Part shown: in pieces, positions 1-46,709 of the stretch
How the letters are laid out: every line of letters starts with the position of its first letter
How positions within the stretch are numbered: position 1 is the stretch's first letter
DNA from: Verrucomicrobiales bacterium
GTDB lineage: Bacteria > Verrucomicrobiota > Verrucomicrobiia > Verrucomicrobiales > DEV007
Length of the DNA: 46,709 bases
NCBI GenBank assembly: GCA_029233965.1
Contig: JARGOP010000020.1
Span: forward strand, 1 to 46,709
Direction: 5' to 3'
The notes under the pieces: model-generated
What the model was told of the DNA's origin: nothing
What the model saw: the letters and a program-made list of their open reading frames with translations, nothing else
Databases searched by the model: none
Position numbers and translations under genes: made by a program

Positions 1-27
1 GCACCACCGACAGCCTCAATTCTTCAT

Positions 28-52
28 CCCGCCTTTGGCTCCGAAAAGCGGG
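28..52 (-). terminator. Possible terminator hairpin after the SHD1 gene
   Basis: An inverted repeat (CCCGC at 28-32 against GCGGG at 48-52, with a flanking AAA/TTT match offset by one bulged base) begins 7 bases beyond the stop codon of the minus-strand SHD1 gene. There is no clear T-run after it on the minus strand, so it is only a terminator candidate. Confidence 0.3.
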
Positions 53-58
53 ACCACT

Positions 59-316
59 TCACCGCTTCGGACCGAAGCCAAGGTAGGCGTTGATTTTATC
101 CCGCCGACGGTTCTCCGGCACCTGTCGTGAGTAGAAAAATTCCGTATTGATGTCTGCTGCGTAGCTGACATCGAATTGAGCGGTGATCTGTGCAATGAGG
201 ATCGTGGCCTGATCCCGGACCGAGAATCTCTCGTCCGGAATCGAATAATGCCGTCCTTCTTTGGTTCGGAATTGAGCTACGCCGACTTCAAATTTCGTCA
301 GCTCGGCATGGATCAC
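59..316 (-). CDS. SHD1-domain (SLA1 homology domain 1-like) exported protein, start uncertain
   Basis: This is a small protein whose body (tryptophan followed by SADGKVIHAEL, then YSIPDERFSVRDQ) has the pattern of the SHD1 domain often seen in secreted PVC-group proteins; its biochemical role is unknown. The boundary given starts at the only conventional start codon, GTG at 316. The same frame stays open upstream to a TGA at 449-451. There it encodes a convincing export signal (NRASLSAALAGVFATGVAG) and the first SHD1 strand (QDWTSADG), so the real protein almost certainly begins near 424-442. No ATG, GTG or TTG exists there; only CTG at 424 or ATC at 442 could serve. The gene therefore uses a rare start, has lost its start codon, or the sequence has an error. 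It is divergent from the GH18 gene. Confidence 0.6.
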   Translation of the reverse strand: MIHAELTKFEVGVAQFRTKEGRHYSIPDERFSVRDQATILIAQITAQFDVSYAADINTEFFYSRQVPENRRRDKINAYLGFGPKR

Positions 317-555
317 TTTTCCGTCCGCACTCGTCCAATCCTGAATCGGAACGAGTGAATCCTGCCCCGCAACGCCAGTCGCGAATACTCCCGCAAGAGC
401 CGCCGACAGGGAGGCTCGATTCAGTAGACGTCGTCCGTTGATCGTTGATCAACTACCGCTGCCTCAACCCGTTTTCAACGGAATCCGGTGGTGCCGGAAC
501 GAGAGCGATTTCTATTCGCGTTGAGCGATGTCTAGCGGAGGTTAGCCGGGGTGTC

Positions 556-1479
556 ATGATGTTGAAGAATCCAGTCCCCGTTATTTTGCTGCTGTTTCTG
601 ACGGCCCCGGCTCCGGCTGACGAGCCGGCGAAGCGTACCCTTGCGGTTTACCTGCCGGACTATCGCGTCAAGGCGGACACGGAGCCGCAGCTCTACGGAA
701 CGACACACCTCGTCCTCTTTTCGGCGAAGCCCAACGACAATGGTTCGGTCGATTTTTCGAGAATCACCCCGGAACTTCTCGCTTTTGGAGAAAAAGCGAA
801 AGCGAACGGCCGCGTCAAAGTGACCTTCTGCGTCGGGGGATGGGGACGGGGAAAGCTGTTCGCGAACGCGGTGAGTTCTGAAGCGAGTCGTGCGCGATTT
901 GTGGATGACCTCGTCGCGTTTTGCGAAGCTCAGGATCTTGACGGCGTCGATATCGATTGGGAGTTCCCCCGGGGCGATCAGGAGCATGCTGATTTCGCGT
1001 TGTTCCTCGAAGGGCTTTCGGGAAAGCTCCGTCCCTCCGGTCGGATCCTGACGGTGGCGCTGGGCTACTCGCGGCCTCTCCCGGCGAAGTGCTGGCCGTT
1101 TATTGATCAGGTGAATTTGATGAGTTATCAGCCCTGGAGCGAAGAGCCCTACGAGGCCTGGTTGAGCGAGTCGATTGATCGGTTTCTCGAGGCGGGGTTG
1201 CCTCCCGAAAAGTTGCTCCTCGGGGTTGGCTTTTATGCGAAAGAAAAAGCGGGGGAACGCCGCGCGATCTCGTGGAAGCATCTCGTGGGAGAGGATGCGA
1301 AGGAACGGCCTGCTTCCGGACACGGCTACTGGCCGGTGGGAAAGGAAGCCTGCGATTTGCGCCTGCGACTTGCGAAAGAGCGCGGGCTGGCCGGCGTCAT
1401 GGTTTGGGATTATGGACATGATAGTCCCGACCCGGAGCATTCCCTGTTGCGGTATTTGGCGGAGGGCCTGCGGGAGTGA
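556..1479 (+). CDS. Secreted glycoside hydrolase family 18 (chitinase-like)
   Basis: This is a predicted exported GH18 TIM-barrel hydrolase acting on beta-1,4-linked N-acetylglucosamine polymers or related glycans. An N-terminal hydrophobic signal (residues about 7-21, ending APA) is followed by the barrel. The second conserved GH18 strand is seen as TFCVGGWG near residues 90-97. The catalytic signature DGVDIDWEF lies at about 129-137, with the acid/base glutamate at about residue 136. The strand motif VNLMSYQPW also fits. At 307 residues it is a minimal catalytic domain without a carbohydrate-binding module. The ATG at 556 (or 559) was chosen because it places the signal peptide at the N-terminus; the open frame extends upstream to 445 but that part looks non-coding. 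It could be a deacetylase-like or non-chitinolytic GH18, since the substrate cannot be read from the sequence. Confidence 0.85.
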   Translation: MMLKNPVPVILLLFLTAPAPADEPAKRTLAVYLPDYRVKADTEPQLYGTTHLVLFSAKPNDNGSVDFSRITPELLAFGEKAKANGRVKVTFCVGGWGRGKLFANAVSSEASRARFVDDLVAFCEAQDLDGVDIDWEFPRGDQEHADFALFLEGLSGKLRPSGRILTVALGYSRPLPAKCWPFIDQVNLMSYQPWSEEPYEAWLSESIDRFLEAGLPPEKLLLGVGFYAKEKAGERRAISWKHLVGEDAKERPASGHGYWPVGKEACDLRLRLAKERGLAGVMVWDYGHDSPDPEHSLLRYLAEGLRE

Positions 1480-1620
1480 TTGGAGGTTTTCAGAAGTCGT
1501 GGCGAAGTGGATTCGTCTTCCAACTTTTCCCCGGGTCCGCCATTCCCGCTCCCTCAAATCCGCCGAAAGGAAAATTGACGGGGCGGGGGCATCTTTCCAT
1601 GCTCCTTCGAGATCGAATGA

Positions 1621-4449
1621 ATGATGATGCACCGCGTTTTTGCCCTCTTCTTTTTCAGTGTCAGTGTCAGTGTCAGTTTCAGCGCCGTCGCGGCTGAATT
1701 TCCGGAGCCCTACAACACCGAACCGGGTGACCCCTCGCCAATGCCGGCAGGGGAAGCTGCGGCGACGGCAACGCTGCCGGAGGGGTTTCGTCTTGAGGTC
1801 TTTGCCTCGGAGCCTGAGGTCCAGCAGCCGATCGCGATTTGCTTTGATGAACCCGGCCGCCTTTGGGTCGCAGAGTGTTATACCTACGCGGAGCGTCCCC
1901 TTCGCTGGGATCTTGAGTTGCGTGACCGGATTGTCGTTCTTGCGGACACGAGCGGGGATGGAAAATCAGATTCACGGACGGTCTTCTGGGATGAGGGGAA
2001 AAGACTCACGAGCATTGCCTGGGAACAGGGCGGAGTCTGGGCGCTTTGCGCGCCGGAGTTGCTTTTCATTCCGGATGCAGACGGCGATCTCGTGCCGGAC
2101 GGCGACCCGGTCGTAGTCCTCGATGGATTCGATGCCGAACTCATCGGTCACAATGTCGTGAACGGCCTGAAGTGGGGGCCCGATGGATGGCTCTACGGAC
2201 GCCACGGGATCACCGCGACCTCGCGGGTGGGGGCACCGGGCGCGCCGGAAAGCGAGCGGACCTCGCTGAATACTTCGATCTGGAGATTTCAACCGGAGCG
2301 AAAGGTTTTCGAAGTGGTTTCGCATGGAGGAACGAATCCCTGGGGACTCGACTGGGACAAAAACGGCCAGCTCTTTTACACGAACACCGTGATCGGTCAT
2401 CTCTGGCACGCGATACCGGGCGGGTATTTTGAGCGGATGTTCGGGGCGCATCTCAACCGTCATGCCTATGAGCTGATCCAGCACACCGCTGATCACTATC
2501 ATTGGGACAAGGGAAGTGAAAAGTGGAGCGACATTCGCGAGGGGATCTCGGGAAAGACCTCGGACCTCGGTGGCGGTCACGCGCACATGGGGTGCCTCAT
2601 TTACGAGGGCGGCGTCTGGCCGGCTCAGTATCAGGGTAAGCTCTTCACCTGCAATCTGCACGGGCGCCGGGTCAATATGGAGCGGCTTGATCGCGAAGGC
2701 GTCGGCTACGTCGCCCGGCATGAACCTGATTTTCTCATGATGAAAGACCCCTGGTTTCGCGGGCTCGATCTCGTGACGGGACCGGATGGTCAGGTTTGGG
2801 TCAATGATTGGTCGGACACCGGGGAGTGTCACGACAACGACGGGATTCATCGCACCAGTGGGCGGATCTACCGGATTGTCTACGAGGGGGCGGATGCAGG
2901 GAAGCCGACGACGGGGAGACCCGGGTGGCTCACGCAGCGCAGGGATCCTGATTTCGGCCGGGAGAATATTGAGGCTTTGTTAGCCTCGGGCGATGAGCCG
3001 CGAATTGCGATGGGGGTTCGCTGGTTCGCGGAGGATTTTGGTGAGGACGGCGGGACCGCGAAGCGTTTCCTTGCGCTGGCGAAGGATGCTCCCGACGGGC
3101 TTGTCCGCCTTGAGTTGGCATCGGCGCTTCAACGCATCCCCCTCGAGGAGCGAATTCCGTTGGCTTCCGTTCTCTCGCAAGTCGTTGCCGACGCCGATGA
3201 TCGACAGCAGCCTTTGATGATCTGGTATGGGATTTCCGAAGCCGTTCCGGCCTTCCCGGAGGCAGCGGTGGAACTGGCGATCGATTCGAAGCTGCCCACG
3301 GTGAGCCGCCTTATCGCAAGAAGACTGGCGGAGGAAATTGAGGAGAATCCGGATCCGGTGAATGACTTGCTCACGAAAGCCGCCGCGAACGCGGATCCCG
3401 GGATCCTCAGTGCGGTCCTGACCGGAATTGGAGAAGCTCTCGGTGGTTGGAGTCAGGCTCCGAAGCCCGCGGTGTGGGAATCCATCGTCGCGGCCGGGAA
3501 TGAGTCAGACTCACCCGGATTGAAGGATCGCATCCGGGAGCTTTCCGTTCTCTTCGGAGACGGCAGGGCCCGTGAAGAGTTGTTGGCCATCGCCGCGAAT
3601 CTCGAAGCGGATCCGGGAGCGCGCCGGTCCGCTTTGGTTCATCTCCTCAGACAGCCGGACGTTGATCTGCTTCCTCTCCTCAAAAAGTGGGTCACGGATA
3701 AGGTGATTGCGCCCGAGGCGGTTCGGGGATTGGCGCTCTACGAGGAAAAGGGGTTGTCGGCTCAGATCCTGAATTTCTGGACGCGCAACCCGATCCATCG
3801 CCCCGTCGCGATTGACACTCTCGTTTCGAGGGCGTCCTATGCCTCTGATTTGCTGGATGCGATCGAAAAAGGACGCATCCCGCCCCGCGCCGTTTCCCCG
3901 TTTCAGGCGAGACAGATCCGGAGCCTTGAAGACGAAACATTGAACAAGCGTCTCGGGGAACTCTGGGGGGAAGTGAACGAAACTTCGGCGGAGAAGAAGG
4001 AGGAGATCGCGAAGTGGAAGTCTCTCCTGACAGAGGAAGTGATCGGGCAGGCGGATCCCGTGAAAGGTGAGGTGGTCTTTGCACAGAGCTGCGGCGCCTG
4101 TCATCAACTCTATGGAAAAGGCGGCAACTTCGGCCCTGATCTGACGGGGAGTGATCGACACAATCTGGATTATCTCCTCGGCAATATCATCAATCCGAAC
4201 GATGTCGTTCCCGCGGACTATCGATTGACGGTGTTTACGCTCAAAGACGCTCGCGTCGTTTCGGGAATCGTTCCGGAAGAGGATGAACGCTCCGTTTCGG
4301 TGCAGACTCCGGCCGGGTTGGTGAAGATCGAGGCGAAGGAGATTCAATCCCGCGAGACGCTGCCGCTTTCTCTCATGCCCGAAGGTCTTCTCAAAGCGAT
4401 GCCGGATGAAGAGGTCAGAGATCTCATCGCTTACTTAATGTCACGATGA
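1621..4449 (+). CDS. PVC-type membrane-bound dehydrogenase with HEAT-like region and c-type heme domain
   Basis: This large exported protein has three regions. After a signal peptide (residues 1-25) comes a beta-propeller (about 45-420) with the hallmark PEGFRLEVFASEP entry and the strand WGPDGWLYGRHG typical of the PVC putative membrane-bound dehydrogenase family. A middle alpha-helical HEAT-like segment spans about 440-800. A C-terminal heme domain carries Cys824-Gly-Ala-Cys827-His828 followed by GGNFGPDLTG, the pattern of the PVC CxxCH heme-binding domain. The family is presumed to oxidise sugars or alcohols at the cell surface and pass electrons to the heme, but its substrate is not established. 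The stop overlaps the ATG of the next sulfatase (ATGA at 4446), so the two are probably translated together. The start is the first of three consecutive ATG codons. Confidence 0.85.
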   Translation: MMMHRVFALFFFSVSVSVSFSAVAAEFPEPYNTEPGDPSPMPAGEAAATATLPEGFRLEVFASEPEVQQPIAICFDEPGRLWVAECYTYAERPLRWDLELRDRIVVLADTSGDGKSDSRTVFWDEGKRLTSIAWEQGGVWALCAPELLFIPDADGDLVPDGDPVVVLDGFDAELIGHNVVNGLKWGPDGWLYGRHGITATSRVGAPGAPESERTSLNTSIWRFQPERKVFEVVSHGGTNPWGLDWDKNGQLFYTNTVIGHLWHAIPGGYFERMFGAHLNRHAYELIQHTADHYHWDKGSEKWSDIREGISGKTSDLGGGHAHMGCLIYEGGVWPAQYQGKLFTCNLHGRRVNMERLDREGVGYVARHEPDFLMMKDPWFRGLDLVTGPDGQVWVNDWSDTGECHDNDGIHRTSGRIYRIVYEGADAGKPTTGRPGWLTQRRDPDFGRENIEALLASGDEPRIAMGVRWFAEDFGEDGGTAKRFLALAKDAPDGLVRLELASALQRIPLEERIPLASVLSQVVADADDRQQPLMIWYGISEAVPAFPEAAVELAIDSKLPTVSRLIARRLAEEIEENPDPVNDLLTKAAANADPGILSAVLTGIGEALGGWSQAPKPAVWESIVAAGNESDSPGLKDRIRELSVLFGDGRAREELLAIAANLEADPGARRSALVHLLRQPDVDLLPLLKKWVTDKVIAPEAVRGLALYEEKGLSAQILNFWTRNPIHRPVAIDTLVSRASYASDLLDAIEKGRIPPRAVSPFQARQIRSLEDETLNKRLGELWGEVNETSAEKKEEIAKWKSLLTEEVIGQADPVKGEVVFAQSCGACHQLYGKGGNFGPDLTGSDRHNLDYLLGNIINPNDVVPADYRLTVFTLKDARVVSGIVPEEDERSVSVQTPAGLVKIEAKEIQSRETLPLSLMPEGLLKAMPDEEVRDLIAYLMSR
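1655..1684 (+). repeat. Hexanucleotide microsatellite (TCAGTG-like) inside a signal peptide
   Basis: Five tandem 6-base units are present: three perfect TCAGTG copies followed by TCAGTT and TCAGCG. They encode alternating Ser-Val in the hydrophobic core of the signal peptide of the heme dehydrogenase. Because the unit is two codons long, slippage would change signal length without shifting the frame. Confidence 0.8.
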
Positions 4450-6044
4450 TTTTCAACCCGGTCGTTGCCATGCGAAATGTTTTACTGCTGCTCATTGGTT
4501 TCACAGGATTGATCCTCCCGCCGACCGTGCTCGGTGAAGAGGATGCTCTGCCTGACATTGTCATTATTTTGGCCGACGACATGGGCTGGGGCGATCCGCA
4601 GTGTTATGAGCCGGATTCAAAGATTCCGACTCCCAATCTGGATCGGCTCGCCGATGAAGGGATGCGCTTCACCGATGCCCATACGCCGTCTTCGGTCTGC
4701 ACCCCGACCCGATACACGCTCCTGACAGGGCGCTATTGCTGGCGGACATGGCTGGAGAAAGGGGTCCTCGACGGCTTCGGGCCTCCTCTCATTGGCGGCG
4801 GGGAAGACACGGTTGCGACCTTGCTGAAGCGGGCCGGCTACCGGACTGCCTGTGTTGGAAAGTGGCATCTCGGTATGCAGTGGCACGATCTCGAGGGCAA
4901 TCCTGTCGGAGAAAGGGGCGCGCAGGGGTTTCGGCCCGGTGACACGATGGATTTTGGTCAGGACCTGACAGGGGGACCGAACGACGTCGGCTTTGACTCC
5001 TATTTCGGGATCTCGGCTTCTCTCGACATGAGTCCCTACGTCTATCTTCGGGACCGCCGCGTCGAAACGCGGCCGACTGCGTGGCATGAGAAAATTGAGG
5101 ATACGATTTTTCTCAACGGCGTTTCCGGGGTGAAGTCACCGGGTTTTGACATTCACGATGTTCTTCCCCGCTTTGGTGAGGAAGCGGTCCGTGTGATTTC
5201 GAGTCATGCCGGGAAAGCCAATCCGCTCTTTCTCTATCTGCCGCTCAATTCTCCCCACTTGCCGGTATCCCCTTCCGCCGGAGTGAAGGGTAAGAGCGAG
5301 GCAGGAGACTACGGGGATTTCGTTTGGGAGACCGATGAAGTGGTCGGGCGTGTCCTCGACGCGCTGGACGAAACGGGCATGGCGGAAAATACACTCGTGC
5401 TCTTCACGAGTGACAATGGCGGTCTCTGGCATTGGTGGAACTTCCGGGCGGACGATGATGGCGGGAAAGCACCAACCACACCGAGAGGTGACTATGTCAG
5501 GGAGTTCGGGCATCAGAGCAATGCGGACTGGAGAGGAACCAAGGCCGATATCTACGAAGGCGGTCACCGGGTTCCCTTTCTGGTTCGTTGGCCCGCAAAG
5601 GTGAAAGGTGGCCGGGTCAGTGAAGCACTGGTCGAACTCACCGATGTCTTCGCGACGGTGGAAGAGATCACCGGGCTGAAAGGGAAAGAGACTTCCGGGA
5701 TGGACAGCTTTTCGATGCTTCCGGTCTTGCTCGGCGCGGCGGAGGAGGTGCGCCCGTTTTCGATCCATCATTCTCTCGCGGGAACATTTGCCCTGCGGCA
5801 AGGGCCCTGGAAAATGATCGAAGGTCGCGGGTCCGGTGGTTTTACCCGGCCCCGTCACGCCCGGGATTTCGACGATGACATCCCCGGCCAGCTCTACAAT
5901 CTCGATTCGGATTTTCAGGAGACAAAGAACCGGTGGGTGGATGAATCGAAGCGGGTCTCCGAAATGAAGTCTTTCCTCGAAACGGTGCGGGAAACTTCGG
6001 CGAGAGACGCGGCAAGCGGAAAATCGGTTGTTGGCAGGGATTGA
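4446..6044 (+). CDS. Secreted sulfatase (arylsulfatase family, Cys-type)
   Basis: This is a predicted sulfate ester hydrolase exported by an N-terminal signal (hydrophobic residues about 12-28). The active-site signature Cys85-Thr-Pro-Thr-Arg89 is the CxPxR form in which the cysteine is converted to formylglycine. Metal-binding aspartates are in LADDMGWGD (Asp44 and Asp45) and TSDNGG (Asp323, Asn324). GKWHLG (138-143) and SPHLP (269-273) supply the conserved lysine and histidines. At 532 residues the length is normal. The ATG at 4446 overlaps the upstream stop (ATGA), matching several couplings in this window; an alternative ATG at 4470 gives a shorter signal. It is a close paralogue of the sulfatase at 23684-25219, sharing RFTDAHTPS and TGRYCWRT. 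The substrate is unknown. Confidence 0.9.
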
Positions 6045-6079
6045 CTCAGGGCATCGCAGGGGGGAGTGATGGGGGAGTG

Positions 6080-7537
6080 ATGACCTCTCCTCCTTTTCAG
6101 AATCATTATGCAAAGCTTCCGGATCGCTTTTATGCGAGAGTGGATCCGGCAAAAGTTCCGACTCCGGAATGGATCCGTGTGAATGAGGCTCTCGCCGGTG
6201 AACTCGGGCTTGATCTCGAATGGTTGAAGTCCGGTGAGGGGCTTGCGATGTTGTCAGGGAATACCATGCCGGAGGGCGCGGAACCGATCGCCCAGGCTTA
6301 TGCGGGGCATCAATTTGGAGGATGGGTGCCTCAACTCGGGGATGGTCGTGCCATTCTTCTGGGGGAAGTCAAACACGAGGATGGCTCGCCCCGTGATCTT
6401 CAGCTCAAGGGTTCGGGGCGCACTCCGTTTTCGAGAGGCGGGGACGGGAAAGCCCCGCTGGGCCCGGTTCTCCGCGAATACATCGTGAGCGAAGCGATGG
6501 CTGCCCTCGGCGTCCCTACGACGAGGGCCCTCGCCGCCGTGACGACAGGGGAGTCGGTTTATCGGGAGGAGGCTCTGCCGGGCGCGGTTCTCACCCGTGT
6601 CGCCGCGAGCCATATCCGCGTGGGGACCTTTCAGTTTTTCTATGCGAGAGAGGACGTGGAGGGCTTGAAAACGCTCGCGGATTTTGTGATTGATCGTCAT
6701 TACCCGGAGGTGGGCGAAAGCGAAGCGCGCTATGAAGCGCTCCTGAAGGCGGTGATACGGAGACAGGCCTCACTCATCGCCCGCTGGATGAACCTCGGAT
6801 TTATTCATGGCGTCATGAACACGGATAACATGACGATTTCAGGGGAGACAATCGACTTTGGTCCCTGTGCGTTCATGGACGAGTTCCATCCGGAAACGGT
6901 CTTCAGTTCGATTGATCGACAGGGGCGCTATGCGTGGATCAATCAACCCGTCGCGGGAAACTGGAATCTGGCACGCTTTGCGGAAACGCTTCTGCCCCTG
7001 CTTTCAGACGACCGCGAGAAGGCGGTGGGAATCGCAGAGGGCTTCCTCCACGAGTTTGAGGAACTCTTCAATGATGCCTACTTCGACGGTTTCGCAGAGA
7101 AGCTGGGATTGCGCGGGGAAGCGGGAACGACGCGTCCCTTTGTTGAGAAGACGCTTGGGTTCATGGCGGAGTCATCTCTGGACTTCACTCAATTTTTCAC
7201 CGCCCTGACCCGATACGCCCGCGACGAAAACGTCTCGCATCTGCCTGAGCCGTTCAGCGCAAGCCCGGGGTCGGAGGAATGGCTTTCGGAGTGGAAGGGC
7301 CTGGCGGGCGATGAGGAAGAAACCCTTTCCCGGATGAAGGCGGCGAATCCGGTCCTCATTCCGCGAAACCATCGTGTCGAGGAAGCGATTCAGGCCGGAA
7401 TGAAAGGGGAATACTCCGTCTTTCATCGTCTCGTTGAGGCACTCTCCGATCCTTTCACGGAGCGCGGGGAATTCGAGGATCTCGAGGCACCGCCGGCCCC
7501 CGGGGAAAAGGTGACCGCCACCTTCTGCGGGACGTGA
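6080..7537 (+). CDS. selO: Protein adenylyltransferase SelO (YdiU family), cysteine form
   Basis: This is a pseudokinase-fold enzyme of the SelO/YdiU family, which transfers AMP from ATP to Ser/Thr/Tyr of target proteins and is linked to redox stress. The conserved family blocks are present: [17 protein letters not shown], then [22 protein letters not shown], then [11 protein letters not shown] followed by TIDFGP carrying the catalytic and metal-binding acidic residues. Length (485 residues) is normal. The third residue from the C-terminus is cysteine (Phe-Cys-Gly-Thr), the place held by selenocysteine in vertebrate SelO; here the codon is TGC, so it is the ordinary cysteine form. The ATG at 6080 was chosen to match the family N-terminus; a TTG at 6041 overlapping the upstream stop is possible. 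It has no signal peptide and should be cytoplasmic. Confidence 0.92.
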
Positions 7538-7545
7538 CAGGTGAC

Positions 7546-8397
7546 TCAGGCCTGCTCCTTCGGATTCAATCGATATCGATAGAGCAGGAGGAGAAGAAGC
7601 GGCAGGAGCCAGTGCGAGGTCCGCACCGCCGTTTCGAAGGCCCATGGATCGAGAGTCCACCCTGACAAGCTCACATCGAAGTGGGCAACGATGCGTGCGC
7701 TCGCAGTGGCGGCACCCCAGACTACGAGGTAGATCAGGGAAACGATCCGCGCCGGTTTGAAGAAAATGCCGATCGCGAAGACGATGTCGAGCCAGCCGAC
7801 GATGGAGAGAAAGAGGATCGCCGATTCCTGAGTCACCCCGAGAATGTTCATTGTCATGTTTTGATAGGAGAGGGGAACCGGGTGAATTCCTGCGGCATAA
7901 AATCCGTGTCCAATAAAGGTCATCGCTGCGGCGATGCTGACGAGGAGGCTCCATCGGCGTAGTGATACGTTCTTCCCTGTCGCAAAGAACAGGGCGATCG
8001 GGGTGATCATTTGCAGGGCGTGCTCAATCGCCATTCCAAAATCGAAATCGGAGGCGACCCATCTCGCAAGACTGTCGAGGAAGAGAAGGAAGGCCATGGG
8101 CCAGAGCAACCACCGGGTCCACGGGCAGCATTTTCCGGAGACGAACCACGGCAGGGTTGCCCCGAGGATCAGGATGAGGCCGAAGACCATCAAGCCCTGG
8201 TTGATCCATGGATCGGAAGCGGTCGCAAAATCCGACCAGGTCATCCCGGTGAGCTGATGGATCAATCCGGTCCACCAGTCTTCCTGCCAGACCAGTCCGC
8301 GGATCGGACTGTCCCATCGCCACGTCAGCCATCCCCGCGCCACAAGCGTGACACTGACACAGAGCTTGAGGAGAGTGAGCCAACGCTGGTAAGTCAT
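7546..8397 (-). CDS. Polytopic membrane protein of unknown function
   Basis: This protein of about 283 residues has seven or eight hydrophobic segments, including a first segment near LKLCVSVTLVARGWL and later ones near LMVFGLILILGATLPWF, WPMAFLLFL and AILFLSIVGWLDIVFAIGIFF, and ends in a leucine run followed by a basic tail. No catalytic motif was recognised. The later half faintly recalls DoxX-like membrane proteins, but I would not assign that. The ATG at 8397 was chosen because AGAGG lies about 7 bases upstream and because the additional upstream residues of the open frame look non-coding. It is downstream of msrA on the same strand with a gap of 92 bases, and convergent with selO (8-base gap). 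Confidence 0.75.
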   Translation of the reverse strand: MTYQRWLTLLKLCVSVTLVARGWLTWRWDSPIRGLVWQEDWWTGLIHQLTGMTWSDFATASDPWINQGLMVFGLILILGATLPWFVSGKCCPWTRWLLWPMAFLLFLDSLARWVASDFDFGMAIEHALQMITPIALFFATGKNVSLRRWSLLVSIAAAMTFIGHGFYAAGIHPVPLSYQNMTMNILGVTQESAILFLSIVGWLDIVFAIGIFFKPARIVSLIYLVVWGAATASARIVAHFDVSLSGWTLDPWAFETAVRTSHWLLPLLLLLLYRYRLNPKEQA

Positions 8398-8489
8398 AAG
8401 ATGCCTCTTTATGCCGTCACTCGCGCAGGTGGTCGACGAAAAAGGAACACGTTTCACCGTGATGCTTCTCCGTAGCTTTCGGGAACCTG

Positions 8490-9215
8490 TCAGTGATTTG
8501 CGACGACTTTCCTGAGGGTTGACTCCATCGATGCCGGAAGGCCATAGGCCGGAAGCTCTTCGCGGAAAGTTTCCCAGTTGCGCTCCATCCCCGAGCCGAG
8601 GAAGGCATTGAGGCGCGTTGCCACTGCCGAGTCGGCGAGCGACTTTTCATCGGGATAGGTCTCTTCCAGAAATGCCCTCAGGTCGTGGTAGCGCGTCAGG
8701 TAGTAACTCTGATGGTAGCGCTCCGCGTAGGTGAATTCGGTCACCGGCTCGAGATGAGTCTGAATGGACTCCACCGCGACGCCATGCCGTTCCGATTCAG
8801 CCTGAAACGAGGCACGGGCTATCGCCTCCTGCGCGTCGGAGCGGTAGAAGAGAACGTTTCGATACTGGCTCGAAGGATGATTCCGCAGGCTGTGATGACT
8901 GTCCCAGAAACAGGAGAGTACTTGTTGAAAAGTGATGAGATCAGGATCGAAATCGATCGAGATTACCTCGGTATGATCGCCCATGGACTGATAGGTCGGG
9001 GAAGCGGTCCTGCCACCGCAGTATCCGGCCCTGGTCCTCAATACTCCTGGAAGGCTTCCGAACTCGGAATCCGGTCCCCAGAATCATCCCACTCCGAAGG
9101 TGGCAGTTTCGTAGGCCCGCTTCGAAGTTGTTTTGTCGAAGGGAAGCCGGTCAGCGGAGAGGGTCCCGTCTTCAATCGCAAGAGGACCGGCTTGAGTTCT
9201 GGATGAATGGAACAT
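8490..9215 (-). CDS. msrA: Peptide methionine sulfoxide reductase MsrA, probable selenoprotein (Sec44, TGA at 9084-9086)
   Basis: This enzyme reduces methionine-S-sulfoxide in proteins. Reading from the ATG at 9215, the frame runs through one TGA at codon 44 (9086-9084) to the true stop at 8490. The TGA replaces the catalytic cysteine: the residues before it are YETATFGVG and those after are FWGPDSEFG, which together form the MsrA active-site block GCFWG with only the cysteine changed. The rest of the domain follows without a break: LPGVLRTRAGYCGG, TYQSMGDHTEV, SSQYRNVLF and FTYAERYHQSYYL. A SECIS-like hairpin (9045-9083) begins right after the TGA. Conventional calling would keep only a fragment starting at TTG 9041, lacking the active site. 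Total length is 241 residues. There is no signal peptide. The start lies 10 bases downstream of the lipoprotein hydrolase stop, suggesting cotranscription. Confidence 0.9.
9045..9083 (-). promoter_or_regulatory. Bacterial SECIS-like hairpin in msrA
   Basis: On the minus strand directly after the TGA, TTCTGG (9083-9078) pairs with CCAGGA (9050-9045). Above an asymmetric internal loop (GGACC against TT), GGATTCCG (9072-9065) pairs with CGGAAGCC (9060-9053) with a single A/G mismatch. The apical loop is AGTT (9064-9061), with G as second base, 21 bases after the TGA. Bacterial SECIS elements recognised by SelB have this geometry, with a G among the first loop bases about 16-37 bases past the TGA. 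Folding was judged by eye. Confidence 0.7.
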
Positions 9216-9225
9216 GGTGGTGCGT

Positions 9226-10629
9226 TTAGTCTTCGATGTTTCGGAAGTCCCATTCGCCAAGAGGTCCCGGGATGAGTTCCCGTTTTAATGGCTCAAGGCC
9301 TTTGATGATGAGGTTGAAAATGTCCGTAACGACGACCTTCTGACTGCCGTAGTAGCCGTGTCCGAGCATACTCGTGTCGATGCCGGAGGCATTGACCGTG
9401 TCCATGCCGCCGAGGACGTGGAGGCTCGCTCCGGAAAGACCGAGGCGGCTGTTTCCATGGATGCCCTGAGAGAGCTTCAGAGCGGCGTCGTCCGAGGAGG
9501 CATACATCGTCAACTTCTCCGTTGCGACGGACAGTTTGGGGAAGATCTGATCCTTGAAAATATCTGCATCGATATCGGGCGCTGCGAGAATCACATTGTG
9601 CAGGTCAAGGTCGAAGCCTTCATCCTTTGCATTGGCGAGGGCGTAGCTGAGGACCCGGGTTCCCATGCTGTGTGCGATCACATGAATTTTGTCGATCTCC
9701 GTGTTTTCCTGCAGATCCATGAGGAATTGCGTGAGATGGGGAATCGACCATTCGGCGTTCGCTTCATCGACGGTGTAGGCGGTGAGTGAGGCTTTCGAGG
9801 GCCAGCTGTAGGTCATAGCAACGCCACCGAAATCGAGATCGAAGGCAATCTGGCCGGTGCGACGCACGGCATCATCAAAAGCGACATTGAAACCGTGAAT
9901 AAAAAGGAGGGCTTCGTTTTTCGGCCGCTCTCCGGCAGTCGAACTGACTGTGCTGAAAAAAGTTTTGGAATCCATTTTCTCGAGGTCAAGAATGACGACA
10001 TGCTTCTTCGGAGACTCGGAGAACTCCAACTTGTACCACTTGGGACGTTCCACGACACCAATCTGGTGATGAAGCGGGATCGAAACAGTGGTTTTTCCAT
10101 ATTCCATGGGACCCTCGCGATTCCGCTCACCGCCGTATTGCCCGTTGCTTCCTTCGGCCTCTGTGGGTTTCCGGTTGGTTCCGTAGAACACGTCAACCGT
10201 GTGATATTCCCTGGATTCAGGCTCCACTTTTGCGGGGACCCGGGTAATCACGGTGCGAGTCTGGAGGCCGAAACCGCCGTCGTCGGGGGGAGTGGTCGTG
10301 ACAACGGGAGGTTCGGCCGGAACCGGAGGCATGGTCTCAGTCACCGGAGGCGCCGGCTTCGGCGGGACGGGAGGTGCCACTTCCACGACGGGAGGAGCCG
10401 AATCTGTTCCGGGAGAAGCCACCTCAACGGGCGCCGGGGCAGGAGGAGCGGGCTCGACTGCGACCGGAGGCGGTGTTTCCGCCCCGGGGTCATCGACGTT
10501 TTCGTCTGTTGTCGGGGGAGCGCCACAGCTGACAACGAAGAGGGCTGCTGTGGCCAGAATCGGGATTCCGAAAGCTTGACTGCCGACCTGCCTGATTCGA
10601 TTCCAAACGGAGATGCTTGTTGGTTTCAT
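9226..10629 (-). CDS. Lipoprotein alpha/beta hydrolase (DUF900 family) with proline-rich linker
   Basis: The N-terminus carries a lipoprotein signal with the lipobox-like end Val-Val-Ser-Cys35-Gly, so the protein is probably anchored to a membrane. Residues about 37-115 form a Pro/Ala/Val/Glu-rich, low-complexity linker that likely spans periplasmic space. The hydrolase domain follows from about 140: VDVFYGTNRKP opens it, as in DUF900 proteins; LLFIHGFNVAFDDA holds the oxyanion region; and the nucleophile elbow Ala-His-Ser321-Met-Gly is clear. An acidic residue in LAAPDIDADIF and a histidine in LGHGYYG near the C-terminus could complete the triad. The substrate is unknown. It is first in a minus-strand group with msrA (10-base gap). 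Confidence 0.85.
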   Translation of the reverse strand: MKPTSISVWNRIRQVGSQAFGIPILATAALFVVSCGAPPTTDENVDDPGAETPPPVAVEPAPPAPAPVEVASPGTDSAPPVVEVAPPVPPKPAPPVTETMPPVPAEPPVVTTTPPDDGGFGLQTRTVITRVPAKVEPESREYHTVDVFYGTNRKPTEAEGSNGQYGGERNREGPMEYGKTTVSIPLHHQIGVVERPKWYKLEFSESPKKHVVILDLEKMDSKTFFSTVSSTAGERPKNEALLFIHGFNVAFDDAVRRTGQIAFDLDFGGVAMTYSWPSKASLTAYTVDEANAEWSIPHLTQFLMDLQENTEIDKIHVIAHSMGTRVLSYALANAKDEGFDLDLHNVILAAPDIDADIFKDQIFPKLSVATEKLTMYASSDDAALKLSQGIHGNSRLGLSGASLHVLGGMDTVNASGIDTSMLGHGYYGSQKVVVTDIFNLIIKGLEPLKRELIPGPLGEWDFRNIED

Positions 10630-10817
10630 GAGTGCGTTGGCTTCAAGTAAAGCAACAGCTGTTGAAGCATTTTTGCAATCAACAAACGGGCCGTGAGAGC
10701 GACGAATAAGGGCGGAATTTCATGCGACTGTTCCGATCTGATTTCTACAAATTCGTGCCTGAATCTTCATGGTCCGCGGATTGCCTTTCCTTTCCGTTAC
10801 GCTCAGAATGGCATTCT

Positions 10818-13800
10818 ATGGCATCCCGAATTTCCTGTTTCGCTCTCAGCGTTCTGTTGTCCGTTTTTCCGGTCTTCGCTGAGGAATCGGAATCAATAGA
10901 GCGTCCCAATATCCTTCTCCTCCTGGTGGATGATTTGAAGCCCGCTCTGGGATGTTATGGTGATGAAACCGCGCAGACTCCCCATCTTGACGCACTGGCG
11001 GCGAGAGGGATGCGATTCGATGCCGCGTATTGCAATCAAGCCGTTTGCGCCCCTTCCCGTTTTACCTTGATGTTGGGAGCGCACTCGACGTCGACGGGCC
11101 TCTATGGCCTCGGAAGCGATCTTCGCGCTGTTCTGCCCGAAGCGGTCACTCTGCCTCAATACTTTGCGAAATACGGGTACCGGACGGAATCACTGGGCAA
11201 GATTTTTCATATCGGTCATGACAACGAAGGTGATCCCGAATCTTTTTCGGTTCCGCATTTCAAAGAGAAAGTCATCGAATATGTGGACCCGGCGAGTACC
11301 CCCGGCGGTCAGCTCACCCGCGAGGAGGCGATGTTCACGAACGCGCGGAAAACCAATCCTGAGATCGGGGACTACAACAAGCTCCCGCGGGGCGCGGCCT
11401 TCGAGTCGCCTGAGGTCGACGATGAGGCCTACGCCGACGGCCGCGTCGCGAGGGAAACCCTGGCGAGACTTGCCGCCGCAAAAGAGCGTCGCGAATCGGA
11501 AGGAACGCCATTCTTCATTGCCGCCGGCTTCGCCCGTCCCCATCTTCCGTTTTCGGCTCCGAAGAAATACTGGGACCTTTACGATCCTGACCTTCTCCCC
11601 ATGCCTGCGGAGGAGGAGTTGCCGGAAAATTCACCGACGGTGGCGCACAAGCGGGGAGGGGAGATCCGGAATTACTTCCCGGTTCCGGATAAAGGTGATC
11701 CTGCCCGGATTTCAGACGAGCTGAAGCGGGAACTGATTCATGGCTACTATGCGAGCACGAGTTACGTCGATGCTCAGATCGGCAAAGTCATCGATGGGCT
11801 CGATGAACTCGGTCTTGCCGAAAACACCATCATCGTGCTTTGGGGGGATCATGGATTTCATCTCGGTGATCTCGGGATCTGGACGAAGCACACAAACTAC
11901 GAGCAGGCGAATCGCATCCCGATTCTCTTCGTCGCGCCCGGCGTGGCGGAGCCGGGAAGTTCGACGGGGCAACTCACGGAGACGGTGGACATTTATCCGA
12001 CCCTTGCCGAACTGGCCGGTTTGCCGGCACCCCGGGGCCCGCAACCGATGGACGGAGTCAGTCTCGTCCCGGTCTTGAAAAACCCGGAAGTGCGCGTTCG
12101 GGATCATGCCTTTCATGCCTACCCGAAAGGGAAGATTGGCCGGGCGATCCGAACCGATCGCTACCGGCTCGTGGAATGGAAGAACCCCGGTGCGGATCCT
12201 TCGCAGGCTGAGTATGAATTGTATGATTACGCGGAGAACGATCTTGAGCTGGTGAATATTGCCGGCGGGAAGCCGGAGAAGCTTTCCGAACTCAAGTCGA
12301 TTCTTCAGCAATACCCTGAGGCGGTGGGTCGGGATTCCTCACCGCCGGCTGCGGCGAAGAAGACAGCGAATCAGTCAGGCGGGGTGGAGCTGGAGGAGTA
12401 CGCCCCTCTCATCGCGAATGTGCCGCTGAAGATTCACGCCGAGGTTCGGCCGAAAGGAGACCGGGCCGAAGGCGTGGTCCTCGCGCAGGGTGGTCGGGAA
12501 CACGGCTATGCTCTTCATTTTGTGCAAGGACGGCCGGCCTTTGATGTGAGAGTGAACGGAAAGGTCAGCCGACTCATCAGCGAAGAGCCGATGAAGGGGA
12601 TCATTCGACTGGATGCTGAACTCAACGAAGAGGTGATGACGTTCTCGATTAACGGAGGTGAGCCTCTTTCCAGGCCCTCGCCCGGACTGATCCCGAAGCA
12701 GCCACAGGACGGGCTTTCGGTCGGCCTCGACCGGCGTTCTGCTGCGGGCGATTACGAAGCGCCGAATCCGCTGACGGTCATGATTTCCAACACCCGGGTC
12801 GAGGCGGGGGGGAATCCTCCTGCAGTCGCGGGAGCGATGACACCCGGGGAGATCCGGGCCGGATTTGCTGCTCATGACCGGGCCCTCTTCGTGAAAGAAG
12901 GATGGATTCGCGATCCGTATCTCATTACCGGACCGGACGGCTGGATGTATCTCACGGGGACAACACCGCTGAATGGCGATCCCAGAGAAGAGACAGATCC
13001 CTACAACACCGGCCTCGGTGATGAATCCATCGTCGGTTGGAAAGCGAATGTCTGGCGGAGCAAAGACTTCGCGACCTGGGAATCACTTGAGGCCCCGTTC
13101 TCGTTGAAAGACGGGATCTGGTATCAATCCATTCCGGAGGCCTTCAGCAAAACGCCGGAGAAACACTGGTTCCTCTGGGCGCCGGAACTTCACTGGATCG
13201 AATCGATGAAGAAGTGGGCCCTGGTCCACACCAGCCCGACTCCGGTGGCGGGCGCGAATCTTTCGCTGAGTGCCGGTCCCGAAGTGGCCGGTCCCTGGAC
13301 AAACCCCATGGGCGTTGCCATTCAAAAACGCCATGACCCCTCTCTCTTTCGAGATGACGACGGCACCTGGTGGATGGTGTGGGGAGCCACGAAAATTGCC
13401 CCCCTCGAACCTGACTTCTCCGGTTTTTCCGGAAAGGAGATCGCGATTTCGCCCGGAGGTGACACGAAGCAGATGGGGCATGAAGGATGCCTCATCATGA
13501 AGATTGAAGGGAAATACGTCCTCTTCGGAACCGGCTGGTCGACGGGGGAAATGCGCCGCGGAAGCTACAATCTCTACTACGCGGTTGCCGATCACATTAC
13601 CGGCCCCTACAGCGAGCGGAAATTCGCGGGTCGTTTCCTCGGGCATGGAACCCCGTTTCAGGATCCGGAAGGGCGCTGGTGGTGCACCGCATTTTACAAT
13701 GCCAATGTGCCTCCTCTCAGCCGGGAAGGAATTGAGAATCGCGATCTCAGTGATACCGCGCAAACGATCAATGCGAGGGGCACCACGCTGGTTCCACTGG

Positions 13801-13898
13801 ACGTGAAATTGCTCGACGATGGAGAGCTCTGGATCCGGGCGAAAGATCCGGCCTACGCCACGATCGGGCTGGATGAGGCTCAGGAGTTTGATCGTTGA
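10818..13898 (+). CDS. Three-module secreted enzyme: sulfatase, LamG-like domain, GH43-like propeller
   Basis: A signal peptide (residues 1-21) is followed by an iduronate-2-sulfatase-like domain (about 28-490), with LLVDDLKPALG for metal binding, Cys77-Ala-Pro-Ser-Arg81 as formylglycine site, GKIFH and WGDHGFHLGDLG. A beta-sandwich resembling LamG/concanavalin-like domains follows (about 525-675; AEVRPKGDRAEGVVLAQGG). The C-terminal part (about 690-1020) looks like a GH43-type five-bladed propeller: WIRDPYLITGPDGWMYLTGT, WAPELHWI, RHDPSLFRDDDGTWWMVWG and HGTPFQDPEGRWW contain the usual acidic residues. This would let one protein remove both a sulfate and a sugar residue. There is no internal stop or frameshift, so the fusion is real in this sequence. 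The ATG at 10818 was preferred over 10722 because it starts the signal peptide. The 3' end overlaps the convergent PAP2 gene by 19 bases. Confidence 0.88.
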   Translation: MASRISCFALSVLLSVFPVFAEESESIERPNILLLLVDDLKPALGCYGDETAQTPHLDALAARGMRFDAAYCNQAVCAPSRFTLMLGAHSTSTGLYGLGSDLRAVLPEAVTLPQYFAKYGYRTESLGKIFHIGHDNEGDPESFSVPHFKEKVIEYVDPASTPGGQLTREEAMFTNARKTNPEIGDYNKLPRGAAFESPEVDDEAYADGRVARETLARLAAAKERRESEGTPFFIAAGFARPHLPFSAPKKYWDLYDPDLLPMPAEEELPENSPTVAHKRGGEIRNYFPVPDKGDPARISDELKRELIHGYYASTSYVDAQIGKVIDGLDELGLAENTIIVLWGDHGFHLGDLGIWTKHTNYEQANRIPILFVAPGVAEPGSSTGQLTETVDIYPTLAELAGLPAPRGPQPMDGVSLVPVLKNPEVRVRDHAFHAYPKGKIGRAIRTDRYRLVEWKNPGADPSQAEYELYDYAENDLELVNIAGGKPEKLSELKSILQQYPEAVGRDSSPPAAAKKTANQSGGVELEEYAPLIANVPLKIHAEVRPKGDRAEGVVLAQGGREHGYALHFVQGRPAFDVRVNGKVSRLISEEPMKGIIRLDAELNEEVMTFSINGGEPLSRPSPGLIPKQPQDGLSVGLDRRSAAGDYEAPNPLTVMISNTRVEAGGNPPAVAGAMTPGEIRAGFAAHDRALFVKEGWIRDPYLITGPDGWMYLTGTTPLNGDPREETDPYNTGLGDESIVGWKANVWRSKDFATWESLEAPFSLKDGIWYQSIPEAFSKTPEKHWFLWAPELHWIESMKKWALVHTSPTPVAGANLSLSAGPEVAGPWTNPMGVAIQKRHDPSLFRDDDGTWWMVWGATKIAPLEPDFSGFSGKEIAISPGGDTKQMGHEGCLIMKIEGKYVLFGTGWSTGEMRRGSYNLYYAVADHITGPYSERKFAGRFLGHGTPFQDPEGRWWCTAFYNANVPPLSREGIENRDLSDTAQTINARGTTLVPLDVKLLDDGELWIRAKDPAYATIGLDEAQEFDR

Positions 13899-14758
13899 AG
13901 GAGCCTCGATTTCACAAGAATCCAGGGCACGACGAACGAAGAGGCAATCCCGATGAGCAGCCCTCCAAGGGCGGGGGCCGAAACCCGCGGAACCCGGAGG
14001 GAAAAAATCACGGTGCGGAAGGCATAAGCCATCAAGGCGAGGAGGAAGATGCCCGCAATGGCGACGCCGAGACGATTCCATCCTGTGGGAGAAACGAAGT
14101 GTAAATACTTTCGTTCCAGACTCCGGCCAGAGAGCCAGGCGACATAGAAACCGGTGACGAGATACATTTTCCCGGTGGCATCACCGTGTGGCCAGAAAAG
14201 AATGAGGAGGATCGGGAAAAAGAAAAGCGCGGCCGAAGGAACGAGACCGCGGCAACACCCGGGAGCACAACGCTTCCGAAAGGCAAAAGCGGTAAGAAGG
14301 AGGAACCCGATCACGGCTCCTCCAAGAACGTCTTCCAGATCGTGGACACCGAGATAGAGGCGACTGGATGAGATCCCGGTGATCATGAGGACGGCAATCG
14401 CAAGGATCCATCGTTTCTTTGTCTCGACGGCAAGTCCGCCCCAAAAGACGATGGCCATAAGCGTGTGGCCGCCGGGCAGTCCGTAGCTTTCGGGCCTGAG
14501 ACCGTCGATCGCCAGCCCGGCAGGTGGCCTGGGATCCTGAAAAAGGTCTTTGAAAAACAGGGTCAAAACACCTGAGATCAGTGTGAGGATCGCGATCCTG
14601 CTGCCGGACTCCTTGTTCCAGCACCAATAGAGAAGTGGCAGGGCCCCGAAGAAAAACTCGGTGAACCCGAGGAAGGTGAAGACTGTAAAGACCGGAGTGA
14701 GCGCCTCGTGTCGAAGCGGCAGCACCCATTCCATGTCGTGGAGGATCGAAGCAATCAT
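13880..14758 (-). CDS. PAP2-family membrane phosphatase
   Basis: This integral membrane phosphatase probably dephosphorylates a lipid phosphate such as undecaprenyl pyrophosphate or phosphatidic acid. The three family motifs are in order: KDLFQDPRPP (motif I, Lys...Arg-Pro), LPGGHTL (motif II, containing the catalytic histidine, with Gly where Ser is common) and SRLYLGVHDLEDVLGG (motif III, Arg...His...Asp). About eight to ten hydrophobic helices are present, including several after motif III, so at 292 residues it is longer than minimal PAP2 proteins. It converges on the sulfatase/GH43 gene with a 19-base overlap. The extended C-terminal helices have no recognised function. Confidence 0.88.
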   Translation of the reverse strand: MIASILHDMEWVLPLRHEALTPVFTVFTFLGFTEFFFGALPLLYWCWNKESGSRIAILTLISGVLTLFFKDLFQDPRPPAGLAIDGLRPESYGLPGGHTLMAIVFWGGLAVETKKRWILAIAVLMITGISSSRLYLGVHDLEDVLGGAVIGFLLLTAFAFRKRCAPGCCRGLVPSAALFFFPILLILFWPHGDATGKMYLVTGFYVAWLSGRSLERKYLHFVSPTGWNRLGVAIAGIFLLALMAYAFRTVIFSLRVPRVSAPALGGLLIGIASSFVVPWILVKSRLLQRSNS

Positions 14759-14824
14759 GTTTCCGCTTTGCCGTGACCAAAATGAGGAAGCGTTGGATTC
14801 CTTTGCCGATGGCCGCTAGGTTCC

Positions 14825-15034
14825 ATGATTATGAAGCTCAAGCAGAATCAGCTCTGGAAGCAAGGCGACCGGTTCTACCGCATCGTCCACCTGGAACGTC
14901 TTTCGGTCGACTACAAAACCGTCGATCCGATGGATCCGGAGGCGGGGAGTCATCATTCCGTGACGAAGAAAGAGTTCTGCCGCCTCATCAAAGGGGCCGA
15001 AGAAGTTCTTGATCCCTCGCTCTTCGGAATGTGA
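14825..15034 (+). CDS. Small conserved-looking hypothetical protein
   Basis: This is a 69-residue soluble protein beginning MIMKLKQNQLWKQGDRFYRIV. It is rich in charged residues, contains one cysteine and has no signal or membrane segment. The opening Leu-Trp-Lys-Gln-Gly-Asp-Arg-Phe-Tyr-Arg pattern suggests a small beta-barrel or SH3-like fold, but this is impression only. It sits alone between the divergent PAP2 gene and the convergent ThuA-like gene. A second in-frame ATG at 14831 could be the start. No family was recognised. Confidence 0.6.
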   Translation: MIMKLKQNQLWKQGDRFYRIVHLERLSVDYKTVDPMDPEAGSHHSVTKKEFCRLIKGAEEVLDPSLFGM

Positions 15035-15040
15035 GACCTT

Positions 15041-15916
15041 CTACTTTCCAAAGCCGTTCGCAGGGGTGCCATCGTCGTTCAAGTTCCCGGTGACCCAGAG
15101 GAGGCCACGGGTGACGAGATCGAGGTAGCGATCATCCGCAACGGTCTCATTGAAGTGACCCAGGCTCGTGCTGAAGATTCTGGTTTTCTTCGGGCCGTAA
15201 AGATTGGTCCAAGCGACGACTGCGATGGCTTCTTTTCCGACTGCATTCGGATCCGCCGGTTGTCCTTTTTTCGGCTTCGGAAACTGAATCTGCTTTCCGG
15301 AAACGAGCGGGTGTGCTGCGTCAAAAGTTCTCAGGTTGTTGTAGAGCTCCTCGTCAATCGTCGTCCAGTCTTCCATCCCAACGGTGATGGGATGTTTCTT
15401 GTCGGTGTAGGTCAGGTCAATCGGGGCTTTGGGCCCGTGGCTGGTTGATTGCATGCCGATCATCTCATACCATCCGGCGTTGTCCGCGCCGTCGGTGACC
15501 GGCTCCTTGAAGATGCCCCGGCGATAGCTGTGCATCGCACAGTGGATGTTCACTGCGGGAACGCCGTCCCGGTGTGCCGCGAGAATGCGGTCAACGTAGG
15601 CAGGGTCGGTGACGTTGGCGGAGCATTCATCGTGAAGAACGACGTCAAAGCCTTTGGCCCAATCGGCGTTTTCGTAAATGGGGAAAGTGGCCCCGGTTGT
15701 CGTGTCGGCGGTGTATTCGACAACGACGTCGGCATGGATACGCGACTCGATCCCGACTTCGAGGATCGTTTTCTGCATCGCATAATCATGACAGCATCCG
15801 CCGATCACGAGAAGGATTCGCAGCGGCTTCGATTCGGATTCTTCGTCCGCTTGCACAAGCCATAAGCAACTGAGGCCGACGCTGAGCGCGATACACAGGG
15901 GAAGTATTTTTTTCAT
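15041..15916 (-). CDS. Secreted ThuA-like domain protein
   Basis: After a signal peptide (residues 1-23) the protein follows the ThuA-like (trehalose-utilisation, class I amidotransferase-like fold) pattern: LRILLVIGGCCHDY, GFDVVLHDECSANV, VPAVNIHCAMHSYR, then KHPITVGMEDWTTIDEELYN and TSLGHFNETV towards the C-terminus. In PVC bacteria such proteins accompany secreted sugar-modifying enzymes and often occur with DUF1080 and Gfo/Idh/MocA proteins. Their reaction is not established, although roles in keto-sugar metabolism are suspected. At 291 residues it is complete. It is preceded on the same strand by the YdcH-like gene, but a terminator-like hairpin lies between them. Confidence 0.85.
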   Translation of the reverse strand: MKKILPLCIALSVGLSCLWLVQADEESESKPLRILLVIGGCCHDYAMQKTILEVGIESRIHADVVVEYTADTTTGATFPIYENADWAKGFDVVLHDECSANVTDPAYVDRILAAHRDGVPAVNIHCAMHSYRRGIFKEPVTDGADNAGWYEMIGMQSTSHGPKAPIDLTYTDKKHPITVGMEDWTTIDEELYNNLRTFDAAHPLVSGKQIQFPKPKKGQPADPNAVGKEAIAVVAWTNLYGPKKTRIFSTSLGHFNETVADDRYLDLVTRGLLWVTGNLNDDGTPANGFGK

Positions 15917-15931
15917 GAGTAAAAACGCAAA

Positions 15932-15971
15932 AACTTCCCCGGATCCGACTATTCGAACCCTGCGGGAAGTT
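15932..15971 (-). terminator. Probable rho-independent terminator after the YdcH-like gene
   Basis: An 8-base perfect inverted repeat (AACTTCCC at 15932-15939 and GGGAAGTT at 15964-15971) with a 24-base loop lies downstream of the minus-strand YdcH-like gene. It is followed on that strand by the T-rich sequence TTTGCGTTTTT. The large loop makes it less typical. Confidence 0.45.
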
Positions 15972-15990
15972 CCGCGAAAAAAAGAATGAA

Positions 15991-16236
15991 CTATTGAGCC
16001 GCTTCCTGCAACATTGCAGCGAGCTGATCTTTGAGGTCGAGCCGCTTTTTTTTTGCCCCGGTCAAGACAAGGTCTTCCGGAGTTTCAATACCTTCCTCCA
16101 TGCGGAAGACTTCTTTGTCGGCTGCTTCATACTCTTCCATCAATTTGCGGAAGTGAGCGTTATCCATCTTGAGCTGATGGATTGCGTCGTGTTGCTCAGG
16201 GAATTCGGACAACAGGGGGTGGTGGTTTATTGGCAT
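15991..16236 (-). CDS. YdcH-like (DUF465) small coiled-coil protein
   Basis: This short helical protein of about 81 residues begins MPINHHPLLSEFPEQHDAIHQLKMDNAHFRK. The start, the heptad-like helix and the closing segment with KKKRLDLKDQLAAMLQ match the YdcH/DUF465 family, whose members are small cytoplasmic proteins of unsettled function. The ATG at 16236 was chosen because the family begins at the hydrophobic HPLLSEFP stretch; the open frame continues upstream to 16329 without family similarity. It is followed by a terminator-like hairpin. Confidence 0.78.
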   Translation of the reverse strand: MPINHHPLLSEFPEQHDAIHQLKMDNAHFRKLMEEYEAADKEVFRMEEGIETPEDLVLTGAKKKRLDLKDQLAAMLQEAAQ

Positions 16237-16315
16237 CCCCGAGCAAATCCCGTTTCTTGAGTTGAGTCTATCAGAAAGACTCGCAATGCTGCCGAATCGC
16301 GCAGCCATTGCCTGT

Positions 16316-16340
16316 TTTCTGAGCACCAATTGCTCAGAAA
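16316..16340. terminator. Strong intergenic stem-loop, possible terminator
   Basis: TTTCTGAGCA (16316-16325) and TGCTCAGAAA (16331-16340) form a perfect 10-base stem with a 5-base loop, in the gap downstream of the minus-strand parvulin gene and upstream of the YdcH-like gene. The stem can be extended by CTG/CAG pairs with one bulge. No T-tract follows on either strand, so it could instead be an mRNA-stabilising or attenuating structure. Confidence 0.4.
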
Positions 16341-16400
16341 CAGATCGGGTCGCGGAAGCGGCACCCGGAAGCGCCGCTCCCTGTGAAAAACCGGAGTGAA

Positions 16401-17474
16401 TTAGATTTCAGCGGGAACCTCAGGTCCGGCCGGTTCTGCAGGCGCGTCGGCTTCCGGAGAGGCCGGAGCAGCGGTCGGAACAATCTTCGCTCCTTCGCGA
16501 AGTTCCGTGAGATATGCTTCGATCTTTTCTCCCTTCTCCTGCTCGAAAAGATTGGTGGCAAGGTCCTCTTTGACCTCCTCGTAGGTCAGCGTCTTCGCCT
16601 CTTTGCGGTCGGTAACCTTGATGATGTGATACCCGAAATCAGTCTTCACGAGGTCTCCGATCTCACCGACTTTCTGTTCGAACGCGGCTTTCTCAAACTC
16701 AGGCACCATCTGGCCTGCGGCAAACTGCCCGAGGTCCCCGCCCTGAGCCTTGCTCGGACAGTCGGAGTGAGCGCCGGCGAGTTCAGCGAAATTCTCGCCT
16801 TTCGCCTCAGTGAGCTGTGCTTTGATGTCTTCCGCTGACTTCTTCTTTGCTGCGATCGCAGCTTCGTCGGTGAGGTCCCGGGTGGAGATGAGAATGTGGG
16901 CAGCGGAAACGCTGGCGTCCTGTTTGAACTCGTCAGGATGCTCATCATAGTAGGCCTTCACGGCAGTCTCTTCAGGCTCCTTAATGTCTGCTGTCACCTT
17001 GTCAAACAGCTGACGAATTTTGATATCGTCTCCGATTTGACCTTTGATTCTCGAAAGATCGACGCCGGCCTGAGCGGCATAGTCTTCGATCTTGATGCCT
17101 TCGGGGAGGGACTTTGCGATTTCAGCCATCTTTGCATCGACCTCAGCAGGAGGGGCCTTGAAACCCTCTTTGTCGGCGGCATTGATGAAAAGGGCTTTGG
17201 AGATGAGATCTCCCATCACCATTTGCTGCATTTGCTGCTGCACCATCGCAAGTTGCTCAGGTGGCATCTGCTGAAGCTGACGGCCGAATCGGGCCATCAT
17301 GATTTCGCGGACATCTTCCTCCGTGATCGGGGTGCCATCGACGGTGAGGAGGACGGGGCTGGAAGTGGCGGCAGCGGGAGCCGCAGCTTCATCCTGTGCC
17401 GTCGCCGGGTGGGAAATCGCAAGAAGGCTGAGCAACGCAAGCGCAGCCGTGAACATTGTAGTAAGGACTTTCAT
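16401..17474 (-). CDS. SurA/PrsA-like periplasmic peptidyl-prolyl isomerase (parvulin)
   Basis: This secreted chaperone/isomerase helps fold exported proteins. A signal peptide (1-26, ending ATA) is followed by an N-terminal helical SurA-N-like region (about 40-180: [19 protein letters not shown], rich in Met and Gln). The parvulin domain occupies about 190-290 and shows [29 protein letters not shown] and [11 protein letters not shown], the conserved histidines and Gly-Asp-Leu-Gly of PpiC rotamases. A Pro/Ala/Glu-rich tail ends the 357-residue protein. It is monocistronic by appearance, with a divergent sulfatase 266 bases away; no clear promoter or operator was found in that gap. A periplasmic location fits the many secreted enzymes encoded nearby. 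Confidence 0.88.
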
Positions 17475-17740
17475 GATTTAGCAGGTGTCAGGAGCGGATA
17501 GGCTCCCGGGGTTTCTGTCCGGTTCCCACGCAGAGAAATTGAACTTGGCGGAACGGATCGGTAGAGTTTCGGTCCAAATAGAGCAGGCACAACCCCATTC
17601 TTCGTCCGTAAAAGCGGTGATTTTATGCGTTTTCACCCCGGCGCGGGTCTGAAGCCAAACTCCGTGCAGGGCAGGAATAGCTCGATTTGGCGGAATCAGG
17701 GCTCGTTTTCCGGGCCGGTTTCGTGTCATCTTCCCGCCCT

Positions 17741-19135
17741 ATGAAGTCTGTTTTCTGTGTTTTTTTCGTTCTTCTGGCGGTCTCTCCGGGCATCGCGGTA
17801 GAGAAGCCGAACACCATCTATATCCTCGCGGACGATCTCGGAGTGGGGGACGTCGGTGTTTACGGACAGACCTTGTTGAAGACGCCGAGGATTGATCAAC
17901 TCGCGGCCGAAGGGATGCGTTTCACGCAGCATTATTCCGGCAGCTCAAGTTGTGCCCCGACCCGCAGCTGTCTTATGACCGGTCAGCACACAGGTCACAC
18001 CCGGGTGAGGAAAAATGGTGACGGGCCTCTGTTGGCCGAAGACGTGACGATCGGGGAAGTGCTTCAGGAGGCCGGTTACAAGACGGCCGCAATCGGCAAA
18101 TGGGGGGTCGGGGAAGAGGGCACGACCGGAGTTCCGTGGGAGCAGGGATTCGATTATTTCTTCGGCTATCTCAATCAGAGGAATGCACATCATCACTACC
18201 CGCCGTTCCTCTGGAGAAATGACCGGAAAGTTCTCTATCCCGGCAATCCGGAAATGCGCACGCACTACAGTCATGACGAGTTCACGCGGGAGGCCCTGAC
18301 ATTCATCCAGGAAAATCAGGGGGAGCCGTTTTTTCTCTACGTGCCCTATACGCTCGTCCACGTGGACCTCGATGTGCCCGCTGATTCGATGGATCCGTGG
18401 GTCGGGAAAATTGAGGAAACGAAACCGCACGGTACGCCGGGAGGTCAGCATTACATTTACCAGGAGAAACCCCATGCCGCCTTCGCGGGAATGGTTTCCC
18501 GATTGGACCGGGACGTCGGGAGGATTGTCGACCTTGTCGATGAACTCGGCATCGCGGAAAACACACTCATCATTTTCACGAGTGACAACGGGCCCACTTC
18601 AGCCGGCGGGGCGGATCCGGCTTTCTTCGATGGGAACGGTCCTTTTCGAGGGATCAAGTTTGAGTTCTACGAAGGCGGGATTCGTTGCCCCATGATTGCG
18701 AGATGGCCCGGCAAGGTGAAAGCCGGATCGGAAACCGATCATGTTTCCGCGCATTGGGATGTTCTCCCGACCGTCGCGGAGTTGGCGGGAACGACGGCAC
18801 CGGAGGGCATTGATGGAGTGAGTTTCCTGCCGACCCTCCTCGGGAACGCGGATGAACAGGAAGTGCACCCTCATCTCTACTGGGAGTCGGCCGACAGGAA
18901 GGGTTGGCAGGCGTTGAGGATGGGGAAGTGGAAAGCCCACCGGATCGGGACACGGTCTCCCGGCAGGGAAGTATTCGAACTCTACGACCTCTCGAATGAC
19001 ATCGCCGAGGAGAAGAACGTCGCCGACGAATTTCCGGAAGTGCTTCGCGAGGTGCGGAAGATCATGCAAGAGGGACGAACCGGTCCTGCAACCGGGGATA
19101 CCCTCTTTCTTCCTGCTCCGGAGAAAAAGCAGTGA
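17741..19135 (+). CDS. Secreted sulfatase (arylsulfatase A-like, Cys-type)
   Basis: This is a predicted formylglycine sulfatase. The signal peptide covers residues 1-19. Metal-site aspartates lie in LADDLGVGD (Asp31, Asp32), the activation motif is Cys71-Ala-Pro-Thr-Arg75, and GKWGVG and TSDNGPTSAGG give the conserved lysine and the second metal-binding pair. The pattern YNQRNAHHHYP-like (actually LNQRNAHHHYPPFLW) and HVDLDVP resembles arylsulfatase A-type enzymes common in PVC bacteria. The ATG at 17741 starts the signal peptide; the frame is open upstream to 17687 without apparent coding value. It abuts the convergent Gfo/Idh/MocA gene with no intervening base. The substrate cannot be inferred. 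Confidence 0.9.
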   Translation: MKSVFCVFFVLLAVSPGIAVEKPNTIYILADDLGVGDVGVYGQTLLKTPRIDQLAAEGMRFTQHYSGSSSCAPTRSCLMTGQHTGHTRVRKNGDGPLLAEDVTIGEVLQEAGYKTAAIGKWGVGEEGTTGVPWEQGFDYFFGYLNQRNAHHHYPPFLWRNDRKVLYPGNPEMRTHYSHDEFTREALTFIQENQGEPFFLYVPYTLVHVDLDVPADSMDPWVGKIEETKPHGTPGGQHYIYQEKPHAAFAGMVSRLDRDVGRIVDLVDELGIAENTLIIFTSDNGPTSAGGADPAFFDGNGPFRGIKFEFYEGGIRCPMIARWPGKVKAGSETDHVSAHWDVLPTVAELAGTTAPEGIDGVSFLPTLLGNADEQEVHPHLYWESADRKGWQALRMGKWKAHRIGTRSPGREVFELYDLSNDIAEEKNVADEFPEVLREVRKIMQEGRTGPATGDTLFLPAPEKKQ

Positions 19136-20332
19136 TCATCCAAACCGGAGGAACGGATTCTGTTTCTCCTCGAGGGGAAATGCGATGCGCCGTCCATCTT
19201 CGACATGCGAAGCAAAGGCGGCCATCGTCATGGCGACGACAGTGCGCCCGTCCTCCTCGTTGCAAAGCGTGGGGCGGTCTTCCTCGATTGCGGCAATCAA
19301 ATCGTGAATCGCAGCGTGGTGCCCCCCGATTTGACGGCGAATCTCAGGGACGGGCTCAGGCACCCCGACACCTCCGGAAGTGACGGGGTGCCAGGATCCG
19401 GGATCCGGGGTCGGTTGAAAGGGGCTGCCTGCGAGGAGGTGCGCGAGCGGTTCGCGGTCGGCTCTCAGGTCTATGATTCCCTCCGTCCCGACGAATTGAA
19501 TCCCAAAGCCGGCTTCGCGGGTGCCGGCGTTCTCGATGGAGTCGAAAAACAGAGGCACTCCGTTTGCCATTTCGTAGCGGGCGTGGATTTCGTTTCCGGC
19601 AATGAGCCCGACTTCCTCCGCTCCTTCGACGACATCGTTGGCCGTAGCGGGTTTCCCGTCGGCGAAAATCGTGGCGGAGCACGAGAGGGGATCACCGGCG
19701 AAGTAATGGACGAGGTTCAGAAGATGGGAGCCGAGAACCCAGAGATCCTGACATCCTCCTCTCGCGTCCTCTTTTCCACGGGCACGGATTTCGAGGAGGG
19801 TTCCAATTCCGCCTTCCTCGATGAGATCACGGACTACCGGCAACACGGGGTGATATCGATTGCGGTGTGCGATCGCCAGTTTCGTTCCATTTTCCCGGCA
19901 GGCCTCAATCATCCCGTCGGCTTCGGCGAGATCACGGCAGAAGGGTTTCTCCACGTAGATACCCTTCGCCCCGGCCTTTGCCGCCGCGATGACCATGGCG
20001 GCGTGCGGTCCGACGTATCTCGGCGCCACCGCGACGAGGTCGGGCGAGGTTTTCTCGAGCAATTCGTTGAAGTCGGCAAAAGCCGCTTCCGGGGAAAGGT
20101 TGAGTTTTTTGGCGGCATCGGCTCGGCCCTTCTCAACAGGATCGGACACTCCCACAATTTCAACGCCGGGAAATCCCAACCAAACCGTATCGAGTCCGTG
20201 ACCGAAGCTGCCCCGCTCAGAGTGACCCATCACGGCAACCCGCGAGGGTTTCCCGTCGGCGCTCAGAAGCGGTGAGGTGGCTCCGGCCGCAGCGGCGGCC
20301 AGGAGTGACTGAAGGGTTTCTCTTCGATTCAT
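19136..20332 (-). CDS. Tat-signal Gfo/Idh/MocA-family oxidoreductase
   Basis: This is a predicted NAD(P)-dependent sugar or cyclitol dehydrogenase of the Gfo/Idh/MocA family. The N-terminus MNRRETLQSLLAAAAAG is a twin-arginine-type signal, as usual for the exported PVC members. The Rossmann part shows SRVAVMGHSERG, VEIVGVSDP, and the family signature YVEKPFCRDLAEAD with the conserved Glu-Lys-Pro; KLAIAHRNRYHP follows. The C-terminal beta domain makes up the rest. The start ATG at 20332 overlaps the stop of the upstream DUF1080 gene (ATGA). Its pairing with a DUF1080 protein fits a route in which glycosides are oxidised at C3 and the keto-glycoside is then cleaved, which is an inference. Confidence 0.88.
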   Translation of the reverse strand: MNRRETLQSLLAAAAAGATSPLLSADGKPSRVAVMGHSERGSFGHGLDTVWLGFPGVEIVGVSDPVEKGRADAAKKLNLSPEAAFADFNELLEKTSPDLVAVAPRYVGPHAAMVIAAAKAGAKGIYVEKPFCRDLAEADGMIEACRENGTKLAIAHRNRYHPVLPVVRDLIEEGGIGTLLEIRARGKEDARGGCQDLWVLGSHLLNLVHYFAGDPLSCSATIFADGKPATANDVVEGAEEVGLIAGNEIHARYEMANGVPLFFDSIENAGTREAGFGIQFVGTEGIIDLRADREPLAHLLAGSPFQPTPDPGSWHPVTSGGVGVPEPVPEIRRQIGGHHAAIHDLIAAIEEDRPTLCNEEDGRTVVAMTMAAFASHVEDGRRIAFPLEEKQNPFLRFG

Positions 20333-21015
20333 GGCAGCAGTTTGATGCGGAGGTTTCGATAGGCGACCCGGCATCCTTTACCGTGATCCTGGAGGGCGAT
20401 CCATCCTTTTTTCCGGCCCATGCCGGGATCCTGATCGATCAGCGTGGCGAAGACGATGCCATTGATCTTCTGGACCAGTTTGTCGCCATCCACGATGATC
20501 TCCATCGTGTTCCACTCCGCTTCTTTGTAATGCGACTGGATTTCCGCAGTGTCGTTTTCCTGCGTCACGGTGCGGGCGCCGGCATCCGAGATCTCCGCGG
20601 TCTGCCCGGCGGTGGTCATGAGGTGCCGTGCCTCTTTGGTAGGGTGTTCTCTGCTGAGGAGAGAGTGATGCCAGAGTCCCATGACATCCTGCTGCGCCAC
20701 TTCCACCTGATAGCCGAAGATCTGCCAGTCGCCGAGGTCATCGCTGCGGACCTGGACGCCCGAGTTCCCGCTCTCCCATTTGAATTCCAGTTTGAGGATG
20801 AAGTTGGCGGGTTCTTCTTTTCGCCAGATGAGCCAGTTCTTGTTCTTTGCTTCACCGGTGCAATGGATCTCGCCGCCGATGATTTCCCAGGCGCCGGGTT
20901 GACTGTCCCAGTCGGTGAAGTCTTTCCCGTTGAAGATCGGTTCGAATCCGGATTCTTCAGCGGAAAGGAGAGAAGCGAAAAAGAGAAGTGTCAGGGTTGA
21001 GAGGATAAGTTTCAT
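20329..21015 (-). CDS. DUF1080 secreted protein (3-keto-disaccharide hydrolase family)
   Basis: The protein has a signal peptide (1-19) and then the typical DUF1080 opening FEPIFNGKDFTDWDSQPGAWEIIGGEI, the WRKEEPANFILKLEFKW strand, GNSGVQVRS and the closing KGWIALQDHGKGCRVAYRNLRIK. This LamG/concanavalin-like fold is widespread in PVC bacteria. Some members have been described as hydrolases of 3-keto-glycosides, so the annotated family name is used here, but activity on a specific substrate is inference. It overlaps its neighbours on both sides by ATGA junctions, upstream with the spermidine-synthase-like gene at 21012 and downstream with the Gfo/Idh/MocA gene at 20329. At 228 residues it is complete. 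Confidence 0.9.
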   Translation of the reverse strand: MKLILSTLTLLFFASLLSAEESGFEPIFNGKDFTDWDSQPGAWEIIGGEIHCTGEAKNKNWLIWRKEEPANFILKLEFKWESGNSGVQVRSDDLGDWQIFGYQVEVAQQDVMGLWHHSLLSREHPTKEARHLMTTAGQTAEISDAGARTVTQENDTAEIQSHYKEAEWNTMEIIVDGDKLVQKINGIVFATLIDQDPGMGRKKGWIALQDHGKGCRVAYRNLRIKLLP

Positions 21016-21884
21016 GGGTTTCTGAGTGAGGTGGCGATTTCCTGGAAAGAGAAGTCGAGCGCAAGCGTTTCGTCGAGGCGGGCGGCGCGTTGGAGGAGTT
21101 CCTCCGGAGTTGCGGATGTCTCCGCTTTGCAGGCGATAATGACGCGGTTTCCGGTGCCGGGAACGCGAAAGGAAAAGGTGGAAGCGAAGGCTTCATCAAT
21201 CGCGTCGAGATTGTCCTTCGCCGAGGGCTCCGCCGGAATGATGTTGAACGCGACGACTCCGTCGGGGGTGAGATGGGTTTGCAGTTGGGTCAGGAACTCG
21301 ACCGTTTTGAGGCGAAGGGTTTTCTCCCCGAGGGAAGAGTTTGCCGGTGGTTGCAGAAAGGCATCCATGTAGATGGCGTCGAAGCTTCCGTGCTCCCCCT
21401 CCAGAAAAACGAAGGCATCTTCTGTGTGAATGCGGAACTGCGGGCCGGGGCGGGTGTTGAAATAGTCTGCGGCGAGCTCGACGACGACCGGATCAATCTC
21501 CACGGCTTCAACCATCATCGCAGGAAAGGTGAAATTGAGAAATTGCACCATGCTGCCGCCACCGAGGCCGACGATGAGAACGCGGTTCTGAGGATAGTGG
21601 AAAAGAAGGGAGGCAAAGAGACTCTTCGTGTAGCCAAGTTGATGCTCCGCGGGGTCTTCGATGTTGATCGAAGACTGACACTGTTCGGCTCTGTTTTTGT
21701 CGACAAAGAGAAGACTCCGGACAGGACCTTTTTCCCGGATTCGTATCTTTGAAAACTCCGATTGGGTTTCGTAAATGACTTTCCCGAAGCGCTTCTCAGA
21801 GGGTGGCCGCGAAAGCGGCATGAGCACGAGCGCGAGGAGGGCAAGAGCGATTGCCGTAGCGAGAGCGGGACGTAAAGGTTTCAC
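21012..21884 (-). CDS. Spermidine-synthase-like SAM-fold protein with N-terminal membrane anchor
   Basis: A hydrophobic N-terminal segment (about residues 8-24) anchors or exports the protein. The following domain has the polyamine-synthase/methyltransferase Rossmann fold: RVLIVGLGGGSMVQFL as nucleotide-binding loop, VEAVEIDPVVVELAADYF with the acidic ribose-binding end, and YDAIYMDAF-like text at HGSFDAIYMDAF with the catalytic-site aspartate position. Such proteins are often misnamed spermidine synthase; without more evidence the polyamine function is not secure. Its coupling (ATGA at 21012) to DUF1080 and Gfo/Idh/MocA genes is unusual. The stop of the upstream esterase gene lies 15 bases away, so four genes may share a transcript. 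Confidence 0.8.
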   Translation of the reverse strand: MKPLRPALATAIALALLALVLMPLSRPPSEKRFGKVIYETQSEFSKIRIREKGPVRSLLFVDKNRAEQCQSSINIEDPAEHQLGYTKSLFASLLFHYPQNRVLIVGLGGGSMVQFLNFTFPAMMVEAVEIDPVVVELAADYFNTRPGPQFRIHTEDAFVFLEGEHGSFDAIYMDAFLQPPANSSLGEKTLRLKTVEFLTQLQTHLTPDGVVAFNIIPAEPSAKDNLDAIDEAFASTFSFRVPGTGNRVIIACKAETSATPEELLQRAARLDETLALDFSFQEIATSLRNP

Positions 21885-21899
21885 GGGCCGGGTTGGAGT

Positions 21900-22997
21900 T
21901 TATGGGAAGAGGCGCGGGGCGAAGTCGGTGAGGTAATCCCGCCAAACGCTCCACTGATGGCCCCCTTCGGTGAGGTGCCACTCGTGGAGGATACCGCTTT
22001 CAGTCAGACTTCCGATCAGGTTTTCATTTTCTTCGAGGAGGAAGTCCTTTTTCCCGCACGCGATCCAGAGGAGATCGAGCTTTGCATTGGTCTCTTCCGG
22101 TGAAGCGAGCGCCTTTTCCATCACGCCGGAATCCGGGATCGCTCCGCTGAAGGAGCCGATTGTCGCGAAGGATTCCAGTTCCTGAAAACCTATCGAAAGA
22201 GCGTGGAGGCCCCCCATGGAAAGTCCCGCAATGGCCCGATTCGTTCGGCCCTCTTTCACCCGATAGGTGCTTTCGATCATGGGAAGGACATGTTCCATGA
22301 GATCTTTGCGCAATTCCTCCGTATTTTCCGGCATCCGGCCGTCGCCGTAGGATTCGGGGATGGGATGGCCGTCTAACATGACAACGATCATAGGCTTTGC
22401 CTTCTCTTCAGCGATGAGGTTGTCGAGAATCCAGTGGGCCTTTCCGTAAGTCACCCAGGTCGCATAACTGTCGCTGTGACCGTGCTGGAGCACCAGCAAA
22501 GGATAGTTTTCGTCGCCGGCTTCATATCCGGGAGGCGTGTAGACTTTCAGCTCCCGAAATCGATCGATCGCGGAGGAGTGGTAGGCGTGCCCGTGAACGG
22601 TTCCATGCGGCACCTCTTTAAAATCGTAGGCATGGTCGCCGGGCAGATGCAGAATGCTGGTGCGCGGAGATCGCATCGGCTTGAGGTTCGGATTCCCCGG
22701 ATCGACAGTCTTCACGCCATCGATGGAAAAGCTGTAGCCGTAGATTCCAGCGGGAACGGCTTCGAGGGTGCCGGACCAAATTCCATCGTCCCCCCGGGTG
22801 AGCTCCAGTGGTTGATCGCTCATCTCGCCGGAGACGGAGACCTTGTCAGCATGAGGTGCCTGAATCCGGAACGTCACGTTTCGCTGTTCAGTGATGAGGG
22901 GGGAAACGACCGGGGCGGGGCGTTTCTTTTTCTTTTCAGCGGAAGCAAGCGGTGCCACCACCGCGAACAGAAAAATGAGGAGCGTAGTTCGAACCAT
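21900..22997 (-). CDS. Secreted esterase with N-terminal E-set domain (enterochelin esterase/CE1-like)
   Basis: A signal peptide (1-20) and a basic KKKKR stretch lead into an immunoglobulin-like E-set/CBM48-type domain (about 36-115: NVTFRIQAPHADKVSVSGEM, GIWSGTLEAVPAGIYGYSFSIDG). The alpha/beta-hydrolase domain follows: RELKVYTPPGYEAG, PLLVLQHGHSDSYATW, the nucleophile elbow Gly-Leu-Ser260-Met-Gly-Gly, and a final histidine in TEGGHQWSVWRDYL. This architecture is typical of carbohydrate esterase family 1 enzymes (acetyl-xylan or feruloyl esterases) and of enterochelin-esterase-like proteins. Given the surrounding sulfatases, removal of acyl groups from polysaccharide is the more likely role. 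It is the first gene of the minus-strand group running to 19136. Confidence 0.87.
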   Translation of the reverse strand: MVRTTLLIFLFAVVAPLASAEKKKKRPAPVVSPLITEQRNVTFRIQAPHADKVSVSGEMSDQPLELTRGDDGIWSGTLEAVPAGIYGYSFSIDGVKTVDPGNPNLKPMRSPRTSILHLPGDHAYDFKEVPHGTVHGHAYHSSAIDRFRELKVYTPPGYEAGDENYPLLVLQHGHSDSYATWVTYGKAHWILDNLIAEEKAKPMIVVMLDGHPIPESYGDGRMPENTEELRKDLMEHVLPMIESTYRVKEGRTNRAIAGLSMGGLHALSIGFQELESFATIGSFSGAIPDSGVMEKALASPEETNAKLDLLWIACGKKDFLLEENENLIGSLTESGILHEWHLTEGGHQWSVWRDYLTDFAPRLFP

Positions 22998-23106
22998 TCT
23001 CTTTAGATAAGGGGGGCAGGTTCCTGATGGAAAGGACGAATTCGCGGGAATTTCCTCAATTGCGGAATCGACAGGGAGAGCGACGGGAGGCTAACCTATT
23101 TCTCTC

Positions 23107-23640
23107 ATGAGAGCATCATTCATCCCCCTGACGACGCTTTTCGCCGGGTTGCTTTGTTTGTCGAATTCGGCCGCCGCGGCACCGGAGGTTGGAGACAGAG
23201 CCCCCGGGTTTTCCCTGAAAGGGAGCGACGGAAAGACCTATTCCACGGCCGATTACAAAGGCAAACAAGCCATGGTCATTGCCTGGTATCCCAAGGCCTT
23301 CACCGGGGGATGAACGGCTCAATGTGAGTCACTCCGTGAGAGTGGCAAAGAGATTGACGCGTTCGACGCAGCCTACTTCACCGCGAGTTGTGATGATGAG
23401 GAGACCAACGCCAGATTTGCAGAGTCGCTGAATCTTGATTACCCGATCCTGAGTGATCCGGATCGTGAAGTGGCGATGGAATACGGGCTCGTCAACAACG
23501 AGAGAGGAATGCCGAAGCGCTGGACCTTCTACATCGGGAAGGACGGCAAAATCCTATTCATCGATACGGCCGTGAAGGCCCGGAGTCACGGAGCCGACAT
23601 TGCCGCCAAGCTCGAGGAGCTGGGGGTCGACAAAAAATAG
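23107..23640 (+). CDS. Periplasmic peroxiredoxin (AhpC/TSA, Bcp-like), probable selenoprotein (Sec69, TGA at 23311-23313)
   Basis: This is a thioredoxin-fold peroxidase reducing hydroperoxides. The signal peptide covers residues 1-24. The core reads APGFSLKGSDGKTYSTADYKGK, then AWYPKAFTGG, then TGA at codon 69, then TAQCESLRESG. In cysteine homologues the residue at that TGA is the peroxidatic cysteine, followed by Thr and a second Cys four residues on, which is present here (Cys73). The frame stays open after the TGA for another 108 codons with all family features (YPILSDPDREVAMEYG, PKRWTFYIGKDGKILFID) to the TAG at 23638-23640. A SECIS-like stem-loop follows the TGA. Conventional calling gives a 68-residue truncated peptide ending at 23313. 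A GGGAGG lies about 16 bases before the ATG. Total length is 177 residues. Confidence 0.92.
23328..23346 (+). promoter_or_regulatory. Bacterial SECIS-like hairpin in the peroxiredoxin gene
   Basis: GTCACTC (23328-23334) pairs with GAGTGGC (23340-23346) to give a 7-base stem (one T/G wobble) with the loop CGTGA. The loop G at its second position is 23 bases after the TGA, and G is followed by T, as in the Escherichia coli fdhF element recognised by SelB. Placement and loop agree with the msrA hairpin in this window. The pairing was assessed by eye, and a weaker overlapping alternative (GGCTC with GAGTC) exists. Confidence 0.7.
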
Positions 23641-23656
23641 ACGGCTTTCAGCCCCG

Positions 23657-23683
23657 GCGGCGGCGAAGTAAATTCGTCGCCGC
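23657..23683 (+). terminator. Terminator between convergent peroxiredoxin and sulfatase genes
   Basis: An 11-base stem (GCGGCGGCGAA at 23657-23667 with TTCGTCGCCGC at 23673-23683, one G/T wobble) with a GTAAA loop lies 16 bases past the peroxiredoxin stop. It is followed by TCAGTTTTCC on the plus strand. It ends exactly where the minus-strand sulfatase coding region ends, so it may serve both directions. Confidence 0.7.
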
Positions 23684-25219
23684 TCAGTTTTCCTTGATGT
23701 CCTCGAGCAGCGCCTGCAGTTCGGCGACTACGTCCGGGTGTTCGTCCCAGAGGTTCCGCGTCTCGGAAGGATCGTTTTCGAGATGATAGAGTTGGCCTTC
23801 GGGGCCTCCGTGTTCCCCGGGGTCAATTTCTCCCGGGAAAGTGAATCCTCCCGAGCCGCGCTGCGGTATCATTTTCCAGGGCCCTTTGCGCAGCGCAAAT
23901 TTTCCCCGGAGCGAATGGTGGACGGCAAACTCACGAACGGAAGTTTCCGGGGTGGCGGAGAGCAGCGCGGGCAAAGCGTTGAAGCTGTCTTCGCCGGCTC
24001 CTGCCGGTAACTCCTCTCCGATAAGAGCAGCGCAGGTGGCGAGCAGATCGGTCAACTCGATGAGTTCATCGCTCTCGGCTCCCGCCGGTGTCTTCCCGGG
24101 CCAGCGAACCACGAAAGGAACGCGATGTCCGCCTTCCCAGATGTCCGCCTTGGTGCCGCGAAGGTGCATGTTCCCCTGGTGACCGTATTGCTTCATGGAA
24201 GCACCGCGGCTGTTGGGACGGAGAAACTCGACGTCATCGGCTTCCTGAGGCTCCCACCAGTGATAGAGACCTCCGTTGTCCGAGGTGAAAATCACCATGG
24301 TGTTCCCGGCGAGCCCGGTGCGGTCGAGCGTGTCGAGAATGGCTCCGAGAAAAGCGTCGGTTTCGACCACGAAGTCTCCATATTCACCGGCCTCGCTGAG
24401 ACCGCGGAATTCCTCGTTCGGAACCACCGGGAGATGGGGCGAGGTCAGGGGGGCGTAGAGAAAAAACGGTATGTCAGCGCGGTTGGCGGCCTGCTCTTCG
24501 ATGACGCGGACGGCCTCTCCGGTGAGCCGGGGCATCACGCCGTAGATCGAAAAATCGGGAGAGCGCATTCCTTCGTCGATGACAATGAATTCCGTTCGAA
24601 TCGCCGGCTGTCGCAAGGTGGGCACGAGATAAGGGCGGTCATTCACGAGGTAGCAGAACGGCGGCATGTTCAGTGAAGCGGAGATGCCGAAGAAAGTGTC
24701 AAAACCAACATCGATGGGACCGCCGGTGACGGGGATATTGTAGTCGACATTGTCCCCGGGGCGGGGCGGGATCTTCCGGTCGATCGAGACCGCCGGAACC
24801 GGGTTTCCTTCGAGGTCAGTCCACGTCATTCCGAGGTGCCACTTTCCGACGCAATGGGTGTCGTAGCCGACCCTGCGGAGAAGCCCCGGGACGGTCACCT
24901 GATCCTTCGTGATGAGAGGAGGATCCATCCCGTCAAGAACGCGATATTTCAATCGGGTGCGCCAGCAATAGCGTCCTGTCAGGATGCCGTAGCGTGTCGG
25001 AGTGCAGACAGCCGACGGCGTGTGCGCGTCGGTGAAACGCATTCCCTCCTCTGCGAGCCGATCGACATAGGGGGTCTCGATCCGTGACTCCCCGTTGTAG
25101 CAGGAGAGGTCTCCCATGCCGAGATCATCGGCGAGAATGTAAATGATGTTTGGAGGCGCGGTCGCTGCGGTGGCGCTGACGACCGCGAGAGAGAGGGCAA
25201 GAAACAAAGCAGATTTCAT
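23684..25219 (-). CDS. Secreted sulfatase (arylsulfatase family, Cys-type)
   Basis: This is a predicted sulfate ester hydrolase with signal peptide (residues 1-21). It has LADDLGMGDLSC for metal binding (Asp31, Asp32), activation motif Cys72-Thr-Pro-Thr-Arg76, GKWHLG, SPHLP and TSDNGGLYHWW. The blocks [26 protein letters not shown] and FGISASLNM are shared almost word for word with the sulfatase at 4446-6044, so the two are recent paralogues or descendants of a local duplication. At 511 residues it has normal length. The ATG at 25219 was chosen because it begins the signal peptide; the open frame reaches 25297. The gene is downstream of RNase R (84 bases) on the same strand but functionally unrelated. 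Confidence 0.9.
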   Translation of the reverse strand: MKSALFLALSLAVVSATAATAPPNIIYILADDLGMGDLSCYNGESRIETPYVDRLAEEGMRFTDAHTPSAVCTPTRYGILTGRYCWRTRLKYRVLDGMDPPLITKDQVTVPGLLRRVGYDTHCVGKWHLGMTWTDLEGNPVPAVSIDRKIPPRPGDNVDYNIPVTGGPIDVGFDTFFGISASLNMPPFCYLVNDRPYLVPTLRQPAIRTEFIVIDEGMRSPDFSIYGVMPRLTGEAVRVIEEQAANRADIPFFLYAPLTSPHLPVVPNEEFRGLSEAGEYGDFVVETDAFLGAILDTLDRTGLAGNTMVIFTSDNGGLYHWWEPQEADDVEFLRPNSRGASMKQYGHQGNMHLRGTKADIWEGGHRVPFVVRWPGKTPAGAESDELIELTDLLATCAALIGEELPAGAGEDSFNALPALLSATPETSVREFAVHHSLRGKFALRKGPWKMIPQRGSGGFTFPGEIDPGEHGGPEGQLYHLENDPSETRNLWDEHPDVVAELQALLEDIKEN

Positions 25220-25303
25220 CGGGACAAGGGTCATCCCGATGACCGGAGTTCGTAAAGCTTTCGCCCGGCAGATTCGCGTGAGGAGAGGCGAATCCAACAG
25301 GGT

Positions 25304-27748
25304 TCAATCGGCCGTCTTACCCTGTTTGCTTCTCCGCGAGCGGGAGCGGGACCGCTTTCGCTTGGGGCTGCCTGGTCCCGGTTTCGCATTCCGGCTCTGC
25401 GGAGGCTTGCCGGAGTTTTCCTTTGAAGGGGATGCGGGTGCCTGTTCTGATGCGGGCTTCTTCCTCCGGTTCCTGTTCCGGTTCCGTGCCGGGGTTTCAC
25501 CCTGTTTTTCACCTTCGTTCCCCCGCCGCTTCGAGCGCGGTCCCTGATGGGATCGTCCGCCCTGACGCGGTTGTTTACCGGAACTTCGCTTCCTTGAGCT
25601 ACCGCCTTCGCTGACGAGTTGGAAATCGACCTCTTTCTTGAAGGTATCGACTTTTTCAACCTGGACGGTGAGGCGGTCGCCGAGCTTAATCACCTTTTTC
25701 GTTCTGCGTCCGATGACCTGGACACGGGTCGAGTCGAATTCATAGAAATCGTCCTCAATTCCTGACAAAGGCACCAATCCCCGCATTCCCAGATCCGGCA
25801 CATCAATGAAGAGGCCGAAGTTTCGAATGTCGGTGATGAGCGCTTCGTAGTGTTGGGGGTTTTTTTCACTGAGTTGAGCCTTGAGATAGGCATACATCTT
25901 AACGTCCTTGCTGTCCCGCTCCGCGTCGCTTGAATTCCGCTCGGTCGTGGAGATGTGTTCAGCCGTCTGATGAAGAAAGGTGGGCTGCATCTTTGTCTTC
26001 CCGAAGAGACTGCGGTGCACGATGAGATCAGCGTAGCGCCGGATCGGCGAGGTGAAGTGAGCATACTTATCCTTGGAGAGTCCGTAGTGCCCGAGAGGCT
26101 CAACCGCGTAGCGGGCCCGCATCAGGGATTTGAGAAATCCGATCTTGAGGGCGGCACCGATCGCGACGGTTCCGAGACGCTTGAGCAGTTTCTGCACTTC
26201 GGCGGTCTTCGTGAGATTTCCGCAGGGGAGGTTGTGGCTCAGGATTTCCTCGCGGTAGTCGTAAAGGCGCTTCGGGTCGGGGCTTTCATGGACCCGGTAG
26301 ATCGTGGGCTGACGAAGCTTCATGAGTCGGCCCGCGACCGCTTCGTTGGCGAGAAGCATGAACTCTTCAATCAGTTGGTGAGAGATGTCATTGTCGACCT
26401 TCTCGATCCGGGCGACGCGTCCTTTCTCATCGAGTCGGATTTTCGTTTCCGGAAAATCGAGATCGAGGGAACCGGCGGCGAAGCGACGCTGCCGAATCTT
26501 CATCGCGAGTTCGCCGGCTTTGACCAGCATCGACTCGATGTTGTCCTTCGGCTTGCGGTTCAGGACCTCGAAGGCTTCCTCGTAGCTGTAGCGGCGTTTC
26601 GAGTGGATCACGGCCTCGTGAAATTTTGAGCGGATCACTTTTCCATTGTTATCAATGAGGAACTCAACGCACTTCGAAAGACGATCGACTTTGGGCTTCA
26701 GGGAGCAGAGTTCGTTACTGAGGGCTTCGGGCAGCATCGGAATGACGCGATCCACGAGGTAGGTCGAGTTGCCCCGGTGGCGTGCCTCTTTGTCGAGAGC
26801 GGAGTCCGGTTTCACATAATGGGAAACGTCGGCGATGTGGATCCAGAGTTTCCAGCGATTGCCCCGTGCCGGTTCGAGAAAGAAAGCATCGTCGAAGTCT
26901 TTCGCGTCGGCCGGGTCGATCGTGATGACGTCATGCGGACGGCAGTCGGTCCGCCCCTTGCAGTCCTGATCGGTCACGGTGCTTCCGAACTGCTTCACTT
27001 CCTGCAGAACAGCCCGCGGGAATTTCAGGGGAAGGTCGTATTGCCTGAGGACGGCGAGCATGTCGACGCCTTCTGCCGTCGGCGGGCCGAGGACTTCGGT
27101 GATGACGCCCTCCGGGTTGTGGTGTCTCGACTTCCACTCCTTCAGTTCGACCACGACTTTGTCGCCGACGCGTGCGGGACGTCCGGTGTCTTTTGCCGGC
27201 GGCACGGTGATGTCCTGCTGAAAGCGGGAGTCGTCGGGAACGACGTAGAGAGTCTGCTGCCCCTTCCGGAGCGTGCCCACGATTTGCGTGCGGCGTCTTT
27301 CGAGGATGCGGACCACGGTGCCGGAGTCCGGTTTGTCGGTCCTGGTGCGTTTGCCCCGGGGGCGGACATCGAGACGGGCGAGGACGCGGTCGTCGTGCAT
27401 CGCGGTTCCGGTCGCATTCGCGGGAATGGCGATCTCGCCGGCACCCGGCTCGTCCGGCATGAGAAAGCCCCGTCCGCCGCGCGTGATTTGAATCCTTCCG
27501 GGGACGAGGTCGGCCTCTTTCGGCAGGATGTAACGGTTGCCCTTGATGCGGGCAACAAGACCGTTTCGTTCCATCTCTTTGAGGGAACTCTGCAGGGCCT
27601 GCTGTTGATTTGAAGAGAGCTTGAGCTGCTTGAGCAACTCAGGGGTATTGGATGGCAGGTATCTTTTTCTGCCCAGTAGTTTCAGGATTTGGTCTTCCAT
27701 ACGGTGACGCGATGCGTCGGTCTTTTTGATTGCCTCCCGTTGGAACAT
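25304..27748 (-). CDS. rnr: Ribonuclease R (RNase II/R family exoribonuclease)
   Basis: This is a 3'-to-5' hydrolytic exoribonuclease for structured RNA in mRNA and rRNA turnover. The domain order is complete: an N-terminal helix-turn-helix-like region (about 18-75), cold-shock domains (about 80-225, with IQITRGGRGFLMPD), the RNB catalytic domain starting with IDPADAKDFDDAFF (278-290, conserved aspartates for Mg2+), and an S1 domain (near residues 640-715: YEALITDIRNFGLFIDV). A very basic low-complexity tail of about 100 residues (Arg, Lys, Ser, Pro, Gly) follows, longer than in many family members and probably RNA-binding. The first ATG is used; an internal ATG at 27700 (Met17, MEDQILKLLG) fits the family start equally well. 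The divergent gene at 27946 encodes a sulfatase. Confidence 0.93.
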   Translation of the reverse strand: MFQREAIKKTDASRHRMEDQILKLLGRKRYLPSNTPELLKQLKLSSNQQQALQSSLKEMERNGLVARIKGNRYILPKEADLVPGRIQITRGGRGFLMPDEPGAGEIAIPANATGTAMHDDRVLARLDVRPRGKRTRTDKPDSGTVVRILERRRTQIVGTLRKGQQTLYVVPDDSRFQQDITVPPAKDTGRPARVGDKVVVELKEWKSRHHNPEGVITEVLGPPTAEGVDMLAVLRQYDLPLKFPRAVLQEVKQFGSTVTDQDCKGRTDCRPHDVITIDPADAKDFDDAFFLEPARGNRWKLWIHIADVSHYVKPDSALDKEARHRGNSTYLVDRVIPMLPEALSNELCSLKPKVDRLSKCVEFLIDNNGKVIRSKFHEAVIHSKRRYSYEEAFEVLNRKPKDNIESMLVKAGELAMKIRQRRFAAGSLDLDFPETKIRLDEKGRVARIEKVDNDISHQLIEEFMLLANEAVAGRLMKLRQPTIYRVHESPDPKRLYDYREEILSHNLPCGNLTKTAEVQKLLKRLGTVAIGAALKIGFLKSLMRARYAVEPLGHYGLSKDKYAHFTSPIRRYADLIVHRSLFGKTKMQPTFLHQTAEHISTTERNSSDAERDSKDVKMYAYLKAQLSEKNPQHYEALITDIRNFGLFIDVPDLGMRGLVPLSGIEDDFYEFDSTRVQVIGRRTKKVIKLGDRLTVQVEKVDTFKKEVDFQLVSEGGSSRKRSSGKQPRQGGRSHQGPRSKRRGNEGEKQGETPARNRNRNRRKKPASEQAPASPSKENSGKPPQSRNAKPGPGSPKRKRSRSRSRRSKQGKTAD

Positions 27749-27945
27749 CCAAAGTGGGAGAAGGGTGAAATCTTTGTCTCACGGGACCAGGGTGCGGAGT
27801 AGACGGTTCTCCGGTTTGGTCACAAGGATAGCTTTTCAGTCCTGTATAGTCGGTGAAACGAGCCAAAAAGCAAGAAGAGGCTTTGACACCGCAATCTCGT
27901 CTCTCCCGGTCCTTTCGAAGTCGTGCTATGATCCGCCCACTTATC

Positions 27946-29424
27946 ATGACGAAATCGAAATCCATTTCCCTGTTACTTTTGTTGCTCGGCCTGTGTACCC
28001 TTTCGACCGCACGGGCGGCGGAGGCGAAGAATGTTCTCTGGATCTATCTCGAGGATGTCAGCGGGTGGTTCAGCTGCTATGGCGACGAGATCATTGAAAC
28101 ACCTAACATTGATGCACTGGCGGATGCCGGAACGAAGTTTACCCGTTTCTATACCCCGGCAGGCGTTTGCTCGGCGACCCGCTCCGCGATCGTGACCGGG
28201 ATGATGCAGACCTCGATCGGGGCGCATCATCACCGCAGTGCGCGCGCTGAATTCAGAGGAAAACCGATGGGTGACTACGACAAAAACGTTCTTCCGGAGG
28301 AGGCGACGCCGCTACCGATTCGTTTCCGCGAGGCAGGTTACTGGACCTTCAATGAAGGAGGAAAAGATGATTACAACTTTGCATGGGATGTGGAGAGCTT
28401 TTACGATTACGAGCGCAGCCGTGGCGGATGGGGGCCTGCATCATTTCTCGCGGGAGACTGCCTCAAAGACAAGCCGGAAGGGAAGCCGTTCTTCGGCCAA
28501 ATTCAGTTGGGCGGGGGAAAACTGAGCCGGACCCGGGGGCACAAAGAACTGGTCGAGAAGGTGGTCGATCGAAGCAAGGTTCCGGTGCCTCCCTATTATC
28601 CTGATGTGCCGGAGGTTCGTGAATGGATTGCGGACCATTACGATTGCCTCCTCGCGACGGACCGGCAGGTGGGTCAGATCATTGCGAAGTTGAAAGAGGA
28701 GGGGCTCTATGAGAACACGATGATTTTCACCTTCAGTGATCACGGGATGGGCCTTCACCGGCACAAGCAGATGCTCTATGAAGGGGGGATTCGCATGCCC
28801 CTTATCGTGAACGGTCCGGGTATTGCGGCGGGGGAAGTCCGCGACGATCTCGTCAGTGGGATCGATATTTCAGCGGCCTCGCTGGCGGCCGCGGGCATTG
28901 CCGTTCCGGAGACGATGGAAGGCCGGGATTTTCTCGCGGGAGACTACCTGCCCCGTGACTATGTTATCGCGGCGCGTGACCGCTGTGATTACACGATCGA
29001 AAAGATCCGGGCGGTGGTGACTCCCCGTTTCAAATACCTGCGCAATTACCTGACCGATCGTCCTTACATGCAGCCGACCTACAAGGACGATTGGGATGTC
29101 ACGAAAAAGTTCCGGGAGATGATGGCGAACGGGGAGATGAACGAGCTCCAACTTGTCTTCTTCGGCGATTCACGGGTCCCCGAGGAATTCTATGATCTTG
29201 AGAACGATCCGCACGAGCTCTACAACCTCGCGGAGGATCCGCACTTTGCGGAGGAACTCGAGCAGCACCGCGCCTATCTCGCCGCGTGGATCGAAGAGAC
29301 CGGCGATAAAGGACAGGAGCCGGAATCCGCCGCCGGGCTTCTTTCCACCCTCAAGCGCTGGGGCGACAAGTGCGTAAACCCGGAGTACGACCGGGTCCGC
29401 CATTTGTTGAAGGAGGGGGAGTGA
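27946..29424 (+). CDS. Secreted sulfatase, heparan N-sulfatase (SGSH)-like, Cys-type
   Basis: A signal peptide (1-25) precedes the sulfatase domain. The activation motif is Cys75-Ser-Ala-Thr-Arg79, the variant with Ala in place of Pro. It is set in YTPAGVCSATRSAIVTGM and followed by QTSIGAHHHRS, which resembles sulfamidase-type enzymes and some choline-sulfatase relatives. Metal-binding residues are in IYLEDVSGWFSCYG, where the usual Asp-Asp reads Glu-Asp, and in TFSDHGMGLHRHKQ. The C-terminal region YDLENDPHELYNLAEDP is the standard sulfatase closure. The ATG at 27946 starts the signal peptide. N-sulfoglucosamine would be a reasonable substrate guess but is not proven. A minus-strand TIM-barrel gene follows convergently after 39 bases. 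Confidence 0.88.
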   Translation: MTKSKSISLLLLLLGLCTLSTARAAEAKNVLWIYLEDVSGWFSCYGDEIIETPNIDALADAGTKFTRFYTPAGVCSATRSAIVTGMMQTSIGAHHHRSARAEFRGKPMGDYDKNVLPEEATPLPIRFREAGYWTFNEGGKDDYNFAWDVESFYDYERSRGGWGPASFLAGDCLKDKPEGKPFFGQIQLGGGKLSRTRGHKELVEKVVDRSKVPVPPYYPDVPEVREWIADHYDCLLATDRQVGQIIAKLKEEGLYENTMIFTFSDHGMGLHRHKQMLYEGGIRMPLIVNGPGIAAGEVRDDLVSGIDISAASLAAAGIAVPETMEGRDFLAGDYLPRDYVIAARDRCDYTIEKIRAVVTPRFKYLRNYLTDRPYMQPTYKDDWDVTKKFREMMANGEMNELQLVFFGDSRVPEEFYDLENDPHELYNLAEDPHFAEELEQHRAYLAAWIEETGDKGQEPESAAGLLSTLKRWGDKCVNPEYDRVRHLLKEGE

Positions 29425-29463
29425 TTTTCAGGTGCGAACCGCTTGACTCTTGAGAGCTCTGCC

Positions 29464-30363
29464 TCAAACGGCAAGCCGCTCGCGGGCCTGCTCCAGTTTC
29501 TCACGGGACTGGTTCAGGCCGGCAAAGCCTCCGTGTTCGATCCCGCAGTAGCCGTTGAAGCCGGCATCGAGGACGATTTTCAGCATGCGGTCGTAGTCGA
29601 GATCTGACTGATTGTTCTCCGCATCCCAGACGCGGTCTTTCACGGAAACCCCCTTGGCCCAGGGCATGAGCTTGCGGGTGCCCTCGTAGGAGTCGTAGCT
29701 TTCTCCCTCCTTGATACGGAAGTTGCCGAAATCCGGGAGCGTGCCGCATCGCTTGTGAGCGACCCCTTTCATGACCTCGATGAGCCACTCGGCGTTGCTT
29801 GAAAGTCCGCCGTGATTTTCGACGAGGACATTGATACCCTGTGCGGCGCCGTATTCGGTGACGCGACTCAGCCCGTCGACGACGAGCTTCACTTGTTCCT
29901 CCCACGAACCGCTGCTGTAGGCGTTGACCCGGATCGAGTGGCAGCCGAGGAATTTGGCGGCATCAATCCATTTGCGATGATTGTGAACTGCCTGAAGTCG
30001 TTTTGTCTCGTCCGGATCCCCGATGTTGCCCTCGCGGTCGCACATGATGAGAAGGCTTTTCACACCGAGATCCTCCGCCCGCTTCTTCATCTCCCCGAGG
30101 TAGGCTTCGTCCTGCGCTTTATCCATGAAGAACTGGTTCACATATTCGATGGCGTGGATGCCGTGATCGTGCGCGACTTTGGCAAAATCCAGGTTGTCCA
30201 CTTTGCCGGACTTCAACTCGGGATTGATCGTCCATTGTGCGAGTGAGATCTGAAAAAGCGGTTTTGCGGCGAATGCGGACCTCCCGGTCATGGCGAGAGC
30301 GCCGAGGGCGAGGCTGGACCGGGTGAGAAATTTCCGGCGGGAAGGGGGGGCTTGTTCCATCAT
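29464..30363 (-). CDS. Tat-exported sugar phosphate isomerase/epimerase-like TIM barrel
   Basis: The N-terminus SRRKFLTRSSLALGALAMTG is a twin-arginine signal. The mature part has the AP-endonuclease-2/xylose-isomerase-like barrel: ISLAQWTINPEL, GIHAIEYVNQFF, SLLIMCDREGNIGD, CHSIRVNAYSSG, NVLVENHGGLSSNAEW, CGTLPDFGNF and GYCGIEHGGF provide the usual metal-binding Glu, Asp and His positions. Members of this family in PVC bacteria likely isomerise or epimerise free sugars or keto-sugars outside the cytoplasm; the reaction is unknown. It is clearly paralogous to the protein at 39188-40099 (shared VENHG, EVMKGV, GTLPDF, YDRMLKIV-like blocks). It is flanked by a convergent sulfatase and a divergent hypothetical gene. 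Confidence 0.85.
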   Translation of the reverse strand: MMEQAPPSRRKFLTRSSLALGALAMTGRSAFAAKPLFQISLAQWTINPELKSGKVDNLDFAKVAHDHGIHAIEYVNQFFMDKAQDEAYLGEMKKRAEDLGVKSLLIMCDREGNIGDPDETKRLQAVHNHRKWIDAAKFLGCHSIRVNAYSSGSWEEQVKLVVDGLSRVTEYGAAQGINVLVENHGGLSSNAEWLIEVMKGVAHKRCGTLPDFGNFRIKEGESYDSYEGTRKLMPWAKGVSVKDRVWDAENNQSDLDYDRMLKIVLDAGFNGYCGIEHGGFAGLNQSREKLEQARERLAV

Positions 30364-30494
30364 GGCGGAAAGCTTCGATGATAAGAGCGGCTCTGGAAAG
30401 AAAATCCCGTGTTCTCTTCATCCCCTTTTTCCGTGATGCCGAAAACGAAGCATTCTCATTGAAGTTCGACCCGCTTGAAACTAGGAGTGGGCCG

Positions 30495-31076
30495 ATGAGT
30501 GATTTACCGGAAGACTATTTTAAGCCGACGGCAGGAAAGCTGGGACAGTTGATTTACGAAAATCCGGGAGAGGGCGTGGAGCCACGCCTGCAGTTCTTCA
30601 TCGAGATTGCCTTTGCCCCTTTCGAAATCGATGACGAGACGGTTCATCCGATCCTGAGAGCCGATAATCTCGTGGTCGCAGCGAAGAGCTGGAAGGAGCT
30701 GCGGAATCAAACGTACGAATTTCCCTGGGCTCCGAAGCCGGGATCGGTGGAGGCGGCGGTGCTTCTTTTCGGGGAACACAACCCGGCGGACGTCACAAAG
30801 ATCGTCTTCGGCGGGGCGGCGGATGGGAAGATTAAGGTGGCTTTCGAGACCGAAGTTGACTTTGAAGTGGAAGCGGATCGCGATGATCTCGAGCAGATCG
30901 AAATGCAGTTTCACCTCGATCTTGAGCTCCAGCCCCTCCGCGTTTCGACTTCACTGGAAAAACGGTGCGGAGGTGATGAGTCCGGGATCGTGAGAGTGAT
31001 TTCGGAACTGGTCAACCTGAGCGATTACGGCGCGATTGAAAAGGCGCCGGGCGGTTTCATTTTCCCGGTGTCCTGA
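30495..31076 (+). CDS. Hypothetical protein, beta-rich, cytoplasmic
   Basis: A 193-residue protein without signal or membrane segment, rich in Glu and Asp, beginning MSDLPEDYFKPTAGKLGQLIYENPGEG. The stretch VEAAVLLFGEHNPADVTKIVFGG and the alternating hydrophobic/acidic KVAFETEVDFEVEADRDDLEQIEMQFHLDLEL suggest a beta-sandwich or sheet-rich fold. No family was recognised. The ATG at 30495 was chosen because AGGAG stands 7 bases upstream, one of the better ribosome binding sites in the window; the frame is open from 30378 but that part has no evidence. It is followed closely by the degenerate haemagglutinin-like gene on the other strand. Confidence 0.75.
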   Translation: MSDLPEDYFKPTAGKLGQLIYENPGEGVEPRLQFFIEIAFAPFEIDDETVHPILRADNLVVAAKSWKELRNQTYEFPWAPKPGSVEAAVLLFGEHNPADVTKIVFGGAADGKIKVAFETEVDFEVEADRDDLEQIEMQFHLDLELQPLRVSTSLEKRCGGDESGIVRVISELVNLSDYGAIEKAPGGFIFPVS

Positions 31077-31083
31077 CAGGATA

Positions 31084-31806
31084 CTATTCCGCCGCTGCTC
31101 CGAGTTGGGCATAGGCGTTTGCACCGGTGCCGGTCGCGCGGACGAAACCGCGCTCGCCGTCCGCGCCGGTCCTGGTTTTCATGAGCAATTCCTCTCCGGC
31201 GGAAAGGCCGACCGTTTCCTCAGACGCGGTGATCGAGCCGCTGTTCGTGATTGTTATTCCCAATCAGAAACACATCCCCCCGATCGCGTTGATTTGATCG
31301 AGATTGGAGACGCCGTTGTTGCCATTCCCTTTGAAAACGAGATCACTGCCCGCGAGGATTTCTCCGTTGTCGATGTCGAGGATCGAAAGAACGAGGCCAT
31401 CAGCTTCGATCAAACCTCCGGAGCTCACAAGGATGCCGTTCGGGGCGATCACGACGACGTTTTCATTTGCCTCGAGAGCTCCCGGAATCGAGGACGGGTC
31501 TCCGTCCGTGACACGGTTCAGGATGGAAGCGTCAGCTCCGGGTTGGATGAAGCGGGTGAGTTCGCCGGGCGCGATCGAGAAGCCGACGCGCTTGATGATT
31601 GCCTGGTTTGACGACTGATTCATCTGCAGGTTTCCGTCACCGGCATTTTGAAACGAAACGTCACCGTGAACGACAACGCCTCCTGTCGGGTTCGCCTGAA
31701 CCGGTCCGGTGTTGAAGAGCATGCCGGGAAGGAGAACGGTGAGGGTCAGCTTCCGGAGTGGAGTATCGCTACGCAGCGACGAGAGAGGCTTGGTTGCAGG
31801 TTTTCT
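31084..31806 (-). pseudogene. Degenerate filamentous-haemagglutinin N-terminal domain (two-partner-secretion-like) gene
   Basis: The minus strand encodes the typical haemagglutination-activity domain of two-partner-secretion exoproteins: ANPTGGVVVHGDVSFQNAG, LQMNQSSNQAIIKRVGFSIAPGE, IPGALEANENVVVIAPNGILVSSGGLIEADG and SDLVFKGNGNNGVSNLDQINAIGG. It then meets a TGA at 31264-31266. Two small compensating indels explain this: restoring one G in the G-run at about 31274-31280 gives DVFLIG, and removing one A near 31255-31258 rejoins the original frame at TITNSGSITASEETVGLSAGEELLMKTR. The frame ends at TAG (31086-31084), far short of the thousands of residues usual for the family. A signal-like LTLTVLLPG precedes the ATG at 31722, but no conventional start serves it. 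The gene is almost certainly non-functional. Confidence 0.75.
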
Positions 31807-31809
31807 TGA

Positions 31810-32053
31810 TCAAACTCGCAGAGTTCGAATTCAGAAGCGGGGGCGGGCTGGTGACTAACGGTGCCTGAACGAACCGGTTAAGGGTTGTAGAACCGGGATG
31901 TCCGATTCGTTTTTCTGATGGTTGCTGGCGACCGTTGTTAACTGGAATTGCTGTATTGGTCATCTTTGTGGCGGAGTTGCCACCACAAAACACCTGTTGA
32001 TGGGTTAGTGTGAGGATAAGGCGCAGTGCGACCCTCCCGAAATGGAGGTCGAA
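31810..32053. other. Non-coding gap with two stem-loops
   Basis: No convincing gene is present. Two hairpins lie downstream of the minus-strand sulfatase. One is GACC(C)TCC/GGAGGTC at 32030-32050, with a CGAAAT loop and one bulged base. The other is TTTGTGG/CCACAAA at 31965-31989, with an inner GG/CC pair. Neither has a T-run, so a terminator role is possible but weakly supported. Confidence 0.45.
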
Positions 32054-33805
32054 TCAGGGAGCGACCTTGACCAGCTCGAGAGAATGGACATCGATCGCTT
32101 CCGTCCCGACGAAGTCCTTTGCGGACAGTGTCAGGGTGTTGGCTCCGGCCGGTAGCGAAATCGTTCCGAGGATGAGTGGCTTGAAATCCTTGACGAAGTA
32201 ATGAGATTCGGCGACCCGCTCTTTCGATTTGTCGTAGAGCGGGGGATCAAAGGCTTCTGACACAGGGGCCTCAGTGAAAGATCCGGCTTTGTCCGTGAGC
32301 TTGATCTTCACCCCGAGGTCCTCTTTGCGACAGGTGCAGTTGACAGTGATCTCGAAACGAGCCGGTTCCGCGACTTCGATTTTCCAGGTGATGGTTCCGT
32401 CTTCGGAAGTCCAGTTTTCGAAAAAGGAATTGTTGGGTGCCTTCGAGCTTCGCTGAATATCTCCATGCGGGACGCCGTCGCGAGCCGGAAGGGTGGTGTG
32501 TTTGTGGTAGCCGACCGTGAAAGGTCGTTCCCGGTTCTGTTCTGCCAGCCCCTGCGCTTCGATCCTGAATGCTTTCGCCGCGGCCCTCAATTCTTCGGCG
32601 ATCGCGGGGTGTTGTCCTGATACATCGGTCAGTTGTCCGCGGTCGGAGTGGATATCGAAAAGTTTCCCGCTGTCATCGAGGCGGAAGCGCTGGTTTCGAA
32701 CACTCAGTTTATTCCGGAAAATATGGAAGAGAATGCGCTCGTCCCATTTTCCGGTGTCTCCGAAAAGGAGAGGGGTAAGGCTTCGACCGTCGAGAGGTTT
32801 GGTTGGTCTGTCAGGAATGTCTGCTGCTTCAAGAAGGGTCGGGAGGATGTCGATGGCACCCGCGATCTTTGCGATCTGATGTCCAGCCGGAATTCTGTCA
32901 GGCCAGCGCACGAAGAACGGCGTGCGAAGTCCTCCTTCGTCGACCGATCCTTTCTTTCCTTTCATTCCGCCGTTCCAGCGAAAGGAGTTGGGCCCGTTGT
33001 CGGAAAAGTAGATGACGATGGTGTTTCCGCTGAGGTCGAGGGATTCGAGCGTCTCTAGAACGCGCCCAACGTTCCAGTCGATGTTCTCACACATCGCGAG
33101 AGCAGCGCGGGTCATCGGGAGGTCCTCTTTCTCGGGATCGCGATATTTCATTTCGGGATCGAGATCGGCGAAATGATCGTAGAAGTCGTCGTCGATCATC
33201 ATGGGGGAGTGAGGCGTGTTGTAGGGGATGTAGCAGAAGAAAGGCTCATCCCTGTTCTCCTCGATGAAACGGATCGCGTGGTCCGTGAGGTCATCGACGA
33301 GGTAGCCGTTGCCTTTCACGATCTTCCGGTTGTGGTCGAGAGGCGGACTGAAGTAATGCCCCCAGTGGCCTGAAGTGAAACCGTAGTATTCATCGAAGCC
33401 GCGATCATTCGGATGATAGGGAGCCTGGGTTCCGTTGTGCCATTTCCCAAACGCTCCGGTCGCGTAGCCCGCATTCTTCAGCAGGTCAGCGAGAGTGGTT
33501 TCGTCAGGGTTGATCCGTTCGGTGCCTTCGCTGACACCGCTCACGCCCGTTTTGGGATGGTAGCGGCCAGTAAGAAATTCAGCACGGGTCGGAGCGCAAA
33601 CGGCGCAGACGTAGAAGTTTTCGAAGGAAGCCCCCTCGCGAGCCAGCGAGTCGATGTGCGGAGTTTTCAGATTTGTATTTCCGTGAATGCTGAGATCACC
33701 CCAGCCCTGATCGTCAGTCAGAAACATGACGATGCTAGGTTTCTCCGCGGCCGCTGAGGACAACAGGTGAAAAAAGAACAGTGTGAGGAGGAGAAGGCGT
33801 TTCAT
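32054..33805 (-). CDS. Secreted sulfatase with C-terminal CBM-like beta-sandwich domain
   Basis: A signal peptide (1-20) is followed by the sulfatase domain: FLTDDQGWGDLSIHG with Asp40-Asp41 as metal ligands (FLTDDQ), activation motif Cys70-Ala-Pro-Thr-Arg74, FGKWHNG, and YFSDNGPNSFRWNGG. After the usual sulfatase closure near residue 435, an extra C-terminal region (about 455-583) reads ITWKIEVAEPARFEITVNCTC, VKIKLTDKAGSFTE, ILGTISLPAGANTLTLSAKDF, the pattern of galactose-binding or CBM6-like beta-sandwiches attached to PVC sulfatases. This probably holds the enzyme on a polysaccharide. The upstream TIM-barrel gene ends 12 bases before the start, so the two are probably cotranscribed. The specific substrate is unknown. 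Confidence 0.9.
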   Translation of the reverse strand: MKRLLLLTLFFFHLLSSAAAEKPSIVMFLTDDQGWGDLSIHGNTNLKTPHIDSLAREGASFENFYVCAVCAPTRAEFLTGRYHPKTGVSGVSEGTERINPDETTLADLLKNAGYATGAFGKWHNGTQAPYHPNDRGFDEYYGFTSGHWGHYFSPPLDHNRKIVKGNGYLVDDLTDHAIRFIEENRDEPFFCYIPYNTPHSPMMIDDDFYDHFADLDPEMKYRDPEKEDLPMTRAALAMCENIDWNVGRVLETLESLDLSGNTIVIYFSDNGPNSFRWNGGMKGKKGSVDEGGLRTPFFVRWPDRIPAGHQIAKIAGAIDILPTLLEAADIPDRPTKPLDGRSLTPLLFGDTGKWDERILFHIFRNKLSVRNQRFRLDDSGKLFDIHSDRGQLTDVSGQHPAIAEELRAAAKAFRIEAQGLAEQNRERPFTVGYHKHTTLPARDGVPHGDIQRSSKAPNNSFFENWTSEDGTITWKIEVAEPARFEITVNCTCRKEDLGVKIKLTDKAGSFTEAPVSEAFDPPLYDKSKERVAESHYFVKDFKPLILGTISLPAGANTLTLSAKDFVGTEAIDVHSLELVKVAP

Positions 33806-33817
33806 CTGGATGTCGGA

Positions 33818-34894
33818 TCAGGCGTGGGTGCGGAGCGTGGCGATACTCTTTTCGAACTCGGCTTTTTGAAGTTGTTGATCGAAGACTCTGGGATCGGTGC
33901 CTTCGGGGGCGGTCAGTATTTCCGGAGGTTTGCCCCGGCGGCAAAGCTTGAGGAAAGAAGTGATATCAGTGACTTTCAAGCCGGGGAAGCCTGCCATGAA
34001 TGCTTCGGTCAGAAAGGGGATGGGCCTTGCCTGATTGGAGATGGTCTCCACAAAGAAGGGGACTCCGGGGCAGAGATCTTTGAATCGTTGCATATAGGCC
34101 GCCACCTCCATGAGTCCGTCCCCGATCGCCGTCCACTGAAACATGGCTCCGTCTTCCGATGGCCAGCAGGTGTAGTCGCGCACACTGGAGCAAAGGACGT
34201 GCGGTCCGAGTTTCTGAAGTTGCTCCATGGGGTCTTCCATCGCCCACAGTGCGTTTCCGGGATCGAGCATGACGCCGCAGAAATCGGTTCCGGCTGCTTC
34301 AATGAGGGTGAGCACTTCTTCGGAACGGGTGTCTCCGGCATGATTCTCGAAGGCGAACTTCAGCCCCGCATCCGTAGCACGCGATTTGGTGGCTTTCAGG
34401 GTGGTCACGGCTTCAGCGATGCGGGCTTCGATGCCGCCGGGACGGTAGCGATCCCCGATGCTGCCGATGCGACAGTTGACGGTCGGTGAACCGAGGGCGA
34501 GAGCGACGCGGATTCCTTCGATCATGGCTTCTTCGGGGGTGCCGTAGGTAGGCTTGAAAGAAGAGGCTCCTTCGCTGACGCCGCCGGCTCCAATCCGAAT
34601 CTGAATCCCCCTCGAATCGGCGATCTCTTTGACTTTGCGTAAATGAGCGTCGTCGAGGCTTTCAAAGTAGTGAAATCCGTTCAGAAGAACGGCGTCCAGT
34701 TTTTGTTCGGCAGCATACTCGATTAGAGGAATCGCTTTCCACTTCATTCCGCGAACGGAGTGAGCATCGAGCCCGAGCTGGAGTTTCGCCCTGTTTGGTG
34801 ACTGAGCCCGGGCAATCCCTGAAGAGGCGGACCCGGCGGCGGCGATTCCCGACTGTTGAAGAAAAGTGCGACGGCTGAGGGCTTGATGGACCAT
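33818..34894 (-). CDS. Tat-exported sugar phosphate isomerase/epimerase-like TIM barrel
   Basis: The N-terminus SRRTFLQQSGIAAAGSASSG is a twin-arginine signal. The barrel shows LQLGLDAHSVRGMKWK, LDAVLLNGFHYFESL, GSPTVNCRIGSIGDRYR, LKFAFENHAGDTRSEE, CGVMLDPGNALWAMEDP and PFFVETISN, matching the xylose-isomerase-like TIM-barrel family with Glu, Asp and His metal ligands. It differs from the two shorter paralogues in this window (29464 and 39188) in length (358 residues) and in the loop sequences. It is the upstream partner of the sulfatase at 32054-33805 (12-base gap), so it probably handles the sugar that sulfatase exposes; this is inferred from gene order only. Confidence 0.85.
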   Translation of the reverse strand: MVHQALSRRTFLQQSGIAAAGSASSGIARAQSPNRAKLQLGLDAHSVRGMKWKAIPLIEYAAEQKLDAVLLNGFHYFESLDDAHLRKVKEIADSRGIQIRIGAGGVSEGASSFKPTYGTPEEAMIEGIRVALALGSPTVNCRIGSIGDRYRPGGIEARIAEAVTTLKATKSRATDAGLKFAFENHAGDTRSEEVLTLIEAAGTDFCGVMLDPGNALWAMEDPMEQLQKLGPHVLCSSVRDYTCWPSEDGAMFQWTAIGDGLMEVAAYMQRFKDLCPGVPFFVETISNQARPIPFLTEAFMAGFPGLKVTDITSFLKLCRRGKPPEILTAPEGTDPRVFDQQLQKAEFEKSIATLRTHA

Positions 34895-35033
34895 GGATAA
34901 GTGAGGGTCGTTTTCGGCAAAAAGTCTGAAGCGCTACTCTGATCGGGAATCACTCCAACTGTCACGAGGCGTGTAGAGGGGAAAATTCGAGGGCCGATTT
35001 CAGGCGAATGCCGGATCGTGGGGAGGGAATGCG

Positions 35034-35609
35034 TCATGGCTTCATCCTCGATTTTATCCACGACGGGTCATAAGTCGAGCCGGCCGAGACCTGAATCATC
35101 GAGACGCGGATTGTTGTGGGAAAGAATTTGCCGGGGTCCGGCTGCAGATGAGCATGCGCCTTGCCGCCCCCTTTCCCTTTGATGACGAGCGACATTTGCT
35201 TAATGCCTTCCGTCCAGACGATGGATTCGTTGTGCCAGAACTCATTCATCTTCGCGCTCTTTTCGTAGATGCCTTCCTCCGTGTAGAGCGGGGTGTTGGT
35301 GCAGCCGTAACTCTGATCTTTCCCCTTGTTGGCGATGTAGCAAAGGCTCCAGGTAGTGGCTTCGTCTCCCCCGGGCTTATCGAGCACCTCAATACGGACG
35401 TGAACCGTTCCGTTCCGGTAGTCGATCGGGGAAGTCCAGTCTTTCGGAGTGAGTTCGCTGAGTTCTTCTCCTGTCACGTAAAGGTGCGACTTGGTCGGGA
35501 CCGCATCCTCCTCATGAAAAGTGAAGGTCTTGTCGAAGAGGACAAATTGATCGGCGAAAGAAGTGGCTGCGAGTGAAACGATGAAAAGGGAGGTGAGCGT
35601 TTTATTCAT
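35034..35609 (-). CDS. Secreted hypothetical protein
   Basis: A 191-residue protein with a clear signal peptide (MNKTLTSLFIVSLAATSFA) and a mature part that looks like a single beta-sandwich: FVLFDKTFTFHEEDAVPTKSHLYVTG, GTVHVRIEVLDKPGGDEATTWSLCYIANKG and FFPTTIRVSMIQVSAGS. It contains two cysteines near the middle that could form a disulfide. No enzyme motif was found and no family was recognised with confidence; it may be a carbohydrate-binding or adhesive protein. It lies upstream of the TIM-barrel/sulfatase pair on the same strand, with a gap of 139 bases that shows no clear regulatory element. Confidence 0.75.
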   Translation of the reverse strand: MNKTLTSLFIVSLAATSFADQFVLFDKTFTFHEEDAVPTKSHLYVTGEELSELTPKDWTSPIDYRNGTVHVRIEVLDKPGGDEATTWSLCYIANKGKDQSYGCTNTPLYTEEGIYEKSAKMNEFWHNESIVWTEGIKQMSLVIKGKGGGKAHAHLQPDPGKFFPTTIRVSMIQVSAGSTYDPSWIKSRMKP

Positions 35610-35802
35610 AGTAGTCTGATTTCCGGAGAAAGTTCTTTCAGGGAAAGTCCGTGAGCCGCTCTTCCTCCCCGTCGCTGAGAGAAGGAATGCTGAGCCGGTC
35701 GAAGCGAGTCTAGACCGATTCTTTCGTGAAATTCAACGGATTCGGAAAGATTCATTGGATTTGCGGGTGTCATGCGTATTCCGTTCCGGAGTGACAAACG
35801 AC

Positions 35803-36792
35803 ATGGCCGGCAAACCGAAAATAGCAATCACGATGGGCGATCCGGCAGGCGTCGGGCCGGAGATCTGCCTGGATTTGCTCTCTAATCCGGCAGTGACCGG
35901 CTTTTGCGTTCCGGTGGTGATCGGAGATTATGCGGTCCTTGCGCAGTGCGCGGCGGCAACGGGCAAAGCTCATCCTCCTGCGAAGATCGACGAAGCCGGG
36001 CTGATCAATCTCAGTGTTCCCGCCGTTCTCGACCCCGCGTGTTTTGATCAGGAAAATTTCGAGCCGGGAGTCGTCAGTGCGGCGACAGGCCGAGCTGCCT
36101 ACGAATTTATCCTCAAATCGATTCAGCTTTCCCTGTCCGGAATGATCGACGGGGTCGCTACGGCGCCGATCAACAAAGAAGCGCTCAATCTCGCCGGAGT
36201 CGAGGAACCGGGACACACCGAGATATTTGCGAACGAGAGCGGGACCGAAAAATTCTGCATGATGATGACTTCAGAGATCATCACCTGCAGTCTTGTCACA
36301 GTCCATGTCGGGTATCACGAAGTGCCCGCGCTCCTGACGGAGGCCCGGATTTTCGAAGTCATTGAACTGACCCGTGCGGCGATGAGTCGTCTTCGCGGAC
36401 GCGAGCCGAAGTTGGTCGTCTGCGGCTTGAATCCTCATGCCGGGGAAAAGGGGCTTTTCGGAAACCGGGAGGAGGAAACGGTGATCCTGCCGGCGATGGA
36501 AAAAGCCCGGGCGGCAGGGGCGGATCTCGTTGGCCCGTTGCCTCCGGACACGGCTTTCCTCAATTGGCGTCGCGCGGAAACGGACGCCTACATCTGCATG
36601 TATCACGACCAGGGGCTCATCCCCTTGAAGGCCCTGGCCTTTGATGAAGCAATCAACGTGACCCTGGGATTGCCCATCGTTCGGACCTCGGTGGATCACG
36701 GAACGGCACTTGATATCGCCTGGCAGGGAAAGGCAAATCCGGGGAGTCTTGTCGAAGCTGTTCGCCTCGCGGCCCGGTTGGCGACGCCTTAG
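35803..36792 (+). CDS. pdxA: 4-hydroxythreonine-4-phosphate dehydrogenase PdxA
   Basis: This NAD-dependent dehydrogenase works in pyridoxal phosphate synthesis, or in related acid-sugar catabolism in PdxA2-type members. The family blocks are in order: AITMGDPAGVGPE at the N-terminus, GVATAPINKEAL, GHTEIFANESG, SLVTVHVGYHEVP, VVCGLNPHAGEKGLFG, PDTAFLN and the metal-binding/substrate region CMYHDQGLIPLKALAF, ending with VRTSVDHGTALDIAWQGKANPGS. Length is 329 residues from the chosen ATG at 35803, which directly precedes the first family block; a GTG at 35791 is a close alternative. It has no signal peptide. It ends in a 4-base overlap with a convergent methyltransferase gene. Whether it makes vitamin B6 or metabolises a threonate-like product cannot be decided here. 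Confidence 0.93.
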   Translation: MAGKPKIAITMGDPAGVGPEICLDLLSNPAVTGFCVPVVIGDYAVLAQCAAATGKAHPPAKIDEAGLINLSVPAVLDPACFDQENFEPGVVSAATGRAAYEFILKSIQLSLSGMIDGVATAPINKEALNLAGVEEPGHTEIFANESGTEKFCMMMTSEIITCSLVTVHVGYHEVPALLTEARIFEVIELTRAAMSRLRGREPKLVVCGLNPHAGEKGLFGNREEETVILPAMEKARAAGADLVGPLPPDTAFLNWRRAETDAYICMYHDQGLIPLKALAFDEAINVTLGLPIVRTSVDHGTALDIAWQGKANPGSLVEAVRLAARLATP

Positions 36793-37430
36793 TCGAAACC
36801 TTCGTCCTCGTGGGTGAAAGCGGCCATTTCGCCATCTCCCAGGTACATGAGAAGGATCGCGCCCGGAGTCGCGACAGCTTCGAACAGATCCATCATCATC
36901 TCCTCCTGATCCGGCCAGGGGTAGACGAAAAAGAGATCCACCTCCTCCGGATCGAGCCCGTCGTAGTGCGGGCTGCCGACATAGCTCTGAGCAGCGGTAT
37001 GGCCCGGGGTAATGAGATCTTTGCCGCCGTGTCCTTCACTTTCTTCAAATCCATCCGGCAGATAGCTGAGGTTCAGGATCTCGACGGGGAGATTCTGATC
37101 CTCCATCAGTTTCGTCGCCCGGGTCACGAGTTCTTCCTCGAGCTCGATTCCGTAGGCCTTCATCCCCATGAGCGAGGCAATGCCTGAGGCAATCCCAAAG
37201 CCGCAGCCCCACTCGCAGAAGACCTTTCCCTGAAGCAGTCCTTTCTCCTCCAGGTAGGTGACCGCAGCATGAAAGAGAAGCGGGTCGCTCTGGATATACT
37301 TCGGATATCGCAGGCCGAGTCCGGCGTCGTAGAATTCGTCGGCACGGCGGTTGGCTTCCTGAAGGAAAGACAGAATCTCAGGGGAGGGGGAGGAGGGATC
37401 TGTGGGGAGAGGGATCTCTTCTAACGACAT
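36789..37430 (-). CDS. SAM-dependent methyltransferase-like protein
   Basis: A 213-residue cytoplasmic protein with a Rossmann-type methyltransferase core: KVFCEWGCGFGIASGIASLMG is the SAM-binding loop, with YGIELEEELVTRA as the next strand and VDLFFVYPWPDQEEMMMDLF as the motif IV region. The C-terminal ILLMYLGDGEMAAF fits the last strands. The substrate is unknown; the preceding region (about 1-65) is helical and may cap the active site. It converges on pdxA with a 4-base overlap. The start ATG at 37430 is the first in frame and gives the full fold. Confidence 0.78.
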   Translation of the reverse strand: MSLEEIPLPTDPSSPSPEILSFLQEANRRADEFYDAGLGLRYPKYIQSDPLLFHAAVTYLEEKGLLQGKVFCEWGCGFGIASGIASLMGMKAYGIELEEELVTRATKLMEDQNLPVEILNLSYLPDGFEESEGHGGKDLITPGHTAAQSYVGSPHYDGLDPEEVDLFFVYPWPDQEEMMMDLFEAVATPGAILLMYLGDGEMAAFTHEDEGFD

Positions 37431-37534
37431 TCGATAAGGGGCGGGTCAGGAGCTGACTATGCCCTGATTCCGGCTTTTTGCGAGCAGCTTACCCCTTGAC
37501 CTGATCGAGTTTGCTTCGTCTCATGCAGGAATTC

Positions 37535-39139
37535 ATGGAGCGACTCTTTTTCATCCTCTTCACCCTGCAGGCCATCGCTCTCAATTTCTTGCGGGCGGAT
37601 GAAAACAACGCCTGGCCGGAAGCGGCCGGGCCGAACCGGAACTGGCAGGTCGAGGGAGCTCCGCCCACGGAATGGAGCGTGACGCGGAATGAAAACATCC
37701 GCTGGCGAACACCGCTTCCCGAAGCCGGGATGAGTAATGTGACTGTGTCAGGTGATCGCGTTTTCGTGACAACTCATGTTCCGATCCGGAAGCTCGAAGA
37801 AAAAGAGGCGGTCACTGATATCATCGGGTTTTGCCTCGACGCGGATACCGGGGGGATTCTCTGGGAAGTGACCCTGCCGGGAAGCGCCTTCATTTCACTC
37901 GCCGGTGGCTTCACGGATGGAACTGTTTTTGCACCGGTGACCGACGGAGAGTATGTCTGGTTCTTCAATCGCTGCGGCTCGATGGGGTGCTATGATTTTT
38001 CAGGAAATGAGGTTTGGTTTCGTGAATGGAAGCCGCGCTTCAAGCACAACAACCGCCAGGCCGAACCCTTTCTCGTCGGTGATACGATTCTCTATGTCGA
38101 GGTCGCAAACAAAGCGGCGGGAGCGCTCATGCAAAAGTGGGCGGCTCCGGGAGTGAAGTCGGAACACGGGATGGACGTTCCCGGGGGAGTCGATGAAAAA
38201 GAGGTGTGGACCTACCTTCACGGAATCGATAAACGGACCGGTGAAGTTCTCTGGCGGGAAGCTGCCGGCACCGTGATCCACAACACGCCCGTCGTCGGGA
38301 AAACCGCCGATGGAAAATGGGCGGTCTCGCATGCCCGGGGCGGCCCCCATGGCCCGATCGAGAAACCCTATGGGCAATCGCTCACCAGTCTCGAGCCGGG
38401 TGAAGAGGGGAAATCTTTATGGGCGACGGAGATTCCCGGATACGATCCTTCCTTTGCCTGCCACTGGAACGAAAAATACGTCTTCGGATTCAGCAAAGGT
38501 CGTCACCTCGTTTTCGATGCGGCGACGGGCGGGATTCTCCGGGAGCAGCCACTGTATGAAAAGGCGACGCTTTGGAAACGGGTCAGCGACGAAGCGGGGT
38601 GGGAAAAACAAAGCGAGGTCGCGATCAAGGCGGGCAAGGGCCATCCGAATACGAACCAGGCCAATCTCGTGATCGGGGACTGGCATTGGTTTCTCTCCCA
38701 CAATGATCACTACCTGGGGCGGGTGAATATCGAGTCCGGAGTGGTCGAGTATCTCGAGCTCCCTGCGCAACTCCTCGCGGATGAAAAAGCCCGGGAGAAT
38801 GATGAGTGGCTTTGGGGGAAGGGAAGCCCTGACAATCGTCCCTTGAATGCCTCCGGTTTCGCGGTGGGTGACAAGGGGGTGAGCGGAACCGGATGGGGGC
38901 ATATCTCCGCCGCGAGTCCAACCCGGGTGGGACCCTACCTCTTTCTTCCCGTGGTCAGCGGAACCGTTTATGTGATCGATACCCGCGTCGCAGAGCTAAG
39001 CCCTGATTCCATTGTCTCGGTGAATGATCTCGGTCCGGGCGGGGAGACCTGGTCACTGGCTTCGCTGACTTTCGCGAAGGGGCGGCTCTATGCGCACACC
39101 ATGAAAGACGTCGTCTGCATCGAAGCCCCGATTCCGTAA
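37535..39139 (+). CDS. Secreted PQQ-like beta-propeller protein
   Basis: After a signal peptide ([21 protein letters not shown]) the protein carries repeated propeller blades of the PQQ-binding-like type: [15 protein letters not shown] at the start, then [72 protein letters not shown] and [17 protein letters not shown]. The opening GPNRNW is typical of PVC outer-membrane-assembly-like or alcohol-dehydrogenase-like propellers that lack a catalytic pair. Its role could be binding, assembly or redox; no heme site or other catalytic motif is visible. The ATG at 37535 was preferred over 37511 because an AGGAA precedes it and the signal then begins normally. It is followed at 48 bases by the TIM-barrel gene. 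Confidence 0.83.
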
Positions 39140-39187
39140 ACATCCGGTGCTTGACGCCTGCGGCGAATCGCGTTGGACTGACGCGCT

Positions 39188-40099
39188 ATGAATCGACGTC
39201 ACGCTCTTCGAACTTTTGCGCTCTCTGCGGGCGCGACCGCTCCCTTTCTTTCCTCCTGTTCCGAGGAGGCTGCCGATGAGTCGGCCTCAGGATCTGAGCC
39301 GTGGCTGAAGCTGGCGGTGCAGCAGTACAGCTTCAATAAGGAGCTGCAGTCGGGTGCTCTCACGATTCCCGAGTATCCTCAAACCGTGGTTGAGGGGACC
39401 GGAATCAAAGCGCTCGAATATTTCAACGGGCACATGGAAGAGCAGGCCGGAAAGGTCGCCTTCTTCCAAAATCTTCGACAGCGAACCGACGACCTCGGCG
39501 CGGTGAACACGATGATCCTTTGCCGCAGCAAGCCGGCCCTTGATTCGCCTGATCCTGCGGTGCGCGCCGCCGCGATCGAAGGCTACCGGCCCTGGCTCGA
39601 AGCAATGCAGATTCTCGGCGGTCAGTGCATCCGTGTTGATGTCCGTTCCCCCGGTGATCCTGAAGAGCAAAAGAAGCACGCCATCGAGGGTCTCCGCGCA
39701 CTCTCGACTGTGGCCGGGGATGAGTTCGGACTGGCCATTGTGGTGGAGAATCATGGCAATCACTCCAGCAACGGGGCCTGGGTCGCCGAAGTCATGAAAG
39801 GTGTCGACATAGAAAATTGCGGGACGCTTCCCGACTTTCAAAACTTCAAGGAATACGACCCGTATCAGGGAGTCGGAGAAATGATGCCCTGGGCCAAGAT
39901 CGTCTGCGCGAAAGCGAAGGACTTCGATGCGGCCGGCAATGAGACCAATGTCGACTACCGACGCATGCTCAAAATCGTCAAAGAGAGCGGATTTCGGGGC
40001 TACATCGGGATCGAGTTTGAGGGTCACGGAGTGCCGCCGGTCGAAGGCATTAATCTGACGAAAAATCTCATCGAAACCGTGATCGGGGAACTCGCATGA
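39188..40099 (+). CDS. Exported sugar phosphate isomerase/epimerase-like TIM barrel, lipoprotein-like signal
   Basis: The N-terminus MNRRHALRTFALSAGATAPFLSSC combines a twin-arginine pattern with a lipobox-like end (Leu-Ser-Ser-Cys24), so the protein may be lipid-anchored. The barrel reads LKLAVQQYSFNKEL, GIKALEYFNGHM, NTMILCRSKPALD, GQCIRVDVRSPGD, LAIVVENHGNHSSNGAW, CGTLPDFQNF and GYIGIEFEGHG, the xylose-isomerase-like family with its Glu, Asp and His positions. It is a paralogue of the protein at 29464-30363. It opens a tightly coupled run of four genes: its stop overlaps the ATG of the next gene (ATGA at 40096). That suggests coordinated handling of a deacylated or modified sugar, an inference from gene order. 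Confidence 0.87.
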   Translation: MNRRHALRTFALSAGATAPFLSSCSEEAADESASGSEPWLKLAVQQYSFNKELQSGALTIPEYPQTVVEGTGIKALEYFNGHMEEQAGKVAFFQNLRQRTDDLGAVNTMILCRSKPALDSPDPAVRAAAIEGYRPWLEAMQILGGQCIRVDVRSPGDPEEQKKHAIEGLRALSTVAGDEFGLAIVVENHGNHSSNGAWVAEVMKGVDIENCGTLPDFQNFKEYDPYQGVGEMMPWAKIVCAKAKDFDAAGNETNVDYRRMLKIVKESGFRGYIGIEFEGHGVPPVEGINLTKNLIETVIGELA

Positions 40100-41517
40100 A
40101 TCGCCTGATTTTCCTCCTTTTTGTAACCCTGTCAGGTATTTCGCCCAACAGGGTTCAGTCTGATGACTCCGCGCGGAGCACGGTCACTGATGAGCCTGTC
40201 TTCTCGATGGGGAAGCCGGAGGGAGCGCCCGATTACATTGCCAAGGCCGACCCTGAGGCGGGTCAACATCTTGCCCTGACATTGCACAAGCTGGAGAACA
40301 GAATGGAGACCGATCGGCCATTCCTGATCTGGGCGATCGGGTCGAGCTACACGAACATGCTCGGGAGTGGTGAATTCTGGCAAGAGGAAATCCCGAAGCA
40401 CTTTCCGAATGCGCCCAAAATTCGCTACGAAAAGATGGTCGGCAATTCCTGTCCCTGGCAATACTTGAGAGGATGGGCGCGTCACCTCGTGATTCCGGAC
40501 CAGCCGGACCTCGTTATTACCTATACCATCGGAAAGCCGGAGGACCTGGAGAAGCTGCTGATCGAACTGCGAACGCAGACGACGGCCGATATCATTGTGC
40601 CAAGCATCCACTGGCGGATGCGGGATGCGGACAGCTGGGGTAAGTCGGAGAGCGGGCCGGATCAGGATGTCGAAGCGGTTCGCGAAGTGTGCCGGAAATA
40701 CGGTGTCGAATTCGTCGAGAACCGGCGGGAGTGGGCTGAGTATTTGAAGGAAAACAATCTACCGATTGAAGCGCTCTTGAAAGACGCCGTGCACCAGAGT
40801 GACTACGGGGCGCAGATCATCAACGCTAACATGCTCGCTCATTTTCAGCGGGACGCGCCTTTCTCCTACGAGCCTGAATCCCGCGAGCGAACGATCAAGC
40901 CCGTCGAAGGTGAGGGAGGAAAACTGACGGCGACTTTCACCGGAAACCGGATTGATTTGATCGGGAGGAAAAATCCGGACGGCGGAATTTATCGTCTCTT
41001 CATCGACGGGCAGCCGGCCGCGGAAATCGAAACGTATCTCATGAGTTACGTCCTCCCGGATCCGGGGAATGCCCGGGTCGGAAGAGGATCGAATCCGCGC
41101 GATCAGTCTCCTCACGGGATCACTTTGGGCAACGGCGTGGTGCCTCAGTCCTGGACGATCACGATGATCGGCGACGAGGGCGACTATGAGATCAAAGGAA
41201 GTGTGACCGGACCCGATGGAAAAGGGAATGCCTTCTCAGAGTTCACGAGCCGATCGGGTCAGATCAAAATAGATCCCTATCTCTGGCGTCGGGCCGAGCG
41301 CAACCGGACCGGTGATTTCTTCACCTTTGAGGTCCGACGCTCGGTGGTGGAGGGAGTGAGTTTCCGGGGAGAGGCAGGTGAGCCGCTCGTGGTTCGTTTG
41401 GCGCAGTTACTCCCGAATTGTGAGCACACCCTGGAGTTGATCCCGATGGAAGAGGGCGCGGCGGAAGTCGAGTCGTTGCTCGTGTTTGAGCCGCCTTTGA
41501 AAGAGGAATCACAATGA
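40096..41517 (+). CDS. Secreted SGNH-fold protein (nucleophile block reads GSS) with C-terminal beta-rich domain
   Basis: After a signal peptide (1-22) the N-terminal half shows an SGNH-like fold: LIWAIGSSYTNMLGSGEFW as block I (Gly-Ser-Ser where Gly-Asp-Ser is usual), KMVGNSCPWQYLRGWA as block II-like, and LKDAVHQSDYGAQIINANM as block V with Asp...His. The C-terminal half (about 265-473) is beta-rich (GGKLTATFTGNRIDLIGRKNPDGGIYRLFIDG; WTITMIGDEGDYEIKGSVTG) and resembles a carbohydrate-binding or jelly-roll part. It may be an esterase acting on polysaccharide acyl groups, but the altered block I leaves activity uncertain. It overlaps both neighbours by ATGA junctions, at 40096 and 41514. Confidence 0.75.
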   Translation: MNRLIFLLFVTLSGISPNRVQSDDSARSTVTDEPVFSMGKPEGAPDYIAKADPEAGQHLALTLHKLENRMETDRPFLIWAIGSSYTNMLGSGEFWQEEIPKHFPNAPKIRYEKMVGNSCPWQYLRGWARHLVIPDQPDLVITYTIGKPEDLEKLLIELRTQTTADIIVPSIHWRMRDADSWGKSESGPDQDVEAVREVCRKYGVEFVENRREWAEYLKENNLPIEALLKDAVHQSDYGAQIINANMLAHFQRDAPFSYEPESRERTIKPVEGEGGKLTATFTGNRIDLIGRKNPDGGIYRLFIDGQPAAEIETYLMSYVLPDPGNARVGRGSNPRDQSPHGITLGNGVVPQSWTITMIGDEGDYEIKGSVTGPDGKGNAFSEFTSRSGQIKIDPYLWRRAERNRTGDFFTFEVRRSVVEGVSFRGEAGEPLVVRLAQLLPNCEHTLELIPMEEGAAEVESLLVFEPPLKEESQ

Positions 41518-42242
41518 TGAAGCTTCCCGGTCTTGTTGTCTTGCTTTCCGCCCTGCTGAGCAGCGTCGTTTTCTCAAGTGAGGTGGAAGTGATCAATGCC
41601 GGAGTCGGGGGAAATTCCTCCGCGAATCTCTTGCCGCGCGTTCATGAGGATGTCATCGCAAAGCACCCGGATCTCGTGATCCTGATGGTGGGAACGAATG
41701 ATGCTCTCAATTCGCAGAAGCTAACCGCGCCGGAAGTCTTTGCGGCGAATTTGGAGAAACTCGTGACGGAGATGACCGGTTCGGGCAGTGAAGTGATTCT
41801 GATGACGATTCCTCCCTGTGTTCCCGACTATCTGTTCGAGCGGCACTCCCGGAGTGCCTATGGCGATGTTTCTCCCGGCGAACGGATCAGGAGGGTGAAT
41901 GATATCATTCGCGAGATCGCAGTATCCAACGGGCTTCGGATGGTTGATCTTCATGCCTTGGTGCAATCGCATGGAGGTGCGAGCACGGAGGCGGATTGTT
42001 TGATCCGCAACGAAGCCAATTCCGGGAGGAAAGACGGGGTGCATCCGACGGAAGCGGGATACCGGATCGTTGCGGAGGCGATTTACGAGGTTCTCACGGA
42101 AGAGGGACAGTCATACGAGGGACAACGAATCGTGTGCTTCGGGGACAGCATTACCTACGGGGCTGGCATGAAAAAAGCGGGAACCGCAGAACCCGATGCA
42201 ACCACCTATCCGGGCCGGTTGGCGCTCCTCCTCAATCCATGA
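41514..42242 (+). CDS. Secreted SGNH/GDSL hydrolase with circularly permuted motif order
   Basis: A signal peptide (1-22) is followed immediately by block II, INAGVGGNSSANLL (Gly33, Asn34), then block III, MVGTNDALNS (Asn62), then block V, DGVHPTEAGY (Asp174, His177). Only then, at the C-terminus, comes block I with the nucleophile: RIVCFGDSITYGAG (Ser212), ending TYPGRLALLLNP. In ordinary SGNH enzymes block I is the first element and leads straight into block II. Joining this C-terminus to this N-terminus (LALLLNP to EVEVINAGVGGNSS) recreates the usual sequence, so the gene looks circularly permuted. All four catalytic elements are intact, so activity on acyl esters is plausible. It is coupled upstream (ATGA 41514) and downstream (ATGA 42239). 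Confidence 0.85.
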   Translation: MMKLPGLVVLLSALLSSVVFSSEVEVINAGVGGNSSANLLPRVHEDVIAKHPDLVILMVGTNDALNSQKLTAPEVFAANLEKLVTEMTGSGSEVILMTIPPCVPDYLFERHSRSAYGDVSPGERIRRVNDIIREIAVSNGLRMVDLHALVQSHGGASTEADCLIRNEANSGRKDGVHPTEAGYRIVAEAIYEVLTEEGQSYEGQRIVCFGDSITYGAGMKKAGTAEPDATTYPGRLALLLNP

Positions 42243-42928
42243 AAATTGCCTGTCTTCAAAATTTCGCTGCGGAAGGGCCCGCCCGCATCGCCGGTTGGGC
42301 GGAGAATCGGGGGCACAGCCTGACAGGATTCATCGCGAGGGAGGATCTCGGGATAGATGCAGGGGACTACGACGCGTTTGTCATCATGGGAGGTCCCATG
42401 AGCGCCAATGATGCGGATGAGAATCCTGACGTCGCCCGAGCATTGAGTCTCGTACGGGCGTTCATGGATTCGGGGAAGCCGGTTCTCGGAGTTTGCCTCG
42501 GTGCCCAGATGATGGCGATTGCGATCGGCGGCAAAGTCGTCCCGGGGACTCAGGCTGAAATCGGCTGGTTTCCGGTTTTCAAGACCCGGGAAACGGGGCA
42601 TCTCCTCGATGAATTCCCGCCGGAGATGACGGTCTTCCATTGGCATGGCGAGCAGATTCAGCTACCGCCCGGGGCAAAGCTTCTCGCTTCCTCGCGAATC
42701 TGCCCGGTGCAGGTTTTTCAATGGGGTTCGAATTGCCTGGGCTTGCAATGCCATCTTGAAGTGAGTGAAGAATCGCTCACGGATTTTCTCCGTGTTTTTG
42801 CCGATGAAGTGGAAGAGGGTGGCGCTGCCGTCCAGTCGTCAATGGAGATGATGGAAGGCTATTCCACCCATGGTGATGAAGGGGAGAGGATCCTGTATCG
42901 AATCCTCGATCGTTGGATCGAAGGTTGA
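42239..42928 (+). CDS. Class I glutamine amidotransferase-like protein
   Basis: A 229-residue cytoplasmic protein with the type 1 glutamine amidotransferase fold. The triad is complete: nucleophile Cys86 in VLGVCLGAQMMAIAIGG, and His172 and Glu174 in LQCHLEVSEE. FVIMGGPMSANDADENP and VFHWHGEQIQLPPGA are the other family marks, as in GMP-synthase-type and gamma-glutamyl-hydrolase-like amidotransferases that act alone. Its acceptor is unknown. The start ATG at 42239 overlaps the stop of the permuted SGNH gene (ATGA); the open frame begins earlier at 41996 but lies inside that gene and is not used. It is the only non-secreted member of the four-gene run. Confidence 0.88.
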   Translation: MKIACLQNFAAEGPARIAGWAENRGHSLTGFIAREDLGIDAGDYDAFVIMGGPMSANDADENPDVARALSLVRAFMDSGKPVLGVCLGAQMMAIAIGGKVVPGTQAEIGWFPVFKTRETGHLLDEFPPEMTVFHWHGEQIQLPPGAKLLASSRICPVQVFQWGSNCLGLQCHLEVSEESLTDFLRVFADEVEEGGAAVQSSMEMMEGYSTHGDEGERILYRILDRWIEG

Positions 42929-43004
42929 GCCGACAGGTTTGCGTCCGGGAAGAGAACGGATCGGGCATTGACATCTTCGAGGTGAAAGGGCAAGCCATGG
43001 GGTC

Positions 43005-44450
43005 ATGACTTTGCGCTTCTTCCTCTGTTTCATTGCCTCCGGCTTTTTCCTTCTTTCGCCCTCGCAGGCGGAGGAGAAATACAATGTTCTCTTCATCGCG
43101 GCCGATGATATGAACAACGATCTGAGTGCCTTCGGGAATGCACAGGTCAAGACACCGAACCTCGAACGGCTCGCCAAGATGGGGGTGCGGTTTGACCGTG
43201 CCTATTGTCAGCAGCCTCTCTGTGGACCGAGCCGGGCGAGCCTCATGACCGGTCTTCGCCCCGACACGCTCGACATGCACACCCTCGCCCATGAGCTGCG
43301 CGAGAAGAATCCCAATGTGGTGACGCTGGGGCAACTCTTTCGCCAAAATGGATATTTCTCCGCGCGGGCCGGAAAAATTTATCACTACGGCAACCCCGGT
43401 ATGATCGGAACGGACGCGAATGACGATCCGGAAACCTGGGACGAGCGCTACAATCCGGCCGGGATCGATAAGCTGCAGGAGGAAAAAATTATCCGCTACG
43501 GCCCTAACCGGAAACCAAGAAAAGATCAGCTGGGAATTTCGATGGCGTGGTGGGATCCGGTGAGCGAAGATGAAGAGCACACCGATGGCATGGTCGCGGA
43601 CAAGATCGTGGAACTGATCGGGAAAAAGAAAGACGAACCGTTTTTCCTCGCGGCTGGTTTTTTCAATCCGCATTGCCCCTACGTGGCCCCGAAGCGCTAC
43701 TTCGATCTCTACCCACTCGACGAGATCACGATGCCGGATCTCGAAGAGGCGAAGGCCGACCTCACTGACGTCCCGCCCATGGCCGTTCAGCGTGACACGA
43801 AACACTGGCCCTACTACTTTGATAAAGTGAGTCTTGAAGAGGCACGCCGCTGCAAGCAGGCCTACTATGCCTGTAACTCCTTCGTTGATGCTCTTGTCGG
43901 GAAGCTCCTCGATGCCCTGGAGGAGAATGATTTGCTTGACAAGACCATCATCGTCTTCTGGTCGGATCACGGGTATTTCCTTGGTGAAAAGGGGCTTTGG
44001 TACAAGCGGAAGGCTTTCGAGCGCTCCGCGAAAATGCCCTTGATCATTGCTGCTCCCGGGTTGGCAGCGGGGAAGGCGACGACGCTTCCTGTCGAACTTC
44101 TTGATCTCTACCCGACACTTGCGGATCTCTGCGGATTGACGCCGCCCTCAAATCTCGAAGGCGCTTCGCTTCGTCCGCTTCTGGAGGACCCTGACACAGC
44201 CGTATGGACCAAGCCGGCCGTGACTCAGATTTGGCACAGCCCGACGGCGTGGGGCTATTCGCTGCGGACGGAGCGCTGGCGATACACTGAGTGGCTTGAG
44301 GGGGAAGCCGGTCTTGAACTTTACGATCACAACCATGATCCTGAAGAGATCACGAACCTCGCCAGCGACCCCGGGAAAGCGGATTTGATGAGGAATCTCT
44401 CGGCGCAGCTGAAGCCCTTCGTGCAGCTGAAAGATCACAAACGCCAGTGA
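43005..44450 (+). CDS. Secreted sulfatase (iduronate-2-sulfatase-like, Cys-type)
   Basis: A signal peptide (1-22) precedes IAADDMNNDLSAFG (Asp34, Asp35), the activation motif Cys73-Gly-Pro-Ser-Arg77 in CQQPLCGPSRASLMTGLRPDT, AGKIYHYG, and WSDHGYFLGEKGLWYKR. The CxPSR form, the AGKIxH block and the SDHGxxLGE block are those of iduronate-2-sulfatase-like proteins, the same subgroup as the sulfatase module at 10818-13898 but without extra domains. At 481 residues it is complete. It is followed after a single base by another sulfatase gene, so the two are certainly cotranscribed. The substrate is not provable, although 2-O-sulfated uronic acids are typical for this subgroup. Confidence 0.9.
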   Translation: MTLRFFLCFIASGFFLLSPSQAEEKYNVLFIAADDMNNDLSAFGNAQVKTPNLERLAKMGVRFDRAYCQQPLCGPSRASLMTGLRPDTLDMHTLAHELREKNPNVVTLGQLFRQNGYFSARAGKIYHYGNPGMIGTDANDDPETWDERYNPAGIDKLQEEKIIRYGPNRKPRKDQLGISMAWWDPVSEDEEHTDGMVADKIVELIGKKKDEPFFLAAGFFNPHCPYVAPKRYFDLYPLDEITMPDLEEAKADLTDVPPMAVQRDTKHWPYYFDKVSLEEARRCKQAYYACNSFVDALVGKLLDALEENDLLDKTIIVFWSDHGYFLGEKGLWYKRKAFERSAKMPLIIAAPGLAAGKATTLPVELLDLYPTLADLCGLTPPSNLEGASLRPLLEDPDTAVWTKPAVTQIWHSPTAWGYSLRTERWRYTEWLEGEAGLELYDHNHDPEEITNLASDPGKADLMRNLSAQLKPFVQLKDHKRQ

Positions 44451-44451
44451 G

Positions 44452-45822
44452 ATGAAATCGTTTTCCGTCCTTCTCATCATCGTGGGATTTTCCGCCTTTG
44501 CCGCGGCCGCTGAGAGACCTAACATCTTGCTCATTATGGCTGACGATCTCGGGATCGAAGGGCTGAGTTGCTACGGTTCGGAATCCTATGAGACACCGAA
44601 TCTGGATCGCCTTGCTGCGGAGGGGATCCGCTACACTCACGCCTATTCCCAGCCGCTCTGCACCCCGACGCGGGTGCAGATCATGACGGGAAAATACAAT
44701 CATCGGAACTGGCTTTATTTCGGAATTCTCGATCCGGCTGAAAGGACCTTCGGGCATCTCATGCAGGATGCCGGCTATGAAACGGCGATCGCGGGGAAGT
44801 GGCAGTTGCAGTCCTACGATCCGCCGGATTACCCCAATGCGGAGCGGCGTCGCGGAACGGGGATGAAGGTGGCGGATGCGGGATTCGATGAGTGGTCGCT
44901 CTACCACGCCTGGAACACGGAGGACAAAGGCTCCCGCTACGGGAATCCCAGTTTTGAACGCAATGGCGAGCTGGTGGGACCGCTCGACGGCGAGTATGGA
45001 CCGGACACGTCGGTTGATTTCCTCCTCGATTTCATGACGCGTGAACGGGAGAAGCCTTTCTTCGCCTACTTTGCGATGGCCTTGCCGCATTGGCCGGTGA
45101 ATCCCACGCCGGACTCGGAGGAGTGGGCTGATCCGTCGAAACGGCTCGAAGAGAGTGATCACTACTTCCCTGATATGGTTCACTACATGGACAAAGTCGT
45201 CGGCCAACTCGCGGATGGCCTCGCCGAAGCGGGACTGAGGGAGAAGACGCTGATTCTCTTTTACAGCGACAACGGAACGGACACGAAGGTGACCTCTCAG
45301 TTTCGCGGGGAAGCGATTCAGGGAGGAAAAGCATCGCCCTTGCAGACCGGGATCCGCGTTCCGCTCATTGCGCGTTGGTCAGGGAAGATTGAGCCGCGCC
45401 GGATTTGTGATGACCTCATCGATGCGTCCGATTTTCTGCCGACACTGGCAGAGCTGGCGGGAATCGAAATTCCCGGCGACTGGCCCATCGACGGAGTGAG
45501 CTTCGTGCCGTCCTTTTTCGGGGAAAATGCGAAAGCACGTGAGGCTTCCTTTTTCTGGTATGATCCCCGTCCGGGCTGGGACAAGGAGAAGTTCAGTCGT
45601 CACATCTTTGCACTCGATCAGGACTACAAGTTGTTTTCCGACGGCCGGCTCTTCGATATTTCCGGCGATGGCTTCAAAGAAATTTTGATTCAAGGTGAAC
45701 TCAGTCCGGAGGCCCTCGCCGCGAAGTCCAGGCTCCAGGCGTTGATTGATGAAAACCTTTCCGGACCGATGTCGGCGAATGCGAAAATCGAAGTTGATGC
45801 CTTTGGGGATCCGGTCCCGTAG
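44452..45822 (+). CDS. Secreted sulfatase (arylsulfatase family, Cys-type)
   Basis: A signal peptide (1-20) is followed by IMADDLGIEGLSCYG (Asp31, Asp32), the activation motif Cys70-Thr-Pro-Thr-Arg74 in YSQPLCTPTRVQIMTGKYN, AGKWQLQ in place of the more usual GKWHLG, and FYSDNGTDTKVTS. The Gln replacing His after the conserved Lys-Trp is a deviation in an active-site block and may change substrate or activity. It begins one base after the stop of the preceding sulfatase. The gene is convergent with the GntR regulator, 15 bases beyond its stop. At 456 residues it has normal length. Confidence 0.9.
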   Translation: MKSFSVLLIIVGFSAFAAAAERPNILLIMADDLGIEGLSCYGSESYETPNLDRLAAEGIRYTHAYSQPLCTPTRVQIMTGKYNHRNWLYFGILDPAERTFGHLMQDAGYETAIAGKWQLQSYDPPDYPNAERRRGTGMKVADAGFDEWSLYHAWNTEDKGSRYGNPSFERNGELVGPLDGEYGPDTSVDFLLDFMTREREKPFFAYFAMALPHWPVNPTPDSEEWADPSKRLEESDHYFPDMVHYMDKVVGQLADGLAEAGLREKTLILFYSDNGTDTKVTSQFRGEAIQGGKASPLQTGIRVPLIARWSGKIEPRRICDDLIDASDFLPTLAELAGIEIPGDWPIDGVSFVPSFFGENAKAREASFFWYDPRPGWDKEKFSRHIFALDQDYKLFSDGRLFDISGDGFKEILIQGELSPEALAAKSRLQALIDENLSGPMSANAKIEVDAFGDPVP

Positions 45823-45837
45823 GGCGTTGTCCGAACT

Positions 45838-46509
45838 TCAGTGATTCCTGATTTCCAGCATTGCGGCAATGGCCGAATCAGAGGCCTGCCGGAGGTGGTC
45901 TCTCATTGCCTTGGCGGCAGTGTCAGGGTTTCGTTGGCGGAGCGCGCGGAGGATCTCAAGGTGCTCGTCGGCAGAGGCGGAATGGATATCATGAGTCCGT
46001 GCCCCGACGATCTCCCGCATTGTCTGCACGAGGGTTGAGTAGCGGGCAATCTCGGCGGCGAGGCGACGATTCCCGGAGCATTCGGCAATGAGAAGGTGGA
46101 GTTTTTGATCGAATTTCCAGTTCAGGTCGGTGCCCCCGGAGCTTTGGATTTCTTCAAACGCCTCGATGAGAGACTCCACTTCTTCCGCAGCGATCTGTGA
46201 AGCCGCGAGTCTCGTCGCCTCCACTTCGAGGAGGGATCGCACCGCATAGATTTCACGGAGATCCTCTTCGCCGAAAGGATGGATGATAGCGCCGCAGTTT
46301 CGCCGCAACTCAACCAAACCGAGGGCCTGAAGATCGAGCAGGGCCTCGCGAACCGGGGTGCGGCTCACGCCGAAGGCATCCGCGCCCAGAGATTCCGTGA
46401 ATCGATCACCTCCGTGCCACTTTCCTTCGAGCAGTCCTTCGAGCAGTCCGCGCACGACTTTTGCCTTGCTTGCAGAGCGGTTCGCTGGCGTGATAGCGGT
46501 GAGTGACAT
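45838..46509 (-). CDS. GntR-family transcriptional regulator, FCD (FadR-type) domain
   Basis: A 223-residue regulator with an N-terminal winged helix-turn-helix (about 15-80: RFTESLGADAFGVSRTPVREALLDLQALGLVELRR, the signature of GntR proteins) and a C-terminal helical FCD effector-binding domain (about 90-215; LREIYAVRSLLEVEATRLAA, LNWKFDQKLHLLIAECSGNRRL and ADEHLEILRALRQRN carry the metal/ligand-binding Asp and His positions). Such proteins usually repress genes for organic-acid or sugar-acid use until a metabolite binds. It is divergent from the cytochrome-like gene at 46582, and a perfect palindrome typical of this family lies between them, so it probably controls that gene and itself. Confidence 0.92.
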   Translation of the reverse strand: MSLTAITPANRSASKAKVVRGLLEGLLEGKWHGGDRFTESLGADAFGVSRTPVREALLDLQALGLVELRRNCGAIIHPFGEEDLREIYAVRSLLEVEATRLAASQIAAEEVESLIEAFEEIQSSGGTDLNWKFDQKLHLLIAECSGNRRLAAEIARYSTLVQTMREIVGARTHDIHSASADEHLEILRALRQRNPDTAAKAMRDHLRQASDSAIAAMLEIRNH

Positions 46510-46523
46510 GGCGGACTTCCGTT

Positions 46524-46535
46524 ATTGTATACAAT
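46524..46535. promoter_or_regulatory. Putative GntR/FCD operator (ATTGTATACAAT)
   Basis: A perfect 12-base palindrome with a TTGTATACAA core lies 14 bases upstream of the regulator's ATG and 46 bases upstream of the divergent gene's ATG. FCD-type GntR regulators commonly bind such TNGTNNACNA half-site palindromes. Position between the two divergent starts supports control of both genes. Assigned by pattern only. Confidence 0.6.
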
Positions 46536-46581
46536 CTGATTCGGGGTCACCTTAGCGGTGCAGAGAAGACTTGGCAAGCCG

Positions 46582-46709
46582 ATGAAATTTCAAAACACCA
46601 CTCATGCGATCTGGCTGGCGATGTTCACGCTGGCAGGCAATGCCTATGCCGCCCCGGTCGATTTCGTTCGGGATATTCAGCCGGTTTTGGAGAAGAAATG
46701 TCTGAGCTG
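46582..46709 (+). CDS. Cytochrome-like PSCyt1-type (DUF1549/DUF1553-family) protein, 3' end missing
   Basis: Only the first 42 codons fall in the window. They give a signal peptide (MKFQNTTHAIWLAMFTLAGNAYA) and the start of the mature protein, PVDFVRDIQPVLEKKCLS, which continues into a predicted cysteine. VDFxRDIQPIL followed by CxxCH is the N-terminal pattern of the large planctomycete/verrucomicrobial PSCyt1 proteins that carry DUF1549 and DUF1553 domains and usually neighbour sulfatases. The heme motif itself lies beyond the end. The gene is divergent from the GntR regulator with the putative operator between them. The exact domain make-up cannot be judged from this fragment. Confidence 0.75.
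   Translation, partial: MKFQNTTHAIWLAMFTLAGNAYAAPVDFVRDIQPVLEKKCLS

What the first reader, a model, noticed from the sequence alone, without database searches (positions are those of the whole stretch)
8490..9215. MsrA gene with an in-frame TGA at the catalytic cysteine: selenocysteine MsrA
Directly seen: on the minus strand the frame from ATG 9215 to the stop at 8490 has one TGA (9086-9084). Before it the protein reads YETATFGVG and after it FWGPDSEFG, so the TGA stands exactly where MsrA has its catalytic cysteine (GCFWG). All later MsrA blocks follow in the same frame. A hairpin with a G in the apical loop sits 21 bases downstream. From known biology: selenocysteine MsrA occurs in a few bacteria and algae and is far more active than cysteine forms. 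A standard annotation would report only a fragment with no active site starting at 9041.
Basis: partly seen in the sequence, partly recalled or inferred. Interest (0 to 1): 0.93.

Follow-up and report, generated by a model that had tools for sequence, protein, structure and literature searches.

The report
Selenocysteine-containing protein-repair enzyme (MsrA)
This gene, which automatic annotation would cut short at a stop signal, almost certainly encodes a methionine-repair enzyme (MsrA) with selenium in its active site; the bacterium carries the genes needed to read that signal as selenocysteine, and the enzyme belongs to an already known selenoprotein family.

Summary
The minus-strand frame 9215-8490 holds one internal TGA (9086-9084), at the catalytic position of MsrA (GUFWG). 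Reading it as selenocysteine (Sec) is strongly supported. (1) The genome (Verrucomicrobiales) has selA, selB and a selD that itself carries an in-frame TGA, all on one contig, plus the first 53 nt of tRNA-Sec, cut off by a contig end. (2) In the genome collection, 78 of 78 readable relatives, from six or more phyla, have TGA at exactly this codon. (3) The nearest relative (80% identical after the TGA) is under purifying selection before and after it (dN/dS 0.04 and 0.07), with synonymous sites saturated. (4) The hairpin after the TGA meets the published bacterial SECIS rules, and its stem is kept by linked changes at synonymous codon positions. (5) The best solved match is the Clostridium oremlandii selenoprotein MsrA over nearly the full length, including its C-terminal helical domain. 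This is therefore a new member of a known kind. A possible twist, not tested: every protein of the main verrucomicrobial clade carries a cysteine at position 66 and/or near 109, whereas the Clostridium enzyme has none; these could resolve the oxidised Sec. No protein evidence was available.

The parts
8490..9215 (-). msrA coding sequence read through one in-frame TGA (241 residues plus terminal TGA)
   Evidence: dN/dS 0.035 before and 0.07 after the TGA against the nearest relative
9084..9086 (-). Sec codon UGA, residue 44, catalytic position of the GUFWG motif
   Evidence: TGA in 78 of 78 readable homologues
9045..9083 (-). bacterial SECIS hairpin, extended form +1..+39 after UGA; upper stem +15..+28 (9069-9056), apical loop AGUU +20..+23 (9064-9061), loop G at 9063
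   Evidence: fits the model quoted in PMC13188914
8691..9110 (-). MsrA catalytic domain, residues 36-175, with U44 F45 W46 Y75 E83 Q117 Y118 H168
8493..8690 (-). C-terminal helical domain, residues about 176-241, as in the C. oremlandii selenoprotein MsrA
   Evidence: phmmer match to 4u66 over 36-230; predicted helices 177-186, 190-194, 197-206, 214-224, 228-239; Foldseek 4lwj
9018..9020 (-). Cys66 (GYCGG), candidate resolving cysteine (inference only)

Best explanation
The gene encodes a selenocysteine form of peptide-methionine (S)-S-oxide reductase A of the Clostridium oremlandii type: a catalytic domain followed by a C-terminal helical domain. A hairpin starting directly after UGA codon 44 recruits SelB carrying Sec-tRNA-Sec, so the ribosome inserts Sec instead of stopping. 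Sec44 attacks the sulfoxide of oxidised methionine, releases methionine and is left as a selenenic acid, which is then re-reduced by a thiol donor (glutaredoxin, thioredoxin or a nearby cysteine of the enzyme). Shown here: the conserved TGA, the conserved hairpin, the decoding genes, the conserved active-site residues and the fold (predicted). Inferred from relatives: Sec insertion in the cell, enzyme activity and the reducing partner.
For: Frame and TGA. msrA family matches. selB over cut-off, selA 506 bits, selD 376 bits with its own in-frame TGA in CAGU, all on contig C131; the first 53 nt of tRNA-Sec, 100% identical to the complete gene of relative G006 and including anticodon TCA, at the last base of contig C22. 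TGA conserved in the readable close relatives among 95 genomes and in 78 of 78 readable loci of a wider scan (the two sets overlap). dN/dS 0.035 before and 0.07 after the TGA. Hairpin: loop GUU invariant, stem kept by linked changes (with residue-7 codon GAG the Gly codon is GGA in 32 of 34; with CAG or CGG it is GGG in 45 of 45), with 3 supported, up to 7, independent switches on a tree. Synonymous change is depressed in codons +1..+13 (1 of 12 against 92 of 176 elsewhere). Genomes with this MsrA hold SelB: 16 of 16 counting contig-edge fragments, against 28 of 79 others.
Against: No protein or 75Se evidence. The complete tRNA-Sec gene is not in the assembly. The hairpin of the window sequence alone is not significant against synonymous shuffles (p 0.14); the signal comes from the family. 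Rows of the alignment are related, so the very small Fisher values overstate independence; the tree-based pair test is consistent but too small for significance.
Confidence: 0.96

Rival explanations
1. Pseudogene or sequencing error: a Cys codon (TGC/TGT) mutated or was misread to TGA.
For: A single in-frame stop in a draft assembly is a common artefact (general knowledge).
Against: The same TGA in independent genomes of six or more phyla, 78 of 78; purifying selection on both sides of it; synonymous constraint at the hairpin.
Confidence: 0.01
2. The TGA is a true stop and the downstream ORF (TTG 9041) is an independent gene.
For: An ORF of 183 aa starts at TTG 9041.
Against: The upstream 43 codons and the bases between the TGA and 9041 are conserved as protein and as hairpin; the shorter product would lack the catalytic residue and the FWG motif.
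Confidence: 0.01
3. UGA is reassigned genome-wide to Trp or Gly.
For: An in-frame TGA exists also in selD.
Against: UGA ends several window genes, including this one and the SelO gene, and selA, selB and selD are present.
Confidence: 0.01
4. Sec is inserted, but the verrucomicrobial enzyme recycles Sec through Cys66 and/or a Cys near 109, unlike the cysteine-free Clostridium enzyme (a refinement of the best explanation, not an alternative to it).
For: 49 of 49 main-clade verrucomicrobial proteins have Cys66 and/or a Cys at 108-110, against 4 of 28 from other phyla; CoMsrA has no Cys (PMC4479559).
Against: No distances could be measured (model coordinates not available); the difference may be inherited chance within one clade; some members have only one of the two positions.
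Confidence: 0.25

Closest known systems
Clostridium oremlandii (sp. OhILAs) selenoprotein MsrA, PDB 4lwj/4lwk/4lwl/4lwm/4u66
   Same: Sec at the catalytic position of GUFWG; same catalytic residues; C-terminal helical domain; best sequence and fold match (33% identity, TM 0.75/0.88)
   Different: CoMsrA contains no Cys and is 209 residues long (PMC4479559); this protein has Cys66 and Cys102 and a 35-residue N-terminal extension. The host is a verrucomicrobium, not a clostridium.
Bacterial selenoprotein MsrA family as reviewed in PMC13188914 (GUFWG/H motif)
   Same: Same motif; both the FWG and FWH variants occur among the relatives
   Different: The papers read here do not mention Verrucomicrobiota for this protein; that is an absence in a limited library.
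Ordinary Cys-MsrA (E. coli, M. tuberculosis)
   Same: Catalytic domain and active-site residues
   Different: Cys instead of Sec; resolving Cys residues; no helical domain. This genome also has a separate Cys-type MsrA (G000:C3:15086-15553, 39% identity, no stop inside).

Membership tests
Selenoprotein MsrA (C. [quoted passage not shown]
   PMSR 2e-35; F45 W46 Y75 E83 Q117 Y118 H168 invariant in A2, matching the residues listed in PMC4333827
Selenoprotein MsrA (C. oremlandii type) | In-frame UGA at the catalytic position | tested here: met
Selenoprotein MsrA (C. oremlandii type) | C-terminal helical domain | tested here: met
Selenoprotein MsrA (C. oremlandii type) | Bacterial SECIS: 3-9 nt loop, 4-16 bp upper stem, G in the first two loop positions, 16-37 nt from UGA, MFE <= -7.5 (PMC13188914) | tested here: met
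   loop AGUU, 5 bp upper stem, G second, loop begins at +20, -15.9 kcal/mol over the first 45 nt
Selenoprotein MsrA (C. oremlandii type) | Host decodes Sec: selA, selB, selD, tRNA-Sec | tested here: met
   tRNA-Sec 5' 53 nt only, at a contig end
Selenoprotein MsrA (C. oremlandii type) | 1-Cys type: no other Cys, reduced by glutaredoxin (a property of the one studied enzyme, not of the family as a whole) | tested here: not met
   Cys66 and Cys102 present; the reductant cannot be tested
Selenoprotein MsrA (C. oremlandii type) | Sec present in the protein and needed for full activity | not testable with these tools
   needs 75Se labelling, mass spectrometry and assay

The most novel reading that the evidence does not exclude
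Verrucomicrobial Sec-MsrAs form a mechanistic variant in which a cysteine at position 66 (next to the conserved Tyr of GYxGG) and/or near position 109 resolves the oxidised Sec as a selenenylsulfide, replacing the resolving cysteines of ordinary MsrA and the glutaredoxin-only route of the Clostridium enzyme.
Probability: 0.25. Interest if true: 0.5.

Novelty: new member of a known kind. Interest (0 to 1): 0.36.

Why it matters
Standard annotation would miss the active site in this whole group of genes. The set of 78 loci extends Sec-MsrA through Verrucomicrobiales (including the cultured Roseibacillus persicicus and R. ishigakijimensis) and other phyla. It also gives a clear case of SECIS evolution, in which the stem moves by one base and is kept through synonymous codon changes. 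If the extra cysteines do resolve Sec, it would show how Sec enzymes adapt to other reductants.

Tried and rejected
The RF01852 search gave no tRNA-Sec over cut-off in this genome; the top hits were tRNA-Ser, -Leu, -Tyr and -Gly. ARAGORN and a cmscan of the selB contig also found none; a DNA search with the relative's gene then found the truncated copy. SelO as an operon partner was rejected: it is convergent and kept near msrA only in the nearest relatives. C-terminal Sec in the neighbouring SelO was considered and set aside: its Cys stands three residues from an ordinary TGA stop. Rfam found nothing in the window.

Full report
Observation. The minus-strand frame from ATG 9215 to the TGA at 8492-8490 contains a single internal TGA at 9086-9084. 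Read as residue U44 it gives YETATFGVG-U-FWGPDSEFG, the MsrA active-site motif, and the rest of the protein follows in the same frame. Pfam PMSR matches residues 37-174 at 2e-35 and TIGR00401 msrA is just over its cut-off.

Decoding genes. The window's genome G000 (4.83 Mb, 96% complete) has selB on contig C131. On the same contig lie selA (506 bits) and selD (376 bits). The selD gene carries its own in-frame TGA, in the motif CAGU-ASKL. The Rfam tRNA-Sec model found nothing over its cut-off, and the top hits it gave were other tRNAs. A search with the complete tRNA-Sec of the nearest relative G006 (ARAGORN: tRNA-SeC, anticodon TCA) found its first 53 nt, 100% identical and including the anticodon, ending at the last base of contig C22. 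The most likely reading is that the gene is present but cut by an assembly gap.

Conservation. Among 95 related genomes, 16 have a close MsrA homologue of this type (44-80% identity). In the 15 whose contigs reach the active site, all have TGA at this codon. All 16 have SelB, counting fragments at contig ends, against 28 of 79 other genomes (Fisher 8e-7; 3e-5 with the strict cut-off; these genomes are related, so this is only indicative). A scan of one genome per species found 222 relatives; of the best 80 kept, 78 can be read at the codon and all 78 have TGA. This set overlaps with the first. They come from Verrucomicrobiota, Chloroflexota, Nitrospirota, Thermodesulfobacteriota, Planctomycetota, Synergistota and others. 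Against the nearest relative, synonymous sites are close to saturated (about 68% different) while dN/dS is 0.035 before the TGA and 0.07 after it. This speaks against decay, error and an independent downstream gene. UGA is an ordinary stop in this genome, ending several window genes including this one.

SECIS. Bases +1 to +39 after the TGA fold into a long hairpin (-15.9 kcal/mol for the first 45 nt) whose upper part is UUCCG-AGUU-CGGAA. It meets the published bacterial SECIS constraints: loop size, G in the first two loop positions followed by U, and spacing (PMC13188914). Across 79 sequences the loop GUU is invariant. Residue 7 after Sec is E, Q or R, always written GAG, CAG or CGG. With GAG the stem uses one register and the next Gly codon is GGA in 32 of 34; with CAG or CGG the stem shifts by one base and the Gly codon is GGG in 45 of 45; the Phe codon is TTT only with CAG (15 of 20) and TTC in all 59 others. 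These are linked changes at synonymous positions. On a tree the E versus Q/R switch happened at least 3 and up to 7 times, and the Gly codon followed in nearly all supported pairs; three pairs are too few for a significant sign test. Between the window and its nearest relative, synonymous change is depressed in codons +1 to +13 (1 of 12 against 92 of 176 elsewhere, p 0.005). For the window sequence alone, hairpin stability is not exceptional against synonymous shuffles (p 0.14), but 51 of 79 family members are below 0.05.

Fold and family. The best solved match is the selenoprotein MsrA of Clostridium oremlandii, over residues 36-230, including the C-terminal helical domain that other MsrA structures lack. 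The AlphaFold model (mean pLDDT 90) has the extra C-terminal helices and Foldseek ranks the CoMsrA structures first. The active-site residues listed for CoMsrA are conserved. In CoMsrA the Sec form is 20-fold more active than the Cys form and is recycled by glutaredoxin (PMC4479559). Bacterial selenoprotein MsrA with the GUFWG/H motif is an established family (PMC13188914). The finding is thus a new member of a known kind.

What may be different. CoMsrA has no cysteine. In the main verrucomicrobial clade every one of 49 proteins has Cys66 (in GYCGG), a Cys at 108-110, or both; only 4 of 28 from other phyla do. The window protein has Cys66 (and a Cys102 that is not conserved). A role as resolving residue is an inference; distances could not be measured.

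Mechanism. Shown: UGA, hairpin, decoding genes, conserved active site, predicted fold. Inferred from studied relatives: SelB-dependent Sec insertion, reduction of methionine-S-sulfoxide by Sec44, regeneration by a thiol donor. Missing: any protein-level evidence.

Noticed in passing
G000:C22:21201-21253, G000:C146:56-85; G006:C141:4996-5046 and C55:14398-14448; G041:C113, C156, C120: tRNA-Sec looks like an insertion site of mobile elements in this group: extra 3'-half copies of the tRNA occur in G006 and G041 and contigs break inside the gene, which hides tRNA-Sec from standard searches. The elements themselves were not examined.
   Followed up: partly
L047:5171-14014 (G000:C131): Sec gene cluster selD (with TGA) - selA - four-gene phosphonate-type ABC transporter - selB; the transporter inside the sel cluster may import a selenium compound (guess). 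No paper on this was found in one search.
   Followed up: partly
window 6041-7537 (+): A SelO (YdiU, protein adenylyltransferase) gene lies convergently two genes away; its C terminus is the Cys form (FCGT, TGA stop). The pairing with msrA is kept only in the nearest relatives.
   Followed up: partly
L189, L190, L195-L197, L199, L200, L203, L204 (Nitrospirota), C-terminal ends: Nitrospirota Sec-MsrAs often carry a Cys close to the C terminus (such as ..SCPL or ..TCPVPK), another possible resolving position.
   Followed up: no
window 8490-9215, residues 29-111: NCBIfam model NF041383 (VPGUxxT thioredoxin-like selenoprotein, type 2) matches the MsrA active-site region at 3e-10, hinting that this family contains an MsrA-like part.
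   Followed up: no
L021, L022, L026 (upstream of the Sec codon): Some relatives have a hydrophobic, signal-like N terminus (such as MRNAFLLILGIGCLAGLQ), suggesting export or membrane anchoring of some Sec-MsrAs.
   Followed up: no
G050:C28:7414-8004: A second, more distant MsrA homologue (39% identity) with an in-frame TGA in the same genome as a close homologue.
   Followed up: no

Follow-up and report, generated by a model that had tools for sequence, protein, structure and literature searches.

In bacteria, selenocysteine (Sec) is decoded when SelB binds a hairpin and delivers Sec-tRNA-Sec to UGA. Methionine sulfoxide reductase A (MsrA) and peroxiredoxin (Prx) are both already listed as bacterial selenoprotein families (PMC13188914, PMC1088965, PMC2398784), and the motif PxxxTxxU has been given for Sec peroxiredoxins (PMC13188914). 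The Sec-MsrA of Clostridium (Alkaliphilus) oremlandii, whose structures have been solved (PDB 4LWJ, 4LWK, 4LWL, 4LWM, 4U66 and 4W8C), is of the one-Cys type, contains no Cys at all, possesses an essential C-terminal helical domain and is recycled by glutaredoxin, with Sec conferring a 20-fold higher activity (PMC4333827). In the open-access literature we found no paper treating Sec decoding in Verrucomicrobiota in detail (subscription papers were outside the scope of this search), the nearest being a study of planctomycetes (PMC4807772).

Here we analyse a 46,709-nucleotide stretch of DNA from a verrucomicrobial genome (the window), in which an MsrA gene and a Prx gene, both for enzymes that act against oxidative damage, each contain an in-frame TGA. 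It is very well supported that the two are new members of these known selenoprotein families, and almost certain, from the comparisons below, that both encode true selenoproteins in which UGA specifies Sec at the catalytic position.

Two genes with UGA at a catalytic position

The gene for MsrA (peptide-methionine (S)-S-oxide reductase) occupies positions 8490–9215 on the minus strand and, translated from the ATG at 9215 with TGA read as U, gives a protein of 241 residues beginning MFHSS. The frame has a single interruption, a TGA at 9086–9084, which falls at residue 44 in the active site (ETATFGVGUFWGPDSEFGSLPG), at the catalytic position of the GCFW motif. The translation scored 122.7 bits against PF01625 (Pfam) and 108.5 bits against TIGR00401, above the cut-off of the latter. 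Its best solved relative is the C. oremlandii Sec-MsrA (E 6e-39, residues 36–230 aligned), the alignment taking in the C-terminal helical domain, and the two proteins share Sec at the same position (GUFWGPD), the catalytic domain and the extra helical domain. They differ in that the window MsrA has a Cys in the motif GYCGG, where the C. oremlandii enzyme has GYAGG, and another Cys in VLSCFW; GYCGG is present in about half of the distinct verrucomicrobial Sec-MsrA sequences (25 of 49). The window MsrA is thus best classed as a relative with the same domains as the C. oremlandii enzyme, not as a strict one-Cys type. An internal selenenylsulfide between Sec and the GYCGG Cys is possible. A broader proposal, that the verrucomicrobial GYCGG Sec-MsrAs have developed from the one-Cys C. 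oremlandii type into two-residue Sec/Cys enzymes which form an internal selenenylsulfide and are recycled by thioredoxin rather than glutaredoxin, with the linked Prx as an exported selenoprotein, seems to us rather unlikely. A separate Cys MsrA is encoded elsewhere in the genome (C3:15086–15553). Antisense to the Sec-MsrA gene, on the plus strand, runs a 227-codon open frame (8523–9203) with matches in most related loci, which probably just mirrors the codons of MsrA as a shadow frame.

The second gene, on the plus strand at 23107–23640, encodes a peroxiredoxin of 177 residues when TGA is translated as U, and its one interruption is the TGA at 23311–23313 (YPKAFTGGUTAQCESLRES). This codon corresponds to residue 69, the peroxidatic Cys position (PKAFTGGU). 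The protein scored 107.4 bits against PF00578 (Pfam) and, like the described bacterial Sec peroxiredoxins (Eubacterium acidaminophilum PrxU and a marine metagenome Prx; PMC1088965, PMC2398784, PMC13188914), it is an AhpC/TSA domain protein with the PxxxTxxU active-site motif and a peroxidatic Sec. Unlike these, it lies far below the cut-off of the NCBIfam PrxU equivalog NF040737 (34.4 vs. 270 bits), has a second Cys four residues past U69 (Cys73, UTAQC), and begins with a probable signal peptide (residues 1–25, 23107–23181, plus strand). The latter comprises a hydrophobic stretch and an AxA-like end, both of which recur in most orthologues, and the window Prx is on this basis probably exported.

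A preliminary description of the window had reported one TGA at a redox Cys codon in each of these two genes, with frames ending at 8490 and 23640. Both statements hold, and in each case the in-frame UGA stands where homologues have the redox Cys. SelO, which had been described as having an ordinary Cys codon, is encoded by an intact gene (6041–7537) with no in-frame TGA.

Selenocysteine machinery and TGA usage in the genome

The window genome (4.83 Mb in 151 contigs, 96% complete) carries selA, selB, selD and a tRNA-Sec gene cut after 53 bases, the set whose absence, according to the preliminary description, would refute Sec decoding. A single contig outside the window, C131, holds selA (6371–7726, 506 bits, above cut-off), selD just upstream of it (TIGR00476, 383 bits) and selB (12053–14011, above cut-off, with SelB winged-helix domains). 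The active site of selD reads CAGU by way of an in-frame TGA that is common to five relatives, and covariation in its hairpin is visible by eye in five sequences. As in other Sec-containing SelD proteins, the Sec lies in the N-terminal active-site motif and is conserved in relatives, and selD is the third predicted Sec gene of the genome, making at least three. A search of the genome with RF01852 returned 11 candidates, all of them ordinary tRNAs, and the apparent lack of tRNA-Sec arose because a contig ends inside the gene: searching with the anticodon-arm sequence of congeners, which possess a complete 95-base tRNA-Sec(TCA), recovered the 5' part at C22:21201–21253, with anticodon TCA and letter-for-letter identity to a congener's gene over its 53 bases.

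Several further observations concern these selenium loci. Genes for tRNA-Sec lie at contig ends in two genomes, occur twice, 700 bases apart, in genome G011, and are represented by one 3' partial copy in G459 (loci L159 end, L167, L169 and L170 taken together). The tRNA-Sec gene may thus be a site at which repeats or mobile elements integrate. Adjoining selD in the opposite direction is a gene for SenB, the selenosugar synthase (332.8 bits, above the cut-off of 300), and beside these a SenA-like selenoneine synthase (409.7 bits, slightly below the cut-off of 420; both within L006:2815–5138, on C131 of the window genome, G000), thus the organism may also make selenoneine. Between selA and selB is a phosphonate-type ABC transporter set (L006:7805–11441), consisting of a PF12974 binding protein (7805–8791) followed by ABC ATPase and permease-like ORFs, the substrate of which could be a selenium compound.

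The presence of in-frame TGA in several genes is also what would be seen if TGA were recoded throughout the organism, for example as Cys or Trp, with selenium uninvolved. TGA is, however, the commonest ordinary stop, terminating 26 of 42 well-scored long ORFs and also the MsrA gene itself, which argues that there is no general recoding in the genome, and the complete Sec machinery stands against it as well; the preliminary description had named such recoding as fatal to its reading, and we give it a vanishingly small probability. A codon-bias scan of the fetched contigs for more TGA-interrupted genes yielded chiefly shadow frames and the normal ends of genes. Its one serious candidate, C131:29–562 (L006:29–562), was rejected as a selenoprotein: its TGA falls at a Trp column, where the three closest relatives have TGG, and none of the matching relative genomes has a TGA there. 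This TGA is probably a nonsense change (a pseudogene) or a sequence error, and serves as a negative control, illustrating how a TGA that arose by chance presents itself in this genome.

Conservation of UGA and exchange with Cys among relatives

Across 58 genomes of the family, all close MsrA orthologues carry TGA, placed at the catalytic UFW by reading of the loci. We extended this to 84,980 species genomes with a scan blind to TGA, in which the profile begins after U and ignores the codon. The scan returned 80 loci, and TGA occupied the position in all 78 with a readable motif, with no Cys there in any of them. These loci span at least seven phyla, hosts of the subfamily including strains of Roseibacillus persicicus (among them KCTC 12988, locus L198) and R. 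ishigakijimensis, Rubritalea, and members of Nitrospirota, Chloroflexota, Planctomycetota, Acidobacteriota, Calditrichota and the former Deltaproteobacteria. Both in the uncultured family and in the named strains of Roseibacillus that carry a Sec-type MsrA, automatic gene callers would split such genes in two.

The preliminary description had proposed a phylogeny of both families in Verrucomicrobiota. In the MsrA tree, 29 Sec sequences form one group (support 100/100) apart from 16 Cys MsrAs of the family. In the Prx tree, the 18 close orthologues form a clade, again at 100/100, with TGA in 13 of them and TGC or TGT in the other five. The Cys forms are nested among the Sec forms in at least four separate places, one of them (L120) being the sister of the window sequence. 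UGA is therefore conserved throughout the MsrA orthologues and exchanged with Cys in those of Prx. The constancy of MsrA, against several Sec/Cys swaps of Prx within one family, makes the pair a natural comparison of which enzymes can give up selenium, and why. This bacterial family also harbours another, distinct group of Sec peroxiredoxins, which have TGGU or TSGU followed by TxQA (L137, L140, L142).

The distribution of the two genes follows that of the machinery. TGA was present in one or both orthologues in 15 of the 58 family genomes, and all 15 have selA (14 above cut-off, one as a fragment), while TGA orthologues are absent from all 21 genomes that lack selA (Fisher 4e-4 for selA against Sec orthologue). 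The exact tRNA-Sec arm was found in 12 of the 15 Sec-positive genomes and in 17 of the remaining 43. The analysis extends Sec decoding to a large verrucomicrobial family that is uncultured. What it shows directly is the anatomy of the two genes, the Sec machinery, the conservation of UGA and of the hairpins, and the joint occurrence with selA; that Sec is actually incorporated, what the enzymes catalyse and where in the cell they act, we infer from these.

Insertion of Cys at UGA is known for animal thioredoxin reductase. With this precedent, and given the existence of Cys-bearing Prx orthologues, the Sec machinery might decode UGA as Cys at low selenium, making the two proteins facultative Cys enzymes. 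No bacterial evidence for such decoding was found in this analysis, however, and it would add to Sec insertion rather than provide an alternative to it; we consider it very improbable.

Hairpins downstream of UGA and gene neighbourhood

Each in-frame UGA is followed by a candidate SECIS hairpin. In MsrA it lies at 9071–9053 on the minus strand, bases 13–31 after UGA, with the loop AGUU (letters GATTCCG-AGTT-CGGAAGCC), and in Prx at 23328–23346 on the plus strand, bases 15–33 after UGA, with the loop CGUGA (GTCACTC-CGTGA-GAGTGGC). The loop G is base 21 after TGA in the former and base 23 in the latter, exactly as first described. The folding energies of the single sequences were no better than those of shuffled sequences (z 0.35 for MsrA, −0.76 for Prx), so the support for a stem-loop with an apical-loop G right after UGA comes wholly from comparison, where it is strong. 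A search with Rfam gave no match in the window, and chance matches only on L006 (G000:C131). As the conserved hairpins overlap conserved protein motifs, their conservation is partly protein-driven, and the RNA-level evidence for them is covariation at synonymous positions.

In MsrA, this takes the form of a coupling between a residue and a Gly codon that follows it. Sequences with E after FWGPDS have GGA, GGC or GGT as the following Gly codon (32 of 32), and those with Q or R in that place have GGG (45 of 45), with a Fisher value of 2e-22 that overstates independence because the sequences are related. The synonymous choice of Gly codon keeps a predicted stem in either register. Pair counts were run on both types, and in the E-type set no pair had changes on both sides, hence the support for the hairpin there is the codon coupling. 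In Prx, each of the 13 Sec orthologues forms all seven pairs, with two pairs changed on both sides, and sliding the pairing partner destroyed the signal. The hairpin is lost in four of the five Cys orthologues, and the recent Cys form L120 retains a remnant.

These comparisons also bear on whether the two genes are simply decaying, a TGT or TGC having mutated to TGA and left truncated products. One base change suffices for this, and the apparently real nonsense TGA at the Trp column of C131:29–562 shows a case in the same genome. However, dozens of diverged orthologues of the two window genes retain this TGA and have a frame that stays open beyond it, a conservation which refutes decay; in addition, the hairpins covary, and the Sec orthologues are restricted to genomes with selA. 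Cross-species TGA conservation, hairpin covariation and the correlation with selA together make chance nonsense mutation untenable, and we regard decay as extremely improbable. Both arguments of the preliminary description are supported, that chance nonsense mutation is unlikely and that the organism decodes TGA as Sec in both enzymes. Under Sec decoding, SelB with Sec-tRNA-Sec would recognise the stem-loop directly after each in-frame UGA, and Sec would be inserted at the catalytic position of MsrA and Prx. MsrA would then reduce methionine-S-sulfoxide, probably in the cytosol, and Prx would reduce peroxides, probably after export.

The two genes are 14 kb apart in the window, and at this distance the idea of a functional linkage between them was dropped. 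In genome G004 they are likewise on one contig, ca. 28 kb apart and in the same relative orientation. The congener G012 has a metallophosphoesterase-like gene in place of MsrA in an otherwise collinear block (L266:5386–6663), yet has kept selA and tRNA-Sec. The two window genes lie in a block that is partly collinear in relatives, so that their closeness need not have a functional meaning. The window also contains several sulfatase-like genes (10722–13898, 17687–19135 and 23684–25297), pointing to the breakdown of sulfated polysaccharides.

Follow-up and report, generated by a model that had tools for sequence, protein, structure and literature searches.

A predicted exported selenocysteine peroxiredoxin of Verrucomicrobiales and the SECIS-like hairpin that follows its TGA codon

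The window analysed here is a stretch of 46,709 nucleotides on a 66.7-kb contig (JARGOP010000020.1) of a Verrucomicrobiales bacterium, whose genome of 4.8 Mb is assembled in 151 contigs. Near its middle lies a peroxiredoxin reading frame with a TGA at the active-site position. Around it the window carries sulfatase-like secreted genes, named by eye, at 4446-6044, 10722-13898, 17687-19135, 23684-25297, 27853-29424, 32054-33805 and 43005-45822, a richness in secreted sulfatases that is usual in polysaccharide-degrading marine Verrucomicrobiota. At 31036-31722 the minus strand holds a short filamentous-haemagglutinin-like fragment (VVHGDVSFQNAGDGNLQMNQSSNQAIIKR...) without a long gene, which may be a gene remnant.

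Reading frame, fold and predicted export

The features of the peroxiredoxin locus are as follows.

23107-23640, plus strand: gene for the predicted exported selenocysteine peroxiredoxin, 177 residues if the TGA encodes selenocysteine; stop codon TAG
23107-23184, plus strand: predicted signal peptide of the Sec type, covering residues 1 to about 26, with an approximate cleavage site between ...SNSAAAA and PEVG
23290-23313, plus strand: peroxiredoxin motif P62-KAF-T66-GG-U69, invariant or nearly so in alignments A1 and A4
23311-23313, plus strand: TGA codon, putative selenocysteine 69 at the peroxidatic position; orthologues with TGC or TGT here: 31 named, 6 related
23323-23325, plus strand: Cys73 (U+4), candidate for the resolving cysteine; found without exception in 50 TGA and 31 Cys sequences
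23328-23346, plus strand: putative bacterial SECIS hairpin, stem 23328-23334 / 23340-23346, loop 23335-23339 CGUGA
23389-23391, plus strand: Cys95 (ASCD), conserved in 38 of 50 TGA and 20 of 31 Cys sequences; frequent, not universal
23518-23520, plus strand: Arg138, at the position of the peroxiredoxin catalytic Arg (R116 in M. tuberculosis AhpE); invariant

The frame runs from the ATG at 23107 to the TAG at 23638-23640, starts with MRASFIPLTTLFAGLLCLSNSAAAA and reads AWYPKAFTGG-TGA-TAQCESLRESG around its sole internal stop. A preliminary description of this DNA had placed the TGA exactly where cysteine homologues have the peroxidatic Cys and had taken the remainder of the frame to be intact. 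Both points hold: the aligned homologues show TGC or TGT at precisely this codon, and no further stop is seen before the TAG at 23638. A change of the genetic code was considered and rejected, since 23 of the 31 genes in the window stop at TGA; the codon is an ordinary stop here and the code is not reassigned.

The protein matches the Pfam family AhpC-TSA (PF00578) with an E-value of 5.9e-31 (107 bits, against a cut-off of 26). P62, T66, position 69, Cys73 and R138 are invariant in an alignment of 44 sequences. An AlphaFold2 model (pLDDT 92, pTM 0.84) puts U69 and C73 together in helix 67-78 and matches the structures of BcpB, PrxQ, Bcp1 and AhpE with Z about 22 over about 149 residues; Bcp1 and AhpE are also the sequence matches among solved structures. 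The window protein stays below the cut-off of every NCBIfam model; the 44 members taken together are matched best by PRK09437, a general thiol peroxidase model, and by PrxQ.

The selenoprotein might be real and yet act mainly as an envelope thiol/selenol oxidoreductase or as a peroxide sensor, with U69 and C73 forming a thioredoxin-like pair. Conservation of the UxxxC pair would suit such a role, and the weak NCBIfam matches include ResA/TlpA-type oxidoreductases, but P62, T66 and R138 are invariant and the top structural matches are peroxidases. Members of the PrxQ group, moreover, can use a second Cys of the same helix as the resolving residue. We consider an oxidoreductase or sensor unlikely and retain the peroxidase reading.

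The signal peptide was called from composition and its cleavage site was placed by eye; as read from the sequence, it has no lipobox (GLLC) and no twin-Arg motif. Each of the 81 compared homologues likewise has a hydrophobic N-terminal extension. With the cleavage site predicted in this way, the protein could still be cytoplasmic, or membrane-anchored by an uncleaved N-terminus, but the short basic start, the hydrophobic core and the small residues at the presumed site recur in essentially all Sec and Cys homologues, and the peroxiredoxin core has no need of such an extension. Retention in the cytoplasm or membrane is thus given little credence here, and the peroxiredoxin is predicted to be located outside the cytoplasm.

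The hairpin downstream of the TGA

The preliminary description had also reported a stem of seven bases with loop CGUGA, its G being the 23rd base past the TGA, and had proposed testing it as a SECIS element. The hairpin lies at that place, with GUCACUC (23328-23334) paired to GAGUGGC (23340-23346) over 7 bp and a fold energy of -8.1 kcal/mol for the stem alone or -12.6 for the 45 nt after the TGA. The published model of bacterial SECIS elements (bSECIS) has a loop of 3-9 nt, a stem of 4-16 bp, MFE <= -7.5, a G in the first two loop positions, mostly followed by G or U, and a distance of 16-37 nt from the UGA (PMC13188914). The window hairpin agrees with it in its energy and in having a 5-nt loop, 7 bp, a loop G followed by U and 21 nt from UGA to loop, and 48 of the 50 TGA copies fall within the loop-G and MFE limits. 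An Rfam search of the window and the gene returned no SECIS and no other RNA family, which means little because bSECIS elements differ widely.

Taken as a single sequence the hairpin is not convincing by comparison with shuffles (z=-1.52); synonymous resampling, on the other hand, yields such a hairpin in just 1.7% of versions of the stretch. The decisive evidence is comparative. Among the TGA copies (47 distinct sequences) 97.0% of cells are paired and 22 cells are changed on both sides; these both-side changes fall in 4 of the 7 pairs, and the covariation score exceeds that of 500 out of 500 shuffles. It also exceeds that of slid controls, in which partners moved by 1-3 bases pair in 31-63%. 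The Cys copies (30 distinct sequences), in contrast, are paired at 58.1%, the level of shuffles, and have no covariation. At least six of the seven pairs are found in every one of 50 TGA copies versus 5 of 31 Cys copies.

The protein changes together with the RNA at columns 22 and 32, where the pair alternates between C-G and U-A as the residues alternate between LRES and FREN; the two bases stand in different codons, so that Leu plus Ser (CTC, AGC) becomes Phe plus Asn (TTC, AAC). In one copy (L165) the pair next to the loop is G-C instead of C-G. Synonymous codon identity over codons +6 to +11 is 2.0-5.2 times expectation in TGA copies and, +6 excepted, 0.9-1.4 times in Cys copies. This covariation, present in TGA copies and lost in Cys copies, supports the proposal that the hairpin acts as a SECIS element in the TGA copies only.

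Recurrence of the TGA and the decoding machinery

Close orthologues in 57 related genomes have TGA in 12 cases and TGC or TGT in 6. A search with conserved peptides gave a second set of 80 named genomes, with TGA in 49, a Cys codon in 31 and Trp never at the site; nearly all belong to Verrucomicrobiota and Planctomycetota, Acidobacteriota contributing two. The complete genome of Planctomycetes bacterium K23_9 (CP036526, L167) has a TGA copy. The nearest named relative, judged by the peroxiredoxin protein, is a Verrucomicrobiales MAG (JARGOD010000020, 87% identity). Among 289 genomes drawn from the phylum, SelA is present in 17 and the only close orthologue at E<=1e-38 is the window's own; near relatives were not in this draw, so that the result shows no more than a patchy distribution of the family.

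The TGA genomes are SelA-positive in 12 of 12 cases, against 33 of 57 overall (probability by chance 5e-4 over the 57 genomes and 0.014 within the family, relatedness ignored). TGA codons were also seen in the matched frame of weakly similar peroxiredoxins of three SelA-negative genomes (G048, G038 and G005), and these candidates were rejected: their active site is Cys, not TGA, so they do not contradict the link to SelA.

Sec and Cys have been exchanged at least 10 times on the tree, or 12 times with the hairpin-coding residues masked, and independent Sec/Cys pairs on well-supported branches alone are too few for a formal test. One TGT copy (L106), nested in a TGA clade, keeps six of the seven hairpin pairs, as is expected for a recent change from Sec to Cys.

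The preliminary description had made its reading depend on the presence of selenocysteine machinery. We looked for it and found selA, selB, selD and part of a tRNA-Sec. The three protein genes lie within 9 kb on contig C131, with profile matches above the cut-offs (506 bits for selA; selB and selD likewise over cut-off). Their order is selD, directly selA, and selB a few genes on; selD (L050:5156-6214, plus strand) has an active-site TGA of its own (SSCAG-U-ASK).

Neither model RF01852 nor a tRNA pattern gave a tRNA-Sec, and none was seen around the sel cluster; the tRNA-Sec of a relative, used as a DNA query, then matched the end of contig C22 (C22:21178-21253, the end of L092). This piece matches the relative's tRNA-Sec region at 95%, anticodon TCA included, and is cut off at the final base of C22. 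The assembly has only the 5' part there, and the standard searches missed the gene because the contig ends inside it. A 3'-like piece at the start of contig C146 (L097:56-88) may be another copy. In the loci of 12 relatives checked there is one tRNA-Sec gene in 11 and two in 1. Second partial copies occur in G026 and G029, and two copies in G011; selC may be duplicated, or may serve as an insertion site of mobile DNA.

These data also bear on whether the TGA could be a true stop, or be read through with Trp or a near-cognate amino acid, giving a truncated or selenium-free protein. TGA is indeed the commonest stop in the window, but the site in question holds only TGA or Cys codons, and TGA there goes together with SelA as well as with the SECIS-like hairpin. 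A true stop would leave a product of 68 residues, too short to include the catalytic position or the greater part of the fold. Termination or readthrough appears very improbable. Least tenable of all is the idea that the gene of an ordinary Cys peroxiredoxin was misread in sequencing at this codon or has decayed to a pseudogene: TGA is one base from TGC and TGT, Cys orthologues exist and one of the 12 TGA copies (G014, L026) does look decayed, but downstream frames are intact, the hairpin is under selection, and the TGA, which the preliminary description had left open to replacement by TGC or TGT on resequencing, recurs in 12 related and 49 named genomes of three phyla and is thus not a sequencing error.

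The recurring TGA, the machinery and a hairpin that is SECIS-like in TGA copies alone support the selenocysteine interpretation first put forward. On this comparative sequence evidence, the frame at 23107-23640 very probably encodes an exported selenocysteine peroxiredoxin of the AhpE/BCP(PrxQ)-like branch, with selenocysteine in place of the peroxidatic Cys.

Relation to known systems and possible role

Selenocysteine peroxiredoxin (Prx, PF00578, TxxU) is listed as an established selenoprotein family in PMC13188914, whose table cites Sohling 2001 for PrxU of Eubacterium acidaminophilum. Metagenomic surveys describe 43 such genes in the Sargasso Sea, members of COG1225 (PMC1088965), and 253 in the GOS data (PMC2398784). 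The window protein shares with this family the AhpC/TSA domain, the PxxxTxxU motif with a peroxidatic selenocysteine and a downstream bSECIS. Unlike the known members as they are described, it has an export signal and a UxxxC pair, the Sargasso Sea and GOS genes being compared through their published descriptions; on the NCBI PrxU model (NF040737) it scores 34.4 bits, below the cut-off of 270. Selenoproteins of Planctomycetes were reported earlier in a paper whose main text names no peroxiredoxin (PMC4807772).

With the BCP/PrxQ proteins (X. campestris PrxQ, M. tuberculosis BcpB, Sulfolobus Bcp1) it has in common the fold (Z about 22), the motif and the catalytic Arg. It differs from them in its export signal and selenocysteine, in scoring 80 bits on the BCP/PrxQ thiol peroxidase model NF006960, below the cut-off of 140, and in the place of its second Cys, which is at CP+5 in the aligned Bcp-like homologues (CTTEAC) and at U+4 in 81 of 81 sequences here. 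M. tuberculosis AhpE is similar in fold (again Z about 22) and around the active site, FPLAFTGIC corresponding to YPKAFTGGU, but is described as a 1-Cys enzyme, whereas the window protein has the invariant Cys73 besides its selenocysteine and export signal. The Prx-like UxxC selenoproteins (SelL-related NF040769, ResA-like WAxxUGC NF041054) share the thioredoxin fold and give weak matches; they have another motif, and the scores are far below cut-off. Within the literature and models searched, the exported UxxxC lineage seems undescribed, a claim limited to that scope because older metagenome sets may contain it.

As the conserved parts suggest, SelB with GTP and Sec-tRNA(Sec) would bind the hairpin at 23328-23346, and selenocysteine would be inserted at the UGA. 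The general Sec route would then take the preprotein out of the cytoplasm, with loss of its signal peptide. Once in the cell envelope, the enzyme would reduce H2O2 or organic peroxides with the U69 selenolate, which would be positioned by P62, T66 and R138. Cys73, one helical turn from U69, would most likely resolve the selenenic acid formed in this step, and some thioredoxin-like envelope protein would reduce the selenylsulfide. The 4-kb flanks of 80 loci contain no conserved gene neighbours beyond close kin, and no redox partner gene adjoins the window's peroxiredoxin gene; gene order thus points to no partner.

Most described bacterial peroxiredoxins protect the cytoplasm. The present lineage apparently places selenium chemistry in the cell envelope, the first point reached by peroxides from outside. 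We lean towards regarding it as an unnamed subfamily of envelope selenoperoxidases, marked by a signal peptide, PxxxTxxU and an invariant Cys at U+4, in Verrucomicrobiota, Planctomycetota and some Acidobacteriota, in which the SECIS RNA would dictate protein residues (LRES or FREN) and selenoproteins would routinely be exported by the Sec route. The family offers a natural series of Sec/Cys exchanges with matching presence or decay of the SECIS hairpin, from which the evolution of these exchanges and the cost of an RNA element within a coding region can be read directly. Because gene finders cut such genes short at the TGA or miss them altogether, the enzyme is probably absent from many annotations.

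Other TGA-containing genes were encountered along the way. A second candidate for an exported selenoprotein in the same genome, at L189:484-1173 on the minus strand (contig C3, about 17183-17872), has a signal peptide, a thioredoxin-like domain (Thioredoxin_8, 1e-13) and the sequence SASW-TGA-PPC, with an 8-bp stem (TGCTCCAC/GTGGAGCA, loop AGTTG) shortly past the TGA. In G006 and G035 another Prx-like gene (L103, L104) has its TGA in GGW-U-PYC and GHW-U-PFC, respectively; these genes probably encode SelL-like UxxC selenoproteins.
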